From NCBI RefSeq assembly GCF_030408775.1, contig NZ_CP047210.1, positions 2,325,604-2,389,603 on the forward strand: DNA of 64,000 nucleotides. Reading direction: 5' to 3'. Source of the DNA: Corynebacterium fournieri (GTDB lineage: Bacteria > Actinomycetota > Actinomycetes > Mycobacteriales > Mycobacteriaceae). Below are positions 1-64,000 of this stretch, piece by piece (the first letter of the stretch is position 1; the number at the start of each line of letters is the position of its first letter). Under the pieces are notes generated by a model. It saw only the letters and a list, made by a program, of their open reading frames with translations. It did not search any database and was not told the origin of the DNA. The position numbers and the translations under genes were made by a program.

Positions 1-45
1 ACACCAAGCTTATCCGCGGCTAAAGCGGTGCCCGACACCCACCCC

Positions 46-891
46 TCACGCAGGCCGCACGCGCGCCCGCCCCAGCCGGTGCGCCTGCACAACCTCCTCC
101 ACGGAATACACCATGTCCCGAAGGGCACCGTACCCAGCGAGCTTCGTCTCGAGGTCCACGATCACCTGCAGGCCATCGACCCACATCTCCATAACCACGC
201 GCGGTTCCGCCGTCCCCGGCGCAAACAACGGCAGCGGGAAGTACGCTGAGCCGGAGTCTTTACCGATCTCGCAGCCATCGACCGTGCTGCATTTGTAGCC
301 CAGGCCCATCTCCGCCAGGCCGTCGCCAGCCAAATCAGCGCTAGGTTCCGGGAACTCAACCTCCCGGATTTTCACTCGCATCGCGCGATCCGCCTCGCCC
401 GCGCTGGAGAGAGGTTTCGGCAACACGCTTGAGATGGTGTCGCAAAACGGCCCCATCATGTCCAGACGGCCGGCATCGGCGCTTTCCCGCGCGGTAATCG
501 CGAGCCCGTATACGCCAGCAAACCGCGGTTCGTGCGCAAGCGCCTCCCCGCTGAGCTCCACCATCAACCTGGCCGCTGAGCCCGCTGATTCGACGGTTGT
601 CGCCTGTCGCATCAGCAGCAGCGGCATACCAGCCATCAGGACAACGCCTGCGAGGTTTTCAACTACCTCACCCGTTTCCGGCTGCTTCATACTTACCGGC
701 CGAGACTTTCTGGCTGCCCGATTCAGTTCGGCAACAATTGCATGCCCAAGCTCACGCCCAGAGGCACCTACCTCACCAAAACGATTTCCAACAATGACCC
801 GGCCCCCAACGTGCGTTCCCGCCGCCTTGGCCCCAATTTTCCAAGTTTTCATCCCCATGCCCGGCAGCCTACGTCGCCCCCGCGCGAGCAC
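46..891 (-). CDS. Hypothetical protein, 281 aa
   Basis: I do not recognise a family. The chain has one hydrophobic stretch near residue 85 (VVLMAGMPLLLM), too short and isolated to call a membrane anchor with confidence, and two cysteines near residue 200 (YKCSTVDGC). Codon use is GC-rich like the core genome. Methionines at residues 12 and 14 are possible later starts; no strong Shine-Dalgarno sequence decides between them. It is the leftmost gene and is followed by small accessory genes. Real gene likely from its length and coding bias; function unknown. Confidence 0.55.
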   Translation of the reverse strand: MLARGRRRLPGMGMKTWKIGAKAAGTHVGGRVIVGNRFGEVGASGRELGHAIVAELNRAARKSRPVSMKQPETGEVVENLAGVVLMAGMPLLLMRQATTVESAGSAARLMVELSGEALAHEPRFAGVYGLAITARESADAGRLDMMGPFCDTISSVLPKPLSSAGEADRAMRVKIREVEFPEPSADLAGDGLAEMGLGYKCSTVDGCEIGKDSGSAYFPLPLFAPGTAEPRVVMEMWVDGLQVIVDLETKLAGYGALRDMVYSVEEVVQAHRLGRARVRPA

Positions 892-954
892 AGCCCCTCA
901 CGTGCTCATTTCAGTGGACATCCGCCTATCGACGCACCAAAGGTTTCCCCCAGA

Positions 955-994
955 AACAGTTGGTGCGCACCCAATTGTCCGCAATGCGGAGTTG
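955..994 (+). repeat. Dispersed palindromic repeat, copy 1
   Basis: About 40 bp starting AACAGTTGGTGCG and ending ATTGTCCGCAATGCGGAGTTG. The core at 978-990 is TCCGCA-A-TGCGGA, a perfect 6-bp inverted repeat around one A. The copy directly abuts the stop codon of the small minus-strand gene ending at 995. Related copies lie at 1264, 42709, 43128 and 43222. Confidence 0.7.
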
Positions 995-1249
995 TTAGAG
1001 CCAGTCTGCGCCCTCGTCATCGAGATCGACCAATGGCGGCCCACCGCAGTCGTACGCTGGTAGCTCATCTGCAGCATTTGACCCCGCCGATTCCCCAGAC
1101 CGCCCCAGCGCCTGACGAAGGTCGCTCTTTACAGCCGCCACCTTGGCTGCCTCGAGAATGTTCGAGAAGAGATTGATGGAGGTGCTCATGCCGAAGAGAC
1201 CATTAAGCGTCAACGCTTCAGGCAATAGCTCCATGTCCGGCAGTTTCAA
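995..1249 (-). CDS. Small hypothetical protein, 84 aa
   Basis: Starts at TTG and is flanked on both sides by copies of the dispersed palindromic repeat. The N-terminal half is hydrophobic or amphipathic and the C-terminus is acidic (VDLDDEGADWL). I considered a fragment of a HipA kinase because a HipB-like regulator lies just upstream, but no HipA motif is present. It could be the remnant of a longer protein cut by a repeat. Function unknown, moderate doubt that it is expressed. Confidence 0.35.
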   Translation of the reverse strand: MKLPDMELLPEALTLNGLFGMSTSINLFSNILEAAKVAAVKSDLRQALGRSGESAGSNAADELPAYDCGGPPLVDLDDEGADWL

Positions 1250-1263
1250 AACTTGGCGGCCTC

Positions 1264-1304
1264 AAACAGTTGCTGCGTACCCACTTGTCCGCAATGTGGA
1301 GTCC
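1264..1304 (+). repeat. Dispersed palindromic repeat, copy 2
   Basis: AACAGTTGCTGCG then CACTTGTCCGCAATGTGGAGT. The palindrome core (1288-1300) has one mismatch, C to T. It sits in the gap between the HTH gene and the 84-aa gene. Confidence 0.6.
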
Positions 1305-1318
1305 GCAAGGGGCGACGC

Positions 1319-1543
1319 TCAAAATCGCCCCAGCTCGTCAGCTCTATGCACGACGGGTTCAAGGTCGTGCCCGAGCACGGCAAGAACGTCGATCACCTTG
1401 CCAATCTCGGCCGTCGGCTTACCGTGCTCCAGCTCCCGAAGGAACCGGTCCGACACGTCGGCAAGCTCGGCGACCTCCAGTTGGGTCAGCCTCCGCTCCT
1501 TACGCTGGGCGCGCACAAAGCTGCCGAGTGCCTCTATGTCCAC
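1319..1543 (-). CDS. HipB/y4mF-like HTH transcriptional regulator, 74 aa
   Basis: An XRE-family helix-turn-helix spans roughly residues 5-60: GSFVRAQRKERRLTQLEVAE, then the recognition helix around VSDRFLRELEHGK, and the LAVLG segment typical of the HipB/y4mF antitoxin-type regulators. Proteins of this kind normally bind their own promoter and partner a HipA-type kinase or another toxin encoded next door. Here the downstream gene (995-1249) has no visible kinase motif, so the partner appears lost or unrecognised. Repeated 13-mers upstream (1583, 1644, 1690) are plausible operators. HTH assignment is firm; toxin-antitoxin role is inference. Confidence 0.75.
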   Translation of the reverse strand: MDIEALGSFVRAQRKERRLTQLEVAELADVSDRFLRELEHGKPTAEIGKVIDVLAVLGHDLEPVVHRADELGRF

Positions 1544-1582
1544 GTGTCTCGTCTCCTCGCTGACCGTATGCTGTTACGGAAC

Positions 1583-1702
1583 GTTCGCACCGAATCTGTT
1601 CCTATAGGCCGTGAGGTTAGCTCAAAACAGCGTATTTCGGTGTGTTCGCTCCGAATTGGAGGCACGCGCCCTCAATTTCAGATCGGCACGTTCGTTCCGC
1701 CG
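1583..1702 (-). promoter_or_regulatory. Candidate operator repeats upstream of the HTH gene
   Basis: GTTCGCACCGAAT at 1583-1595 and GTTCGCTCCGAAT at 1644-1656 differ at one base; a weaker third copy, GTTCGTTCCGCCG, is at 1690-1702. The first lies inside a GGAAC...GTTCC inverted repeat. They sit 40-160 bp upstream of the HipB-like gene, where autoregulatory operators would be expected. Binding by that protein is inferred from position only. Confidence 0.4.
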
Positions 1703-1766
1703 AGGGCAAGCTGGCAGGGTGGTCTCGGCCGCATACACGCAGCGATCTGCCTATCTACGCACCGGC

Positions 1767-2153
1767 TTAGCCCAGCGGCGCGTAGCCAAAGTCACCGCGC
1801 TGCACCTGACTGCGGGCATTCGGGTCGAAGGTTGCGCACAGGGCTGCCGCCACGTAGCGCACACCGCCTGCCGGCGAGGAGGAGCCGACGCGCTCGGCGC
1901 AGTTCTCCAAGGCTGGCAGGCCGATACTCTCCCCGGGCGAAGTCATGGAGAAGAAGGACGCGGCCATCATGGTGTTGCCATCGGCGCGCACGTATTCCGA
2001 AGAGCCCTTAATAGCTTGCCAAGCAATCGCCCCGACGGGATCGGTGCGGAACTGGTCCCGCTCAGTTGGGGTCATCTCGGCGTTAGCAGCAGGCACGGAC
2101 AGTGTTGTGATGAGTAGTGCTGCTGTTGCAGCAAGGAGACGAAACTTTTTCAT
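1767..2153 (-). CDS. Small secreted protein, 128 aa
   Basis: A clear Sec signal peptide (MKKFRLLAATAALLITTLSV, cleavage near ANA-E at about residue 25) precedes a mature domain of about 100 aa with two cysteines (ENCAER and ALCATF) that could form a disulfide. No catalytic motif is visible. Good start: ATG with a basic n-region. Family and function are unknown to me; short secreted proteins of this kind are common in corynebacteria. Confidence 0.7.
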   Translation of the reverse strand: MKKFRLLAATAALLITTLSVPAANAEMTPTERDQFRTDPVGAIAWQAIKGSSEYVRADGNTMMAASFFSMTSPGESIGLPALENCAERVGSSSPAGGVRYVAAALCATFDPNARSQVQRGDFGYAPLG

Positions 2154-2344
2154 AGGAACACTCTATCTCCCGCGCCACCGTTTTCCTCGGCATTGCCGAC
2201 CCCGGCTTAACTGATGGCGCTGCGCAACTGTCGAATCTCGGCAGGCCCCACACGGCGCAATGCGGAGTCAGCACGGGATGACGCATCGACAACCTCCACC
2301 ACCTCAAGCTGAGTCAGCCTGAGTTTCGGATTACGCTCAACCGT

Positions 2345-3322
2345 ATGGGTTCCCCGAAAACGCTGCAGCTTTTCATGATGGACGGCACTGCCGCCGGGCC
2401 GATCAAGGCCTCGATTAGAAATTGGGTCGGCCGGGTCTATTCAATCCCGCGCACCGAGCTCAATTCTGAAGAACTCCGAGGGCGTCCGGAGCTGAACCAC
2501 CCCGCGGTGTAATTCCTGGTTGGCACGAACCCGGAGACGGACAAGCCGCGCATTTACATCGGCCAAACCGCGCCCCGCCAGAACGGCGTCGCTTTTGCCA
2601 GGGCCGCCGAGCATTCACGCAGCGCGGACAAAGACTTTTTCAACCGCATCATCTACGTAGTTGTGGTTGACGATTCCTGGGGCGCCACCGAAATCACCTT
2701 CCTGGAAAACGCGTTCCACCAGCGCGCTATTAAAGCGGACCGTTACGAGGTCGCCAACGGCAACACCCCGTCAGCTGGCAGTGTCAGCGAAGAGACCCAA
2801 GCGGAGTTGGACGAGTTTATCGAGAACACCAACCTCATCATCAGCGCTCTGGGCGTTTCCGCTTTCCAACCGAAAGCAACTTCGTCGAAGGCTCGCACCT
2901 CGACCAACACGGCTGCAGCCCCGGCGCGCCCGAGCGATGACGAGGAACCGGTCTTCGAGCTCACTGTTCTCAGCCAAGGTGTTCAGGGCCTGGGCCAGCG
3001 CACCACTTCCGGCTTCCTTGTCCTCGAAGGATCTACGTTGCGCCCGGAGCTGCGACCCAGCGCCCCACGAGGGGTCCACGCCACGCGGGAGCGCTACGCG
3101 GACCAGATCCAGGACAACACACTGACCTCAGACTTGGAGTTCACCAGCCCGTCCGCCGCAGCGGCATTCCTGGTGGGCGGAGCCGCAAATGGCAGAACGA
3201 TGTGGCACCTGCAGGATGAACCGTCCACCACGCTCGCAGCCTGGGAAGACCGCGAAGGCGACGAAGCCGACCAGCAGGCAGCGCCAATCGGCCTGCTCAC
3301 CCCACCGACCGAAGCGCCCTAA
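2345..3322 (+). pseudogene. GIY-YIG nuclease-family protein, broken by a nonsense codon
   Basis: Reading from ATG 2345 gives GSPKTLQLFMMDG..., then an in-frame TAA at 2510-2512, then the same frame continues to 3322. The stop stands exactly where the first tyrosine of a GIY-type motif is expected: NHPAV-stop-FLVG, followed 16 residues later by the YIG-like YIGQT. A single change from TAT or TAC to TAA explains it. The downstream part has FARAAEHS and FLENAFHQ, as in GIY-YIG proteins that carry a long C-terminal extension. A shorter product from about 2663 is possible but would lack the catalytic half. It ends 3 bp from the convergent DUF262 gene. Confidence 0.75.
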
Positions 3323-3325
3323 GCC

Positions 3326-5020
3326 TTAGGACAAATCCCACTCCCGCGCCAGAGTCCCCACCAGATATTTCTGACGGTCGGCTATAACTTCAGGTGTCCA
3401 CACGGGTTCCTTCAGCACTTGCGTGGTGAGCGCGAATACCGCCACTCCCTGATCAGAGGTGAAGTATTTGTCCTTCTTCACGGCGAAGTCGTAGTTTTGT
3501 GCTCGAGAATTGGAACGGCGGTTAAGCAGCAGCAAGTTGCCTAAGCGGTGCGTCCACTGCTCCGCGTCCTCCTCGGAGAAGTCTCGCGTCCATTGACTCT
3601 CCTGCGGAGGGGTCTGGGGGAGTACATGCTCGACAGTGATGATGCGGTGGTCGTATGACGCGCCTGGGTCCTGGGCGAGTACCGAATCGAGTCGCAGCAA
3701 AACATACTTGCGCACGCGGGTTGCCAGGTAAAGCTCACCGTCGATGCGGTCGAGCGTCTCTCTTCGCTCGGCATCGGTGAGCTCGAATGCGTCCGCTTGG
3801 AGGCCGTCACCCTCGACGAGCTGTTTCAGCAGCTCCATGTAGCGCTGCTGGCGTGGAGTGGCATAGACCCGCCGCAGCAGCATACTTGCCGCCAATCGTT
3901 CGAGTTTGGCCATGAATTGCACCAGGAATTCGACGTCTTCGCCGTGCTCTTTGAGTGCCCACAAGGCTGGCGGGCGCCAGTCGTCGTTATCAAGCTGGTC
4001 CAACCGCTTCAGCCAGTTGTTCAATTCCTCCCACCGCGGGTCGTCACCGTGAAAGTCTTGTGCGAGCATGCGGATATCCGCTTTCGCGTACGGCTCGAGC
4101 ACCTCGCGGATGAAGCCTTTCCCATTGTCGGGCAAGTATGCATTGAGCACTTGGTCCGGAAACTCTTGCAGCAGCCCCTTTACGGCGCGAGTACGGGACT
4201 TTATGGCGCGGATGTACAAGATCAGGTCACCGAACTCCTTGCGCCCGAGTTCCTCTTCGAGGTTCTCCCACACCTCAGCATGCTGCTGCTTCTCATGTTC
4301 AGCAATCGCGCCCACCACCTGGGATTTGAAGATGTCCTGGGGAGAGAGCGGCAGGCCCCTGGCATTCATCACTGAGAAGATCCGGTACGCGCTATTCAGG
4401 TCCGGTGTTGACACCGTCACGAGGTACGCGCGACCTCCAATGAGTTTGAACAGCTGAGTCAACTGCTCTTGATCCCACCCGGTAAGTTCCTCATGCAGAG
4501 CCCGTGCGTTGTTGCGGATTTTCTTTTGGGAATCGGTCTCAGGAGCGTTGTCGCTCAGACCGATGAGCTCCTGAGTTGCACCAGCCGTTTGCACATAATC
4601 ATGAAAGAACCGTGTGTCTCGGGGTCTAATGCGCAGACGCGGTTTAGATGGGACGTTGTCCCATTCCAACGCTTCGGTCTCAATGAGCTTATGGATTGAC
4701 TGCTGCAAGCTCTGGTTGTCGACGAGATCACGCAATAGCGCCAGAAGAATCGTCAACGTTGTGAGTCGTTGCTGCCCGTCAATGACCTCAGAGCGTGGAT
4801 TACCTGGGGCTTTGACCAACACAATCGAGCCGAGGAAGTACGGCTCCTCCGTGTCACGCTCCAGTGCACCAGACAAATCAGACAACAGCTGGAGAGATTC
4901 CTCGACGCCCCAGGCGTATGGGCGCTGGTACTCCGGAATCTCGAATTCGTGATCGCCGGAATGAAAGAGCTTGCCTACGCTGATCTCTTTCGCTTCGATC
5001 CGGTTGAGTTCACCCGACAC
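3326..5020 (-). CDS. DUF262/DUF1524 (GmrSD-type) nuclease
   Basis: The N-terminal DUF262 domain shows IPEYQRPYAW (about residue 27), FLGSIVLV and the nucleotide-binding motif DGQQRLTTLT (about residue 80). The C-terminal DUF1524 His-Me-finger domain has ITVEHVLPQ (about residue 465) followed by HRLGNLLLLNRRSN. The family includes the type IV restriction enzyme GmrSD, which cuts modified DNA and uses NTP hydrolysis; it is frequent in defence islands. The GTG start at 5020 has GAGGAG 6 bp upstream and gives RIEAKEISVGKLF near the N-terminus, the usual family beginning; a longer TTG start at 5068 is less likely. It lies 70 bp downstream of the UvrD-like gene on the same strand and probably belongs to the island transcript. 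Confidence 0.85.
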   Translation of the reverse strand: MSGELNRIEAKEISVGKLFHSGDHEFEIPEYQRPYAWGVEESLQLLSDLSGALERDTEEPYFLGSIVLVKAPGNPRSEVIDGQQRLTTLTILLALLRDLVDNQSLQQSIHKLIETEALEWDNVPSKPRLRIRPRDTRFFHDYVQTAGATQELIGLSDNAPETDSQKKIRNNARALHEELTGWDQEQLTQLFKLIGGRAYLVTVSTPDLNSAYRIFSVMNARGLPLSPQDIFKSQVVGAIAEHEKQQHAEVWENLEEELGRKEFGDLILYIRAIKSRTRAVKGLLQEFPDQVLNAYLPDNGKGFIREVLEPYAKADIRMLAQDFHGDDPRWEELNNWLKRLDQLDNDDWRPPALWALKEHGEDVEFLVQFMAKLERLAASMLLRRVYATPRQQRYMELLKQLVEGDGLQADAFELTDAERRETLDRIDGELYLATRVRKYVLLRLDSVLAQDPGASYDHRIITVEHVLPQTPPQESQWTRDFSEEDAEQWTHRLGNLLLLNRRSNSRAQNYDFAVKKDKYFTSDQGVAVFALTTQVLKEPVWTPEVIADRQKYLVGTLAREWDLS

Positions 5021-5090
5021 GCTGCCGCTCCTCTGCAATCCGTCAAGGCTCTGAACACCTACCGGCAATTGTATTAGCGCCCGAAACCCC

Positions 5091-7442
5091 CTAACCCTCC
5101 GGCAGCAGCTCCGACCGCTCGCCGACTGTGGTCACCACCAGCGCGTCGCGGGCGCGCGAGGCCGCCACGTACAGCAGCGAGCGCTCGCGTTGGAGGGCGG
5201 CGCGGGCGTCCTCCTCGGAGAGGTTCTTCAGGCGGAAGCGCAGCGGCATGATCTCTTTGCCCACGCCCATGAGGATCACGTGGGTGAATTCCATACCTTT
5301 GGCGCCGTGCATGGTCATCACGCTGACCTGCTCGTGGGAGGCGAGTTCGGCGTTTTTGGTCTGGACAGCGTCGATGCCGTGGTCGGCAAGACCAGAAACC
5401 ACGCGGGAGAGCTGCCCGCGGGTGCGGCACATCACGCCGACGCGCACTTCCTTGTTCACCCCCTCCGCGGCCTCACGCTCGGCCTCCTCCAGCCAGCCAT
5501 TAATCAACGCAGCCGCAACAGAGAATTCCTCGTCCTCGGACTCGGCGGTCACGATCAGCGGCGCCGGACCGGTGCGCGCGGAGCGGTACCCGCCCACCGA
5601 GTCGACCTCGCCCTCGCCGTCCAAGAACTCCATGTCCCCGCCGACCAGGATGCGCAGGGCGTAGTCCAGGTTCTCTTTCGTGGTGCGGTAGTTGAGCGTC
5701 AAACGCCGCGACGCACGGCCACGGGTTGAAATGCCGAAGTGCGACAGAGTCAGCGGGTTGCCGTAGATCCGCTGGTGCGAGTCCTCGGCGATGAAAATGT
5801 CGTTCGCCCCCTTAGCAACGCACGCGCGCAAAAACCGCCAGTGCCCAGCGTTGAAGTCCTGCGCCTCATCCACAACCACGTGGTGGAACAAGGACCCGCC
5901 ACCGCGCTCCACACGCACGTTGAGCATCTCCGCACCCACGGCGGACATGGTGGGCCAGAACAGCTGGCCGTCGATGGCCTGGGTTTGCATCAGCGATTCC
6001 AGCACAGCCCACACCTGCTTGCGCTGCCTGCGGTTCAGCGGCGTGCCGCGGCCGGTGCGCGCGACCTTCAGGTACTCCGCCAGCGTGGTGATGCCGCCCG
6101 CCAGCACCACGGTTTCGTACTCGGCCTGCAAGAACGCTTCGTTGGCAATCTCGCGGGGCATGGACTCGTCGGTAGCCTCCAGCGCACCTTCCCACACCTG
6201 GCGCGCATCCAGGTCGTTGTACGGGCGCACGCGCGGTGCGGCCACGCCAAGGACTCGCCGGGTTGCCTCCGAAATCTCCTCGGCGGTGCCGGAGGCGACC
6301 ACCTTGCGCACTACGGCGTCGATGTTGTCTATCCACACGCCGTCTTTGCCCGGCGCTTCCGCTTCCGGGTATGACGGGTTTAGCGCGTTGAGCTGGGACT
6401 TCAATCCTTGCGCGAGACCCTTGGTAAACGTGGTCAGCAGCACGCGCGGTTTCGCCCCAGCCACGCGCCCGGTAGCCAGGTTGTTCGCCCGGTGCACCGC
6501 CACCACCGTCTTGCCGGTGCCCGCGCCGCCGAACACGCGCGCGGAGCGTTTGTACGACGCCTCCGCCATGCGGCGCTGCTCCGGGTGGATGTACACGCGC
6601 CATTGGTCGAAGTTGCCGGACTCGATCACGCTGCGCAGCGACTCGGTCTCCACGTCGTCCACGTACGCGAACTCCAGCTCGGCCGCGGCCTGGCGCAGAC
6701 CGGCGAGCAGCCGCGCGTCCTCGGGCTCCGCGGCCTCCGCAGCAGACACCTTGCGCAGCCCCAGCGAGTCGCGCGTCTCCGCCACCGAATACCCCGCCAC
6801 CAGCGACAGCATCGCCTCGTGCTCCCACTTCGGCCGCGGCGTCAACAGCGCATCCAGCCCGTCCTCGGACTCGAGTGCCATCACCTGCTCGGTCAGCGCC
6901 GGGTCAATGCCCAGCTCCTCCCACAGCTTCTCGGGCGTCAGCTCACCCAGCACCTCGCGCGGTGCTGGCGATTGCTTCTCGGCGAGCTCCGCTTCCACCC
7001 CCTTCTCTTTCGCAACCGCCTTCGCCTGCTGGGCCGCCAATTCGTGCGCGGCACGCGCGGCCGCCTCGGCCTTGGCGCGCGAATCAACATCCCCCGCAGC
7101 AGGCTCGTCCCTGATCAGCGTCGTAATACCGTTGATCGGGTTCACGTCCAAGCGCAGCCGCGCCGGGTCCAACCGTTCCGCCTTGAGGTTGCCCTCGTCG
7201 TGCGAGTCCACGTCCACAAGCACGAAGTGGTGCGTGTCCTGGTCGCGGATTTCAAAGAGCACCGCGCGGAACTGGTCGTTGATGCGCCCGGTGCGCACGC
7301 GCTTGTCCACGGCGTTCGATAGCGTCTTGATCTTCAGCGACGGGTTCGTCGGGTCCGCAGAGAGCTTCTGCAGGAAGTTCATCGTCGGCTTCATCAGTGC
7401 GCCGTCGAGGTCCAACCCGCTGTACAGGCTAAACGTCACCAT
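5091..7442 (-). CDS. UvrD/Rep-type superfamily 1 helicase in the defence operon
   Basis: SF1A helicase motifs are in order: Walker A GGAGTGKTVVAVHRANN (about residue 305), DEAQDF (about 525), TLNYRTT, MHGAKGMEFTHVI and LLYVAASRARDAL. The first 280 residues hold an unassigned region (KTLSNAVDKRVRTGRINDQF, HHFVLVDVDSHDEGN) that resembles the small N-terminal modules of helicases with a toxin-like or damage-sensing extension. ATG 7442 starts 4 nt after the stop of the large helicase, with AAGGAG overlapping that gene's last codons, so the two are translationally linked. A UvrD-like protein is not part of canonical DISARM; here it sits where the PLD nuclease gene drmC would be expected. Confidence 0.88.
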   Translation of the reverse strand: MVTFSLYSGLDLDGALMKPTMNFLQKLSADPTNPSLKIKTLSNAVDKRVRTGRINDQFRAVLFEIRDQDTHHFVLVDVDSHDEGNLKAERLDPARLRLDVNPINGITTLIRDEPAAGDVDSRAKAEAAARAAHELAAQQAKAVAKEKGVEAELAEKQSPAPREVLGELTPEKLWEELGIDPALTEQVMALESEDGLDALLTPRPKWEHEAMLSLVAGYSVAETRDSLGLRKVSAAEAAEPEDARLLAGLRQAAAELEFAYVDDVETESLRSVIESGNFDQWRVYIHPEQRRMAEASYKRSARVFGGAGTGKTVVAVHRANNLATGRVAGAKPRVLLTTFTKGLAQGLKSQLNALNPSYPEAEAPGKDGVWIDNIDAVVRKVVASGTAEEISEATRRVLGVAAPRVRPYNDLDARQVWEGALEATDESMPREIANEAFLQAEYETVVLAGGITTLAEYLKVARTGRGTPLNRRQRKQVWAVLESLMQTQAIDGQLFWPTMSAVGAEMLNVRVERGGGSLFHHVVVDEAQDFNAGHWRFLRACVAKGANDIFIAEDSHQRIYGNPLTLSHFGISTRGRASRRLTLNYRTTKENLDYALRILVGGDMEFLDGEGEVDSVGGYRSARTGPAPLIVTAESEDEEFSVAAALINGWLEEAEREAAEGVNKEVRVGVMCRTRGQLSRVVSGLADHGIDAVQTKNAELASHEQVSVMTMHGAKGMEFTHVILMGVGKEIMPLRFRLKNLSEEDARAALQRERSLLYVAASRARDALVVTTVGERSELLPEG

Positions 7443-7446
7443 GGTG

Positions 7447-10400
7447 TTACTCCTTACCCAGCAGCGCGGCCGGGATCGTCTCAGCCGAGAGTGTATCGGG
7501 GTACAGCAGCGTCCAGCCTTGCTCGCGAAGCTTGGCTTCGGCACCCGCGTAGGAGGCGTCCTGCTCGATCAACAGCGCGATGCGCAGCTCGGTCCAGGAC
7601 ACGGCGGTGGGGATGGATCCGACTTCTTCGCCAATTTCTTTGGTGGGTGCTGCGCCGGCGTGGACAAGAGTGCGCAGCGCCGCCAGCACCTCGGATTCGT
7701 CCTCGAACTCCTCGATCGCCTCGGCCCACAGCCCACTCACCGCGGTCTCCACGGCACTTTGCTTCGCGACGTCCTCCGGTTCCTCACCGGAGACCCTTTC
7801 CCCGTCACCAACGTCGACCGTGACGGTGTTGTTTGCCAGCCACATGATGTTGGCAAAGCGCAGGAAGTCGCGCCAGTTGTCGTCGGTGATGGAACCGGGC
7901 GAAAGCGCGTTGACGCACAGCCGCTGCGGAACCAACTCGTTGTTGATGGCTGCGGCCTCCAAGTGGATCTCGTTGCGGAACGTCAACCGAGCGCCACCGG
8001 GGATACGCGAGGGCACCACGGAGGTGCTGAGCATGTTCAACAGGGCTTTATCCATGAGCGCGTACGAGGACCGTTCCGGCTCCGCCAGGTAGGTCAGCAG
8101 CTGCGTGATGGGGGAGGCTTTCAAAAACTCGATCTCGTTGTTACCGATGCCCTCCATGGCGCGCGTGCGCTTCTCCGCTTTCTCGCTGACCCACGCCGGC
8201 TGGGCTTCACCGAATTGCATCTCCTTGGCAAACCAGTCCAGGCCGGCGTCGGTGACGTTCCACGGCAACACCTGTTTCTCGGCGAAGTGCAAGCTGTTGC
8301 GCTTGCGTATGTCGCTGGGGAAGCGGTAGTGCTGCGCACTGAAGTGGAACGCGGCACCGTCGGTGTAGACCGCCACCGGGCGCAGCGGACTGCCGCGGTG
8401 CTGGAACAGGAAGTCCGGGCGCGTGTAGCCGTAGTCCACCTGCTCGCGCATGGACCACTCCTCGCCGGAGGCGAACGTGATGTGCCACTCCACACCGCCA
8501 CTGTTGGGGATGTCCTTGACCGTGGCATTGCGGGCCTCGAGCGCGTCACGCACCATCTCGCGGAAGCGCACCTCCAGGTTGGAGGCGTGGTCCAGCTTCG
8601 GGGCTTCCGTCTTCCACTCCCACTGCACCGCCAGCGGATCCAGGTCTGGTGCGGGGTGATCCTGGTCGCTCAGGATGGCACGCAGCGCGCGCTCGGCGGC
8701 GGCGCGGGAGGTGACCTCGATGTGCGGGGTAAGGGTGTACGGCAGCAGGCAGTCGGGGCACGCGAGGCGCTCATCGGCTGCGCAGTCGCAGTCCCGGACC
8801 TTGATAAAGGCGCGCTCGAGGAGCTTGCGCACGTCTTCAGGTTCGGCGAACTGCGAGAGATACCCGGTGCCGCCCGGAACATTGTCGTGCATGAGCAGTG
8901 CTTCCACCGTCTTGCCGGTGGCGTCCGGCACGCGCACGGTAACCACGTTGAGGTGGTCCGGGTCGCCACCAAGGACTTCCTTGAATCCCAGCTTGATCGC
9001 GGCAGTCAGGCTCGGGATGGTGGCGTTGTCGCCGGCGGTCAGCTGCACCGGCACGTGCAGCAGCACACCCTGGGTTTGCAGCGTGCGGTTCAGCGCCACC
9101 GTGACAGATTCTTCCTCGCGGGCGTTGCGCTTTGGACACCACGGCCGGTGGTCCCACTTGGAGTTCGCGCCCGCCTGCGAGTCCAGGTGGCCGCAGTAGT
9201 TGCACACGGTGAACAGGGGAGCGTCCACCTCTTTGCCCGCCAGCATCTTCTTCGTAGCGGGGCCGCGGCCCAGGTTGAACCAGCTGAGGTTCACGTACCG
9301 CAAATACTTTGCGCCGAAGCCGTGGGAGAGGAACCATTCCCCGCCATGGCCAACCTCCGGCACGGCGAAGCTCAATGCGGTGTGGAAGAACATGGTGAAG
9401 CGGTCTTCGTGTGAGCCGTCGATGGTTGCGCGCGCACGGTCCACCTCTGCGGAGACGCGGCGCATGCGCACCGTTTCCAGGATCTGGCCTTTGTCCGCGA
9501 ACGCGCCCGCGCCGCACTCCGGGCACGCACGCGGTACAACACCGGCCTCGATCTTTTCGCCGTAGGAGCACTCCGGGCACAGACGCCACTGCTCCACATC
9601 CGCACCACCCGCGCCGAGCTCAACGGCGTCCACCTTGGCTGCGATGCCGCGGGCGTAGAACGTGTTGCCCGGCGCGAGTTCCGTCAGCGCCGACGACACG
9701 CCGCGGGAGAGCTCGAAGGTCTCCGGGTCGATCTGCATGGACGACGGGTTGAGTTGGGAAACCACCACCGCCAGCTCCACGGAGTCATCCAACAGCGTGA
9801 AGTTGGGCAGCAGCCCGTAGCGCTCCATGGAGCTGATCCAGAACTCGTCGAGCAGGATGTCGTTGTAGTCGCGCCCGACGCGCCGCCATGCCGCTTTGGT
9901 GCTGCGCTTTTCCCGCTCCAGCTCCGGGTCGGCGTCCTCGGTGCCCGCGTTGGGGTCCACCTTGGCCTCGAGTTCTTTCACCCGGTCGGCGAGTGTGTCC
10001 CACCGTGTCTTCAGCTCGGATTTTTCGGCCTCCCATAATTGGCGGGTGCGCTCGAGCTCGCCGCGCAGCGAGTCCGTGCCTTGGCCGCAGGCCCACTCGC
10101 GCACGCCTTCGACGGTGGCGGCGTCGACGTGCCCGCCTGCCACCGTGGCCAAGAACGCGTCCACGCGCTCATCCACCCCGGCCGCGATCTCTTCGCCGAG
10201 CACCTCCACCAGCGACCGCTTGCGGCTGCTAAACACGTCTTGCGCGTGCGCCACCTCCAGCCCGTTCGCGGCAAACGCCATGGTGTCCACCAGGTACGCG
10301 GTGGTCTGCCTGCGCAGGATCTCGGTGGCGGAGAGGAACACCGCCGGCGGCGTCACCGCCCCCGCGATCACGGACAGCGGTTGGTTCAGCTTCGGCAGCA

Positions 10401-13400
10401 TCGTGCCGCGGCCTTGCACGAACGCGAGCACCAGCGAGTTGCCGGTCAGGCGCCCGGCGCGGCCCACGCGCTGCACGTACGAGGACACAGACGTAGGCAG
10501 CGAAGCGAGCATGACGGTGGACAGGTCGCCGATGTCGATGCCCATCTCCAGCGTCGGCGTTGCCACCAGCACGTTCGGCGCGTTCGGCGCTTCGTCGCCG
10601 GTACCGCGGAACGCCCGCTCGAGCGCCAGCCGCTCCTCCTTGGGGATCAGGCCGGTGTGCTCGCGCGCCACCACCGCGCGTGGGGTGGTGGAGGTGTACA
10701 GCCGCGAGTAGTAGTTCTGCTCAATGCTTTCCGTCTCAAGCTCGCCGAGGCAGCCGGGCGTCGGGCACGGCAGCCCGGTGAGCAGGGAGCGGGTTTGCTT
10801 GTCGACGCCCAGGGGTCCCCGGCACACCCCACAGTGCACCATTGCTGCGTCGTCCTCGTGGCGGACAACCACGCTCTCCGGCGCAAGCGCGTAGATGGTG
10901 CCGCCGGAATTGGTGGACACCGCTTGGATCGCCCCTTCGCGGGCGAGCACCTTGAACACGGTGGTGAGCACGTTGGTGGCGTCGTGGGTGGAGATCCCCA
11001 GCACTTTCGACGTCCACCGCGCGTACCTACCGCGCGGGCTGCCCAGGGGAGTGATCCCACGGTCCTTGTCGTCCAACGCGGCGCCTGAGCGCGGGAACTC
11101 CGGCGCTCCGCCCTTGGGAAAGCTGGGCATGCCGTGGGACTTGGCGTAGCGGTTGTGCAGGCGCCAGGAGTTCGCGTCGTGTTGCAGGTAGGTCTTCAAC
11201 ATCGGCGAGTACACGCCACCGCGGTCGCGCACCTGCTCCAACAGACCCCGCAGCCAACGCAGCCGCAGCGCCGGCGAACCGGCGTCGGCGACCTCGAACA
11301 GGGCCTCATCCACATGCTGCAGCGCCTCCTCGGCCGCTGCCAACAGGACCGCATCATCCACCTGCACCGACGGCACCAGCGTGCCAGTGGAGACCAGCGA
11401 GCGCGGCAGGTGCGCACGCTGCCCGAACTCGAGCGCCGCATCCAGCTCCAGGCGGTGCAGCGCAGCAGTGGTGGCCTCTCGACGGGCTGCGGTATCAGCG
11501 TCCTTCGCCCAAAACGGCGTGAACGTGGTGGTCTCCGCCACCTCCGGCGGCAGCAACTCGAAGCGCGCACGCGCCGGGTCCGCGGCCTCATCCGCGCGCG
11601 CGAGGATCCGCAGCGGCATCTGGGCAAGCGACACCTCGTCGTCGCCGACGACGCTGCGCATGAGCGTACGGATGCCGAACGCGCGCGCCCTGGACTGCAC
11701 GAAGCCAGCGCGGTGCGCCGCGTCCTGCACGGAGTCCGCGAACACCAGCGTCTTCTTCTCGTTCTGTTCCAGCGACGGCATGCCGAACAGGTTGGACAGG
11801 CCCACCGACAACAACGTGGCCACGCGCGAGCCGATGTAGCGGATGGCATCCGCCTCGCCGCACGACGGGCACGTCTGCTCGCGCGCGTACTCCTCGGCGT
11901 TGAGCCCCGTGTACGTGAGCACCGGCACGGAGCGGCCCTCGGCGAGGTCTTCCTCGGTGGGCTCGGGGCGCGACAGCATGCTGGATTCCGGGTGGAACCA
12001 CATCAGGGCGCGCTGGCCGTCTTCGTCGCCGAGCTGGGTCAGTTCCAGGTGGTTTTTTACTGCTTCGCGGTGTTCGGCTGTGGCGTCGATAAGCGGGCGC
12101 ACAAGCTCCGGCTTTTCAATGCTCGCGCGGCGAATCTCCGAGCCATTGAGCACCACCGCATCCGTGCCGGGCTCGAGTGCCGTCATCCACCCGGCGCGAC
12201 CGCATGAGCGGCAGTACGTGGCCGGCAGCCACACCCCGGCATCGTCGCCGCCGAGCTGGCCGTCGTCCGCGAACCGGAACACCTCGCCGTCCTCGGTGGG
12301 TGTCACGGCACGTTCGATGCGGGAGACCTCTCGCACCCACAAGTGCGTTTCCACACCCGGCAGGCGCTTGCCGCCGAAGCCGTACGCCTTGCCCGCAAGC
12401 GCACGCAGCTGCGCCACGGCGGTGAGCAGGTGGGTGACGAACTCGCGCGTGGTGGTTTCTCCAAGACTGCGCACCACAATCGGGTCGAACATGGCCTCCG
12501 GCAGCGACTTGTCACCCTCGGCCTCACGCCGGATCAAGGACTTCGCCGGGTTGGCCTGCTCCAGCAGCTTCTCAGTCAGCGGGTGCACCGCGTACGCGGC
12601 GATGGTGGTCTTCAGGTCCGCGCCGGCGTCCACGCCCCACAGTTGCGTGCGGAACACGTCCAGCACCACATCGGCGTGGTCGCGACCGGAGTCGTCGCTG
12701 GCAATCGCGTCCACGATGCCGCGCAACTGATCAATGTCGGGGGAGAGGGCAGCGGTGTGCGCGCCGAACGTCTGCGCGATCTCGTCGGTCCACTCCGTAT
12801 ACGTCAACGTCTTTTCGCCCACCAGCGCTTCCGGCGTGAACGTCTCGCCGAAGATGGTCTGGGCGAAGTCGAGCACCTTCTGCGTGTCGTTCTTGCCGCC
12901 GAGCGTTGCCGAGGTCGCCACCGGCGTGACCCGCCCCAGCGGGTTCGAGGCGAACTCGCCGGCGAAGCCTTCCGGTTGGTGCTGCTTGAGCATGAGCCCT
13001 AATCGACGCAGCAGCAACGCCACGTCCGTACCCTGCGCGCCGTCGTAGGTGTGGAACTCATCCAACACCAGGTACTGCAACGAGGTTGCCGAGCGCTTCC
13101 AGATCTCCCGGTTATCCTCACGCAGCAACAGCTGGTCCAGCATCTTGTAGTTGGTGAGCAGGATGTCCGGCGGGTCCTGGCGGATCTGGTCACGGTCATT
13201 GATCAACGAATCCTTGGTGACCTTCTTCACGCTCCCCGTCGCCTCACCCGTGAAGATCCCGGCAGTGACACCGGCGAGCGCAGGCTCGTTGGTAATCAGC
13301 TTGGCCAGACGGTCCGCCTGGTCATTCGCCAGCGCGTTCATCGGGTACAGCAGCAGCGCCTTGGTGCCGCGCTGCCCCTCAGCGCGAGCCCGCGCGGCAT

Positions 13401-13770
13401 GGTCCAGCACCGGGTACAGGAAGGACTCCGTCTTACCGGAGCCGGTACCCGTGATCACCAGCGTCGGCTCCGGACGCCGCGCCCCCTGCTCATCCCTGCT
13501 GCGCAGCCTGCGGAACGCTTCCGCCTGGTGGTGGTACGGCGTGAACCAGTCGGGCATCCAGTCCAGGATCTCGTCCCACCCGATCGCCCGCGCGTACGGC
13601 AACCGCGTGCGCACGTACGGCCCGTGGAACATACCCCGTTCCGTGTCCTCCAAAAACGCCTTCAGCGCGTTGGTCGTCTCCGGGTTCGCGAGCGAAAACG
13701 CAGTGGCCAAATACTCGGAGACACCGCCGAGGACGTGCTCCGATGCGTGGACGGGGATGAGGGTAGACAT
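7447..13770 (-). CDS. Giant DEAD-type helicase with DUF1998, DrmA-DrmB-like
   Basis: A 2107-aa protein. The N-terminal SF2 helicase core has Walker A TGTGSGKTESFLYPV (about residue 105), LLYPMNALANDQADRL, the DEFH Walker B box (about 240), TSATLGG, and motif VI YVQRVGRAGRL (about 1100). Several zinc motifs follow: CRSCGRAGW, CPSCGEAD, CPECSYGE...CPECGAG, CNYCGHLD. DUF1998 is seen at MHDNVPGGTGYLSQF (about 1625) with CDCAADERLACPDC. Residues 1730-1850 (DYGYTRPDFLFQ, AVYTDGAAFHFS, DIRKRNSLH) suggest a degenerate PD-(D/E)XK-like fold. In DISARM the helicase (DrmA) and DUF1998 protein (DrmB) are separate; here one chain carries both. ATG 13770 lacks a Shine-Dalgarno sequence; TAAAGT 7 nt upstream hints at a leaderless start. 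A TTG start at 13818 is less likely. Confidence 0.88.
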   Translation of the reverse strand: MSTLIPVHASEHVLGGVSEYLATAFSLANPETTNALKAFLEDTERGMFHGPYVRTRLPYARAIGWDEILDWMPDWFTPYHHQAEAFRRLRSRDEQGARRPEPTLVITGTGSGKTESFLYPVLDHAARARAEGQRGTKALLLYPMNALANDQADRLAKLITNEPALAGVTAGIFTGEATGSVKKVTKDSLINDRDQIRQDPPDILLTNYKMLDQLLLREDNREIWKRSATSLQYLVLDEFHTYDGAQGTDVALLLRRLGLMLKQHQPEGFAGEFASNPLGRVTPVATSATLGGKNDTQKVLDFAQTIFGETFTPEALVGEKTLTYTEWTDEIAQTFGAHTAALSPDIDQLRGIVDAIASDDSGRDHADVVLDVFRTQLWGVDAGADLKTTIAAYAVHPLTEKLLEQANPAKSLIRREAEGDKSLPEAMFDPIVVRSLGETTTREFVTHLLTAVAQLRALAGKAYGFGGKRLPGVETHLWVREVSRIERAVTPTEDGEVFRFADDGQLGGDDAGVWLPATYCRSCGRAGWMTALEPGTDAVVLNGSEIRRASIEKPELVRPLIDATAEHREAVKNHLELTQLGDEDGQRALMWFHPESSMLSRPEPTEEDLAEGRSVPVLTYTGLNAEEYAREQTCPSCGEADAIRYIGSRVATLLSVGLSNLFGMPSLEQNEKKTLVFADSVQDAAHRAGFVQSRARAFGIRTLMRSVVGDDEVSLAQMPLRILARADEAADPARARFELLPPEVAETTTFTPFWAKDADTAARREATTAALHRLELDAALEFGQRAHLPRSLVSTGTLVPSVQVDDAVLLAAAEEALQHVDEALFEVADAGSPALRLRWLRGLLEQVRDRGGVYSPMLKTYLQHDANSWRLHNRYAKSHGMPSFPKGGAPEFPRSGAALDDKDRGITPLGSPRGRYARWTSKVLGISTHDATNVLTTVFKVLAREGAIQAVSTNSGGTIYALAPESVVVRHEDDAAMVHCGVCRGPLGVDKQTRSLLTGLPCPTPGCLGELETESIEQNYYSRLYTSTTPRAVVAREHTGLIPKEERLALERAFRGTGDEAPNAPNVLVATPTLEMGIDIGDLSTVMLASLPTSVSSYVQRVGRAGRLTGNSLVLAFVQGRGTMLPKLNQPLSVIAGAVTPPAVFLSATEILRRQTTAYLVDTMAFAANGLEVAHAQDVFSSRKRSLVEVLGEEIAAGVDERVDAFLATVAGGHVDAATVEGVREWACGQGTDSLRGELERTRQLWEAEKSELKTRWDTLADRVKELEAKVDPNAGTEDADPELEREKRSTKAAWRRVGRDYNDILLDEFWISSMERYGLLPNFTLLDDSVELAVVVSQLNPSSMQIDPETFELSRGVSSALTELAPGNTFYARGIAAKVDAVELGAGGADVEQWRLCPECSYGEKIEAGVVPRACPECGAGAFADKGQILETVRMRRVSAEVDRARATIDGSHEDRFTMFFHTALSFAVPEVGHGGEWFLSHGFGAKYLRYVNLSWFNLGRGPATKKMLAGKEVDAPLFTVCNYCGHLDSQAGANSKWDHRPWCPKRNAREEESVTVALNRTLQTQGVLLHVPVQLTAGDNATIPSLTAAIKLGFKEVLGGDPDHLNVVTVRVPDATGKTVEALLMHDNVPGGTGYLSQFAEPEDVRKLLERAFIKVRDCDCAADERLACPDCLLPYTLTPHIEVTSRAAAERALRAILSDQDHPAPDLDPLAVQWEWKTEAPKLDHASNLEVRFREMVRDALEARNATVKDIPNSGGVEWHITFASGEEWSMREQVDYGYTRPDFLFQHRGSPLRPVAVYTDGAAFHFSAQHYRFPSDIRKRNSLHFAEKQVLPWNVTDAGLDWFAKEMQFGEAQPAWVSEKAEKRTRAMEGIGNNEIEFLKASPITQLLTYLAEPERSSYALMDKALLNMLSTSVVPSRIPGGARLTFRNEIHLEAAAINNELVPQRLCVNALSPGSITDDNWRDFLRFANIMWLANNTVTVDVGDGERVSGEEPEDVAKQSAVETAVSGLWAEAIEEFEDESEVLAALRTLVHAGAAPTKEIGEEVGSIPTAVSWTELRIALLIEQDASYAGAEAKLREQGWTLLYPDTLSAETIPAALLGKE

Positions 13771-13900
13771 GGGGGTAACTTTATCTGGGTTCAGACAAGC
13801 GTAGACAGCGATGCGCAACCTTAACTTTTGTCTTTACAGTCGGGCTACGCCGTGGAAGACGCGTAAATCCTCAAAAGAATATCGACGCGTCGTAACAGAA

Positions 13901-14866
13901 CTAGTTGCTGTCGTTTTCTCTAACTGCACTCGTATCTATACGTCGGGAAACGTTCGTCTCTCCAAAAATGTGGTTCTTGAAGCCGTCATGTACGTAACGG
14001 ATGATGTTTTGCGGTTCCGGAAACAAAGTGGAGAAGTTGATGTTAAGTCGGTCAAGCTGCCGTAATATCCTAGACTTGGATTCACCAGTCACAATGATGC
14101 GCGGTTCATGAATCTGCAATGTCGTATCTCGCCCAGTGTCCTCGCCGATGCAACCACGATGAGGCCTAACAAACAAGTTTTGTTCTGCGCGCCTGTCTAT
14201 CTCCAGCCCAGCGATTAGGAAGGCACCGCTCTGCGCTTTTAATCGCTCGTTCGTGTGCATGGGCCTGACAGCTGTGAAGCGTTGCGTCAAGGCTTCAAGA
14301 GGTTCCGAATGTTCAATGAGAGCGCTTCGATTCTTAGTGGAATCATACCCCACTGCTTGCATCAGCGAACCCTCTGAGGTTGGACCCCAGGTGCCGTTTA
14401 TGGCCCATCGCGAGAGCCATTCGACCTGCGCAGAGTCCTCCCTGTACACCGATTGATTCGGGAAAACTACCACTTCCCCATCAACTTCCTCGGACCCACC
14501 GCAGGCGAAAAATAGCGCAACCAAAGGATTCGTTGTCACATCCAGTAACCGTGTGGGTAGACCATAGTGCTGCAATTTTGCAAGGATTTGAAACGCACTC
14601 AGCCGTTCGAACTCCGTCGGCATCAGGCGTATGACTTCCTGAATCATCAGCTGTTCATTGGTATAGAAAACTGATTCGCCCTCAAAGTCCCGATATATTG
14701 CAGGTTCGGGTTGATATAGCTCGTCATTGTGCCCTCGGAACAAACTCCAGCGACTCACGCTGGGATCCCGCAACTCAGGCCCGTAGATAGCCTCTAGTTC
14801 GTCGATAACCCGAATGAAACTCTGCACGCTGTCAATCCAGTTGTATGGCAATATTTTTGTAATCAA
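13901..14866 (-). CDS. FRG-domain protein, 321 aa
   Basis: The FRG domain is named for its conserved F-R-G triplet, seen here as SRWSLFRGHNDELYQPEPAI (about residue 40), followed by the family's KLQHYGLPTRLLDVT (about residue 110) and NPLVALFFACGG. FRG proteins are common in defence islands; their biochemical role is mostly unknown. The C-terminal part carries a possible second conserved segment (SGAFLIAGLEIDRR). Codon use is clearly more AT-rich than in the flanking helicases, so the gene arrived with the cargo at 13.9-17.1 kb. It starts 15 bp after the coiled-coil gene and ends about 130 bp before the giant helicase gene. Confidence 0.82.
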   Translation of the reverse strand: MITKILPYNWIDSVQSFIRVIDELEAIYGPELRDPSVSRWSLFRGHNDELYQPEPAIYRDFEGESVFYTNEQLMIQEVIRLMPTEFERLSAFQILAKLQHYGLPTRLLDVTTNPLVALFFACGGSEEVDGEVVVFPNQSVYREDSAQVEWLSRWAINGTWGPTSEGSLMQAVGYDSTKNRSALIEHSEPLEALTQRFTAVRPMHTNERLKAQSGAFLIAGLEIDRRAEQNLFVRPHRGCIGEDTGRDTTLQIHEPRIIVTGESKSRILRQLDRLNINFSTLFPEPQNIIRYVHDGFKNHIFGETNVSRRIDTSAVRENDSN

Positions 14867-14881
14867 CGAGTCGGCACTCCT

Positions 14882-15229
14882 CTATTCGGCCAAGTGATCG
14901 TAAATGATCCGCGGATCTGGTTCTCTTCCGTATTCCTTTTGAAAGAGAGTGACGCTCTCGCGGTAGGATTTACGGGCCTTCTTCAAAGCAACATTCGCGC
15001 TCCGATACGAGGCCTCCGCTATTGAGCGTTCTTGCCGAGCTTTCTCGATGTGAGCTAAGTCAACCAACGTGGCGTCGTCGCCAAGGAAGTAAAAGTCTTC
15101 GGCCACGCGAAGGGCGCGGTCAGCAGCGTGATTTCTAGCTCGCGCTTGGTAAAGTGTCCGCTCCGCATCTCGAACTGATTTCCACGCATTCGCAATTGTC
15201 AGCTCGGTTTCCCGTTCAGCAAGAGTCAC
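14882..15229 (-). CDS. Small coiled-coil protein, 115 aa
   Basis: Almost entirely charged and helical: TLAERETELTIANAWKSVRD, RARNHAADRALRVAEDF, then EKARQERSIAEASYRS and VALKKARKSYRESVTLF form heptad-like runs. No enzymatic motif. It is closely spaced with the FRG gene downstream (15 bp) and separated by about 250 bp from the HEPN gene upstream; that gap shows only a short low-quality frame. A structural or antitoxin-like partner of the HEPN or FRG protein is a reasonable guess from size and position, but nothing in the sequence proves it. Confidence 0.6.
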   Translation of the reverse strand: MTLAERETELTIANAWKSVRDAERTLYQARARNHAADRALRVAEDFYFLGDDATLVDLAHIEKARQERSIAEASYRSANVALKKARKSYRESVTLFQKEYGREPDPRIIYDHLAE

Positions 15230-15480
15230 GCTTGTTCTTTCTCCTTAAACAGGCTTCCATCAGGGAGTAGAGAGCTTACAAGGACACGATTCGATCGTGG
15301 GGATTTTTCGGGTATCAGGTCTTCGAGGGCAGCTTAATTCTCCCAATTCGAATGGTGGAATCCCAGTCCACGAGGTAAGCGCTTTTTGTTTACAAACTTC
15401 CTTCCCAGTCACACCATTTCTTTGGGGCACTGTAGAGGGTCGTTGATTTGACGACGATAGAACAATGGCAAACCCCATCT

Positions 15481-16389
15481 TTAATCATTTCCGTATTCAG
15501 GAAAGGCGACAGGATCCTCATCTGAAAACGTCCCGAACGACTTATTCAACCCTGCAAGCTCGATCAAGTCGTAATCGTCTAATATCAAGTAGCATTCGTC
15601 GCAAAAGAATCGGTCCGGCAAAAAGCTAACCTCTATCGCGGGGAACTCCGGATCGTCCAGATTTAAGCTTTTACTCTCAGCCTCATCGGAGCCGACAATT
15701 CCGTATCGCTCACACGCCGGGCATTGCGCTTCGGTCTCATAGTACGAACGGGAAACCCATCTCCTGTTGGCCTCCCACCGAGCATTCTCTCCAACAGAGG
15801 CCATTCCACTTTGGCGTCGTTGGTACCGAGACTGAGCAGAAGCAAGAAGTGCTTCGTAATGAACTTCAAGATTTCGTTTGTTAGCCGCAAGCAGCGATTC
15901 AATCTTGTTTGCCATTGCCGAACCAACGAAATCATCAAATGTTCGTTGACCGGACAGCAGGAGAACATTAAAAAGAGACCAGATCCTAGGCCACCAAATC
16001 TGATTGGGCAGAAGGAGTATGTCTACGCCGGCCCCGTGCAGATAGTCATTTCTAGCCTCTGCGATTTTCAATGCTTCCTCACGGTTGAATGGACGCAATG
16101 CGCTTCCACACCTAGTGAAGATTGTAGAGGCCTGCGCAGTTACTGCTTTGTTTGATTCTTTGAGTTCTAGGGCTTGAAGCAATTGAGATCCACCATCTCT
16201 TTGGGGATCGACCACCAGTGCAGGGGAGATCTCTGCTAGAGCCCACTTTGCGGCTTGCTCAAGAGAGAGCGCTGCCCAGAACCGCCGTTCATCCTCGCTT
16301 CTTCCTTCGCCTGGTTCAGTGGCACGGTTAATGAATAGAATGGCTTTATTCCAGAAGCCCTCGGCGGCAAAGGGATTCACCGTTGACAC
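15481..16389 (-). CDS. HEPN-domain protein with C-terminal zinc ribbon, 302 aa
   Basis: The N-terminal half is helical and contains RFWAALSLEQAAKWALAEI and the motif ARNDYLHG (about residue 113), which fits the HEPN ribonuclease signature R-x4-H with a polar residue after the arginine. The C-terminal half has CPAC (AQCPACERYG) and CDEC (FFCDECYLIL), together a probable zinc ribbon. HEPN proteins are frequent metal-independent RNases or non-catalytic scaffolds in antiviral and toxin systems. The start overlaps the end of the dioxygenase gene by 13 bp, so the two are co-expressed. Low-GC codon use marks it as cargo. RNase activity is inferred only from the motif. Confidence 0.7.
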   Translation of the reverse strand: MSTVNPFAAEGFWNKAILFINRATEPGEGRSEDERRFWAALSLEQAAKWALAEISPALVVDPQRDGGSQLLQALELKESNKAVTAQASTIFTRCGSALRPFNREEALKIAEARNDYLHGAGVDILLLPNQIWWPRIWSLFNVLLLSGQRTFDDFVGSAMANKIESLLAANKRNLEVHYEALLASAQSRYQRRQSGMASVGENARWEANRRWVSRSYYETEAQCPACERYGIVGSDEAESKSLNLDDPEFPAIEVSFLPDRFFCDECYLILDDYDLIELAGLNKSFGTFSDEDPVAFPEYGND

Positions 16390-17084
16390 TTCCTTAACAT
16401 GACCCGTTGTATTTCTCTCGATGATTGATCATCTGTTACGTGTGATCTTCCATGAAGGATCATCCGGTTGCGAAGTAGCAGCACTAGATTGGGCCGGTCC
16501 CAGCGGAACTCTGTGACCTCTTCAGGTGGGGGAGCCGAGAAACGCTGTACAAGCTTCGTCGCGAAATGGTCCACTGGGCTCATGCAACTCGGATCAAAGC
16601 GCAGACGACCATCGAGGCCATAGGCGGAAGCAAGCCACACTTCTCTTCCACTCCGGACCGCAAACATACCGCGCGCTTCATCGAAAGGTACTGTCCGCGG
16701 TCGCCACATTCTTGTAGGCACTGAGCTCGGATTTTTTGACCAAAGCAGTACTATATCTGGAACGTTTCGAAGGTGGGCGCCGTCCGTATGGAGCGGCTGT
16801 TCCCCGTATCCAAATCTGGAACTAATAGAGTTCGAAGGAGCTTCGTGCTGGAGCATCGGTCTTAGGGTATCCACCTTCCCTTGTCCCACGCGATTGGCAA
16901 CCAACTCGAAGTCACTATGTTGAGCTAAATAACTACTTAGCCCGCTCAATCGAATCGAACTCGCCTGCCCCACGCTCCACCCCTTTTCAGCAGATTCGCT
17001 GAGCATGCGCCCGAAGTTGAAAGACTCGCATGTACCCAAATTCACCACGCCTCCTGAAATGAAATGTCGCGAGCCATACACCAC
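16377..17084 (-). CDS. TauD/clavaminate-synthase-like 2-oxoglutarate, Fe(II) dioxygenase
   Basis: The HxD iron motif is seen at GEQPLHTDGAHLRNVPDIVL (about residue 97), and the distal iron histidine and 2-oxoglutarate arginine at MILHGRSHV ... REIQRVMLR near the C-terminus. This is the arrangement of TauD/TfdA and gamma-butyrobetaine-hydroxylase relatives, which hydroxylate small molecules or side chains. At 235 aa it is somewhat short for the family, so the N-terminus may be reduced or start elsewhere. The substrate cannot be predicted. Finding such an enzyme in tight overlap with a HEPN gene inside a defence island is unusual. Confidence 0.68.
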   Translation of the reverse strand: MVYGSRHFISGGVVNLGTCESFNFGRMLSESAEKGWSVGQASSIRLSGLSSYLAQHSDFELVANRVGQGKVDTLRPMLQHEAPSNSISSRFGYGEQPLHTDGAHLRNVPDIVLLWSKNPSSVPTRMWRPRTVPFDEARGMFAVRSGREVWLASAYGLDGRLRFDPSCMSPVDHFATKLVQRFSAPPPEEVTEFRWDRPNLVLLLRNRMILHGRSHVTDDQSSREIQRVMLRKCQR

Positions 17085-17170
17085 ATTTGCTGGTTCTACT
17101 CACCCTCGGCAGAAGTATGTTATCCGTTGTAATCGGTACTTTCTCAAACTCGATTTGGAATTCGATCCCA

Positions 17171-17422
17171 TCAACCTCTCAAACTCTTGTACGCCTCCCG
17201 CATATCCGCCTCCCGGTCCAGCTGCCTAAACGGGTACTCGTACACGTACTCCACACCCGACTGCGGATGCGTCCACGTCCGATCCGCCACCGACAACTCC
17301 GCGCCGTACTTCAACTTCGCGTCCGCCTTCACAATCTCCTTCGGCACCTTCCGACCATTCGCATCAAACCGATCCTCCTGGTCATAACGCCGCATCACCG
17401 GAAACTGCGTCCGGTAAATCAC
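17171..17422 (-). pseudogene. Relic of a methylase C-terminus
   Basis: This 83-codon frame (IYRTQFPVMRRYD..., VPKEIVKADAKL, ELSVADRTWTHPQSGVEYVY, EYPFRQLDREAD) is a diverged copy of the last 80 residues of the methylase just upstream (LYETQFPVQKRAD, ELSSSDRTWVHPQSGTTYVF, ELPFRVMNRSED). It has no plausible start of its own and begins at the homologous point 20 bp after the methylase stop. Its GC content matches the 5' part of the methylase gene rather than the 3' part, suggesting it is the original end of the gene, displaced when a new 3' segment came in. Confidence 0.8.
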
Positions 17423-17441
17423 GCACGGCTAAAAGGTCTGC

Positions 17442-20400
17442 TTACGCTTCTGCAAATTTCCACCACGCTTTTTCCAGGTCTTCGCTTCGATTCATTACTC
17501 GGAATGGCAACTCGAATACGTAAGTAGTGCCCGACTGAGGATGAACCCAGGTTCTGTCAGATGAACTTAATTCGGCCCCAGTGATAGATCCGCTCCGCTT
17601 CAATACCTCTGGCGGCACTTGCCTGCCATTAGCATCCAACACGATTCTGTTGTCAGCTCTCTTTTGGACGGGAAACTGAGTTTCATAGAGCGCAACAAGA
17701 TCAGAACTTGTCAACCCCAGTTTATGCGCCATGATGGCATCAATTTCATTCTGAGCCCTGTACCTATCGCTGGCCTTTCGAAATGGAGTGTCATATTGCC
17801 ACTCTTCCCCCGTCATTTGAAGCCACAACGGAGCGTAAGCGTCTGTGAGTGCGTTTAGCCGCAAGAATAGGCCACCCATGATCTTGTCGAGCTTTGCATC
17901 TTGAACGAATGGGAGTGACAAGACGGAGGAAGGGTAGAGGTTTGAATACCCAGCTGAGCGAACGATGAAATCCATTGCCAAAGTGCTCAGATTAGCTGCA
18001 GCCACTAGGTCTTCATAACGCCGTACCGGGCCGACGCTTTGAATCCCATTAATGTGGGCAGCATCAGGCGGCAGGATAGCTACAAATAGTGACCTTGCAT
18101 TCTTAACCTGGGCCATTAATCGCCAAGAAATTCGGTAGCAATCGAGAACTGGAATTGTCGAACCAGAAGCGGCGTCTTTCCAACTTCCATAACTCTCCCG
18201 CGTCACGTCTAATGAACGCGCATATTCCGAGTTCGGAACGGCGTTATGTTCAAGAGCCTCGAGATCAATATCGACATATTTCGCGGCACCGCTAACCGCC
18301 ACGCACTCTTGCGCCATTGGCAGTCCGATTCTGATTTGCCGCCCTTTCATGACCACCTGATTCCAAGCGTCCGCCTTACCGCTCCTTCGATAGTCGAAGA
18401 CGCCTTTGCGCCTGTCGACGGATTCATCCCATCCTCGCGATGACTGAAGACCCAACGTGGTCATAGAAGGAAAACCCGTATAAGCGGAGAGCAATTCTTG
18501 CGAAAGCTTGTTTACTGAATAGACGATGCGAGCCTCACGAGGTGTCGACTCTTCGTCCTGCCAGAACGAATTCCAGGCTTCCAACACTTTGAGGTCAACC
18601 GTATTGATCCTCGACCGATGGGGCGAGAGGTCCCATTCGCCGTCATCTGTCTTAAAGCCAGGCTGGGGTCCACTTCCATCATGGGAGAGTGAGGCCAGTG
18701 CGGTACGCGGATGATACAGAGACGATGCATTTAGAAAATTAGGGCTATCTTGCATTTGCGCCGAAACATTGACGCTAAAAGTCTGCTTACTGTCCGGCCC
18801 CTCGAACAACGGAAGACGGTTCTCGAACTGCCAGTGGCGCCTCAGACGTAAGTATGCTGCGCGCCGTAGCGACGCAGCCTTCTTTTCAGTGAAGTGGGAT
18901 TCGGGATGGATCAGGGAGGTGACCCCGCGCACCCTTTCGTTACGCCAGGTCCGCTCTATAAACCCGCGGTACAAATCCGGCTGTTGCCCGATGAGGTGCG
19001 GATACCGGGTCACATCGGTAAGCACCGCAGATGTCGCTACTGACTCGCCGAGGCCTCGATAGACCACCTCACGCGTCTGTTCATCCTCGTTCCATCTCTC
19101 CCGACGCGCCTTCTTCTCCGCCTGCGTCGGCTTGTGAGCGAGGGAGAACCAGGGATCGGCCTCTGAGTACAACGCGTCTAGATCGGTTCGAGGCCGCACC
19201 CACGGCGGGTTGCCCACCTGCAGGTCAAAGCCGCCGCGAGCGAAGACGGCCGCGAAGTCCAAGTCCCAGTGGAAGAAACCCTGGTCGGCGGCGACGGACT
19301 GCACCACGCGCAGCCACCGGTGGTTCTCCAGCACGGTCTCGATCTTGCGGGCACCGGAAAGGCCAATCTCGGTGCGCTCAAGCTCGACCAGTTCGTCCCA
19401 GGTGTTGGCGCTGGCAAGGCGGATCTGGCTAGTGTCGCGGGCTTGGGTATCCACGCCAAGGACGTCGGTAAGCGTGGCGAGCCACTCATCGAGGTCGGGG
19501 AGGGCATCCACCTCGGTAAGCGGCCAGAAGGTCAGGGCGTTCCAGGCGTCCATGATGAGACGCAGTCTGAGGTAGGCGCCCTCGACGTCGTGAAGCAGCT
19601 CACGCTCGACCTGCTCGCGGCGCACATTCTTCGAGTTTCGCTCCGGGATTAAACCCCACAGGTCGATGTCGCGGAGAATCTGGTCTTCGGCAATGCGCAT
19701 TTTGGACAGGGTGATGGTCCAGAGCGTCTCCACGCGAGTGGCGAGGTTGGTTAGCTTCTTCGCCTGCTCCTTTGTGGGTGCCTTGCCGGTGACGGATTTC
19801 TTCCACGCCTTCATGGCCTTGACCTCGTCGGCGGCCAGCTTCTTCAGGTCCTTGGCGTCCGCTGCCGCACCCCAGGTGGCGGATGGCAGGAGGAACTGGT
19901 GGATGCGGCCAGCGGCGTAGGTGTCACGGGTCTCGCCGGCATCGATGGCAGCTGCGAGGTTTTGCACCGGCTCGCGGCGGGGGACCGCGGAAAGCCACTC
20001 GCGTTTCTTCAACTGCGCAACTGCGTAGGTGGAACGCAGCGCACCGATGAGCGAGTTGCCGCGACGCAGGTGCAGGCCGAACCACGGGGCCTTGAGCTGC
20101 GGGGTCATAGTGTCCAGCCACAGGGAGATCTCCGCGAGCTCCACGGCGGTAGGGTTCAAGTCCACGCCGTAAACCTGGTGCAGGGCGATGTGCGCTTTGA
20201 TCCTTTGTAGCTCCACCGCGCGTTTCTCCGGGTCCACCTGCGTGTCCAGCTCGTCCTCACGCAGCTTGAGGTAGAGCTCCGCGAGCTGGCGCACAGCCTC
20301 CACAGCGAAGGCGCCGGAGCCCATGGCGGGCTCGCAGATGGTCAAGCTGAGCACGTCCTCGGCAGCTTCGATGCGGCCTTCCTCCTGCAGGACCTCGATG

Positions 20401-21995
20401 GCCTGGCCGACGGTGAACTCCGTGAGCACCTGCGGGGTGTAAAAGGACGCGGAACGCTCCCGGTCGCGGCTGGACTGGCGGAACACAAACGAGCCAGCCG
20501 GGTGGAGGCGGCGCGTCTTGGCGGTGCCGCCTTCCTCCATCTGCTTGGTCTCCATGACAAAGCTGTCCTGCGGGACCGTGTCCGCGGCACCTGTGGGCAG
20601 GACCCAGGAGCCCTTGGAGGCATCGCCCTTCGGCGCGACCTCGTACAGGTCTTCCTGGGCGATGAAGCCGTGGTAGGACATCAAGCCCTCGTAGACCTGG
20701 CCCAGCTCCGTTACACCAAGGGTGGCGTAGGAGATGAAGCCGCGGTCCTTGCCGGCGGAGACCTTGGACAGCAGCAGGTTCTGCAGCACGTTGGTCAGGG
20801 CGGCGTTGGAGAGCCTGACTTCGTCGATAAGCCAGGTGGCTTCGCGCTTGAACAGGTCGGCCTCCAGGTTGCGGAAGGTCAGGCCCTGGTTCTGCGCGTC
20901 CTCGTCGGCGTCTGCGGTCTCCAGCGGGTCGTGGCCGTCGTTGACCTGGGTGAACAGCAGCTGCAGCGAGTCATACAGGTGGGTACCCCGGCGCGCCTGG
21001 TCCGTCACTGGGGGAGTGAGGATGTGATCGCGCAGGCGGTCCAGACCGTAGCCAGCCACGTACTCGGGTGTGCCGGTGGGCAGGATGGCCAGTTCCGGGG
21101 AGGCTTCTGCGAACAGCAGGAAGAGGATGCGGTAGAGGTAGCGCAGGGACTGGTGCGCCAGCTCGTTGCCATCGACTCCGTCGATGGGGAGGTGCTGCTC
21201 CCGGCGGCGGTTAAGCACGTCGTTGCCGATGATCTCGATGGATTCGCGCACCGCGTCGCGCAGGTCGCCGGAGACTTTCACCGCGTGCTGCTGGGATTCC
21301 TCGCGGGTGTCCGCCCACCAGGTGGTGCCGTCAGCGGCGCGCTCCAGGTTCTCGCGTGCGAGGATGACGGCCACGCGCTCGAGCTCGCCGGCCTTCTTCG
21401 TGTCATTACGCTCCACCGCCAACTGCAGGTTCACGGCCAGGTAGCGGCCCAGCGGCCAGGATTCGCGCTCCGCAAGCAGCGCCCACGGGCCCGCGAGGAC
21501 CACGATGAACTCCGGCGGCTCGGCGGCGAGGAAGAGGTCTCCCACCAGCTTGGACACCTTGGCTTTCTCCGGGTCCTTGCCTTCTGCGGCGACGCCGCCG
21601 ACAACGGGCAGGGAGGTCAGGTCCTCCTCAGTGGTGTCCTCGCTCGGCTCGGCGCTGATGACCACCAGGGTGCCCGCGTTGCCCACACAGCCCTGGTAGG
21701 TGAACGTGTCCCCGGCGCGGGTGTAGCGCTGCTCCGCCGGTGTGCCGTAGCTGAACGCGGTGCGCACCAGGGCGTCGGTTTCATTTTGCGTCGCAAAGCC
21801 CTTTTGCAACTCGCCGCGCTCGGCTTGGAACCGCTTGACGGGGGAGAGGGTTCCCGTTTCCTCCTCCAGCTGCGCCCATTCCTTCGTGCGGGCCTTCACG
21901 CGTTTGGTAAAGGACTCGCCTTTGGTCTCGTCGGTGGTGAAGTAGTGGTCGCTGATCCACTCGTCGACGTTGATGATTGAGTCGTAGCTAGCCAT
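17442..21995 (-). CDS. DrmMI/PglX-type N6-adenine DNA methyltransferase, mosaic
   Basis: A 1517-aa class 1 methyltransferase. Motif I is CEPAMGSGAFAVEAV (about residue 555) and the catalytic motif IV is NPPW in DLQVGNPPWVRP (about residue 929); the C-terminal third should carry target recognition. This matches DISARM DrmMI and the related PglX/BREX enzymes that mark host DNA. ATG 21995 follows the helicase stop by 4 bp with AAGGAG in front, so translation is coupled. Codon use and GC fall sharply after about residue 980-1015 (near position 18.9-19.05 kb) to the 3' end, while a high-GC copy of another C-terminus follows. The target-recognition part was therefore probably exchanged by recombination. 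Confidence 0.88.
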   Translation of the reverse strand: MASYDSIINVDEWISDHYFTTDETKGESFTKRVKARTKEWAQLEEETGTLSPVKRFQAERGELQKGFATQNETDALVRTAFSYGTPAEQRYTRAGDTFTYQGCVGNAGTLVVISAEPSEDTTEEDLTSLPVVGGVAAEGKDPEKAKVSKLVGDLFLAAEPPEFIVVLAGPWALLAERESWPLGRYLAVNLQLAVERNDTKKAGELERVAVILARENLERAADGTTWWADTREESQQHAVKVSGDLRDAVRESIEIIGNDVLNRRREQHLPIDGVDGNELAHQSLRYLYRILFLLFAEASPELAILPTGTPEYVAGYGLDRLRDHILTPPVTDQARRGTHLYDSLQLLFTQVNDGHDPLETADADEDAQNQGLTFRNLEADLFKREATWLIDEVRLSNAALTNVLQNLLLSKVSAGKDRGFISYATLGVTELGQVYEGLMSYHGFIAQEDLYEVAPKGDASKGSWVLPTGAADTVPQDSFVMETKQMEEGGTAKTRRLHPAGSFVFRQSSRDRERSASFYTPQVLTEFTVGQAIEVLQEEGRIEAAEDVLSLTICEPAMGSGAFAVEAVRQLAELYLKLREDELDTQVDPEKRAVELQRIKAHIALHQVYGVDLNPTAVELAEISLWLDTMTPQLKAPWFGLHLRRGNSLIGALRSTYAVAQLKKREWLSAVPRREPVQNLAAAIDAGETRDTYAAGRIHQFLLPSATWGAAADAKDLKKLAADEVKAMKAWKKSVTGKAPTKEQAKKLTNLATRVETLWTITLSKMRIAEDQILRDIDLWGLIPERNSKNVRREQVERELLHDVEGAYLRLRLIMDAWNALTFWPLTEVDALPDLDEWLATLTDVLGVDTQARDTSQIRLASANTWDELVELERTEIGLSGARKIETVLENHRWLRVVQSVAADQGFFHWDLDFAAVFARGGFDLQVGNPPWVRPRTDLDALYSEADPWFSLAHKPTQAEKKARRERWNEDEQTREVVYRGLGESVATSAVLTDVTRYPHLIGQQPDLYRGFIERTWRNERVRGVTSLIHPESHFTEKKAASLRRAAYLRLRRHWQFENRLPLFEGPDSKQTFSVNVSAQMQDSPNFLNASSLYHPRTALASLSHDGSGPQPGFKTDDGEWDLSPHRSRINTVDLKVLEAWNSFWQDEESTPREARIVYSVNKLSQELLSAYTGFPSMTTLGLQSSRGWDESVDRRKGVFDYRRSGKADAWNQVVMKGRQIRIGLPMAQECVAVSGAAKYVDIDLEALEHNAVPNSEYARSLDVTRESYGSWKDAASGSTIPVLDCYRISWRLMAQVKNARSLFVAILPPDAAHINGIQSVGPVRRYEDLVAAANLSTLAMDFIVRSAGYSNLYPSSVLSLPFVQDAKLDKIMGGLFLRLNALTDAYAPLWLQMTGEEWQYDTPFRKASDRYRAQNEIDAIMAHKLGLTSSDLVALYETQFPVQKRADNRIVLDANGRQVPPEVLKRSGSITGAELSSSDRTWVHPQSGTTYVFELPFRVMNRSEDLEKAWWKFAEA

Positions 21996-21999
21996 TGAT

Positions 22000-24855
22000 C
22001 TACTGCTCCTTCGGCAGGACGAGTACGAGGGGGCGGATAAGTTCACGGTCCGGTTCAAGCGAGGCGATCAGCGCGCGTTCCTCCGCAATGAGGTTTTCAG
22101 ACCGGCCCACGCGCAGCATGGTCTGGCTGTCGTCCTTGGCGTGCTGCCAGCGGTCCGCGCGGTCGATCCAGTACTCGATGCGGCTGGTGGCGTGATTGCG
22201 GGCGGCGGCCATCATCGGCTGCAGCTGGTTGCCCGCCACCTCAACGGAGGAGGCCACGAGCTCCTGGGCGTTGTCCGGCAGGGTCAGTGTCTCCGGGTTG
22301 ATGGCGTGCTCCGTCAGACCGATGCCGCGCAGCCACGCCACCGGGTCCTCGATGGTCTTGGGCAGCATGCCGCCGGCGACGGTGACAAAGGCGCGGGAGA
22401 CCACCTGGCCGCGCTTGTTGGTCAGCGTGGCCATGAGCAGCACGGTGGGCATGTCCACCTCGCCCGCGATGGCGGTGATCTGGCCGGCGGAAAGGGAGGC
22501 GAGTGCGCGATCCGTCGCCCAATCCGTCACCGGGTGCAACGGGCCGAGGAAGTGCGCCTTCGGCCACGTGGAGCCGTCCTGGCCGGTGCGCGCGTTGCGC
22601 AGGACGGTGTTGCCCACGGCGGTGTTGGTAGCCAGGAGGAAATTCTCCCGCACCTTGCGGTCCGCTAGGTAGTCCTGCGGCAGGATGTCCAGGCGGCGGC
22701 GCAGGTCTTCCGGGGGAGCGAGCTCCGCCACGCCGTTGTTGCCCAGCTCGTAGGCCACACCGCCCGCGCTTAAGGGCCTTTCCGGGGCGCCGTAGAAGGC
22801 CTCCTTCAGCGCGTCTTCCAGGTAGCTGATCTCCGAGGGGTACAGGCTGGTCGTGTGCGGTTGGGCTGCGCCCGGTGCCGGTTCTTCCGCAGCATCGAGC
22901 TCAAACCCGTAGCCCGCCAAGAGCGCGTCGATGAGGTCCTCCTCCGATTGCGCTTCGGTGGTGGCAACCTGCTCCGGGGTCTTCACCACATCATCGAAGC
23001 CGGCCTGGTTCTGGATAACCTTGCGGATCTCATCCTCCTCACCGCTGACGGTGTGCTTGCCAATGAGCGAGCCGACGTCGCCAAGCAACGCATGCGCCTC
23101 GTTTTCGCGGTTGATCAGCTTGGTTAGCACGTGCAGCTCGCCGACGTAACCGCCCTGCTTCGTATCCAGCAGGAGTGCAGCGATCTGCGGCGACTCCATC
23201 TGCCCGTAGCGGTCCACGCGGCCGTTGCGCTGCTGGATGCGGATCAGCGACCACGGGATGTCGTAGTGGATCAGGTTGTGGCACAGGGTGTGCAGGTTCA
23301 CGCCTTCAGACGCCACGTCGCCGGTGATCAGGATGCGCAGCTTGGAGTCTTCGCGCTTGAATTCGTCTACAAGCCGCATCTGCTCCTCGTCCGAGAGGCC
23401 GCCGTGCATGACCTCCACCGCACCGGCCGGCATCTTCAGGTCCTTGGTCAGGTTCTCTTTGAGCCAGTGCAGCGTAGCGACGCGTTCCGAGAACACCACT
23501 GCACGCGTTTTCTTGCCCTTGCCCACGCCGATCTCCTGGAGGTAGTTCACCAGCGCGGCGTATTTGTTGGAGTTCTGGCGGGTGACCTTGGCGTTGAGCT
23601 GCGCCAGGCGCCCCAAGGCCTGGCGCTGTTTCGTGTCCGCGGCCGGGACGCGCTTGAGCCGGTTCTCGACGGTCTCGCCGAGCGCGGCGGGGGAGGAGAG
23701 GAAGGCCTTGACCAACGTCCACGGGAACAGGCGGTCCTGCGCCGGGTTGGCGTTGGTGTGGATCCAGGTCTGCTCCAGCTCGGCGGCCGCGGCGTTTTCT
23801 TCTGCGGACGCCTCCACCGGGATGTTGATCGGGTCCTTGCGCTCCGCCCACTGCTCGCCGACCACACTGGCCACCTCGTCGGAGTGGCGGTGGCGGCGGA
23901 TGAGCAGGCGGGACACCGCATCCTTGTCGATGGTGCCGTCCGGCAGCACCGCCGTCGGATCCAAAAGGCGCAGAATCTCCTTGAAGCTTTCCGGGTCGCC
24001 GTTGTGTGGGGTGGCGGAGGCGAGAAGCAGCGCCTCCGTGGTGGGGGCGAGGGTGCGGGCGAGCTCGTTGTTCTGGGTGCCCACGTTGGTGGCGTTGTGG
24101 ATCTCATCAATCACCACCGCGTCCCAGCGCACCTTCTCCAGCTGCGCGCGGTACTTCGGGCTCTTCAGCGTGTCCATGGACACGATCACGCGGGGGAAAT
24201 ACGTAAACGGGTTGCGGCTGGCCGGCAGCATCTGGCGCACGCGCTGGATGCCGGTGGAGTCCAGGCGCACCAGCGGGATGGCAAAGCGCGACCACATCTC
24301 CTGCTGGAACTGCTCCATGATGTGCTTCGGGGTCACCACCAGGATGCGCTCGCCGCGGCCGCGGCGGATCAGCTCTGACAGGATCATGCCGATCTCGAGA
24401 GTTTTGCCCAGGCCGACAGCATCGGCGATGAGGACGCGGGGCCGAAGGTTGGCGTCGCTAAGCGCCTTGCGCACGGCGGTGAGCTGGTAATCCAGCGGAT
24501 CCATGAGCATCTGATCCGCCACCGACAGCTCCTCCTGGTAGAGGGGCACCGGGATTTGGCGCAGGGTGGTCTCCAGCCACAGGCGCGTGGTGCGGTAGCC
24601 GGGGGAGCGGTCCGGCACGACCTCCACCTTGGCCGGGTCGAAGACCTCCACGTTGTCGAGCGCGGTGTAGAAGCTCGCGGTGGTGTCGCGCACATAGTCC
24701 GACAGGCCGCGGACCTTGAGCAGGTAGCCGTCGACGGACTGCGTAACGCTGGTGATCAGCCACAGCTCGTCGCGGACCTTGACCATCAGGCCCGGGGCGT
24801 AGGCGGTGGAGGTGTTCGGCGCTTGCTGTGGCGCATCCTGCGTGAGCGAAGACAT
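22000..24855 (-). CDS. SNF2-type helicase, DrmD-like
   Basis: A 951-aa SF2 helicase with Walker A ADAVGLGKTLEIGMIL (about residue 145), DEIH in VVIDEIHNATN (about 248), LLASATPHNG, and C-terminal helicase motifs EVMHGGLSDEEQM, TGDVASEGVNL and IQQRNGRVDRYGQ (about 490-555). DISARM class 1 systems begin with such an SNF2-like gene (drmD) followed by the methylase, exactly as here. It is the promoter-proximal gene of the island. A parS site lies about 80 bp upstream of its start. Confidence 0.9.
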   Translation of the reverse strand: MSSLTQDAPQQAPNTSTAYAPGLMVKVRDELWLITSVTQSVDGYLLKVRGLSDYVRDTTASFYTALDNVEVFDPAKVEVVPDRSPGYRTTRLWLETTLRQIPVPLYQEELSVADQMLMDPLDYQLTAVRKALSDANLRPRVLIADAVGLGKTLEIGMILSELIRRGRGERILVVTPKHIMEQFQQEMWSRFAIPLVRLDSTGIQRVRQMLPASRNPFTYFPRVIVSMDTLKSPKYRAQLEKVRWDAVVIDEIHNATNVGTQNNELARTLAPTTEALLLASATPHNGDPESFKEILRLLDPTAVLPDGTIDKDAVSRLLIRRHRHSDEVASVVGEQWAERKDPINIPVEASAEENAAAAELEQTWIHTNANPAQDRLFPWTLVKAFLSSPAALGETVENRLKRVPAADTKQRQALGRLAQLNAKVTRQNSNKYAALVNYLQEIGVGKGKKTRAVVFSERVATLHWLKENLTKDLKMPAGAVEVMHGGLSDEEQMRLVDEFKREDSKLRILITGDVASEGVNLHTLCHNLIHYDIPWSLIRIQQRNGRVDRYGQMESPQIAALLLDTKQGGYVGELHVLTKLINRENEAHALLGDVGSLIGKHTVSGEEDEIRKVIQNQAGFDDVVKTPEQVATTEAQSEEDLIDALLAGYGFELDAAEEPAPGAAQPHTTSLYPSEISYLEDALKEAFYGAPERPLSAGGVAYELGNNGVAELAPPEDLRRRLDILPQDYLADRKVRENFLLATNTAVGNTVLRNARTGQDGSTWPKAHFLGPLHPVTDWATDRALASLSAGQITAIAGEVDMPTVLLMATLTNKRGQVVSRAFVTVAGGMLPKTIEDPVAWLRGIGLTEHAINPETLTLPDNAQELVASSVEVAGNQLQPMMAAARNHATSRIEYWIDRADRWQHAKDDSQTMLRVGRSENLIAEERALIASLEPDRELIRPLVLVLPKEQ

Positions 24856-24934
24856 AGTAGGCAGATTAATGGTCTGCGCCGACGCGGGGGAGCCTTACAC
24901 CGTACGGGTGTTTGAGAGAAGATTTTCGGCGGGA

Positions 24935-24950
24935 TGTTTCACGTGAAACG
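24935..24950. other. parS site 1
   Basis: TGTTTCACGTGAAACG matches the ParB-binding consensus TGTTTCACGTGAAACA at 15 of 16 positions. Intergenic, between the defence operon and the membrane-anchored protein gene. It is the most origin-distal parS of the window. Confidence 0.9.
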
Positions 24951-24957
24951 GCAGGGT

Positions 24958-25509
24958 TCACTCCTGGCCGACAGGACGGTGGCGGTAGCCGCCCTCGGGG
25001 GTGTAGGTCCACTGCTCATTGAAGTGGTCGACAAAGCTGATCCGGTTCACGCGCCACTTGGCTGCGTAGACCATCGGGGTGAATCGCTCGTTGTCGCTGA
25101 TGGTGACCAAGTCGCCCCACCCGTACTTAGTTTGGGTGTGCTCGATGAAGAATTCGCCAGCGGGAAGCACGACGAGTTTGCGGGATTCCCTGCAAAGTGC
25201 CCCCTTTTCAGCGAATTGAACCTCAACCTCAAAGTTATTTACAACCGACGAACGGGGGCCGCTGTTGGTGAGCACGACACCCCACTTGCCGTCGCTGCGC
25301 TTCGCCCAGTAGGCGTACACGCTCATCGCCACAGCGTTGCGACGTTCCTCTTCGTCCTTCTCCCGCTCCTCTTCCTGGAACCTCTTGTTGTCCTCGCTGC
25401 TTTCGCTCGCAAGCTTGTTTGCCCGCTGCGAAATGACCAACGCCATAGCGCCAAACGCTGCCGCCGCCACTGCGGCAAGTGCGTCAACTAACCCAATGAA
25501 AGTGTCCAT
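24958..25509 (-). CDS. Membrane-anchored hypothetical protein, 183 aa
   Basis: From ATG 25509 the protein starts MDTFIGLVDALAAVAAAAFG, a single N-terminal membrane segment, followed by a short charged coiled coil (EDNKRFQEEEREKDEEER) and a soluble domain ending in YRHRPVGQE. The frame is open upstream to 25698, but that part lacks a ribosome site and has atypical composition, so I prefer the inner start. I do not recognise the soluble domain. It ends just before a parS site and may be part of the accessory flank of the defence island. Confidence 0.6.
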   Translation of the reverse strand: MDTFIGLVDALAAVAAAAFGAMALVISQRANKLASESSEDNKRFQEEEREKDEEERRNAVAMSVYAYWAKRSDGKWGVVLTNSGPRSSVVNNFEVEVQFAEKGALCRESRKLVVLPAGEFFIEHTQTKYGWGDLVTISDNERFTPMVYAAKWRVNRISFVDHFNEQWTYTPEGGYRHRPVGQE

Positions 25510-25608
25510 AGCCAGGACAGTAGGGCAGATGCCGGTAGTTCGCTGGCGAAGGAAACGCGCTGGCAGACGGGGCAAAAGGCAAGCCAAAAAATATTTTCGC
25601 GTTATCCC

Positions 25609-25637
25609 TAGACACATCTCCGGTGATGGTCTATATT
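25609..25637 (+). promoter_or_regulatory. Promoter of the 6C RNA
   Basis: TAGACA (25609-25614) and TATATT (25632-25637) with a 17-bp spacer are each one base from the housekeeping consensus TTGACA/TATAAT. Start of transcription is predicted around 25644-25647, right at the first base of the RNA's closing stem. Confidence 0.75.
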
Positions 25638-25645
25638 CATTGCTG

Positions 25646-25740
25646 CGAACCCTTTCGCCCACGGTCCACCCCCCGAGACCGGATGAGTACTCACCCACCC
25701 CCCCATTTAGAGTACGAGCAGGCGAAAGGGTTCTGCCTTA
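25646..25740 (+). ncRNA. 6C small RNA
   Basis: A 13-bp perfect closing stem (GAACCCTTTCGCC at 25647-25659 pairs with GGCGAAAGGGTTC at 25721-25733) encloses two small hairpins: GGTC...GACC with loop CACCCCCCGA, and GTACTC...GAGTAC with a loop containing ACCCACCCCCCCA. Two loops with six or more consecutive cytosines define the actinobacterial 6C RNA family (B11 in Mycobacterium tuberculosis). C-rich loops are suited to pairing with G-rich Shine-Dalgarno sequences. A near-consensus promoter lies just upstream and a strong hairpin 40 bp downstream. Target genes cannot be told from this window. Confidence 0.85.
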
Positions 25741-25773
25741 TGTTTCTCTCAGGCGCACTTATGCAATAGAGAA

Positions 25774-25805
25774 GGCCCGCCACCTCGTGTTCTAGGTGGC
25801 GGGCC
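25774..25805. terminator. Strong hairpin between 6C RNA and DUF5129 gene
   Basis: GGCCCGCCACCT and AGGTGGCGGGCC form a 12-bp perfect stem with an 8-nt loop. It may end the 6C transcript on the plus strand and the gene ending at 25938 on the minus strand; neither side has a long T run, so it is a likely bidirectional terminator. Confidence 0.65.
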
Positions 25806-25937
25806 GCGCTTCGAATTTCTCCAATCACAAGTATAAACACGGATTGATGAAAAGGAAGTTAAAATCAGAAAAGTGACCCATTTCACACCTAACCGGTGTA
25901 ACGGGGGTCACCCACAGCACAGATCAGCTCACCCGGC

Positions 25938-27374
25938 TTAGAAGCTGGAGCTGCCGCCGCCGGCGCTAAAGCCGGAGGAAGACACGCTGCCGCCGCCGCT
26001 CGAGCTCGCCGCCTGTGCCGCCTGAACATTGGACTCGTGCCAGGAGTGCATATGCACATACGGCACGTACCCGCCGTACCAGAACCCGGAGTCGTACACC
26101 GCCGGCGCCTCCAGTTTCTCGTGCTCCTTCACGTCGCTGAACTGCTTCTTCTTCACCTGGTCCAGGATCACGCGGTAATCGCCGAGCACGCGGATGAAGT
26201 CGTCGAGGTAGGTGGGGGAGTCCGGGTTGGCGTCGAGCGCCTCGATGCGCTGCATCAAAAGGTCCAGCTCGTTACGCAGCCCGGAGTCCTTCACGTCGCT
26301 GCGGGCGCGCAGCACGTCCTCGCGGATGGTGCTCAAATCCGCGCGGCGGGTAGCGGGGTCGCCGTGCTCAACGCCGAAGAGGCGGTCGATGTTGTCCTCG
26401 GCGTTGGAGACGTGGTCCACGCTCTCCGCGGCGTCCGCAAGCTGCTTGCGGTGCTTGTACACGTCCTTGTCGTCGCCCATGTTGATCGCGCTGAGCCCCT
26501 GCGCGCCGTGCACCAGCTCGTTCATGCCCAGGAAGCGGTCGCGCACCTCGGCCCACTGGCGGCGCAGCGTCTCATCCGCGAACGCCGACGACAGCGAGTT
26601 CGCCCGCACATCCACCTCGTCCAAGCGGCCAGCCAACCGGGTGTACTCGCTGGTGACAAGCTCGTAGTCCTCCCGGGCCTTCGCAATTGCCTTACGACGG
26701 TTATTGCGCACCGCTACGACACCCGACCCGATCGCCGTGGACACACCGAACCCGCCCATGCCCAGGCCAATCATTGCGCCCTCACGGTCGCTCTCCGCAT
26801 CGGATACCCGGCGATCGGTCAAGCCGTCCGCATCCATGGCCAGATTCGCCGTGCGGAACAGGCCCGAAGGAATGTTGCCGTCATTCACGCCCGGTTTCAT
26901 GGCATCGAGGAGTTCTTCGCGGTACGAATCGTCGTTAAGCATGAGCTCGTCGGTGACATCGTCGCCGCCGTAGATGAACGCCTGGCGCGGGTCCATGCCC
27001 ACGCCCACGATGAGCACGCCGTCGGCCATGTGGCCGTTTTCGCCCTTGGACTGGTCGATCATCTCCGGGTACTGGCTGCGCAACACCTCCTCCACGTCGT
27101 CCAGGATGTTTTCGTGGTTGGTCTCGAAGACCATGTAGTGGAAGTTCTTGACCACCTCGGGCGCGTTGATGTTGGCGGTGTCGCGCTGGAGGCGCTGCTC
27201 GTCCTCGGGGGAGAGGACATCCTGGGGGTCGTCGATAACCGCGCTCGGCGCGCCGACCGCCTGCACTGCAACCTGGTCGCGCTCCGGAATCTCCACCGAG
27301 GTGTACGCCGCGGCAGCGCCGCCCAACCCCACAAGCGCGGAGATTCCCAATACAGCTGCGATTTCGCTCGTCAT
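25938..27374 (-). CDS. DUF5129/TPM-like membrane protein
   Basis: From ATG 27374 (GGGGG 8 bp upstream; ATG 27380 also possible) the protein starts MTSEIAAVLGISALVGLGGA, a signal or anchor segment, then a TPM-like domain (DPQDVLSPEDEQRLQRDTAN, DGVLIVGVGMDPRQAFIYGG) and a second membrane segment near residue 200 (IGLGMGGFGVSTAIGSGVVAV). A long helical region follows, and the C-terminus is a Ser/Gly-rich tail (SSSGGGSVSSSGFSAGGG). Family members are actinobacterial envelope proteins of unknown function. It is divergent from the small secreted gene at 27499. Confidence 0.75.
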   Translation of the reverse strand: MTSEIAAVLGISALVGLGGAAAAYTSVEIPERDQVAVQAVGAPSAVIDDPQDVLSPEDEQRLQRDTANINAPEVVKNFHYMVFETNHENILDDVEEVLRSQYPEMIDQSKGENGHMADGVLIVGVGMDPRQAFIYGGDDVTDELMLNDDSYREELLDAMKPGVNDGNIPSGLFRTANLAMDADGLTDRRVSDAESDREGAMIGLGMGGFGVSTAIGSGVVAVRNNRRKAIAKAREDYELVTSEYTRLAGRLDEVDVRANSLSSAFADETLRRQWAEVRDRFLGMNELVHGAQGLSAINMGDDKDVYKHRKQLADAAESVDHVSNAEDNIDRLFGVEHGDPATRRADLSTIREDVLRARSDVKDSGLRNELDLLMQRIEALDANPDSPTYLDDFIRVLGDYRVILDQVKKKQFSDVKEHEKLEAPAVYDSGFWYGGYVPYVHMHSWHESNVQAAQAASSSGGGSVSSSGFSAGGGSSSF

Positions 27375-27498
27375 TCCCATACCCCCAGGATAAACTACGT
27401 GTGATGTGCCATGTAACACCATGTGGTGTGAGCGCGATAACCTGATTACACGCGTCAGATAACTGGCAGGTTTCATCGAATTCATCAAGGAGATTGCC

Positions 27499-27933
27499 AT
27501 GAAGCGCATCGCCACCGCTGCTGTCGCAGCAACCCTGTCCCTGTCCGCAGTTGCTGCCCCGGCGCTCGCCGCCGACGCAGGCGCTCCGAAGGTCGAGAAT
27601 ACTGGGTCCTCCGAGTACTACACGCAGTGCAAAACCATTAATGAGAAGAACTTCGCCGAATTCGAAGCAAGGAAGGCAGCGGCGAAGACCGACGAAGAGA
27701 AGGCCAAGATCGAAAAGGAACAGGCTGAAAACTTCGGCAATTACAACAGCTCCACCCTGTCCGGTGTTTGCATCAAGGGCCTGATGGACGAGCGCAACGG
27801 GCACCGCTCCTCCATCCTGGGCCTCCTTATCGGCGTTCCGGTTGCTCTCGTTGCACTTCTCGGCGCAGCAGCAGCATTCTCCGGCGCTATCCCGGGCTTC
27901 TCCCTCCCGGCGCTGCCGGGCCTGCCGATGTAA
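27499..27933 (+). CDS. Small secreted or anchored protein, paralogue A1
   Basis: Signal peptide MKRIATAAVAATLSLSAVAA with cleavage near ALA-A, a charged middle region with two cysteines (TQCKTI, GVCIKG), then a C-terminal hydrophobic helix ILGLLIGVPVALVALLGAAA and the proline-rich tail SGAIPGFSLPALPGLPM. AAGGAG precedes the ATG. It is the first of three tandem paralogues, each with its own ribosome site and terminator. The paired cysteines and C-terminal helix suggest a small envelope protein with a disulfide-held ectodomain. Function unknown. Confidence 0.75.
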   Translation: MKRIATAAVAATLSLSAVAAPALAADAGAPKVENTGSSEYYTQCKTINEKNFAEFEARKAAAKTDEEKAKIEKEQAENFGNYNSSTLSGVCIKGLMDERNGHRSSILGLLIGVPVALVALLGAAAAFSGAIPGFSLPALPGLPM

Positions 27934-27956
27934 TTCGGCTCCCCTGAGCTACTTCC

Positions 27957-27992
27957 GGCCCGTTCCCCTGCAGCAGGGGAACGGGCCGTTTT
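27957..27992 (+). terminator. Rho-independent terminator after paralogue A1
   Basis: GGCCCGTTCCCCTG pairs perfectly with CAGGGGAACGGGCC around a 3-nt loop, followed by GTTTTTG. Confidence 0.9.
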
Positions 27993-28089
27993 TGTCTCAT
28001 TTTGGAAAACTTCCACGAATTTTGCCCGGGCACTGTTGGACACCTGTTAACGTCATGTCAGGCAGTCCACCTAACACAAGGAGATAGTT

Positions 28090-28455
28090 ATGAAGCGCAT
28101 CACGACTGCATCCATCGCTGCAGCCACCGCACTGACCATCGTTGCCACCCCGGCTATGGCGGCCGAGGGTGAGAACACCAAAGTCGGCTCTTCGGAGATC
28201 TACCAGACATGCAAGAAGCTTGTCGGAGCAGCGAGCGAGGAGGAGCGAGCCAAGATGACAGAAGCTAAGGGTTCCTCCACGCCGGAAGGAATCTGCATCA
28301 ACGGCATGGTCCGCAACCCGGAAACCCGTGGCGGCGTCATCGCTTTGCTCACCCTGGTCCCCCTCGGCCTGATTGGCCTGCTCGGCGCTGCCGCTGCAGC
28401 GACAGGCGCTATCCCGGGCGTTTCCCTCCCAGCCATGCCAGCTCTTCCCATGTAA
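28090..28455 (+). CDS. Small secreted or anchored protein, paralogue A2
   Basis: Signal peptide MKRITTASIAAATALTIVAT with cleavage at AMA-A, a shorter middle region with the same two cysteines (QTCKKL, GICING), then the C-terminal helix GGVIALLTLVPLGLIGLLGA and tail AIPGVSLPAMPALPM. AAGGAG lies before the ATG. The middle differs from A1 while signal peptide and C-terminus are conserved, the pattern of a family diverging in its exposed part. Function unknown. Confidence 0.75.
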   Translation: MKRITTASIAAATALTIVATPAMAAEGENTKVGSSEIYQTCKKLVGAASEEERAKMTEAKGSSTPEGICINGMVRNPETRGGVIALLTLVPLGLIGLLGAAAAATGAIPGVSLPAMPALPM

Positions 28456-28474
28456 CACCCGCGCAAACACCCGA

Positions 28475-28516
28475 AGCGGCCTGTTCTCTCCAGCGGGGGA
28501 CAGGCTGCTTTTTATA
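28475..28516 (+). terminator. Terminator after paralogue A2
   Basis: AGCGGCCTGT and ACAGGCTGCT form an imperfect stem, followed by TTTTTATA. Confidence 0.75.
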
Positions 28517-28614
28517 GCGCTTTCAGAAAATTCCGCAGAGAATCTCACCTCGCGCCAGCTTTGCATCTGTACCTTGGCGCCCACGCTGAAGCCGACTATC
28601 AAAGGAGAATTGCT

Positions 28615-29010
28615 ATGAAGCGTATTGCAACCGCCGCAGCTGCAGCGACCCTGTCCCTGTCCGCCGTCGCCGCCCCGGCCTTCGCCGCTGATGCCGACAC
28701 CGACGCTCCAAAGGACGAGACGGTCGGCTCCTCCCAGGTGTACGAGCAGTGCAAGACCCGCGAGGAGGAAAAGGCCAAGACCGCAGACAAGACCGCAGAC
28801 AAGGCCGGCGAGACCGAGAACACTGGTTCTTCCAGCTCCACCGGCACCTGCGTGCAGGAGCTAATTGACAACCCCGACACCAAGGGCGGCATCCTCGGTC
28901 TGCTCATCGGCGTCCCGGCTGCACTGGTCGCTCTGCTCGGCGTAGCCGCAGCCGCGACCGGCGCCATCCCGGGCGTTTCCCTCCCGGAGCTGCCGGGCCT
29001 GCCGCAGTAG
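28615..29010 (+). CDS. Small secreted or anchored protein, paralogue A3
   Basis: ATG 28615 has AAAGGAG 7 bp upstream; longer frames upstream lack support. Signal peptide MKRIATAAAAATLSLSAVAA, two cysteines (EQCKTR, GTCVQE), a Lys/Thr-rich repeat KTADKTADK in the middle, C-terminal helix ILGLLIGVPAALVALLGVAA and tail AIPGVSLPELPGLPQ. Closest to A1 in its ends. Third of the tandem set. Confidence 0.75.
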   Translation: MKRIATAAAAATLSLSAVAAPAFAADADTDAPKDETVGSSQVYEQCKTREEEKAKTADKTADKAGETENTGSSSSTGTCVQELIDNPDTKGGILGLLIGVPAALVALLGVAAAATGAIPGVSLPELPGLPQ

Positions 29011-29025
29011 CTTCCACGCCCTTTG

Positions 29026-29060
29026 GCCCCGTTTCCCCTGGTGGAGACGGGGTCATTGTT
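29026..29060 (+). terminator. Terminator after paralogue A3
   Basis: CCCCGTTTC and GAGACGGGG pair with one mismatch, followed by TCATTGTTTTG. Confidence 0.6.
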
Positions 29061-29182
29061 TTGCCACAGGCCAGTACGACGATTCTTGGTTGGTTCCAAG
29101 TACTCGTTCAGAACCCGCCCGTACAACGTATTCAACCGGGTTCAGCGCCCGGCTCAATTCCGAACACGAGAAGGAGAAGACC

Positions 29183-29662
29183 TTGTCTGCAATTACTCGT
29201 ATTGCCGCATCGGCTACCGCACTCGTGCTGGCTGGCGCCGGCCTCACCGCTTGCAACGACAGCGAAGACAGCGGCGACAGCACCTCCAGCGAAGTGAAGA
29301 CCTCCTCCGCGGGCTCTAGCGGTTCCAAGAGCTCCAGCGGCTCGAGCGGGTCCGCGGGCTCTGCTGGTTCGGCTGGCTCCAGCGGTTCGAGCGGCTCCGC
29401 GGGCTCCGCGGGCTCCGCGGGCTCCGCCGGTTCGGCTGGCTCCGCCGGTTCCATGGGCTCGAGTGGCTCCGCTGGTTCGGCCGGCTCCGCTGGTTCGGCC
29501 GGCTCCATGGGCTCGGCCGACTCCGCAGGTTCGGCCGGCTCGGCCGGCTCCGGCGCGTCCGCCAACGATCCCCTGGGCGGCGCCGAGATGACCGACGCCC
29601 CGCTGGGTGGCGCGCAGGGTGGCGCTGAGGGCGACGCGCTGAGCCCGCAGATCACGCCGTAG
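29183..29662 (+). CDS. Lipoprotein with Ser-Ala-Gly repeats
   Basis: TTG 29183 has AAGGAG 6-7 bp upstream and gives SAITRIAASATALVLAGAGL followed by the lipobox LTAC, so the mature protein starts at that cysteine and is lipid-anchored. Most of the mature chain is a low-complexity region built from GSAGSAG and GSSGS units with occasional GSMGS; it ends DPLGGAEMTDAPLGGAQ.... The repeats are encoded by variable codons (ggctccgcgggctccg type tracts), prone to slippage, so length may vary among strains. It resembles a flexible envelope spacer. An ORF from 29090 is open but lacks a ribosome site. Confidence 0.75.
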   Translation: MSAITRIAASATALVLAGAGLTACNDSEDSGDSTSSEVKTSSAGSSGSKSSSGSSGSAGSAGSAGSSGSSGSAGSAGSAGSAGSAGSAGSMGSSGSAGSAGSAGSAGSMGSADSAGSAGSAGSGASANDPLGGAEMTDAPLGGAQGGAEGDALSPQITP

Positions 29663-30370
29663 TTAGAACGGCTCCCGCACTGCACGGCTGATCACCACAG
29701 CGTCTGGTTCGATCCGCTCGTGCAAGTGCCTTTCCACATCATCGTGTCCGTCCGACGTCAACACCCACCCCGCCCAGGCATCCTTGCCGGGGGAGAAGCG
29801 GCCGTCGCCCTTACCGATGATGTTTAGCGTGGCATCGCGCATCCATAGTGGGCCCACCAGCGCCGCGTGTTCTGTCCCTTCGAGCGGCGCGAGGTTGGGC
29901 TGGTAGGCGACGACGTTGAGGTCGGCGACTGTAGCGTCGAAAAGCTGCTGTGCCACAGGCATGTGCTCAGACATGCCCAAGTAGACCACGGTGGTGAGGG
30001 AGAGCTCGCCGGCGGGGTCGTCGCGAAGTGTGAGCTCCGTCAGGCCCCCAAGGCTGGCGGGTAAAAACGTCGGCGCGTCGTGGTCCTCAAAGAAGAATTT
30101 TTCGATGGCGTTGTCGCGGTTGGTAGTGGTGAAGTCCACGAGCGCGTTGAGCTCGTACAGCCGCATCTGATCCGGGGCGGGCAGGTTGTCGTAGGCCGCT
30201 TGGCAGCGCAGGTCCCAGAGGGTGAACTCGTCATCAATGGGGCGGGGGCGAGGTGAGACCGCCGAAACGACAGCGTCGCTCGTCTCAATGCGCTGACGGT
30301 AGAGCGCGTACGCCTCCTCGAGGTCGTCTTCGTGGGCCACGAAATGGGTGGTGACGATTTCGAAGGACAT
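29663..30370 (-). CDS. Hypothetical protein, 235 aa
   Basis: No motif that I recognise. Recognisable features are an acidic, soluble composition, a W/C pair (TLWDLRCQAAYDNL) and a C-terminal WAGWVLTSDGHDDVERHLHE stretch. Start ATG 30370 gives MSFEIVTTHFVAHEDDLEEA. It is convergent with the lipoprotein gene, whose stop codon it directly touches, and follows the parS site at 30424. Core-like codon use. Confidence 0.65.
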   Translation of the reverse strand: MSFEIVTTHFVAHEDDLEEAYALYRQRIETSDAVVSAVSPRPRPIDDEFTLWDLRCQAAYDNLPAPDQMRLYELNALVDFTTTNRDNAIEKFFFEDHDAPTFLPASLGGLTELTLRDDPAGELSLTTVVYLGMSEHMPVAQQLFDATVADLNVVAYQPNLAPLEGTEHAALVGPLWMRDATLNIIGKGDGRFSPGKDAWAGWVLTSDGHDDVERHLHERIEPDAVVISRAVREPF

Positions 30371-30423
30371 GGGGAAGAGGGTAGTCGATTGCGCTGGGCG
30401 CGGGGTCGTCCGGAGATCGACGA

Positions 30424-30439
30424 TGTTTCACGTGAAACC
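30424..30439. other. parS site 2
   Basis: TGTTTCACGTGAAACC, 15 of 16 positions of the consensus. It touches the stop codon of the AlbA_2 gene (30439-30441) and lies upstream of the gene starting at 30370. Confidence 0.9.
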
Positions 30440-32145
30440 TACTCGGGGAGGCGATACTTTCGCTTCCTGCTCGTCGGTGGTGCAGTTGGGATAATTTCAT
30501 TTGCGTCCACCAGATTTCGGAGTCTGGGGCGCAAGGAATTCACACTCACTTTGAGACGGTCCGCGATCTCGCGCGCTCCAGCTTCTCCAACTTCCATCAG
30601 GTAGGAAATCAGCTCTCGGTCGACTTCATCGACGTCAGGTTCTCCGACTGCAAGGACAAAAGTGTCGCTGGAGCGCCCCTCCCTGAGCAACTTACGATCG
30701 GTCAAATCACCCAGAAGCTCACGCGCATGGTCGCTGTCGAGCCCTAGGCGTTCCCGCAGCTCCTTAACCGACACAGCACCGAGCCCTTGAGCAATTGCGA
30801 GCGCAATCTGTTCCTCTCGCGTACTTCCCGGCGCCACGGAGGCCAACCACTGCGCAACCTCCGGATTGAGAATTCCAAAGCGGTACAAGATAACCGTGAA
30901 CTCACCAATCCTTGCATCGAAATGGGGCTGAGGCAGACCGTAGCGTTCCATGCCCTTGCGCATTCGTTGGATGCCGCTTCCTTGATTCTCTGCCACACGC
31001 ATCGATCCTGAAGGAGCGGGCAGATTGCTAAGCAGATTAGCGAGGGAGGGATTACGGCTGACCGAACGATTTTCATCAATGTTGTCCACCGTCCGGTCGC
31101 TCCACAAGCCACCCGGGCTGTTCACTTCCACTCGATCCGGATAGACATCGACCTGCACCTGTCGGCCTTGAACCTGGGGGCTGTAGTCCCGGTGCATTAC
31201 CGCGTTCACAATTGCTTCACGCAATGCGATTTCCGGGATCTCTGGTTCATCGACCATCGACGAACCGACTTCTACGGAGCGAGTTCGCAGATTGCGCATT
31301 ACCGCCTTAATTGCGTCTTCCACCGCGAGCGGCAAGGGCCCGTCGCAATGGGCACGATCCACAAACCTGGTACCCGAGACGGATTTCTCGGGCGCAGGAT
31401 GCACAGCCACGTCGATGAACAGCTGCGGGAAAAACTGTTGGGGGTAGCGTCCGAGAGCCAGAGCACCAGCCAGAGTTGGGAGGCCTTCGCCGTCAAGCAC
31501 GTGAAGGCGCTCCAAGACTTCAGCGTCACTGGTCGTCCCGAGACGGATCCGCGAACCCCGCTTCTCTAGCGATTCGATTAGGCCCCTCCATGCCTGCTCG
31601 TCCAAATCGTTCACGCCAGCCTCACTAACGGATGCAAGTTCCGAAAGGTCCGGCGTGTATAGCGTCGTGAGCTGAAATACCTCGTAGCTCGACAGTCTCT
31701 GGTCCCCGTCCAAAACCCTCTTGTACGCGCCATCCCGCAGGCCTTGTGCTGTGACATAGCAGGGCATTTGCTGGCCCAATCGTGCGTCACCCCGCATCGG
31801 ATGGATCCACACCAGGATCACCGGGAAACCATCAAACTCGTCAGTTTCAATGTAGAAATGGGGAATGGGGGTCACAGGAGGCTTCTCTTGCCCTTGACGC
31901 AGCGCACTTATGAGTTTGTCGTTCATGCTGGCCGGATCAAACCCCGGTGCCGGGCTGAAGCCACCGTCACGCTGATCCTCCTGGATACCGAGGAGGATCA
32001 CTCCGCCCTTGGTGTTCGCGAAAGAGCTCACCGCTTTCCAGAACGCGGTATCGAGCTTCCCCGTTCCAGACTTCGCCTCAATACAGTGATCGTCATTCCG
32101 TTGCCGTCGCAACCGGGCCATGATGTCATTCATGCGCTGACTCAT
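30439..32145 (-). CDS. AlbA_2/Schlafen-like ATP-binding regulator with winged helix
   Basis: The N-terminal AlbA_2 (Schlafen AAA_4) domain shows IEAKSGTGKLDTAFWKAVSS and FANTKGGVILLGIQED. The middle has the divergent ATP-binding motif of this family (REAIVNAVMHRDYS at about residue 318, VEVNSPGGLW, NQGSGIQRM), a GHKL-like site. The C-terminal part contains winged-helix elements (EIADRLKVSVNSLRPRLRNL). Such proteins act as putative transcriptional regulators or nucleic-acid-binding defence factors. ATG 32145 is preceded by an array of TCACT/AGTGA operators that may be bound by its own product. Good family match; exact role unknown. Confidence 0.82.
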   Translation of the reverse strand: MSQRMNDIMARLRRQRNDDHCIEAKSGTGKLDTAFWKAVSSFANTKGGVILLGIQEDQRDGGFSPAPGFDPASMNDKLISALRQGQEKPPVTPIPHFYIETDEFDGFPVILVWIHPMRGDARLGQQMPCYVTAQGLRDGAYKRVLDGDQRLSSYEVFQLTTLYTPDLSELASVSEAGVNDLDEQAWRGLIESLEKRGSRIRLGTTSDAEVLERLHVLDGEGLPTLAGALALGRYPQQFFPQLFIDVAVHPAPEKSVSGTRFVDRAHCDGPLPLAVEDAIKAVMRNLRTRSVEVGSSMVDEPEIPEIALREAIVNAVMHRDYSPQVQGRQVQVDVYPDRVEVNSPGGLWSDRTVDNIDENRSVSRNPSLANLLSNLPAPSGSMRVAENQGSGIQRMRKGMERYGLPQPHFDARIGEFTVILYRFGILNPEVAQWLASVAPGSTREEQIALAIAQGLGAVSVKELRERLGLDSDHARELLGDLTDRKLLREGRSSDTFVLAVGEPDVDEVDRELISYLMEVGEAGAREIADRLKVSVNSLRPRLRNLVDANEIIPTAPPTSRKRKYRLPE

Positions 32146-32149
32146 ACCC

Positions 32150-32279
32150 TCACTGTAGCCAGTTGCTTACAGTGAAGGCGTATTTTCCCATCACTTTTTA
32201 CAGTGACAGTCTTATTTCATACAGTGAGAGCGTGTTTTCCCATCACTTTTTACAGTGTGGAGCGCCATCACTACAGTGA
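32150..32279 (-). promoter_or_regulatory. Operator array upstream of the AlbA_2 gene
   Basis: Inverted TCACT...AGTGA modules occur at 32191-32206 (TCACTTTTTACAGTGA), 32243-32257 (TCACTTTTTACAGTG) and 32268-32279 (TCACTACAGTGA), with half sites at 32150 (TCACTGTA), 32168 and 32220 (TACAGTGA). The block GTTTTCCCATCACTTTTTACAGTG is present in a near-identical copy 52 bp away, so part of the array is a tandem duplication. Autoregulation is inferred from position. Confidence 0.6.
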
Positions 32280-32287
32280 CGATCGTT

Positions 32288-32303
32288 AGTTTCACGTGAA
32301 ACA
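32288..32303. other. parS site 3
   Basis: AGTTTCACGTGAAACA, 15 of 16 positions of the consensus. Intergenic. Confidence 0.9.
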
Positions 32304-32307
32304 TGGC

Positions 32308-32335
32308 CAAAAGAAAACCGCCCCGGAGGGCGGTT
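32308..32335 (-). terminator. Terminator after the dicarboxylate symporter
   Basis: AACCGCCC and GGGCGGTT form an 8-bp stem with a CGGA loop; read on the minus strand it is followed by TTTTCTTTTGG. Confidence 0.8.
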
Positions 32336-32351
32336 CTTCACGTGGCGGAGG

Positions 32352-33587
32352 CTACTGCACGGCGGTGGAGCCGGCGGCGGGGGCGGCCGAAGGTTCGTCG
32401 TCAAGCTGATGCCCCTTGATCTTGCCCGACGCGAACTTGTTCACGATGAGCGCGACCGCGCCGTCGCCCGTGACGTTGGCGGCGGTGCCGAAGGAATCGA
32501 CCACGATGTAAGACGCGATCATCAGCGAGAGCATCGACTCGTCGAAGCCGAGGTTGGACTGCAGCAGGCCCGCAGCCGCCATGATGGCGCCGCCCGGCAC
32601 GCCCGGCGCAGCGATCATCATGATGCCCAGCATGAGGATGAAGCCGATGATCTGGCCTGCGGTGATGTCCAGGCTGGCCATGTACACGATGGAGATGGCG
32701 TACAGCATGATCTTCATCATCGAGCCGGACAGCTGGATGGTGGCGCAAAGCGGGACCACAAAGCCCGCGACTTCCTCGTCCACGTTGTTCTTCAGCGTGG
32801 ACTCGTACGTCACCGGGATGGTGGCGGCGGAGGAGGAGGTGCCCAGCGCGGTGAAGTACGCCGGCAGCATGTTCTTCAGCGCGCGGAACGGGTTCACACC
32901 CGCGACCACGCCGGCGACGCAGTACTGCAGCAGCACCACAATCACCGTCATGACCACGGACAGGAGTAGCACCACGCCCATCGCGGCCATGGTGTCCGCG
33001 AAGTTCTCGTTCATGCCCAGGTTGAGGAAGGTGCCGAAGATGTACAGCGGCAGCAGCGGGATGACAAAGGTGACCACGACCTTCAGCACAACGTCGTTGA
33101 GCTCCTGCAGCACGTTGTACAGGTTGTCGGACTTCACCGCCGTCATGGCCAAGCCCACCACGAACGCCAGCAGCAGCGCGGACATGATGGGCAGCGGCGG
33201 CGGCATCTCCACGTCGAAGTACGGCGTGAGCCCGCCCTCGTCGGGGTCTGCGATGTCTGTAATCAGGTCCTTGCCCTGCAACAGCTTGGGGTACAGGGCC
33301 GAGCCGGTGACCCAAGCGAGCAGGCCGGAAAGGACGGTGGAGCCGTACGCCACGCCCGCCGTGATGCCGAGCCACTTGCCGGCGCCGCGGCCCAGACCCG
33401 CGATTGCGGGGGCGATGAGCGCGAAGATGAGCACCGGCACGAAGAAGCCGAGGAAGTTGGAGAAGAGGCCGTTAAAGGTGACAAAGACTCGGGCGAGCCA
33501 GTCCGGGAAGAACAGGCTGCACAAGAACCCGAGGATGATTGCCACGACCACCCAAAAGAGCAATGAGTGCAGAAGCTTGTTTTTCAT
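32352..33587 (-). CDS. Dicarboxylate/amino acid:cation symporter (DAACS family)
   Basis: ATG 33587 gives MKNKLLHSLLFWVVVAIILG, the first of about eight membrane segments. Family signature regions are present: the serine-rich re-entrant loop AYFTALGTSSSAATIPVTYE (about residue 257), VPLCATIQLSGS, and MLGIMMIAAPGVPGGAIMAA. These form the substrate and sodium sites in GltPh-like transporters. Length of 411 aa is normal. Likely uptake of C4-dicarboxylates or glutamate/serine driven by Na+ or H+. The frame is open upstream to 33839, but that part is composition-biased and lies over a promoter region. Confidence 0.87.
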   Translation of the reverse strand: MKNKLLHSLLFWVVVAIILGFLCSLFFPDWLARVFVTFNGLFSNFLGFFVPVLIFALIAPAIAGLGRGAGKWLGITAGVAYGSTVLSGLLAWVTGSALYPKLLQGKDLITDIADPDEGGLTPYFDVEMPPPLPIMSALLLAFVVGLAMTAVKSDNLYNVLQELNDVVLKVVVTFVIPLLPLYIFGTFLNLGMNENFADTMAAMGVVLLLSVVMTVIVVLLQYCVAGVVAGVNPFRALKNMLPAYFTALGTSSSAATIPVTYESTLKNNVDEEVAGFVVPLCATIQLSGSMMKIMLYAISIVYMASLDITAGQIIGFILMLGIMMIAAPGVPGGAIMAAAGLLQSNLGFDESMLSLMIASYIVVDSFGTAANVTGDGAVALIVNKFASGKIKGHQLDDEPSAAPAAGSTAVQ

Positions 33588-33672
33588 GTGACCAGCGTAG
33601 CCGGTAATTATGCGTGTCACTGCAATATGTGCCCTTTTCTTCCGCGCGCGCCGCCGCCGTATGCTAGGGCCC

Positions 33673-34122
33673 ATGAGTCCGTTTGAGCACATGAGCACCC
33701 TCAACGTCGTCGTCGGCATCATCTTCATCCTGCTGACACTCCTCCTGCTCATCCCGGGCGCCCTCGCGTCCGCGGGCAAGCTGCCCGGCAACAAGTGGTT
33801 CGGCCTGCACGTTCCGGCCGTGCGCAAGGACCGAGCCATCTGGGATCAGGCGCACAAGGTCGCTGGCCCCTTCTGGCTCCTGGCGGGCGTGGCGCTCGCC
33901 TTCGGCGCCGCTTTCTCCTTCATCGCCTCCGGGTGGATGTGGCTGATGCCGGCCGTGGCGCTGGTTGCTGCGGTGATCGCGGCCTCGCTTGGCGGCAACT
34001 TCGGCGCCCGCGCTGCGGTGGCGGTGGAGCAGGCCCGCGAGAAGCAGCCGGAGGAGCCGAAGCCCGCGGTGAACATCGATGCTTTGCGACGAGCCGCAGG
34101 CCACGCCGACGAGCAGAAGTAG
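33673..34122 (+). CDS. SdpI-family membrane protein
   Basis: From ATG 33673 a chain of 149 aa with three membrane helices. After the first helix comes LPGNKWFGLHVPAVRKDRAIW, the conserved SdpI-family loop (N.w.G.R.p.....e..W), followed by AHKVAGPFWLLAGV. SdpI in Bacillus gives immunity to a secreted killing factor, but in actinobacteria the role is unknown. It is followed 7 bp later by a small winged-helix gene, so the two may be co-transcribed. Confidence 0.75.
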   Translation: MSPFEHMSTLNVVVGIIFILLTLLLLIPGALASAGKLPGNKWFGLHVPAVRKDRAIWDQAHKVAGPFWLLAGVALAFGAAFSFIASGWMWLMPAVALVAAVIAASLGGNFGARAAVAVEQAREKQPEEPKPAVNIDALRRAAGHADEQK

Positions 34123-34129
34123 GCCCACG

Positions 34130-34339
34130 ATGCACTGGAACGAAGCGATCCTGACCGTGCTGCGCGAGGCGGGGGAGCCGATGGCCTACAAGGACATCGC
34201 CGCCGAGATCGTCTCCCGCGGTCTGGTTGACGCCCCGGACATCAACGCCGAGCTGGCCACCCACGCCGCCATCACCGGCCTGATGGTCGACGGTGTGGTC
34301 GCCGCCGCCCCACGCGGGAAGTACCGCCTAGCTGAATAA
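34130..34339 (+). CDS. Small HARE-type winged-helix protein, 69 aa
   Basis: HWNEAILTVLREAGEPMAYK...DIAAEIVSRGL, then ATHAAITGLMVDGVVAA and RGKYRLAE match the HB1/ASXL/restriction-endonuclease (HARE-HTH) winged-helix pattern, which occurs in RNA polymerase delta subunit and in restriction systems. ATG 34130 lies 7 bp after the SdpI-like gene. A stand-alone domain of this size probably binds DNA or a DNA-bound partner. It ends just upstream of the trp promoter. Confidence 0.65.
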   Translation: MHWNEAILTVLREAGEPMAYKDIAAEIVSRGLVDAPDINAELATHAAITGLMVDGVVAAAPRGKYRLAE

Positions 34340-34365
34340 AATTCCCGGTCCCTTTTCGGTTCCGC

Positions 34366-34371
34366 TATAGT
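34366..34371 (+). promoter_or_regulatory. trp operon -10 element
   Basis: TATAGT, about 8 bp before the GTG start of trpL, implies transcription starting at or within 3 bases of that codon. No good -35 is visible. Confidence 0.6.
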
Positions 34372-34379
34372 TGCCAATT

Positions 34380-34421
34380 GTGACGAACAAGACTTCTTTG
34401 AACTGGTGGTGGCTCGCCTAA
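34380..34421 (+). CDS. trpL: trp leader peptide with three tandem Trp codons
   Basis: GTG 34380 reads MTNKTSLNWWWLA and stops at 34419-34421. Three consecutive TGG codons make ribosome progress a sensor of charged tRNA-Trp, as in the known corynebacterial trp attenuator. There is no Shine-Dalgarno sequence and the predicted transcript start is at or next to the GTG, so the peptide is probably translated from a leaderless mRNA. Confidence 0.88.
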   Translation: MTNKTSLNWWWLA

Positions 34422-34422
34422 C

Positions 34423-34487
34423 TGGCGCGCCACCCAAAGACGTCACGGCCCGCCAGCTTGCTACACAAGCGCCGCGGGCCCTTTTTT
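34423..34487 (+). terminator. trp attenuator
   Basis: The terminator stem is GGCCCGC (34447-34453) with GCGGGCC (34474-34480), extended inside by GCTTG/CAAGC, and followed by CTTTTTT. CTGGCG (34423-34428), right after the leader stop, can instead pair with CGCCAG (34451-34456), giving the competing antiterminator when the ribosome stalls at the Trp codons. Confidence 0.85.
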
Positions 34488-34524
34488 CACCCTCGGTGCA
34501 CGACAAGAAGGAACCGAGGACCAG

Positions 34525-36027
34525 ATGCAATACACCCACCGAACGGTGCGCTACCACGAGGACGTGGCTAGCCTGTTCGCCCACGTCGGCGGGCTCGACG
34601 CGCAGGATGCCGTGCTGCTCGAGTCCGCCGACATCACCACCCGCTCCGGCCTGCAGTCCGTGGCGGTGCTGCGCGCCTCCGTGCGCGTGACCTGCACCGG
34701 CAACCGCGTCCAGGTCGATCCACTGACGCCTTCCGGCGAGGTCATCGCCGCCGGGCTGGGCCTAGACGAGTTCCGGGTGGGGGAGCACACCTACGAGTTC
34801 CCGCCCGCCAGCGCTGTGGACGAGCGCGAACGCCTGACCGCACCGTCTACAGCAGATGTGCTGCGCGCGCTGACCACCCGGGCGGGCTACGGCAACGAGG
34901 ACTTCCCGCTGCTCGCCGGCGGCTTCGCGTACGACTACCTGGACAGCTTTGAAACGCTACCGGCCGTCGCGCAAGGGCCGAACACTTACCCGGACTACCA
35001 GTTCGTGCTGGCAGAGATCCTGCTGCGCGTCAACCACGAAGCGGGCACCGCCTATCTCGCCGCCGTGGACGCCGCGGGCGAGGGCATCGACCTCGAGCCG
35101 CTGGCCAGCCGCATCAATCAGCCGGTGCCGGACCACCGGCCGGAGGCGGGGGGCGCGGAGCGGCTCGTCGCTAAGGCAACGGTGCCGGACGCGGAGTTCC
35201 GCGCGCACGTGGAGCAGCTCAAGCAGCACATCACCAACGGCGACATCTACCAGGTCGTGCCCGCCCGCGCGTTTACCGCGGAGTGCACAGACGCGTTCGC
35301 GGCGTACCGGCGACTGCGCGCATCCAACCCCTCTCCCTACATGTTCTACATCCGCGGCGAAGGCTACGAGCTGTTCGGCGCCTCACCCGAATCCAACTTG
35401 AAATTCGACCACGCCACCCGCCAGGTGGAGCTGTACCCGATCGCCGGTACTTGCCCGCGCGGGCTGAACCCGGACGGCAGCGTCAACCACGAGCTGGACG
35501 CGCGCATGGAGCTGCAGCTGCGCACGGACGCCAAAGAGGTTGCGGAGCACACCATGCTGGTCGACCTGGCCCGCAACGACATGGCGCGCGTGGCCGAACC
35601 CCGCACCCGGCGGGTCCGCGAGCTGTTGCAGGTGGACCGCTACTCCCGCGTGATGCACCTGGTCAGCCGCGTCACCGCCACGTTGGCGCAGGACCTGGAC
35701 GCGCTCGACGCCTACCGGGCGTGCATCAACATCGGCACGCTCACCGGGGCGCCGAAGCTGCGCGCGACCGAGCTGCTGCGCGGGGTGGAGGGCACCCGCC
35801 GCGGGTCCTACGGCGGGGCGGTGGGATATCTGCGCGGGGACGGCGACTTTGATACTTGTATTGTCATTCGCTCTGCGTTCGTCGCAAAGCAAACTGCAAC
35901 TGTGCAGGCAGGCGCCGGCGTAGTGCGCGACTCCAACCCGCAGGCGGAGGCCGACGAGACCCTGCACAAGGCCTACGCGGTGCTGCAGGCGCTCGCAGGC
36001 GGGCGCGAGTTGGAGGTGCAGAAATGA
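34525..36027 (+). CDS. trpE: Anthranilate synthase component I
   Basis: Catalyses chorismate plus ammonia to anthranilate with TrpG. The tryptophan feedback-binding motif LLES is present at VLLESADITTRSGL (about residue 29). Active-site segments: HITNGDIYQVVPAR, SPYMFYIRGEGYELFGASPE, PIAGTCPRG, DLARNDMARV and GTLTGAPKLRATEL near the C-terminus. Length 500 aa is normal. First structural gene after the attenuator; its stop overlaps the trpG start (ATGA). Confidence 0.97.
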   Translation: MQYTHRTVRYHEDVASLFAHVGGLDAQDAVLLESADITTRSGLQSVAVLRASVRVTCTGNRVQVDPLTPSGEVIAAGLGLDEFRVGEHTYEFPPASAVDERERLTAPSTADVLRALTTRAGYGNEDFPLLAGGFAYDYLDSFETLPAVAQGPNTYPDYQFVLAEILLRVNHEAGTAYLAAVDAAGEGIDLEPLASRINQPVPDHRPEAGGAERLVAKATVPDAEFRAHVEQLKQHITNGDIYQVVPARAFTAECTDAFAAYRRLRASNPSPYMFYIRGEGYELFGASPESNLKFDHATRQVELYPIAGTCPRGLNPDGSVNHELDARMELQLRTDAKEVAEHTMLVDLARNDMARVAEPRTRRVRELLQVDRYSRVMHLVSRVTATLAQDLDALDAYRACINIGTLTGAPKLRATELLRGVEGTRRGSYGGAVGYLRGDGDFDTCIVIRSAFVAKQTATVQAGAGVVRDSNPQAEADETLHKAYAVLQALAGGRELEVQK

Positions 36028-36635
36028 TTGTGCTGCTGGATAACCAAGATTCCTTTGTGTACAACCTGGTCGACGCGCTGGCCGGCTTCGACACCGTGGT
36101 CTACCGCAACACTGTCAGCGCGGACACCGTGCTCGCCGCGGACCCGGAGCTCATCGTGCTCTCGCCGGGGCCCGGCTACCCCGCGGACGCCGGCTGCATG
36201 ATGGAGGTCATCGCGCGCGCCCAGGGCCGCATCCCGATCCTGGGCATCTGCCTGGGCTACCAGGCGCTCATCGAGCACTTCGGCGGCCGCGTCGTACCCT
36301 GCGGGCCCGAGCACGGCACCTCCGTTCCCATGCGGCTGACCGCGCCGCACCTGCTTTTCGACGGCCTCACGGCCGGCGGCACCCCCAACCAGCCCGGCCT
36401 CGACGTGCCTGTTGCGCGCTACCACTCGCTCGGCGCGGCGGAGGCGCCGGACGGGGTGGTGCCGTTGGCGTGGACCGGCACCGACATCGGCGACGTGATC
36501 ATGGCCGCCGAAACCGGCGACGGGTACTCCATCGGCTTCCAATTCCACCCCGAATCCATCCTCACCCCCGCGGGCCCGCAGCTGCTGGAACGCTGCGTTG
36601 ACCGCTTGCTTAAGAAGGGACGCGACAATGGCTGA
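36024..36635 (+). CDS. trpG: Anthranilate synthase component II, glutamine amidotransferase
   Basis: Class I glutamine amidotransferase that supplies ammonia to TrpE. The nucleophile cysteine is in ILGICLGYQAL (about residue 80) and the catalytic His-Glu in FQFHPESIL near the C-terminus; LSPGPGYP forms the oxyanion region. Length 203 aa. Not fused to TrpD, in contrast to some enteric enzymes. Overlaps trpE by 4 bp and trpD by 8 bp. Confidence 0.96.
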   Translation: MIVLLDNQDSFVYNLVDALAGFDTVVYRNTVSADTVLAADPELIVLSPGPGYPADAGCMMEVIARAQGRIPILGICLGYQALIEHFGGRVVPCGPEHGTSVPMRLTAPHLLFDGLTAGGTPNQPGLDVPVARYHSLGAAEAPDGVVPLAWTGTDIGDVIMAAETGDGYSIGFQFHPESILTPAGPQLLERCVDRLLKKGRDNG

Positions 36636-37647
36636 CCACATCCAGATCTTCCGCGAGTTCATCACCAACCCCTCGCCGACATTGGAGGAGGCGGTGGAGG
36701 CGTTCACGCCGCTGACGGTCGGCGACTACGACGACGTCCGCATCGCCGCACTGCTGGCCACCATCCGCACCCGCGGCGAAACCTTCACGGACATCGCCGG
36801 CGCGGCGAAGGCCTTTCTCGCCGCCGGCCGCCCCTTCCCAGTAACGGGGGAGGGGATCATGGACACCGCCGGCACAGGCGGCGACGGGGCGAACACCATC
36901 AACATCACCACGGCAGCCTCCTTGGTCGCGGCCGCCGGCGGGGTGAAGATGATCAAGTGCGGCAACCGCTCGGTGTCCTCCAAGTCCGGATCCGCCGACG
37001 TGCTCGAGGCGTTGAACATCCCCCTAGACCTCGACCCGGAGCGGGCGGTGCGCCAGTTTGAATCCTCAAACTTCACATTCCTGTTCGCCCCGGCCTACAA
37101 TCCAGCTATCGCGTTCGTGCAACCTGTGCGCAAGAAACTCGGCGTACCCACGCTGTTTAATACGATGGGCCCATTATTGAGTCCCGCACGACCCGAATTT
37201 CAAATAATGGGTATTGCCAACTATAAGTTAGGCCCCACTATTGCGGAGACCATGAAAACGCTGGGGCGCACGCGTGCGCTCGTGGTGCACGGCGCCGGCA
37301 CCGACGAGATCGCGGTCCACGACGAGACCCTCATCTGGGAGCTTAGAGACGGCGAAATCTCGCACTACACGGTCACCCCCGACCAGCTCTGCGCGGACAC
37401 CCACTCGCTCGAGGACCTCCGCGGCGGCGACGGCGCGGAAAACGCCGCCGCCATGCGCGCCACCTTCGCGGGGGAGGGGCCGGCCGCCCACCGCGACGCC
37501 GTAGCCGTCAACGCCGGGGCGATGTTCTACCTCTACGGTATCTCGGATTCGCTCGCCGACGGCACGGCGCATGCGAAGGATTTGCTTGACCGCGGCACCG
37601 TCGCCGAATGGCTGCGCACCCACGAGGAGGCGGACTACAGTGCCTAA
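36628..37647 (+). CDS. trpD: Anthranilate phosphoribosyltransferase
   Basis: Transfers the phosphoribosyl group from PRPP to anthranilate. PRPP-binding DTAGTGGDGANTINI (about residue 80) and GNRSVSSKSGSADVLEAL are present, with KCGNRS in place of the commoner KHGNRS; also FLFAPAYNPA and FNTMGPLLSPARP. Length 339 aa. ATG 36628 lies inside the end of trpG; AAGGGA precedes it. Confidence 0.96.
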   Translation: MADHIQIFREFITNPSPTLEEAVEAFTPLTVGDYDDVRIAALLATIRTRGETFTDIAGAAKAFLAAGRPFPVTGEGIMDTAGTGGDGANTINITTAASLVAAAGGVKMIKCGNRSVSSKSGSADVLEALNIPLDLDPERAVRQFESSNFTFLFAPAYNPAIAFVQPVRKKLGVPTLFNTMGPLLSPARPEFQIMGIANYKLGPTIAETMKTLGRTRALVVHGAGTDEIAVHDETLIWELRDGEISHYTVTPDQLCADTHSLEDLRGGDGAENAAAMRATFAGEGPAAHRDAVAVNAGAMFYLYGISDSLADGTAHAKDLLDRGTVAEWLRTHEEADYSA

Positions 37648-39007
37648 GATTCTCTCCGAAATCGTGGCCAACCGAAAGCGTCACCTTGACGTTATTCGTG
37701 GACGCCTGGGTCACGTTTCTTTCGCCACGTTACGGTATTCCGAGCGGTCCTTGTACGACGCGCTCGCCGCCCCCGGGGCCTCCTACATCATGGAGTGCAA
37801 GTCCGCCTCGCCCTCCCTCGGCACCATCCGCGCGGACTACAAACCGGGGGAGATCGCATCGGTCTACTCCCGCTACGCCTCCGCGATCTCCGTGCTGTGC
37901 GAGCCCGACTACTTCGGCGGGGACTACGACCATCTCGCCACCGTCGCCGCCACGACCCACCTGCCGGTGCTGTGCAAGGACTTCATCGTCGACGAGGTGC
38001 AGATCTACGCCGCGCGCTACTTCGGCGCGGACGCGGTGCTGCTGATGCTGTCCGTGCTTTCCGACGACGAGTACGCCCACCTTTCCTCTATTGCGGCCTC
38101 ATTACGCATGGACGTCCTCACGGAGGTGATCGACGAGGAGGAAGCGGCGCGTGCGAAGAAGCTGGGCGCGAAGATCTTCGGCGTCAACCACCGCAACCTC
38201 CACGACTTGAGCATCGACCTCGACCGCTCCGCGCGCCTCGCCGAGCACGCGCCCGACGGGGCAGTGGTGGTGGCGGAGTCCGGAATCCGGGATGCTGCGA
38301 CGGTCCGCCGCCTCGGCGGACACTCCGACGCGTTCCTTGTCGGCTCGCAGTTGACCTTCCAGCCGGACATCGACCGCGCCTGCCGCGAGCTGGTCTACGG
38401 TCCGAACAAGGTCTGCGGCCTGCGCTCAGCCTCCGCGGCCCAGGCGGCGAAGGCGGCCGGGGCGGTGTACGGCGGTCTCATCTTCGAGGACGCCTCCCCG
38501 CGCAATGTTTCACGTGAAACTGCCGCCGAAATCGTCTCCGCCGAGCCGGAACTGGAGTATGTGGCAGTCTCGCGCCGGACCCACGGCTTCGACGAGCTCC
38601 TCCAGCACGGAATATCCGCGGTGCAGCTCCACGCTCCGTACCAGGGCTCGCTCGAGGGGGAGCGGGACCTGATCGAGCGCGTCCGCTCCGAGGTCGGCCC
38701 CGCGCTCCAGGTGTGGCGGGCAGTGGATATGACGTGCGATGTACCGGTGGAGGGGGTAGCGGAGCTCGTGGACAAGCTAGTGCTCGATGCAGGCGCAGGC
38801 GGCACGGGCGAAACCTTCGACTGGTCCCGCATCACCACCACCGACGCCCTGCTCGCAGGCGGGCTCAACCCCGGCAAACTCGAAGCGGCGCTGCGCACCG
38901 GCTGCCTCGGGCTCGACCTCAACTCCGGCTTCGAAGACCCGCGCGGCCACAAAGACGCCGCCGCGCTGCGCGAAGGATTCCGCACAATCCGCAACTTCCA
39001 CTACTAA
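37640..39007 (+). CDS. trpCF: Bifunctional indole-3-glycerol phosphate synthase and phosphoribosylanthranilate isomerase
   Basis: N-terminal TrpC barrel: [18 protein letters not shown] (about residue 46), [40 protein letters not shown]-terminal TrpF barrel from about residue 250: [46 protein letters not shown] and [15 protein letters not shown]. The TrpF start has KVCGL in place of KICGL. GTG start overlaps the trpD stop. A parS site is embedded in the TrpF part (38506-38521), encoding NVSRET. Confidence 0.95.
38506..38521. other. parS site 4, inside trpCF
   Basis: TGTTTCACGTGAAACT, 15 of 16 consensus positions, in frame inside trpCF. In Corynebacterium glutamicum parS copies also lie in and near the trp genes. 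Confidence 0.9.
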
Positions 39008-39017
39008 GGACACGACA

Positions 39018-40211
39018 ATGACCCTGCTTCCTGCCTACTACGGCGAGTTCGGCGGACAGTTCGTCCCCGAATCGCTCATCCCCGCGCTTGACCAACTCGA
39101 GCAAGCCTTCGTCGACGCCTTCAACGACGAGGAGTTCATGGCCAAGTACCGCAGCCTGCTGCGCGACTACCTCGGCCGGCCCACCCCGCTGACCGAGTGC
39201 CGCAACCTGCCACTTGAGGGCAACGCGCGGATCTTTCTCAAACGCGAGGACCTCGTCCACGGCGGCGCGCACAAGATCAACCAGGTCATCGGCCAGGCAC
39301 TGCTGGCCAAAAAGATGGGCAAGACGCGCATCATCGCGGAGACCGGCGCGGGCCAGCACGGCACCGCCACCGCCCTCGCATGCGCGCTTCTCGGCCTGGA
39401 CTGCGTGATCTACATGGGCAAGACCGACATGGAGCGGCAGGCCCCCAACGTGTACCGCATGCGCCTGATGGGTGCGGAGGTCGTGGGTGTGGAAGCCGGC
39501 GCGGGCACGCTCAAAGACGCGGTGAACGAGGCGCTGCGCGACTGGACCGCCACCTTCCACGAATCCCACTACCTCCTCGGCACCGCCGCCGGCCCGCACC
39601 CGTTCCCCAAAATTGTCAAGGAGTTCCACCGCGTCATCTCCACCGAGGCGCGCGCCCAGATCCTGGAGCGGACCGAACGGCTGCCCGACGTGGTGGTCGC
39701 GTGCGTCGGCGGCGGCTCCAACGCCATCGGCATGTTCGCTGATTTCATCGACGACCCGGATGTGGAGCTCGTCGGCGCCGAACCGGGCGGGGAGGGCTTC
39801 GGACTCGGCGCCCACGGCGCGGCCATCGCCCAGGGCACCACCGGCCTGCTGCACGGCACGTACTCCTACCTCATGTGCGACGGCGACGGGCAAGTGGAAG
39901 AGTCCTACTCCATCTCCGCCGGCCTGGACTACCCGGGTGTAGGCCCCGAGCACGCGCACCTGGCTAAGTCCGGCCGCGCGAAGTACGTGCCCGTCACCGA
40001 TGAGGAAGCCCTCAGCGCCTTCCAGGCACTGTCGCGCCACGAGGGCATCATCCCCGCGCTCGAGTCCTCCCACGCCCTGGGCTACGCCCTCAAGCGCGCC
40101 GCCGAACACCCGGCGGACGCCGAGCCACTGCACATCCTGGTCGGCTTATCCGGCCGCGGCGACAAAGACATCGCACACGTCCAAGCCACCCTTGCCCAGA
40201 AGGAGAAGTAA
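39018..40211 (+). CDS. trpB: Tryptophan synthase beta chain
   Basis: PLP enzyme joining indole and serine. The PLP lysine is in [18 protein letters not shown] (about residue 86), the phosphate-binding glycine loop is [12 protein letters not shown] (about residue 232), and [13 protein letters not shown] is the indole-tunnel/COMM region. ETGAGQHG and [12 protein letters not shown] are also family hallmarks. Length 397 aa is normal. ATG 39018 is 10 bp after trpCF. Confidence 0.96.
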
Positions 40212-41027
40212 ATGTCCCGCTACGAGCAACTCTTCGCCAGGGGAAAGGGCGCCTTCGTCCCCTTCATCATGCTGTCGGACCCCACCCCGGACGACGCCGT
40301 AGAGATCGTCTCCGCCGTCGTGGACGCGGGCGCGGACGCCGTGGAGCTCGGCGTGCCGTTCTCCGACCCGGTGGCGGACGGTCCGGCGATCCAGAATGCT
40401 CACGTGAGGGCGCTGGCCGGAGGTGCGAACGTCGATAAGGCGCTTGCGCAGATCCGCACCATCCGTGAGCGCTACCCGGAGCTGCCCATCGGCATGCTCG
40501 TGTACGGCAACGTCGCGCACGCCCGCGGGCTCGAGCGGTTCTACCGCGAGTTCAAGGAGGCGGGCGCCGACAGCGTGTTGCTTCCCGACGTCCCCGTGCG
40601 CGAGTCCGCTCCCTTCTCCGCAGCGGCCGCCGCAGCCGACATCGACCCGATCTACATCGCGCCGGCCAAGGCGTCCGAGGCCACTCTTGAGGCGGTGGCG
40701 GGCGCATCGCGCGGCTACATCTACGCCATCTCCCGCGACGGGGTGACCGGCGCAGACAAGGAAGCGACGGTGGAGGGTCTGCGCGAGGTCGTGGATAGCG
40801 TGCGCAAGTTCGGCGGGCCGCCGGTGCTGCTCGGCTTCGGCATCTCGCGCCCGGAGCACGTCCGCGACGCTATCGCCGCGGGTGCCGCCGGCGCGATCAC
40901 CGGCTCCGCGATCGCGAACATCATCGAGGAGCATCTTGACGACGGCCACGTCACCGACATGCCCGCCCTGAAAGAAGCATTGACCGAGTACGTCAAGGCC
41001 ATGAAGGGCGCTACGATCGCATCATGA
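40212..41027 (+). CDS. trpA: Tryptophan synthase alpha chain
   Basis: Cleaves indole-3-glycerol phosphate to indole for TrpB. Active-site acid in AVELGVPFSDPVADGP (about residues 44-60) and the loop LLPDVPVRES with aspartate; GFGISRPEHV and GAAGAITGSAIA bind phosphate. Length 271 aa. The ATG directly follows the trpB stop. Its own stop overlaps the Rieske gene start. Confidence 0.96.
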   Translation: MSRYEQLFARGKGAFVPFIMLSDPTPDDAVEIVSAVVDAGADAVELGVPFSDPVADGPAIQNAHVRALAGGANVDKALAQIRTIRERYPELPIGMLVYGNVAHARGLERFYREFKEAGADSVLLPDVPVRESAPFSAAAAAADIDPIYIAPAKASEATLEAVAGASRGYIYAISRDGVTGADKEATVEGLREVVDSVRKFGGPPVLLGFGISRPEHVRDAIAAGAAGAITGSAIANIIEEHLDDGHVTDMPALKEALTEYVKAMKGATIAS

Positions 41028-41389
41028 CCTGTTCACGACGCATGTTTCTACTTGGCACCGCGACCACGTTTGCCGGTGCATTCCTCGCCGCGTGCGGGGA
41101 AGAGGCCCCCGAAGAAGTTGCCAAGACCGACGTTCCGGTCGGCTCCGCGGTAATTCTGGACCAGTTCATCATCGCCCAGCCCACCGCCGGCCACTACGTT
41201 GCGTACTCCAGCGTGTGCCCGCACCAGCAGAAGAAGATCACCAAGGTCGAGGGCGACACCGTCAAGTGCACCGCCCACGGTTCCGTGTTCAACATCGCCG
41301 ACGGCGCGCGCGTGTCCGGCCCGGCGGTGACCGGCATGCGTGAGGTGCAAGTGACCGACAACGGCGACACCCTGCAGGCCGCGAACTAG
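41024..41389 (+). CDS. Rieske [2Fe-2S] lipoprotein with Tat signal
   Basis: The N-terminus TCSRRMFLLGTATTFAGAF has a twin arginine followed by a lipobox LAAC (about residue 25), so the protein is exported folded by Tat and lipid-anchored. The Rieske cluster ligands are CPHQ and CTAHGS (about residues 65 and 84), in the spacing of small ferredoxin-like Rieske domains. Length 121 aa. It overlaps trpA by 4 bp and is translationally coupled to the trp operon, although its redox partner is unknown. Confidence 0.85.
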   Translation: MTCSRRMFLLGTATTFAGAFLAACGEEAPEEVAKTDVPVGSAVILDQFIIAQPTAGHYVAYSSVCPHQQKKITKVEGDTVKCTAHGSVFNIADGARVSGPAVTGMREVQVTDNGDTLQAAN

Positions 41390-42334
41390 ATGAAGAGGCT
41401 CGATCCGCTTCTCGTCGGCATCGTCGCCGCGGCGGCGCTCGCCTTCCTTCTGCCGGCCCGCGGCGCGTTTGCCGACGGCTTCGCCGTAGCCGTCAAACTG
41501 GCCATCGCGCTGCTGTTCTTCCTCTACGGCGCCCGCCTGTCCACGCAGGAGGCGCTGAAGGGCCTGACCAACTGGCGGTTGCACGGCGTGATCCTCGCGT
41601 TCACGTTTGTCATCTACCCGCTCATCGGTCTGCTGGCGCAGCCCACCACGGCACTGATTTCCAACGACCTCTACCAGGGCCTGTTGTTCATGTCCCTGGT
41701 GCCGTCCACCGTGCAGTCCTCCGTCGCGCTGACTGGCGTGGCACGGGGCAATGTCTCCGGCGCGGTGGTGGCGGCGTCGGTGTCCTCGCTCGTCGGCGTG
41801 ATAGTCACGCCGCTGCTTGTGATGTGGCTGATGGGCGCGGGCAGCGGCGTGCACATCGACGCGTCCGTCTTCGGCGATATCGCCTTGCAACTCTTGCTGC
41901 CGTTCATCCTCGGCCAACTCGCGCATAGTTTCCTGCCGCGGGTGGGGGAGATGGCCAAGTCGAAGGCGACCAAGCTCGTCGACCGCGGCTCGATCTGGAT
42001 GGTCGTCTACTCCGCGTTCTCGCGCGGCGTCGTTTCCGGCGTGTGGACGAACGTGTCCGTGTGGGAGATCGTGTTTCTCACCGTCTTCTCCTGCGCGCTG
42101 GTTGCGGCGATGCTCTGGCTCACCCGCGTCGTGCCGGAGGCTCTGCACTTCCCGCGCGAGGACCGCATCGCCATCCAGATGTGCGGCACCCAAAAATCGC
42201 TTGCCACCGGTCTGCCCATGGCCACAGTCATCTTCGGCGGGGCGTCGCTGGGCGTGCTGATCATCCCGCTGATGATCTACCACATGTCCCAGCTAGTCAT
42301 CTGCTCCGCGTACGTCTCACGCATTTCCCGTTAG
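41390..42334 (+). CDS. Bile acid:sodium symporter-family (SBF/YfeH-like) transporter
   Basis: About ten membrane helices in 314 aa. YfeH/SBF-like features: LFFLYGARLSTQEALKGLTNWRLH near the second helix, and the conserved FMSLVPSTVQSSVALTGVAR (about residue 105) with the NVSGAVVAAS segment; near the end FGGASLGVLIIPLMIYHM. Substrate is unknown; relatives move organic anions with Na+. The ATG directly follows the Rieske gene, continuing the trp-Rieske transcript. Confidence 0.8.
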   Translation: MKRLDPLLVGIVAAAALAFLLPARGAFADGFAVAVKLAIALLFFLYGARLSTQEALKGLTNWRLHGVILAFTFVIYPLIGLLAQPTTALISNDLYQGLLFMSLVPSTVQSSVALTGVARGNVSGAVVAASVSSLVGVIVTPLLVMWLMGAGSGVHIDASVFGDIALQLLLPFILGQLAHSFLPRVGEMAKSKATKLVDRGSIWMVVYSAFSRGVVSGVWTNVSVWEIVFLTVFSCALVAAMLWLTRVVPEALHFPREDRIAIQMCGTQKSLATGLPMATVIFGGASLGVLIIPLMIYHMSQLVICSAYVSRISR

Positions 42335-42335
42335 G

Positions 42336-42351
42336 AGTTTCACGTGAAACA
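42336..42351. other. parS site 5, over a start codon
   Basis: AGTTTCACGTGAAACA, 15 of 16 positions. The GTG inside the palindrome is the probable start codon of the gene at 42344, so ParB binding would cover its translation start. Confidence 0.9.
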
Positions 42352-42646
42352 TTTCGTCCGCATCCACTACAACGTCCCGGAGCTCGGCGGCGAGCTGCTC
42401 AACATCGCCGAACTCGAAGAAGTCTCCGCACACGAGTGCACCATGGTCCGCATGATCGAGCTCGACCCCTCCGAGACCATCACCGGCATCTTCGTCGACG
42501 GCAAAGTCATCGGCCAAGCCAACCGCCCCATGGACACCGTCCCGCACCCGCACACCTACGACGACATCGAAGGCATCACCGCAACCCATCTCACCGAGGC
42601 CGAGTTCGAAGGCCTCTGGTCCGAGGCTCAGGCAAAGTTGCAATAG
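42344..42646 (+). CDS. Small conserved hypothetical protein, 100 aa
   Basis: GTG 42344, inside parS, with TAGGAG 6 bp upstream (42332-42337). The chain HFVRIHYNVPELGGELLNIA ... MIELDPSETITGIFVDGKVI ... RPMDTVPHPHTYDDIEGITAT is soluble, compact and acidic; it resembles small actinobacterial proteins without assigned function. It starts 9 bp after the symporter gene and is followed by a strong terminator, so it is the last gene of the trp transcript. Confidence 0.7.
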   Translation: MKHFVRIHYNVPELGGELLNIAELEEVSAHECTMVRMIELDPSETITGIFVDGKVIGQANRPMDTVPHPHTYDDIEGITATHLTEAEFEGLWSEAQAKLQ

Positions 42647-42663
42647 CTTATCGACGTCCCTCC

Positions 42664-42695
42664 GGCCCGCCCCGCCACCGGCGCGGGCCTTTTTC
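42664..42695 (+). terminator. Terminator of the trp-Rieske-symporter transcript
   Basis: GGCCCGC (42664-42670) pairs with GCGGGCC (42683-42689), followed by TTTTTCG. Confidence 0.9.
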
Positions 42696-42708
42696 GTTGG
42701 TGGGCCCC

Positions 42709-42749
42709 AATAGTTGGTGGTGCCGGAATTGTCTGCAATGCGGAGTTGC
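42709..42749 (+). repeat. Dispersed palindromic repeat, copy 3
   Basis: CAATAGTTGGTGGTGCCGGA then ATTGTCTGCAATGCGGAGTTG. Core at 42732-42744 has one mismatch. It follows the terminator TTTTTCGTTGG, a string also found before copy 4. Confidence 0.7.
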
Positions 42750-42768
42750 AGGGGACAAGGTCAGCCCA

Positions 42769-43023
42769 TCAGGCAAAGGGGCCGGACAACAACGACACCG
42801 CGAGAGTGATCGGCCAGGCTAGCAGGGTAAGAACAGACAATATCCCCAGCAGGGGGCGCTTATCCCGCACCGCGATGACAAACCCCAGAACAGATACCGC
42901 GATCAAGGCGACCCAATAAAGCCATTGGCCCCACATGGGAACGCGGTCACCCATAAACGGTGTTGCGATCCATACCGCCACAAAAATCGGGTAGATATAC
43001 GCTGTGCGGTGAACTTTCGCCAT
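42769..43023 (-). CDS. Small membrane protein, 84 aa
   Basis: Starts MAKVHRTAYIYPIFVAVWIA and has three hydrophobic segments (PIFVAVWIATPF, WLYWVALIAVSVLGFVIAV, LLGILSVLTLLAWPITLAV). No family recognised. It lies between copies of the dispersed repeat, on the strand opposite to the trp operon. A GC-rich coding pattern and AAGGAGAG just upstream (43031-43038) support it. Confidence 0.6.
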   Translation of the reverse strand: MAKVHRTAYIYPIFVAVWIATPFMGDRVPMWGQWLYWVALIAVSVLGFVIAVRDKRPLLGILSVLTLLAWPITLAVSLLSGPFA

Positions 43024-43127
43024 GATCCGGCACCCTCTCCTTAACAGTTATGAGCGCGTGGCACGAGACGGATAGCACAACCAGCTACGACACTACACGA
43101 AACTTGACCTTTTTCGTTGGCCATTAC

Positions 43128-43168
43128 CAACTATTGGCGGTCTCGGAATTGTCCGCAATGCGGAGTGG
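43128..43168 (+). repeat. Dispersed palindromic repeat, copy 4
   Basis: CAACTATTGGCGGTCTCGGA then ATTGTCCGCAATGCGGAGTGG; core 43152-43164 is a perfect TCCGCA-A-TGCGGA. Preceded by CCTTTTTCGTTGG as at copy 3. It lies in the roughly 350-bp gap between the membrane protein gene and the HNH gene. Confidence 0.7.
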
Positions 43169-43221
43169 CGGCATGGGCTGGAGGGGTGGGGAAGGCGGAG
43201 TTGACGTCGATAAGCGATAGC

Positions 43222-43271
43222 CAATAGTTGGTTCGCCCCCACTTGTCCGCAATGCGGAGTTGCGGACAAGT
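43222..43271 (+). repeat. Dispersed palindromic repeat, copy 5, within a larger hairpin
   Basis: CAATAGTTGGTTCGCCCCCA then CTTGTCCGCAATGCGGAGTTG; core 43246-43258 perfect. In addition ACTTGTCCGCAA (43241-43252) pairs with TTGCGGACAAGT (43260-43271), a 12-bp perfect stem with a 7-nt loop that overlaps the core, so two alternative foldings exist. About 100 bp upstream of the HNH gene start. Confidence 0.75.
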
Positions 43272-43374
43272 TATAGCTTGGTTTCGAAACCTCATTTCCG
43301 CAGGTCAGAGGAATGTCGGTGGCGAGTTTTATAATGCCGGCAATCGAACTCGCATTCGCCTCAAGGGGGCCAAA

Positions 43375-44634
43375 TTGACCGCCGCATTGACCACCGAATC
43401 TAACCCCATCGCCGTCGCATTGAGCCAGCAAATCGAGGACACGCACCGAGCGATGACCCAGAACAAAGCAGAGTTGTTGTCCGCGATACAAACCTTTGAT
43501 GAACTCGCACTTGCTATCGAATGTGGCTCGTCAACCACCGCGCAATTCCTCATTCGACGCCTCGGCGTGTCCTCCTCAACAGCGCACGAGTACGTCAGCG
43601 TCGCCCACCGCCTTCGACCCTTCCGCTACCTGCAGCAACAATTCACCGAGGGTGCGCTGAACTACTCGGTGGTGCGGCTGCTTCTGAAATACATGACTGC
43701 CGAAAACGAGCGTGACCTGGTAGATCTCGCCCTCGGGATGGGCTACCACGAACTGGAATGCGCACTGGCGGGGAAGAAGCCGCAGGACGGGGAGGGCGAC
43801 GACAGCCCCCAGTACTACCTGAGCCTGCACAAGCGCGATAACGGCGATATCGCGTTCCACGGCAACCTCAACGCCGCAGACGGGGCCGCGTTCATCGCCG
43901 CGCTGAAGATCGGGGAGATCGCGTACTGCGACCTGGACGAGGTGCTCGAGGACCTGGACCCCGAGGTTAACGGTGAAATCGACATCGCCTTGGAGCGCGC
44001 CGAAGATGTGGAGGAGAACCGCCCCGCGCGAAAGACAGTCTCCGGCTACGGACTGCCGATTGGGCGGATGCTGCTGCGCGCGCTCATGGGCATCGTCCAC
44101 ATGGCACGCACGACGCCGCGCAACACGCTCACCACGCCGGGTGCCCACGTGAACATCCTGGCCACCCCGGACGGGCGCGGCTACATGCCGAACAACGTGG
44201 GCGCGCCGTCGAAGGCGATCGCGAGCCTGCTTGCTAACGCGGACGTCCGCCACTCGACGGTCAACTCCGAGGGCCTCATCCTCAACACCGGACGCAAACA
44301 GCGTCTCGCCACAAACGGGCAGGTTAATGCGCTGCTGGCCATGTGGGGCGGGCAGTGCGCGGCACCCGGGTGCACACACACGCGCTTCATTGAGATCCAC
44401 CACATCGAGGACTGGGCCGCCGGGGGCCTGACCGACCTGGAGAACCTCCTGCCGCTGTGCTCTGCCTGCCATTCCCTGGTCACGGAGGGCTACCTGAAGA
44501 CGCTGAAGGAGCACTCAGACATCCATTTTGTCTACCGCGACGGGACGCGTTTCGTGTCTACGAACTACTCCCTGCCGCGGCGTGACGACATCATGCGGAC
44601 CATGGAGGAGTGCAACTGGTCCTTCAACGACTAG
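43375..44634 (+). CDS. DUF222/HNH endonuclease (13E12-type) protein
   Basis: An N-terminal helical DUF222 region (AQFLIRRLGVSSSTAHEYVS, VRLLLKYMTAENERDLVD) is followed by a C-terminal HNH nuclease: CAAPGCTHTRFIEIHHIEDW then GGLTDLENLLPLCSACHSLV, with the zinc cysteines, the DNA-cleaving His-His and the asparagine in place. This is the 13E12-repeat family, multicopy in actinobacterial genomes and associated with repeats. TTG 43375 has AAGGGGG 6 bp upstream; open frame further upstream overlaps the repeat hairpin and lacks a ribosome site. Function in the cell is unproven; likely a mobile or selfish nuclease. Confidence 0.87.
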   Translation: MTAALTTESNPIAVALSQQIEDTHRAMTQNKAELLSAIQTFDELALAIECGSSTTAQFLIRRLGVSSSTAHEYVSVAHRLRPFRYLQQQFTEGALNYSVVRLLLKYMTAENERDLVDLALGMGYHELECALAGKKPQDGEGDDSPQYYLSLHKRDNGDIAFHGNLNAADGAAFIAALKIGEIAYCDLDEVLEDLDPEVNGEIDIALERAEDVEENRPARKTVSGYGLPIGRMLLRALMGIVHMARTTPRNTLTTPGAHVNILATPDGRGYMPNNVGAPSKAIASLLANADVRHSTVNSEGLILNTGRKQRLATNGQVNALLAMWGGQCAAPGCTHTRFIEIHHIEDWAAGGLTDLENLLPLCSACHSLVTEGYLKTLKEHSDIHFVYRDGTRFVSTNYSLPRRDDIMRTMEECNWSFND

Positions 44635-44640
44635 CGACGC

Positions 44641-45069
44641 TTAGAAGAACTGCTCAACGCCCGGAATGCCCGGGACACCCGGGATCTTGCCCGCGGCGGC
44701 CGCTGCGCCACCGAGCACTGCGATGACCGCGGCGGCGATGCCGGTGCCCACGAGGATGTCGTAGGTGGTGCCGAGCTTGTATCCGCGAGCTGCGTCGTTC
44801 TTCAGCGAGGAGGTTGCGCTGTTGGGTACCTGGTTCTTCTCGGAGGAACGCTTGTACGGCTGGGAGTAGCCGGTGCCCGGCTCCAGCTCCTCGCGGATCA
44901 TGGCCTTGCCCTTGTAGCCAGCGAGGTATGCGTCGCTGACCTCGGACGCGGACTCCGGGTGGAGCTGGTCACGGAGGGACTGCAAATCGCCTTCTGCTGC
45001 CTGCGCCGGGACGGCTGCCAGGGACACGGCGGTTGCTGCCGCCACGGCGGCTGCGGTGATGCGCTTCAA
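44641..45069 (-). CDS. Small secreted or anchored protein, paralogue B1
   Basis: TTG 45069 with GGAG 7 bp upstream gives a signal peptide KRITAAAVAAATAVSLAAVP with cleavage at AQA-A. The middle is variable and charged, and the end is NDAARGYKLGTTYDILVGTG, then a hydrophobic helix and GKIPGVPGIPGVEQFF. No cysteines. The C-terminal half is nearly identical to B2 (45269-45718) while the middle differs. It resembles the A1-A3 set in overall design (MKRI signal, variable core, C-terminal helix, IPG-rich tail). Confidence 0.72.
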   Translation of the reverse strand: MKRITAAAVAAATAVSLAAVPAQAAEGDLQSLRDQLHPESASEVSDAYLAGYKGKAMIREELEPGTGYSQPYKRSSEKNQVPNSATSSLKNDAARGYKLGTTYDILVGTGIAAAVIAVLGGAAAAAGKIPGVPGIPGVEQFF

Positions 45070-45211
45070 TGGAAACTCCTTTGTGCGAATCTGACTTTTT
45101 ACGGCTCGGATCGAGCCCCGGCCAGTAAAACATATGTTTCCGCAGGTAGACAAACAATTCTTTCGGTGTAACGGAGAGCTAACCGGTGACGATATAGAGG
45201 GCCCAAAACCA

Positions 45212-45236
45212 AAAACTCCCCTCCCGGTGAGGGGAG
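45212..45236 (-). terminator. Terminator after paralogue B2
   Basis: CTCCCCTC (45216-45223) pairs with GAGGGGAG (45229-45236); on the minus strand it is followed by TTTTTGGTTTTGG. Confidence 0.85.
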
Positions 45237-45268
45237 AGGAGTGTGGATTGCTCCCTAGGCGTGAGGCC

Positions 45269-45718
45269 TTAGGAAGGCAGCTCGACGCCCGGAATACCCG
45301 GGATCTTGCCCGCAGCGGCCGCTGCGCCACCGAGCACTGCGATGACCGCGGCGGCGATGCCGGTGCCCACGAGGATGTCGTAGGTGGTGCCGAGCTTGTA
45401 GCCGCGGTTAGCGTCGTTCCGGTAGGAAGAGTTCATTACGGCACCCTGGTTGGCGGCTTCTTCACCAGTTTCGGTTTCGAAGATGCCGCTCTGGGCGGAA
45501 CCAAGGAACGGGGCGGAGAGACCATCGCCCTTCTTGTCCCGCTCAGCTGCGGTGGCGGCATCCATATACTTTTCCATCTCAGGGAAGGTCACCTGCGAAG
45601 AAGACTCATGGCCATAGCCACCGGTTTCCTTCCCGTTAATCTCAACTGCCTGTGCCGGCACGGCAGCAAGGGACAGGGCGGTGGTTGCGGCCAGAGCGGC
45701 GGCGGTGATGCGCTTCAT
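45269..45718 (-). CDS. Small secreted or anchored protein, paralogue B2
   Basis: Signal peptide MKRITAAALAATTALSLAAV with cleavage at AQA-V, variable middle (KYMDAATAAERDKKGDGLSA), then NDANRGYKLGTTYDILVGTG, a hydrophobic helix (IAAAVIAVLGGAAAAAG) and the tail KIPGIPGVELPS. ATG 45718 has GGAG in front. Tandem with B1; both are read on the minus strand with a terminator between. Function unknown. Confidence 0.74.
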   Translation of the reverse strand: MKRITAAALAATTALSLAAVPAQAVEINGKETGGYGHESSSQVTFPEMEKYMDAATAAERDKKGDGLSAPFLGSAQSGIFETETGEEAANQGAVMNSSYRNDANRGYKLGTTYDILVGTGIAAAVIAVLGGAAAAAGKIPGIPGVELPS

Positions 45719-45853
45719 GGGGGATCTCCTTGGTCGATGCATGAGTGTGATTGCCAGAAAACCGGACTGCGTCAGTAAAACACACATCGCCGCAGGTCAC
45801 CTGACTTTTATCAGATGAAACGATATGTATCGCACGCCTACGCCGTCTGGCCC

Positions 45854-46204
45854 CTAAAACACCAGGTTGACCAACACCATGTACAGGGCAGTGCCAGCGA
45901 AGATGGACAGGTCCGCGCGACGCCTCCAGCGGTGCAGGAGCAAGGTGGCGGCTAACGCAATGAGCGCGGAGGCGAGGTGGGCGGGGGAGTGGGCGTGGCC
46001 GATCACGGTGTAGGCCACCAGGACGGTCATCACCCCGACGGGCATGAGCACGGCGAGGAAGTCGATGAACGGGCTGCCCTTGAGCACGCGCAGCATGGAA
46101 AACGGCAGGGCGCGCAGGAGTACGGTGACGACGCCGACGGGGATAAGTACGGCGGCGACCATGGTGAGGGTCACGCCGTCGGGGAGTCCGAGGTTTCCCG
46201 TCAT
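45854..46204 (-). CDS. azlD: AzlD-like branched-chain amino acid exporter subunit
   Basis: A 116-aa protein with four hydrophobic segments (TLTMVAAVLIPVGVVTVLL, FIDFLAVLMPVGVMTVLVAY, PAHLASALIALAATLLLH). Size, and position directly after azlC with a 4-bp ATGA overlap, identify the small subunit of the AzlCD (BrnFE-type) exporter, which in corynebacteria exports isoleucine, leucine, valine and methionine. The partner BrnF equivalent is the next gene. Confidence 0.85.
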   Translation of the reverse strand: MTGNLGLPDGVTLTMVAAVLIPVGVVTVLLRALPFSMLRVLKGSPFIDFLAVLMPVGVMTVLVAYTVIGHAHSPAHLASALIALAATLLLHRWRRRADLSIFAGTALYMVLVNLVF

Positions 46205-46911
46205 GGCAGCCGCCAGGAAAGGGAGTCGTCCACACGCGGGAACCAGAAGCGCAGGACGAGCACCAGGAAGTAGGACAGAAGCGCCAGGATGATCACCTGG
46301 CCCGGCAGCAGCAACGCCGCCACCAGCGCGAGGGTGCCTGCGATCAACGGGGCGGACAAGTCGCGGCGGGTCTGGAACGCCTCGTAGGCCAGGACGGCGA
46401 ACAGGGCGGTCAGCGCGAAGTCGAAGCCCTCCACGCCGGCGGGGATCACCGCCCCGGCGAGTGCGCCGGCAATACCGGAGAGCAGCCACGCCAGCTGGCA
46501 CACGACGGAGATGGTGAGCAGACGCGCGACGGAGGGGCGTTCGTGGAGGGTGGAGGTGATGGCGTAGACCTCGTCGGTAAGAGCGTATGTGGCGTACGCC
46601 GCGGGCAGGCCGCGCAGAATTTCGGAGCGCGGATAGGTCAGCCCGTAGAACAGGTGCCGGAAGTTCACCATGAAACCTGTGATCGCGGATGACACGGGGC
46701 CGAGTCCGCCGGTGACCATGCTCACGGCGAGAAACTCCATGGAGCCGGCGTAGATCACCGTGGAGAAGATCGGGGTCCACCACCAGGCGAAGCCGGTCTG
46801 CGTCATCAGTACGCCGAAGGCCAGCCCGAGCGGAATCAGCCCGAGCGCCACCAGCCACGTGTCGCGCACCCCGAGTCGAATCTGCGCAATTGTTTCACGT
46901 GAAACACGCAC
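46201..46911 (-). CDS. azlC: AzlC-like branched-chain amino acid exporter subunit
   Basis: A 236-aa membrane protein with about seven helices; LGLIPLGLAFGVLMTQTGFA, FSTVIYAGSMEFLAVSMV and FMVNFRHLFYGLTYP are typical of AzlC/BrnF. Together with AzlD it exports branched-chain amino acids and methionine. The first codons coincide with a perfect parS site (RVSRETI is the translated parS). Confidence 0.88.
   Translation of the reverse strand: MRVSRETIAQIRLGVRDTWLVALGLIPLGLAFGVLMTQTGFAWWWTPIFSTVIYAGSMEFLAVSMVTGGLGPVSSAITGFMVNFRHLFYGLTYPRSEILRGLPAAYATYALTDEVYAITSTLHERPSVARLLTISVVCQLAWLLSGIAGALAGAVIPAGVEGFDFALTALFAVLAYEAFQTRRDLSAPLIAGTLALVAALLLPGQVIILALLSYFLVLVLRFWFPRVDDSLSWRLP
46891..46906. other. 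parS site 6, start of azlC
   Basis: TGTTTCACGTGAAACA, 16 of 16 positions, the best match in the window. It covers codons 2-7 of azlC. Confidence 0.95.
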
Positions 46912-47519
46912 TAGTTATCTTCCAGGTTCGTGGGGAACGTAGCGAACAGTGGCAGGGGCATTGCCTGACGACGCATCACGTCACCCCACAAATCCGCCCC
47001 GGCGCCGGCGACCACGTCGGACGGCAGGGCGGGGGTGACAAACCAGTCGCCGCGCGCAATCTCGTCGTCAAGCTGCCCGGGCGACCACTCGGCATAGCCG
47101 GCGAAGATGCGGATGCCGTCGACCACGGGGGCGAGATCCTCCGGGGAAGCGTTGAGGTCGACAAGCACGAGACGGTTGGCCAGGCGGTTGAAAAACGGGC
47201 TGGCGGAGATGTCCACGCCCGTCTTGGTCACGCCGAGGCCGACGGCGGACTCGGGGCTAATCGGCCCGCCGATGTGCACCGCCTGCGGCTTGGCGGCGAT
47301 CTCGGACCACCCGGGCATGACGTTGGCTAGGGCCACCTCGCTGCGGCGGTTGAGCACCACGCCGAGGGTGTGGTCGGCGTCGTGCTCCAGCACCAGAACC
47401 ACGGTGCGGGCGAAGTCGGCGGAGAACATGCCGGGCGCGGCGACGAGCAGCATGCCCGGTTCGGGTTCGACGCGCTCGAGGGCGTTGAAGAGGCGGTCGG
47501 CGTAGAAGTACTCAGGCAT
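46911..47519 (-). CDS. YqgE/AlgH (UPF0301) family protein
   Basis: MLLVAAPGMFSADFARTVVL, TLGVVLNRRSEVAL, VHIGGPISPESAV and RIFAGYAEWSPGQLDDEI are the conserved blocks of the UPF0301/YqgE family, about 200 aa as usual. Biochemical role is unknown. ATG 47519 overlaps the end of pcnA by 8 bp; GTG 47525 is an alternative start. Confidence 0.9.
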   Translation of the reverse strand: MPEYFYADRLFNALERVEPEPGMLLVAAPGMFSADFARTVVLVLEHDADHTLGVVLNRRSEVALANVMPGWSEIAAKPQAVHIGGPISPESAVGLGVTKTGVDISASPFFNRLANRLVLVDLNASPEDLAPVVDGIRIFAGYAEWSPGQLDDEIARGDWFVTPALPSDVVAGAGADLWGDVMRRQAMPLPLFATFPTNLEDN

Positions 47520-48993
47520 GCTCACTATCCCACCACGCTTTCAGTTCGGCGACGGCTTCGTCGTGGTCGAGCTCGCCGCGCTCGAGGCGCAGTTCCTTGA
47601 GATACTTCCACGCTTTGCCCACCTCCGGGCCGGGTTCGAGGCCGAGGATCTGCATGATTTCGTTGCCGTCCAGGTCGGGGCGCACGCGCGCGAGGTCCTC
47701 CTTGGCGGCGATATCGGCGATGCGCTCCTCCAGGTGGTCGTAGGTGCGCTGCAGGCGCGCGGCCTTCTTCGCGTTGCGGGTGGTGGAGTCCGCCCGCACG
47801 AGCTTGTGCAGCTTGGGCAAAAGCTCGCCGGCGTCGGTGACGTAGCGGCGCACGGCGGAGTCGGTCCACTGACCCTCGCCGAAGCCGTGGAAGCGCATGT
47901 GCAGGAATACCAGCTGGCCCACGTCCGAGATGACGTGCTTCGGGTACTTCAGGGCCTTTAAGCGCTTGCGGGTCATCTTCGCGCCGACCACCTCGTGGTG
48001 GTGGAAGGTCACGCCGCCGCCCTCCTTGAGCGCGCGGGTGGCGGGTTTGCCGATGTCGTGCATCAGCGCCGCCCAGCGCAGCTTCAGGTCCGGGCCCTCG
48101 TCCTCGAGTTCGGTGGCCTGGCGCAGCACGGTCAGGGAGTGGCGGTAGACGTCCTTGTGCTGCATGTGTTCGTCGGTCTCCAGCTGCAGCGCGGGGATCT
48201 CCGGCAGGATCACCTGCGCCAGACCGGTGCGAACGAGCAGGTCGATGCCTTCCCAGGGGCGGGCGCCGAGCATGAGTTTGTCCAGCTCAGCCTGCACGCG
48301 CTCCGCGGTGATGCGGCCGATTTCGTCGGCCATGTCGCACATCGCTGCAAACACGCGGTCGGCCACGGTGAACCCGAGCTGGGAGACAAAGCGGGCGGCG
48401 CGCAGCATGCGCAGCGGGTCGTCCCGGAAGGAGACCTCGGGCGACTGCGGGGTGTCCAGCACCATCTCCACCAGGTCCTCCAGGCCGCCGACGGGGTCGT
48501 GGAAGGTGGGGGAGAGCCGAAGGTCGTCGTCAAGCGAAAGCTCAATGGCCATCGCATTGCAGGCGAAGTCGCGGCGCACCAGGTCGCCTTCGAGGGTGTC
48601 GCCGAACGTGACCTCGGGGTTGCGGCTGACGCCGTCGTAAAGGTCGGAGCGAAAGGTGGTGATTTCCACGGTCTCGCCGCGACGGATGGCGGAGACGGTG
48701 CCGAACTCGATGCCGGTGTCCCACACTTTTTCACCCCACTCGCCGAGGATCTCCTGGATCACCTCGGGGCGCGCGGAGGTGGTGAAGTCGAGGTCGTGCA
48801 CGCCCCGGCCGAGCATCGCGTCGCGCACGGAGCCGCCGACCATATATAAGGACTCGCCGCGGGCGGCGAAAAGTCGCGCCAGAGGCTCGAGCAGAGCAGC
48901 ATGCTTAGCGACGACATTCTGTGCCCGCGCCATCAACGCAGGGGCAGCCAGCGGGTCGGTCGGGTCCGGCATATCAAACAACTTCTCTGTCAC
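47512..48993 (-). CDS. pcnA: CCA-adding tRNA nucleotidyltransferase
   Basis: Adds or repairs the 3' CCA of tRNAs. The nucleotidyltransferase head has [20 protein letters not shown] (metal-binding D-x-D, about residue 58) and [13 protein letters not shown]; the neck follows with [20 protein letters not shown]. The HD domain, typical of actinobacterial class II enzymes, is seen at [12 protein letters not shown] and [15 protein letters not shown] 48993 preferred; ATG 48972 and GTG 49002 also possible. It is divergent from the NUDIX gene. Confidence 0.9.
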
Positions 48994-49056
48994 CCGGGAC
49001 ACGATACCCGCCACCCCCGCGCGGGAAGTACCACAACCGGCCGAAAGGCGGATACC

Positions 49057-49800
49057 ATGACACGAATGAGTGACAACCAGCGCCCGGTTCCGGGGCCCTC
49101 CGACGGCAAGGGGGGCTCCGGCGGCGGTAAGCGCCGGCCGCGGCGCCGGCGCGGGGGCAAACCCGCCGAGCAAAAGCAGCAACAGGGAGACAAGCCGAAG
49201 CGGAAGCGCAATAGCCGCCGCGGGAAGAACTCCCGCGGTGGGCGCAAGCAGCACAACAGGCGTAAGTCGCAGTACCAGCAGCGGCACGACTCGTCGATAG
49301 AAACGCGCGACGAGACTTCTGCTGGCGGCCTGGTCGTCTCCGGCATGGCGGAGGCGGTCGGCCAGGACGGCCGGGTGGACATGAGCCGCATCTACGTGGC
49401 GCTGATCGGCCGGTTGGACCGCCGCGGCAGACTGTTGTGGTCCATGCCGAAGGGGCACGTGGAAAACGGCGAGCACCAGTGGGTGACTGCGCAGCGCGAG
49501 GTGTGGGAGGAAACCGGGATCACCGGCGAGGCCTTCGACACCCTGGGCACGATCGATTACTGGTTCGTCTCCGACGGCGTGCGCATTCACAAGACTGTGC
49601 ACCACAACCTGCTGCGCTACGTCGACGGCGTGTTCAACGACGAAGACCCGGAGGTCACCGAGGTGGCGTGGGTGCCCATGAGCGATTTGATGGAGCACCT
49701 CGCGTACGCCGATGAGCGCAAACTCGCCCGCATTGCGTACGACCGGATGCCGGATCTGGCCAGGAAGGAAAAGAAGGCCGGAAGGGCGACGCCGCGATGA
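49057..49800 (+). CDS. NUDIX hydrolase with a basic N-terminal tail
   Basis: ATG 49057 with AAAGG upstream. Residues 1-80 form a very basic, low-complexity tail ([29 protein letters not shown]) that may bind nucleic acid or ribosomes. The NUDIX domain follows: [20 protein letters not shown] and the box G-x5-E-x7[13 protein letters not shown]. Origin-proximal actinobacterial MutT-like proteins of this type occur beside pcnA. Substrate unknown. ATG of the next gene overlaps its stop. Confidence 0.88.
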
Positions 49801-52223
49801 GCCGGTTCGCCGCGCTGGCTGCCGTCGTGCTCGCCGCCCCCGCCGTTCCGCTGGCTCCGGACAACCCGGAGGTGACGGAGCAGTGGGCGAATCTGTCCAT
49901 CCGCCCGTCGGAGGGTGAGCTTGCGAGCGTGGAGGTCGTCGAGGCCCCGCGCTCGTTGTCTGCGCACGACCCGTTTCACGTGAAACTTCGCGTCACCAAC
50001 CACTCCGACGACACCATCGACGGCCTCACCGTCGTCCCGCGGCGCGCTGCGGCCGTGGCCACGCTGACGGAGCAGCGCTACGCCAGCATCGCCACCCCGG
50101 AGGAGTACTCGGTGGTGGGGGACCGGGAGGACGTCGCAAAGCAACTGCGCCCGGGGGAGTCGCTCGATCTCGAGATGGACTTGGGCATCGACCTGCCGGA
50201 CGTGGGCACGTACCCTGTGATGCTGCAGCTTCTCGACGCCTCCGGTACCCCCCTCGACTCCGACCGCTTCCACCTCGGCGTGCGCGGCCTGCGGGATAAC
50301 GTGCGCGCGCCGGAGCTGACCGCGCTGTACCCCGTGACCGCGCCCGTGGACATCGTGCCCGGCGAGACGGGCGAGGCCCCCGAAGCGCCGCCGCTGGTGC
50401 TGGCCAACGATTCGCTCGCCGGCGAACTCGCCCCCGAAGGCCGCCTGACGCAACTGGTGGACCAGTACATCGACGCAACCCGCACGCCCGAGGTGGGCTA
50501 CGCCAGCTGCATGGCCCTAGACCCTGCGCTGATAGACACCGTGGACCGCATGCAGGACGGCTACACGGTGGACGACGAGCGCCCCGCCGTCGTAGAGGAG
50601 CCGAAGCGCCTGCGCGACTCCTGGGGCAGCGGCAAAGAACCCGACGGCCAACCCGGCGCCGGGGCGGACGATGCCGCCGTGTGGCTAGACAAGGTGCGCC
50701 ACATCGCCGCCACCGGCTGCGTGGTGGCGCTGCCGTGGGCGAACGCGGACCTCAACGCGGTGGCGCGCACCGGCGACAAATGGCTCATGCGCGAAGCCGT
50801 GGAGCGCGGCCCCGCCGTCCTGCAGCGCGTGCTCGGCAACGCGGGCACGCTCAACACCGTGATCACCGGCTCCGGGTACGTGGACACCGGCGCCGCACCA
50901 GCGCTCGGCTGGGCGGACCACTCGCGCTCCACCGTCGCGGAGCAAGGAATGCAGGCCGCGTGGGAGGCCGCAGCCAGCGCGGCAGTGCCCGAGGACCACA
51001 AGGGCGCCGAAAACGCACTCGAGCGCGACGACATGGCCGACCTCGCAGGCTCCGCGGCGCCGGAGCCGGAACAGCCCGTGCGCGTGCTCAGCGCCGCGCA
51101 GGGCAGAGACTTCAGCTGGCTCGCCCCCGGCGTCATGGCGGTTGGCTACCAGGATTCGCTGGCCACCATCCTGGCCGCCACCGGCCACAACCCGGAGACC
51201 ACCGGATTTTCAGAGACCAACCTGCGCTACAACTACGCCGTGGACTCCAAGCGCGCCCGCGACATCAGCGCCGCCGCCGCCGTGCGGCTGGCCGCCCAGA
51301 CCGCGTGGGTGCCGCAAGAGTCCGACCAGAACCCGGAGCCGATCATGGTGGCCCCGCCCGCCGACTGGGACGCAGACACCGCCGCCGCCATCCTCGGCAC
51401 CGTGGCGGAACTGGTCACCGGGGCAGCGGCACGGCCCATGGCGTTTGGCGCCTACCTCACCGCCCCGGACAACGTCGCCCCGGCGGCCGCCCCCGAGAAG
51501 CACTCCGACCCCACCGCGTTCACCGACGCGGAGGTGCTGCAGGTGACCCAACAGTCGGAGTTCATCAACGACTTAACCGCCCTGATGGTGCCCGATTCGA
51601 GCATCGCCCTGACGCGCTACGGCTTCACCCTGCCGCTGCGCCGGGACCTCCTGCAGGCTCTGTCGCTCAATGAGCGCCGCGCCATGACCCGCTACAGCGA
51701 CGCGGCAGAAGCCACCAGCCAGCGCTTGGCGGGCAGCCGCGCCGCGCTGAGCGAGCTGCGCTCCTCGGTCGACCTCATCCCGCCGGGCAACGTCTACACC
51801 CGCACCTCGCCGTCGAGTCCGCTGCTCATCGTCGCCCGAAACGGGCTGCCGCTGCCCGTGGAAACCACGATCGATTTCTCCGGGCCGGAGGGCGCGCGCC
51901 TGAACGTCCCGGGCGCGCTGCGCATCCCCGCACGCGGATCCGTCACGGTGCAGATGACCGCGGACCTCCCGGAAACCTCGCGCAGCACCGACCTGAAGCT
52001 GTACCTGGCCAGCACCAGCGGACAGCCGATCTCCCAGCCGGTGGACATCGCCGTGCGCACCACCCGCTTCGCGGTCAACGGCTGGCTCGCCGCCGCCGCG
52101 TTGGTGCTGGCCGGCCTGCTGGTGGTGATAGCGGTGCGCGGCGCGCGGGGCAGCCCGCCCTCCGAACGCAAACGCAAACCAGCACAACCACGCAGCAAAC
52201 GCAGTGATCGGAGAACCACGTGA
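49797..52223 (+). CDS. DUF6049-type secreted/membrane-anchored protein
   Basis: An 808-aa envelope protein. N-terminal signal ([20 protein letters not shown]), a large extracytoplasmic region with [30 protein letters not shown] and [16 protein letters not shown], and a C-terminal anchor [18 protein letters not shown] followed by a basic cytoplasmic tail ([18 protein letters not shown]). Mycobacteria and corynebacteria have a similar gene between the NUDIX and murJ genes, supporting a link to cell-wall precursor flipping. A parS lies within (49972). Confidence 0.8.
49972..49987. other. parS site 7, inside the DUF6049 gene
   Basis: CGTTTCACGTGAAACT, 14 of 16 positions with an intact central 14-mer GTTTCACGTGAAAC. 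Nearest parS to parAB. Confidence 0.85.
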
Positions 52224-55200
52224 CAGATAAGGGAACGCGCCGGCGCATTGTCACCCCCGCGCCGCCCGCACCGGTGCCGGTGCCGCGCGAGACCAAGCCC
52301 GCGCGAGAGGCGGCCGACGACGGCGCGCCCGACAAGTCGCTTCTGACCACCAGCCCCAAGGGCGAGACCATCGCCCCGCCGGAGACCGCCGACACCGTCG
52401 CCGCGGGAACAGCAGGAGCCGCTACCGCCGTGGCCGAGCCGCAGACGGACGCCGAACCCGAGGAGGAAGGCGGCGAGAAGGTCGTGCGCGCCACCGGCTC
52501 CATGGCCGTGGCCACCTTGATCTCGCGCATCACCGGCTTCATCCGCACCGTGCTCATCGGCGCGGCGCTGGGTGAGGTCGTGGCGGCGTCCTTCAACACC
52601 GCGAACACGCTGCCCAACCTGATCACGGAGATCGTGCTGGGCTCGGTGCTCACCGCCCTGGTCGTGCCCGTGCTGGTGCGCGCGGAGAAGGAGGACGCCG
52701 ACCACGGCGCCGCCTTCATCCGCCGGCTGTTCACGCTGACCCTGACGCTGATGACAGTGGTCACGGTCGTGGCCGTGGCCGCCTCGCCACTGCTGACCCG
52801 GATGATGATGGACGAGGACTCCAAGGGCAACCTCATCCAAACCACCTCCTTTGCCTTCCTGGTGCTGCCGCAGATCTTCTTCTACGGCATGTTCTCCCTG
52901 TTCATGGCGATCCTGAACACGAAGGAGTATTTCCGGCCGGGTGCCTGGGCCCCGGTGGCCAACAACGTGGTCTCCATCGCGGTGCTCGTGGCGTACATGG
53001 CTTTGCCGGGGCAGTTGAATCCGGCGGCGCCGACGTCGATAAGCAATCCGCACGTGCTGCTGCTGGGCCTGGGCACGACGGCTGGCGTGGTGGTGCAGTG
53101 CCTGATCATGCTGCCCGCGCTGCGCAAGCTGGGCATCGACTTGCGCCCGCTGTGGGGCATCGACGAGCGGCTCAAGCAGTTCGGCGGGATGGCGCTGGCG
53201 ATTATCACATACGTGGCCATCAGCCAGTTCGGCTACGTCATCACCTCCCGCATCGCCTTCGACGCGGACGCCGCCGCGCAGTTCATCTACCAACAGCACT
53301 GGATGCTGTTGCAGATGCCCTACGGCATCATCGGCGTGACGCTGCTGACCGCGATCATGCCGCGCATGTCCCGCAACGCGGCCGACGGAGACGACGCTGC
53401 CGTGGTGGCGGACCTGACCATGGGCACGAAGCTGACGTTTATCGCGCTGCTGCCCATCATCGTCTTCATGACGGCGCTGGGCCCCGACATCGCCAGCGCC
53501 CTGTTCGCCTACGGCTCCTTCAGCCCGGAGGCCGCGCACACGCTCGGCATGACCATCTCCGCGTCGTCTTTCACCCTCATCCCGTACGCGTTGGTGATGC
53601 TGCACCTGCGAGTGTTCTACGCCCGCGAGGAGGCGTGGACGCCGACGTTCATCATCGCCGGCATCACCGGCACGAAGATTCTGCTGTCTGCGCTGGCGCC
53701 GTACATCGCGCAGGAGCCGAACCACGTGGTGGTGCTGCTGGGCGCGGCCAACGGCTTCGGCTTCGTCGCCGGTGCGCTCATCGGCGCGCTGCTGCTGCGC
53801 CGCAAGCTGGGCACCCTCAACGCGCTCGACGTGCTGCGCACCTCCGTGTGGGCGGTGGCTGCGGCGCTCGTCGGCGTTGCGGTGATCTTCGCTGTGCGCT
53901 GGCTGCTTCGCGACGTCGCAGGCGTCCACCTGCCCGAAACCATCGGCCGCCTTATCGGGGCCCCCAGCCTGGGCCACCTGATCGAGGTTGCCATGCTGGG
54001 CATCCTCTTTTTGGTGGTCACCGGCCTGGTGCTGTCGCGCTCGAAGCTGCCGGAGGTGCAAAACCTGGGCCGCGCGATGCAGCGCATCCCGGGCATGGGC
54101 CGGTTCATCCGCCCGGACGACGAGCGCGCCCTGGAAGTCGGCGAGGTGGACCCGCGCGACGTGTCCAACCAGTTCCTCGCCGCCGACACCTTCAACGCCT
54201 CCCCGGTGCCGCCGCCGATGTCCGCCGGTGTGGTGCGAGGCCCGCGCCTGGTGCCGGGCGCGGGCGTGTCCGACGGCCGCTTCCGCCTCATCCGCGACCA
54301 CGGCGCTTCTGCCGGCGCGCGCTTCTGGCAGGCCCGCGAGGTGGCCACCGGCCGCGACGTGGCGCTGACCTTCGTGGACACGACCGGTTCCGCGCCGATG
54401 GCCCCGGCGACCCCGCGCGAGGCTGCGTTGCAGGCCGCCGGCGTGGCGCGGCGCACCCGCAAGCTGGCCAAGCTGGACTTGCCGGCTGTTGCGGAAAACA
54501 TTGAGATCGTCTCTTACCGCTCCGGCGCCCTGGTGGTGGCCGACTGGATCGAAGGCTCCTCGGTGAAGGCGGTGGCCGAGTCCGGCCAGACGCTGCACAC
54601 CGAGGCGGTGGCGAACGCGCTGGCGCCGTTGGCGGGGGCGATGGCGGCGGCCCACGAGGCGGATGTGCCGCTGGGTCTGGCCAACCGCCAGCAGCTGCGC
54701 ATCGACACGGAAGGCCACGTGCGACTGGCCTTCCCGGCGGTGCTGCCGGATGCCTCCCCGGCCACGGACGCGGAGTCCTTCGCCTCCGCGCTGACTCTGC
54801 TTACCAGCAACGTCAGCTCGGATGGCCTGGACGAGGTCGCCTCCCGCACCCGCGCGCTCGTGGACGCGGACGCGGTGGACCAAGCCGCCTTCCGCGACAT
54901 CGAGGACGCGCTGCGCGAGGCCGCGAACCTGCCCGTGCCCAACGAGGACGCGCCGACGGACGAGATCCCGGTGGTCGTCGCCGTCGATCCGGTGGCACCG
55001 GTGGCCGAGCACGTGGAGGATCCGGACGAGCTGCGCGGCGGCTTCGGCGGCCGCGCGATGGGCCCGGCGACCATCGGCCTGCTCACCTTCGCGGCGGTGA
55101 TCGCGGCAGTGCTGGTGGGTGTGCTCACCACGTACCTGGTGGACTTCGTCTCCGGCGAGGACGTGGTGGACCGTCCGTCGGCGGTGCCCACCACCGCCAG

Positions 55201-55528
55201 CGACACGCGCATGCCGGTGGTCATCGCCCCGCTGGATCAGGAGATGCTCGACGACGGCACCCTCGAGATCACACCGCAAGACGGCAGCACCTTCACGCTC
55301 GAGCAGGTGCTTATCGACGCCTCCGGTTCCGCCCCCTACACCCTCTACGGCGTGCCGGCGGAGCAGGAGACCGCGCACCCGCCGGTGATCGCGCAAGGCA
55401 ACCTGCGCTCCGGGCAGGTCAGCGCGGACGTGACCACAGACGAACCGCTGGTGCGCGTGATGCTCAAGGTAGACGGGGACGCGGAAGTGAAGGACGTGTC
55501 GCTGGTCGGCCGCGTGCTTGTCCACTGA
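52220..55528 (+). CDS. murJ: MurJ/MviN lipid II flippase with C-terminal pseudokinase
   Basis: GTG 52220 overlaps the stop of the preceding gene. About 90 disordered residues precede the MurJ core (about residues 95-640): ATGSMAVATLISRITGFIRT, AFNTANTLPNLITEIVLGSV-like region, YFRPGAWAPVANNVVSIAV, FSLFMAILNT and LRVFYAREEAWTPTFIIAG. Residues about 677-900 resemble a protein-kinase fold without catalytic residues, then a transmembrane segment (TIGLLTFAAVIAAVLVGVL, about residue 955) and a periplasmic domain. This is the architecture of mycobacterial MviN (Rv3910), whose kinase-like domain is bound by FhaA. Flips lipid II across the membrane. Confidence 0.9.
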   Translation: MTDKGTRRRIVTPAPPAPVPVPRETKPAREAADDGAPDKSLLTTSPKGETIAPPETADTVAAGTAGAATAVAEPQTDAEPEEEGGEKVVRATGSMAVATLISRITGFIRTVLIGAALGEVVAASFNTANTLPNLITEIVLGSVLTALVVPVLVRAEKEDADHGAAFIRRLFTLTLTLMTVVTVVAVAASPLLTRMMMDEDSKGNLIQTTSFAFLVLPQIFFYGMFSLFMAILNTKEYFRPGAWAPVANNVVSIAVLVAYMALPGQLNPAAPTSISNPHVLLLGLGTTAGVVVQCLIMLPALRKLGIDLRPLWGIDERLKQFGGMALAIITYVAISQFGYVITSRIAFDADAAAQFIYQQHWMLLQMPYGIIGVTLLTAIMPRMSRNAADGDDAAVVADLTMGTKLTFIALLPIIVFMTALGPDIASALFAYGSFSPEAAHTLGMTISASSFTLIPYALVMLHLRVFYAREEAWTPTFIIAGITGTKILLSALAPYIAQEPNHVVVLLGAANGFGFVAGALIGALLLRRKLGTLNALDVLRTSVWAVAAALVGVAVIFAVRWLLRDVAGVHLPETIGRLIGAPSLGHLIEVAMLGILFLVVTGLVLSRSKLPEVQNLGRAMQRIPGMGRFIRPDDERALEVGEVDPRDVSNQFLAADTFNASPVPPPMSAGVVRGPRLVPGAGVSDGRFRLIRDHGASAGARFWQAREVATGRDVALTFVDTTGSAPMAPATPREAALQAAGVARRTRKLAKLDLPAVAENIEIVSYRSGALVVADWIEGSSVKAVAESGQTLHTEAVANALAPLAGAMAAAHEADVPLGLANRQQLRIDTEGHVRLAFPAVLPDASPATDAESFASALTLLTSNVSSDGLDEVASRTRALVDADAVDQAAFRDIEDALREAANLPVPNEDAPTDEIPVVVAVDPVAPVAEHVEDPDELRGGFGGRAMGPATIGLLTFAAVIAAVLVGVLTTYLVDFVSGEDVVDRPSAVPTTASDTRMPVVIAPLDQEMLDDGTLEITPQDGSTFTLEQVLIDASGSAPYTLYGVPAEQETAHPPVIAQGNLRSGQVSADVTTDEPLVRVMLKVDGDAEVKDVSLVGRVLVH

Positions 55529-55603
55529 AATACACACTCCGGCCCTGGTAGTGGGGGCTAGGGACGGGGCATAGTGGGGTAAGACACGTTCACGGGGGGA
55601 GAC

Positions 55604-56167
55604 ATGGATTACACCAACGACCGCCAACTGGTGGCGGCCTATCTGGGCGGGGACCGCACCGCCTTCAAGCTCATCGTGCGGCGCCACCGCCAGCGCATGT
55701 ACTTCGTGGCCCGCAACTACGCGCGCAACGAGCAGGACGCCCAGGACATCGTGCAAGACGCCCTGTTCAAAGCGGCGCGCAGCATGCACACCTACCGCGG
55801 GGAGGCGAAGCTGTCCACGTGGCTGCACCGCATGACCATCAACGCTGCGATAGACCACCAGCGCAAGGATGACCGCTCCGGTGCCCAGTGCAGCCTGGAC
55901 GACGATGAGGGGGTGGACATCGACGCCAACAAGCACCTGGCGTACCACCCCATGGAGAACATGGAGCGCACCATGGCCATGCGTCAGGCCCTCGCCGTGC
56001 TGCCCCAGGCGCAGCGCAAAGCGCTGTGGCTGATCGATATCGCCGGCATGAGCGTCGGCGACGCCGCGGCCGAACTCGGGGTGCGCCCCGGCACTGTGAA
56101 GTCGCGCCGCTACCGGGCCCGCGAGGCCGTTGCTGCGGCGATAGGGGAGATCGCGCCCGCGCGCTAG
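55604..56167 (+). CDS. sigM: ECF sigma factor SigM
   Basis: Region 2 has [23 protein letters not shown] and [17 protein letters not shown] with [17 protein letters not shown]; region 4 has [20 protein letters not shown] and [18 protein letters not shown]. Length 187 aa is normal. In corynebacteria and mycobacteria SigM governs disulfide stress genes including thioredoxin pathway genes, which follow directly here. In M. tuberculosis an anti-sigma gene (rsmA) lies between sigM and trxB; here only 11 bp separate them. Confidence 0.92.
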
Positions 56168-56178
56168 AATCGGCAACC

Positions 56179-57174
56179 ATGACTTCCCCCGGCTTTAACT
56201 TTGTCACTCCGCAGACCGAGGCGGCGGCAGCACCCGCCACTACCGGCACCGATGAGGTGCACGAGCTGATCATCGTGGGCTCCGGCCCGTCCGGCTACAC
56301 CGCGGCGCTCTACGCCGCCCGCGCGGAACTCAAACCCCTCGTCTTCGAGGGCTACGAGTACGGCGGCGAGCTGATGAACACCACAGAGGTGGAGAACTTC
56401 CCCGGCTTCGAAAACGGCATCATGGGCCCGGATCTGATGGCGAATATGCGTGCCCAGGCGGAGAAGTTCGGCGCGGACCTGCGCGCGGAGATGGTGGAGT
56501 CCGTGGACTTTTCCGGCGACATCAAAAAGGTCGTCGTGGACGGCGAGGAATTCCGCGCCAAGGCCGTCATCTTGGCCACCGGCGCGGCACCGCGCCACCT
56601 GGGCATCCCGGGCGAGGAGGAGCTGACCGGCCGCGGCGTGTCCACCTGCGCGACCTGCGACGGCTTCTTCTTCAAGGACCAGCACATCGCTGTCGTCGGC
56701 GGCGGCGATTCGGCGATGGAGGAGGCGACCTTCCTGACCAAGTTCGGCTCCAAGGTCACGCTTATCCACCGCTCGGAGAACTTCCGCTCCTCCAAGATCA
56801 TGCTGGAGCGCGCCCGCGACAACGACAAGATCGAGTTCCTCACCGACTCCGTGGTCGACTCCGTGGTGGAGGCAGACGGCAAGGTCGGCGGGCTGAACAT
56901 CCGCAACGTCGTCACCGGCGATAAATCCGTGCTGGACGCTGCCGCGCTGTTCGTCGCCATCGGCCACGACCCCCGTTCCGCGTTCCTGGATGGCCAGGTG
57001 AAGGTGGACGAGGCCGGGTACGTGGAGGTTGCGGAGCCGTCGACAAGCACGAGCGTTGCGGGTGTGTTCGCCTGCGGCGACTTGGTGGACAAAACCTACC
57101 GCCAGGCCATCACCGCGGCGGGTTCCGGGTGCCGCGCGGCACTGGACGCACAGCACTATCTCGCGGCGCTGTAG
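56179..57174 (+). CDS. trxB: Thioredoxin reductase
   Basis: ATG 56179 starts a 331-aa flavoprotein. FAD motif [20 protein letters not shown], redox motif CATCDG (about residue 157), NADPH motif [15 protein letters not shown], and the second FAD motif [16 protein letters not shown]. Reduces thioredoxin with NADPH. It is 11 bp downstream of sigM and 9 bp upstream of trxA. Confidence 0.96.
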
Positions 57175-57183
57175 ACTGACCGC

Positions 57184-57507
57184 ATGAACGCACCTGTTGA
57201 TGTGACCCAGGCAACCTTCAAAGACGAGGTCATCGAGGCGGACACCCCGGTGCTCGTGGACTTTTGGGCGGAGTGGTGCGGCCCCTGCCGCAAGCTTTCC
57301 CCGATTCTGGACGAGATCGCCGAGGAGATGTCCGGCGAGATCAAGGTGGCCAAGGTCAACGTGGATGACGAGCGCGCGCTCGGCGCCATGTTCCAGGTCC
57401 TGTCCATCCCCACCGTCTTGCTGTTCAAGGACGGCAAGAAGGTCGACGAGTTCGTCGGTGTGCAGCCGAAGTCCCAGATCATCTCCAGAATCCAGGCGCA
57501 GCAGTAG
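57184..57507 (+). CDS. trxA: Thioredoxin
   Basis: 107 aa with the WCGPCRK active site (FWAEWCGPCRKLSPIL), the cis-proline SIPTVLLFKDG and the usual fold length. General protein disulfide reductase fed by the TrxB upstream. Confidence 0.97.
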   Translation: MNAPVDVTQATFKDEVIEADTPVLVDFWAEWCGPCRKLSPILDEIAEEMSGEIKVAKVNVDDERALGAMFQVLSIPTVLLFKDGKKVDEFVGVQPKSQIISRIQAQQ

Positions 57508-57552
57508 CTGCGCGTAGACTGTCCACCGTCCATTAGCTAAAGAAAGGCCCGC

Positions 57553-58731
57553 ATGCGAGACATTTTGCGCGTTGGCGACTCCAGCTCGAGAGTCGCCGAG
57601 GTCCGTATGTCCCTTGCGCGCCTGGGACTGTTGGACGGGTACGAGGGTGAGATCGATTCCACCCGCCGCTTCTCCGAGAGCGAGATGCTTTACGACGGCA
57701 TTCTGTGCGAAGCCGTCAAAGCCTTCCAGCAGTCGCGCGGCATCGTGCCCACCGGCGATATCGACGAAGGCACCCTGCGCGAGCTGCGCGAGGCCTCCTA
57801 CACCCTCGGCGCGCGCGTGCTGAGCTACCAGCCGGGCCAGGAAATGGTCGGCGACGACGTCGCGCAGCTCCAGACCCAGCTGCACGAGCTGGGCTTTTAC
57901 ACGCACCGGGTGGACGGCCGCTTCGGCCCGCGCACCTACGAGTCGCTGATGAACTACCAGCTCAACTCCGGGCTGGAAGACGACGGAGTGTGCGGGCCCG
58001 ACACCCTGCGCGCCCTGTCCCTGCTGGGCCGGCGCATCACGGGCGGTTCCGCGCAGGCCATCCGCGAGCGCGAGACCGTGCGCCAGGCCGGTCCGAACCT
58101 GACCGGCAAGCGCGTGGTCATCGACCCGGACTTGGGCGGCGCGGACCGCGGCCTGGTGGTCGACGGCCCGTACGGCCAGATCACGGAGGAGGAGATCCTC
58201 TGGGACTTGGCCCAGCGCATCGAGGGCCGCATGGTCGCAGCCGGCATGGAGACGATCCTGTCGCGCCCGCGCGGCGACAACCCCTCCAACAAGCAGCGCG
58301 CCGACCTGGCCAACGGGTTCAAGGCGGACCTGCTTATTTCCCTGCGCCTGGATTCCTACCCGAACGACAAAGCCAACGGCGTGGCCACGTTCTACTTCGG
58401 CTCCGAGCACGGCAGCTCCTCGCTGACGGGGGAGACCCTGTCCAGCTACATCCAGCGCGAGGTGGCCGCCCGCACCAACCTGCAGAACTGCCGCAACCAC
58501 GCCCGCACCTGGGAGATGCTGCGCATGACGCGCATGCCGTCGGTGGAGCTGGTAGCCGGGTACCTGTCCAACCCGGGCGACCTGGCGGTGCTCACGGACC
58601 CGAACGAGCGCGACGCCATCGCCGAGGCCGTGGTCGTGGCCGTCAAACGCCTGTACCTGCTGGACCACGACACGCGCCCGACCGGCACCTACTCCTTCAA
58701 GGAGCTGCTACGCGAGGAAAGGCACGCGTAG
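57553..58731 (+). CDS. cwlM: CwlM-like pseudo-amidase regulator
   Basis: Two N-terminal peptidoglycan-binding domains (AFQQSRGIVPTGDIDEGTLR; YTHRVDGRFGPRTYESLMNY) are followed by an Amidase_3 domain (about residues 185-375). The catalytic sites are altered: the normal zinc histidine in DPGHGG is leucine here (VVIDPDLGGADRG), SIH is SLR (LLISLRLDSY), and the catalytic glutamate in the VEPGFLSN-like segment is alanine (VELVAGYLSNPGD). The family's mycobacterial member CwlM is a cytoplasmic activator of MurA and binds MurJ/FhaA. No signal peptide is present, consistent with a cytoplasmic regulator. Confidence 0.88.
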   Translation: MRDILRVGDSSSRVAEVRMSLARLGLLDGYEGEIDSTRRFSESEMLYDGILCEAVKAFQQSRGIVPTGDIDEGTLRELREASYTLGARVLSYQPGQEMVGDDVAQLQTQLHELGFYTHRVDGRFGPRTYESLMNYQLNSGLEDDGVCGPDTLRALSLLGRRITGGSAQAIRERETVRQAGPNLTGKRVVIDPDLGGADRGLVVDGPYGQITEEEILWDLAQRIEGRMVAAGMETILSRPRGDNPSNKQRADLANGFKADLLISLRLDSYPNDKANGVATFYFGSEHGSSSLTGETLSSYIQREVAARTNLQNCRNHARTWEMLRMTRMPSVELVAGYLSNPGDLAVLTDPNERDAIAEAVVVAVKRLYLLDHDTRPTGTYSFKELLREERHA

Positions 58732-58737
58732 CCTCTC

Positions 58738-59796
58738 CTAGTCGGTGCCCTGGATCAGGCCCATGATGCGCTCGAAGTCGTCCTTGTCGCCGAACTCGAC
58801 CACGATCTTGCCCTTGCGCTTGCCCATGGTCACCGACACCTTGGTGTCCCAGATGTCCGCGAGCGAGTCTGCCGCCTGGGTGAGGTACTCCGGCTGCGGG
58901 ACGGGCTGACGCTTCGGCTTGTCCGGCACCTTCCCGTTCGAGTTGATCAGGGAGACGGCCTCTTCGGTGGCGCGCACGGACAGGCCCTCGGCGACGATGC
59001 GGTCGGCGAGTTGGCCCTGGGCGTCGGCAGTGGCGCTGCCAAGCTTGATGCCCAAAAGGGCCCGCGCGTGGCCGGCGGAAAGGACCCCGGCGGCGACGCG
59101 GCGCTGCACGCCCACCGGCAGGTTGAGCAGGCGGATCGCGTTGGTGATCACGGGGCGGGAGCGGCCCAGCCGGTCGGCCAGCTGCTCCTGCGTCACGCCG
59201 AACTCATCCAGCAGCTGCTGGTAGGCAGCGGCCTCTTCGAGCGGGTTGAGCTGGACGCGGTGGATGTTTTCCAGCAGCGCGTCGCGCAGCATGTCCTCAT
59301 CGGAGGTCTCGCGCACAATCGCCGGAATGTGCTTCAAGCCCGCCTTGGAGGAAGCGCGCCAGCGGCGCTCGCCCATGATCAGCTCGAAGCCGTCCTTGGT
59401 GTCGCGCACCACGATGGGCTGCAGCAGGCCGAACTCGCGGATGGAGTGGACCAGCTCCGCCAGCTCGTCCTCGTCGAAGACCTGGCGCGGCTGCTTCGGG
59501 TTGGGGATGATCTGGCCGACCGGGATCTCCTGGTAGCGCGCGCCCACCGGCACGGGCTGCATCACCTTGTCCTGCTTTGCCGAGACGGTCGGCGCGCCCT
59601 TGACCTGCTTGGGCGCACCCTTCGGCGCACCCTCAGGCTTGCTCGGCTTGCTCGGCTTAGACTCCTGCTTGCCAAAGATGACGTCAGAGGCGCTGCCACC
59701 GATGCCCGGGGTCTTGCCCTTGTTGTCGATGTCCGACGGTGCAGACGGGATCAGCGCCGCCAGTCCGCGGCCCAGGCCGCCCTTGCGTTCTGCCAT
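58738..59796 (-). CDS. parB: Chromosome partition protein ParB
   Basis: Residues about 90-200 hold the ParB/Srx domain: [40 protein letters not shown] (CTPase motif GERRxRA) and [20 protein letters not shown]. The HTH ([20 protein letters not shown]) and dimer domain follow. Binds parS and spreads. Partner of ParA; conserved in corynebacteria. Starts [17 protein letters not shown]. Confidence 0.97.
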
Positions 59797-59799
59797 GTG

Positions 59800-60735
59800 T
59801 TAGTCCTCCTCGAGCTGGTTGTAGACCTCGGGGCTCACGCCGATCGGGCCGGTGGTGGGGTGGGGCTGGTAGTCGCCGCGGGTAGCTATCTCGCGCGCGG
59901 CGTCGAAGTAGGCCAGGGCCCCGCGGGAGCCCGGGTCGTAGTCGATGACGGTCTGGCCGTAGCCGGGCGCCTCGGAGACCTTCACCGAGCGCGGAATCAC
60001 GTTGTTCAGCACCACTTGGCCGAACTGGCCGCGCACCTCGTCGGCGACCTCCGAGGCGAGCTTCGTGCGCGCGTCGTACATGGTCAGCATGATCGCGGAA
60101 ATATGCAGGTTGTGGTTCAGGTGCTCGCGGATCATGCCGATGTTGCCCAGCAGCTGGCCCACGCCCTCAAGCGCGTAGTACTCGCACTGGATGGGAATGA
60201 GCACCTCGTCCACCGCCGTCATGGCGTTGATGGTGAGCAGGCCGAGCGAGGGCGGGCAGTCGATGAACACGTAGTCAAAGCCGTGCTCGTCCAAAAAGCC
60301 GCGGCGGATCTGGTCGTGCAGCCGGTACTCGCGGCGCACCATGGACACCAGCTCAATCTCCGCGCCGGCCAGGTCGATGGTGGCGGGGATGCAAAACAGG
60401 TTCTCGTTGTCCGCGTGGGGCTGCACCGCGTCGGCGGCCTCGGCCTCGCCGATGAGCACCTCGTAGCTGGAGGTGGTACCGGAGGTGTGCACCGCACCCA
60501 GCGCGGTCGAGGCGTTGCCCTGCGGGTCAAGGTCGATCACCAGCACCTTCAGGCCCTGGCGGCTCAGCGACGCGGCAAGGTTGACGCTGGTGGTGGTTTT
60601 GCCCACGCCGCCCTTCTGGTTCGCCACGGTGACCACGCGCGGCTGGTCGGGCTTCGGGAGCTTTTCGCTTTTCGACGTCACACGCGCCGCGCGCATCGCC
60701 GCCTCCATCACAGGAGTCTCGTCGAAGTTGTCCAT
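59800..60735 (-). CDS. parA: Chromosome partition ATPase ParA
   Basis: Walker-type ATPase with deviant P-loop NQKGGVGKTTTSVNLAASLS (about residue 39), DLDPQGNASTALG, and switch segment FIDCPPSLGLLTINAM. Length 311 aa, as in Soj/ParA of actinobacteria. Moves the ParB-parS complex. ATG follows the rsmG stop directly; parB starts 3 bp after its stop. Confidence 0.97.
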   Translation of the reverse strand: MDNFDETPVMEAAMRAARVTSKSEKLPKPDQPRVVTVANQKGGVGKTTTSVNLAASLSRQGLKVLVIDLDPQGNASTALGAVHTSGTTSSYEVLIGEAEAADAVQPHADNENLFCIPATIDLAGAEIELVSMVRREYRLHDQIRRGFLDEHGFDYVFIDCPPSLGLLTINAMTAVDEVLIPIQCEYYALEGVGQLLGNIGMIREHLNHNLHISAIMLTMYDARTKLASEVADEVRGQFGQVVLNNVIPRSVKVSEAPGYGQTVIDYDPGSRGALAYFDAAREIATRGDYQPHPTTGPIGVSPEVYNQLEED

Positions 60736-61368
60736 CTACGCCCCCTTCTTCTTGCGCTGGATGCGGATCAACGTGGTCGGCTGCTCCAGCACGGATTCAC
60801 CGACCGTGAAGATCTCCGCGTCCGAGCCGCCGGCCTTGGCGATCTCGCGGCCGTCGCGCTCGAGTTCTTCTGCCACCGACTCACCTTTCATCGCGATCAT
60901 GTATCCGCCGCCCTGCAGCAGCGGAAGAGACCACCCGGCGAGCTTACCCAGCGGGGCGACAGCGCGGGAGGTAACGGCGTCAAAGGTGGCCTTCGGCTGG
61001 TCCTCGGCACGCCCGCGCACCACAGTGACGTTGTCCAGACCCAGCTCGGAGACGACCTCATTCAGATAGACGGAGCGCTTCAGCAGCGGCTCGATCAGCG
61101 TGATGGCAAGGTCCGGGCGCGCGATGGCCAGCGGGATGCCCGGCAGGCCGGCGCCGGAGCCGATGTCCGCCACCTTCAGCCCGGGTGCGAACGCCTCGGA
61201 GATGACGGCGCAGTTGAGGATGTGGCGCTCCCACAGGCGGCCCACCTCTTTGGGGCCGATGAAGCCGCGCTCAGCGGCGGTGGTGGCAAGCGACTGGTGG
61301 TATGCCTCGGCGAGGGGGAGGCGCTCTGAGAAGACTTCGGCCGCGGCTGCAGGGGTGTTCTCCGACAT
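60736..61368 (-). CDS. rsmG: 16S rRNA (guanine-527-N7)-methyltransferase
   Basis: SAM-binding motif VADIGSGAGLPGIPLAIA (about residue 66), preceded by LWERHILNCAVI, and the conserved DAVTSRAVAPLGKLAGWSLP. Modifies G527 of 16S rRNA; loss gives low-level streptomycin resistance. ATG 61368 preferred over 61377. First gene of the rsmG-parA-parB unit; 80 bp separate it from yidC. Confidence 0.95.
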   Translation of the reverse strand: MSENTPAAAAEVFSERLPLAEAYHQSLATTAAERGFIGPKEVGRLWERHILNCAVISEAFAPGLKVADIGSGAGLPGIPLAIARPDLAITLIEPLLKRSVYLNEVVSELGLDNVTVVRGRAEDQPKATFDAVTSRAVAPLGKLAGWSLPLLQGGGYMIAMKGESVAEELERDGREIAKAGGSDAEIFTVGESVLEQPTTLIRIQRKKKGA

Positions 61369-61398
61369 GCCCAACACTGTAGTCGGCCCGCCGACACG

Positions 61399-61427
61399 AA
61401 AAAGTCCCGGCCACGTTGGGCCGGGAC
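61399..61427 (-). terminator. Terminator after yidC
   Basis: GTCCCGGCC (61404-61412) pairs with GGCCGGGAC (61419-61427); on the minus strand it is followed by TTTTTCG. Confidence 0.9.
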
Positions 61428-61447
61428 GAAGCGTCGATAAGCTCTCG

Positions 61448-62422
61448 CTACTTGCCTTGCTTGCGCTGCTTCTTGGTGCGGTGGTCCTTGGTGCGCGCGC
61501 CCGGGGCGGGGGCGGTGGTGCGCTTCATCTCCACCTTGCGCGCCTCCTCGGCGGCCTCCTCGGCGTCCATCTTGTTGTTCAGCCACATGCTCTGGAAGAA
61601 GGTCCAGAGGTTGTTGGTGAGCATGTAGAACAGCAGGCCGATGTGCCAGATCACGCCCGTGGCCAGAATCATGACGGGGAAGAACCAGAGCATCATCTTG
61701 TTCATCATGCCCATCTGGGATTCCATCATCTGCGCCATCTCGCCCTGCGGCTGCGGGGTCTTGCCGGAGGCCTTACGGGCCTGCTGGCGGTTGATCATGA
61801 TGCGGGCGTTGAAGTGGGTAAACGCGGCACACAAAAGGACCAGCGGCAGGCAGACCGCGATGATCTTCGCGCGGGTGAGATCAGCGGCGCCGAATGCGGC
61901 GAAGGCCTCCTCCGGCATCTTCATGGACGCCGACAGCGGCACGCCGAAGAAGTCGGCGTCCAGGAAGGACTGCACGTCCTCGGCCGGGAAGGCGTAGTTG
62001 GCGGTGTTGCGGTTTTCCTCCACCGACATGCCCAGGCCGCCGCCGCCGGTGCCGGTGCGGTTGAAGGAGCGCAGCACGTGCAGCAGGCCGATGAAGATCG
62101 GCATCTGCACCAGCGGCACGATGCACGACGACAGCGGGTTGGTCCCGTTTTCGCGGTAGAGCTTTTGCGTCTCTTCCGCGATCTTTTGCTGGTCGCCCTT
62201 GTACTTCTCGCGGATTTCCTGCATCCGCGGCTGCATCTCCTGCATCTTGCGCGTGGAGCGCATCTGGTTGACCATCGGCTTCACCAGCAGCAGGCGCACC
62301 GTACAGGTGAGCAAGACGATGGCAAGGATCCAGGACAGGCCTGAGTCCTTGGGGATGGCAAAGCCGATGACCTCGTGCCAGAACCTCAGCACCCAGGAAA
62401 TCGGCCAATAAATGAAATTCAC
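61448..62422 (-). CDS. yidC: Membrane protein insertase YidC
   Basis: Five membrane segments without the long periplasmic loop of Gram-negative homologues. Conserved KPMVNQMRSTRKMQEMQPRM, LSSCIVPLVQMPIFIGLLHV and the hydrophobic end segments (MLWFFPVMILATGVIWHIGL). Basic C-terminus. Inserts membrane proteins and assists Sec. In M. tuberculosis a jag/KhpB gene follows; here only an 80-bp gap with a terminator leads to rsmG. Confidence 0.95.
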   Translation of the reverse strand: MNFIYWPISWVLRFWHEVIGFAIPKDSGLSWILAIVLLTCTVRLLLVKPMVNQMRSTRKMQEMQPRMQEIREKYKGDQQKIAEETQKLYRENGTNPLSSCIVPLVQMPIFIGLLHVLRSFNRTGTGGGGLGMSVEENRNTANYAFPAEDVQSFLDADFFGVPLSASMKMPEEAFAAFGAADLTRAKIIAVCLPLVLLCAAFTHFNARIMINRQQARKASGKTPQPQGEMAQMMESQMGMMNKMMLWFFPVMILATGVIWHIGLLFYMLTNNLWTFFQSMWLNNKMDAEEAAEEARKVEMKRTTAPAPGARTKDHRTKKQRKQGK

Positions 62423-62431
62423 GTTTCGGTG

Positions 62432-62719
62432 TTACTCCTCACTCAGTTCAATGCTGCCCGGCACCGGGTCGTAGCCGCCGGGGTGCCAGGGCCCGCATTT
62501 GCACAGCCTGGCCGCGGCCATTGCGCCGCCGCGTACCGCGCCGTGGCGTGACACGGCTTCGAGCGCATACGCACTGCATACTGGCATAAAACGGCACGTC
62601 CCGCCCATCTTAAGGGGTGAGACGAACTTTTGGTAACCGCGAATCAGCCTCACCAGCGCTTTCGCGGCCGGTCCCTTCGCCGCGGGGATTTCGCCGCCGA
62701 CGAAGTTGTAGTAGGCCAT
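62432..62719 (-). CDS. yidD: Membrane protein insertion efficiency factor YidD
   Basis: 95-aa DUF37 protein: [20 protein letters not shown], the paired cysteines [19 protein letters not shown] and [18 protein letters not shown] overlaps the rnpA stop (TGATG). Small cytoplasmic-face protein helping YidC. Confidence 0.96.
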
Positions 62720-63075
62720 CAGCGCTTCTTCTCGGCCTTGGCCAGCGCGTGCTCCAAGTCGCGCGCGAGCTCATCGCTCGTGGCCCTCGCGGCGGCCGGC
62801 AGCGCGCGGATGACAACGTCGCACTCGCGCCCAAGCCTATCGACGAGCTCACGCTGCACCACCACATTGCGCAGCTTCCGCGACACGGCGTGGCGCGTCA
62901 CTGCGTTGCCTACCTGCTTGGACACCACCAGGCCGAAGCGCGGACCGCCCTGGATGACGGGGTCGGCACGGTGGTGCAAATGGACCATTAACGTGCGAGA
63001 CCCCGCGCGCACACCCTTCCTCATCGCAGCTTTGAAGTCTGCAGAGGAAGAAAGTTTGTGCGGGCGGGGTAACAC
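62719..63075 (-). CDS. rnpA: Ribonuclease P protein component
   Basis: 118 aa, basic. The RNR-type motif is [18 protein letters not shown] and the start is [20 protein letters not shown]. Binds M1 RNA (rnpB, not in this window) to process tRNA 5' ends. GTG start, 15 bp after rpmH. Confidence 0.96.
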
Positions 63076-63090
63076 GCGCTGAAGTGAAAA

Positions 63091-63228
63091 CTATGCCGTC
63101 AGCTTTGCGCGGCCCTTCTTGCGGCGCGCGGAAACGATGGCGCGGCCGGCGCGGGTCTGCATGCGGGCACGGAAGCCGTGCTTGCGAGCGCGACGACGGT
63201 TGTTCGGCTGGAAAGTCCGCTTGGACAC
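63091..63228 (-). CDS. rpmH: 50S ribosomal protein L34
   Basis: GTG 63228 with AAGGAG upstream codes for [19 protein letters not shown]...GRAKLTA, a 45-aa, highly basic chain that matches L34 along its full length. It marks the usual beginning of the rpmH-rnpA-yidD-yidC cluster at the origin. Confidence 0.97.
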
Positions 63229-63285
63229 GGTGGACTCCTTGTGGGGTCGTGAACGGCCGGCGGCTCGTGAAAGCCTCCCGGGGCA

Positions 63286-64000
63286 GTGGCCGTTCCAAAT
63301 TTGAAACGTTGCGTTGAGATTGCGGTTTCGGCTCCTGGGCAGGAGCGCAGTTCGCGTGCAGCGCCTTCGCCAGCTCGCCTCGATCAGGCGGCCCGGTACC
63401 CGGCGGGGGCGGTGCTCTCAGATGTACGACGGTGCAACCGACGTAAAGACGGGCTTAAGACTACGCGAATTTCCACGCTCCGGCCAAATCAACACGCTTG
63501 TTCTGCGCAGTGCCCCATCGGGTACCCCCGTAATTACAACGGTGTGTTTTTTCGCAGGTGGGACGGCCAATCCTCGCCGCACCCTGCGAGGGGGCTGGCA
63601 AAAGGTGGACAGCTGTTCGATGTCTCAGCTTTTCCACAACTGACCCCGCGGCGGAAGTTTCGACAGCCCGAGGTCGGAGCAGTAACAATGAAGCAATCAC
63701 CACAATCGCACAGCCTGGGGATGCACAGGGCTGTGGATAACTGTGAAGTTCCGGTTGAGACTTTCGCCCAAAACTTGTTATTTACACAGGTCACGGGGCC
63801 GCAGAACTTCACACACAGTTATCCACAGGCCGTGCAGACCTTGTGGACAAACCTCGCTGCTAAAGTATCCACACCTGTGGATAACACTGTGGAACAGCAG
63901 GTGACACCGCGCTGTGAAGGCGTGCGCAGTTGTGGATTGCACAGTGGAATGCGGTGAAACCCACCGGTTTCAGACAGGATCGGACAGACTGGAGACGACG
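63286..64000. other. oriC: Origin region (oriC) with DnaA boxes
   Basis: The roughly 770 bp from rpmH to the window end has no convincing gene. DnaA boxes cluster in its right part: perfect TTATCCACA at 63819-63827 and, reversed, TGTGGATAA at 63732-63740 and 63876-63884; near matches are TTTTCCACA 63630, TGTGGACAA 63842, GTATCCACA 63865 and TGTGGATTG 63931. Position between rpmH and the expected dnaA fits the actinobacterial oriC. The AT-rich unwinding element may lie partly here or after dnaA, beyond the window. Confidence 0.85.

Follow-up and report, generated by a model that had tools for sequence, protein, structure and literature searches.

An apparent exchange of the specificity end of a methylase, and a native-type methylase tail behind it, in a predicted ARMADA Type II operon of Corynebacterium

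Introduction

Why is a DNA methylase gene followed, about 20 bp past its stop codon, by a short open reading frame that resembles the end of the same methylase? The question is raised by the window analysed here, a stretch of 64,000 bp (positions 2325604–2389603 of contig C1 of the single-contig, 2.39 Mb genome G000). An earlier note on this DNA had proposed that the specificity-determining 3' end of the methylase gene was exchanged by recombination and that the old C-terminus was left behind. We compared the locus with those of related genomes and find that the first half of this proposal holds; the second half needs a different history, in which the short reading frame is probably a scar of the loading of accessory genes into the operon.

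Methods

All 242 genomes of the genus were surveyed with a profile of the methylase tail that includes the tail of the window's own gene. The profile matched 49 genomes, the window's own included, and the locus was compared in 46 of the other 48. The two left aside are G025, in which the contig ends 0.65 kb behind the methylase gene (locus L035), and G278, whose score equals that of G279.

Results

The operon

The window carries four co-directional genes, armA, armB, armC and armD, all on the minus strand from 24855 down to 5091, with cargo genes separating armB from armC (Table 1). The order armA–armB–armC–armD is the definition of ARMADA Type II in the passages on this system in Bell et al. 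(2025; PMC12458937), and by gene order and component matches the operon is assigned to this type. The best PADLOC match of armA is DrmD (319 bits), with BrxHI and BrxHII scoring up to 192 bits, and its Pfam matches are SNF2-rel_dom and Helicase_C. The methylase, armB, matches PDLC03611 (labelled Type IIG; 1797 bits) together with the Pfam families Eco57I and MmeI_Mtase, and the NPPW motif is present in its translation. No nuclease family is found among its Pfam matches at an E value of 0.01, and a sequence search against solved structures gave no match at the same threshold. The armB reading frame of 1538 codons begins with TTG; the true start may be an in-frame ATG at codon 22. For armC the best PADLOC model is DruE3 (260 bits), and Pfam finds DEAD, Helicase_C and MZB. 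A RelE-like N-terminal domain was sought in armD, and its first ∼320 residues have no Pfam match at an E value of 0.01. Directly downstream of armD lies a GmrSD-type restriction endonuclease gene (3326–5068, minus strand).

Table 1. Features of the ARMADA locus in the window (window coordinates).
Feature	Position	Strand	Description	Basis or remark
armA	22000–24855	−	SNF2/RapA-type helicase, DrmD- and BrxHI/BrxHII-like	PADLOC and Pfam
armB	17442–22058	−	Chimeric PglX-like adenine methylase; NPPW motif present	PADLOC, Pfam and translation
Native part of armB	18825–22058	−	Codons 1 to ∼1078	Identity profile and limit of DNA similarity
Foreign segment	17427–18824	−	Predicted TRD, C-terminal domain, stop codon and ∼15 bp	GC content about 0.51
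Putative displaced native-type armB 3' end	17174–17426	−	Frameshifted at its tail	Tail homology
83-codon ORF	17171–17422	−	Separate reading frame	About 20 bp past the armB stop
Cargo gene	16377–17084	−	235 aa	TauD match limited to 43 residues; cluster shared with G173 and G234
Cargo gene	15481–16389	−	302 aa	Without PADLOC or Pfam match; cluster shared with G173 and G234
Cargo gene	14882–15229	−	115 aa	Same cluster in G173
Cargo gene	13901–14866	−	FRG domain; PADLOC PDC-S15, candidate defence gene	Same cluster in G173
armC	7447–13818	−	YprA/DruE-like helicase with MZB domain	PADLOC and Pfam
armD	5091–7544	−	GajB-like UvrD helicase	UvrD and GajB matches (Pfam, PADLOC)

The exchanged end of armB

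Over codons 1–970, armB is 82–90% identical to the methylases of nine relatives and 71–72% identical to those of two others (G049 and G201). The predicted TRD is only 35–38% identical to these 11 genes and the C-terminal tail 46–52%, whereas nine of the 11 share 55–75% of the TRD and 85–98% of the tail among themselves. The divergent part comprises the last ∼460 codons, from about codon 1080. Since the DNA similarity of armB to five relatives ends between 18826 and 18802, we place the break at ∼18.8 kb. The step in identity is not confined to the TRD: its left flank is native, and its right flank, the C-terminal domain, is foreign as well. The predicted TRD of the foreign segment has a fold match to the TRDs of type I S subunits. 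On these comparisons, the TRD and the C-terminal domain of armB have been replaced by a divergent version, and we regard the swap as real; the exchange that the earlier note had read from the window thus stands up against the homologues, with a native-type C-terminus behind the gene.

The note had also pointed to a fall in GC content towards the methylase stop. The fall exists, from 0.67 at 19.1–19.4 kb to 0.48–0.55 from about 18.8 kb down to the stop, and the break at ∼18.8 kb is slightly inside the 18.9–19.05 kb given in the note; GC3 is 0.85 over codons 1–1050 and 0.53 over codons 1060–1538. The last ∼480 armB codons are low in GC in relatives too, at 0.55–0.59 in ten that bear cargo and 0.50–0.54 in three with inverted copies of armB (see below). 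For this reason GC content alone would not show the swap and was rejected as proof of it, whereas the identity profile does show it. The same dip could be cited in favour of armB having simply diverged by vertical descent, with an end that is low in GC; we give this reading almost no credence, as the gene is 82–90% identical to nine relatives over codons 1–970 and yet has a tail only 49–52% identical to theirs.

The swap would be the product of a recombination that was homologous on its left side, near codon 1080, and illegitimate on its right, and the new TRD would be expected to change the DNA motif that armB methylates. The donor of the foreign segment was not found among the relatives, nor in the samples of the order, the class and plasmids: the best identities were 41% for the TRD and 55% for the last 148 codons in the armB loci of the 46 other Corynebacterium genomes, 40% in 397 genomes of the order and 42% in 394 genomes of the class (a sample that overlaps that of the order), while plasmids gave no match in a DNA search and at best 30% in a protein search. 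The boundaries of the foreign segment therefore rest on the contrast with the relatives.

The fragment behind armB

Both reading frames lie where the note had put them (Table 1), and the 83-codon fragment aligns, as claimed, to the C-terminus of the methylase that it follows: over the last 77–79 residues of armB the identity is 51–52%, with E values of 5e-20 to 5e-25, beyond chance. The fragment has a GC content of 0.59 and a GC3 of 0.77, and it is much closer to the intact armB tails of relatives (95% identity in G038 and 90% in G054). Of the 14 other methylases with a tail match, 11 have tails more similar to the fragment (65–95%) than the tail of the window's own armB is to it (52%); the remaining three (G064, G071 and G074) belong to other genera of the order. 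These identities mark the fragment as a native-type armB tail.

The fragment enters the 125-position tail model at position 43, at the point where the foreign segment ends, ∼15 bp past the segment's own stop codon. The right edge of the foreign segment thus falls inside a native-type 3' end, leaving the 83-codon piece. The fragment has lost 1 bp near its end, so that the frame is shifted before the terminal (R/K)F; the same loss is seen in the corresponding copy in G173. The shared frameshift removes from both copies a tail residue that nine of nine intact tails compared retain, and it affects the last few codons only.

The cargo block shared with G173

From 17426 to about 13738, the window is 96% identical to G173 within the fragment and 99% beyond it. 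Outside this block the two genomes are 86% identical in armA and armB and 73–84% in armC. With 96–99% in the block against 73–86% in its flanks, we take the cargo block to have been exchanged not long ago, one edge of the exchange lying in the 3' end of armB and the other in the 5' end of armC. The armB tail that the block carries in G173 is silent and displaced, standing ∼6.2 kb downstream of an armB that is intact, and at this point of synteny both G173 and G234 have an armB 3' copy displaced behind a gene for a 243-residue protein. This gene is the first behind armB in G234, where a further gene, for 449 residues, precedes the cargo shared with the window; in G173, G038 and G101 it stands behind an armC 5' piece joined to the last bases of an armB tail. 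Partial copies of the armC 5' end are present in the cargo regions of G173 (L073), G038 (L069), G101 (L068) and G211 (L070).

These observations bear on whose tail the fragment was. It might be the former C-terminus of this very armB, with a TRD and a new C-terminus having recombined in upstream. The fragment is of the native type and collinear with armB, the foreign segment has its right edge within the same homologous region, and a cargo block could join an intact armB end by recombination in the 3' end. Against this, the syntenic copy is displaced behind the 243-residue gene in G173 and G234, the copies in the window and in G173 share a frameshift that alters a conserved tail, and copies of this kind recur in seven other genomes (see below). 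We consider such an origin possible, though the less probable one: the fragment is more likely, from these comparisons, to be a scar of cargo loading than the last tail of this armB. The note's phrase of an old C-terminus left behind can thus be kept insofar as a native-type tail is present, but that tail is not clearly the former end of this gene. The native tail that the swap cut would more likely have been one that, like the copy in G173, had been displaced beforehand than the end of armB itself.

The TRD swap could instead have come first and the fragment later, as part of the cargo block, in DNA that joined armC by homology and the downstream side of the already foreign armB illegitimately. 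The highly similar block does span from the first base of the fragment to the 5' end of armC. The fragment is, however, less similar to G173 (11 mismatches in 252 bp) than is the rest of the block (28 in ∼3,436 bp), which suggests a crossover within the fragment and not its mere import, and we think this order of events unlikely. It overlaps with the explanation that we prefer, the fragment being a displaced copy in both.

Displaced tails and cargo across the genus

Among the 47 loci, the window's included, armC follows within about 130 bp of armB in 26. A cargo region separates the two genes in 12 (G000, G173, G038, G163, G255, G150, G234, G101, G211, G054, G049 and G201), five have inverted partial armB copies (G044, G136, G261, G196 and G219) and one (G276) has armB fragments only. 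Three (G194, G241 and G154) are off-pattern, with several or split armB genes or with armC absent from the stretch.

Direct partial copies of armB number 14, in eight of the 49 matching genomes (one each in the window, G163, G255 and G173, two each in G150 and G234, and three each in G038 and G276). Most of them sit in the interval that separates armB from armC, amid accessory genes, which include those for CHAT, Ymh, ApeA and FRG proteins. None of the seven other genomes with copies has a tail swap like that of the window (G276 has no intact tail by which to judge); as the note's reading had anticipated, the relatives lack the swapped C-terminus, and the fragment is not a separate conserved gene. 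In G276 (L086) the armB 3' fragments stand at 5.6, 10.7 and 15.1 kb (oriented) among other genes, with no intact armB tail and no armC found in an assembly that is 77% complete. By eye, from translations, the cargo of G150 (L074) at about 8.7–11.0 kb resembles a D12-type methylase beside a ParB-like gene, and that of G163 (L071) at about 9.6–11.4 kb a PIN-like/HTH pair.

The fragment and its kin might be functional small genes encoding a separate C-terminal subunit of armB. Four of the 14 copies (G038c, G255, G150b and G276a) keep an open frame along the entire tail, and a domain border lies close to the start of several copies. The other ten (in the window, G038a, G038b, G163, G173, G150a, G234a, G234b, G276b and G276c) have been damaged, whether by a stop, a frameshift, a deletion or truncation, and for this reason a selected function of the copies is thought unlikely; a subunit gene seems to us very improbable.

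The clade has a pattern of blocks at the armB–armC junction. Each is made of an armB 3' end of ∼375 bp, whose start lies close to the distal TRD border, and of the cargo that follows it. The proximal block supplies the working C-terminus of armB; the others, downstream, are partial and mostly broken copies. One such block matches between genomes at 94.6% identity over 2,220 bp (G163 5621–7838 and G038 8965–11182, oriented coordinates): its tail is the working armB end in G163 and the third copy in G038, and the match begins at the left boundary of the tail, with no match before it. In several genomes a copy (G255, G234a) is closer to the armB of another genome than to that of its own, which indicates a mosaic history. 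Cargo can also enter without an armB copy, since four of the 12 cargo loci (G211, G054, G049 and G201) have none and a fifth (G101) has only short remnants.

The left ends of the copies may share a preferred point. For six of ten junction types the distance to the GAGGAG at codon ∼1413 is at most 8 bp (positions assigned by hand, with the decayed copy G038b left out; by raw BLAST extents these six range from −9 to +7). When left ends were drawn uniformly 200,000 times for each of three intervals (375, 600 and 1,440 bp), no draw did as well, with the junctions assumed to be independent. The remaining junction types are at −42, −24, +14 and +126, the last being that of the window. Neither a tyrosine integrase (PF00589) nor a resolvase (PF00239) was matched within 70 kb of the locus in ten genomes.

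We infer that two rearrangements probably met in one ARMADA Type II operon: the loading of tail and cargo, and the replacement of the TRD and C-terminus of armB, which cut a displaced tail. In loading, recombination would set a new 3' end with its cargo beside armB and push the older one away. A more specific idea, which we hold to be doubtful, is that the ∼375 bp armB 3' end is a landing pad for cassettes, each a unit of armB 3' end and accessory defence gene, in an integron-like manner with no recombinase at the locus. A unit would insert close to where the TRD ends, at one favoured site, and repair the methylase with its own tail; older units would be pushed downstream, so that the operon would collect defence genes in order.

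Inverted copies of armB

The five genomes with inverted partial armB copies have them tail to tail with armB (L089 in G044, L104 in G136, L108 in G261, L113 in G196 and L114 in G219), and a further inverted partial copy is found at G628:C1:1069760-1072482. The inverted copies contain part or all of the TRD, and the inverted repeats in the five genomes are 88–1746 bp long with 72–89% identity. In G044, G196 and G261 the repeat arms coincide with one conserved motif within the TRD region and agree in reading phase, so that inversion could swap specificity.

The inverted copy in G219 spans nearly the same stretch as the foreign segment of the window. This had suggested that the segment might be an inverted copy that was flipped; nothing ties the two, and we set the idea aside as a guess.

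Discussion

The locus shows where an ARMADA operon acquires additional genes for defence and exchanges its specificity domain for a new one. If the displaced tails are scars, then their order, decay and boundaries can be read across strains as a history of accessory-gene addition, and the apparent preferred breakpoint is a lead to the loading mechanism. The comparison also marks armB as a methylase with an exchanged specificity domain, which in some relatives is perhaps switched by inversion.

ARMADA itself and the exchange of TRDs are already known. Among the titles and abstracts listed from the open-licence literature, none describes methylase ends that were displaced together with cargo, be it in ARMADA or in DISARM. 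The ARMADA passages compared from PMC12458937 mention no displaced armB copies, and the word Corynebacterium is absent from the main text of that paper.

The pneumococcal tvr/SpnIV locus (PMC6265443) offers a likeness as a restriction–modification locus that varies by excision and reintegration. It is a dedicated phase-variable type I locus; here PF00589 and PF00239 were not found near the armB locus in the ten genomes searched, and the spare armB ends are without a TRD. Invertible specificity genes, in which hsdS undergoes DNA inversions (PMC5198162), have their likeness in the five other Corynebacterium genomes with inverted partial armB copies and inverted repeats. The copy in the window is, unlike these, direct and without a TRD, and so cannot switch specificity. 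For the specificity genes of Helicobacter restriction–modification systems, the exchange of TRDs and the movement of domains within and between genes are reported (PMC3077401, PMC3983042). In both cases a specificity domain is altered by the movement of sequence; in the window, unlike the Helicobacter exchange, the C-terminal domain moved too and a 3' end was left behind.

The closest likeness in make-up is to ARMADA Type II as it appears in the passages on it in PMC12458937, with the same gene order, a PglX-like methylase carrying NPPW, and YprA-like and GajB-like helicases. In two copies of the operon on E. coli plasmids, armB and armC overlap by one base and there is no cargo, whereas the window has cargo and, as we interpret it, displaced armB 3' ends between these two genes.
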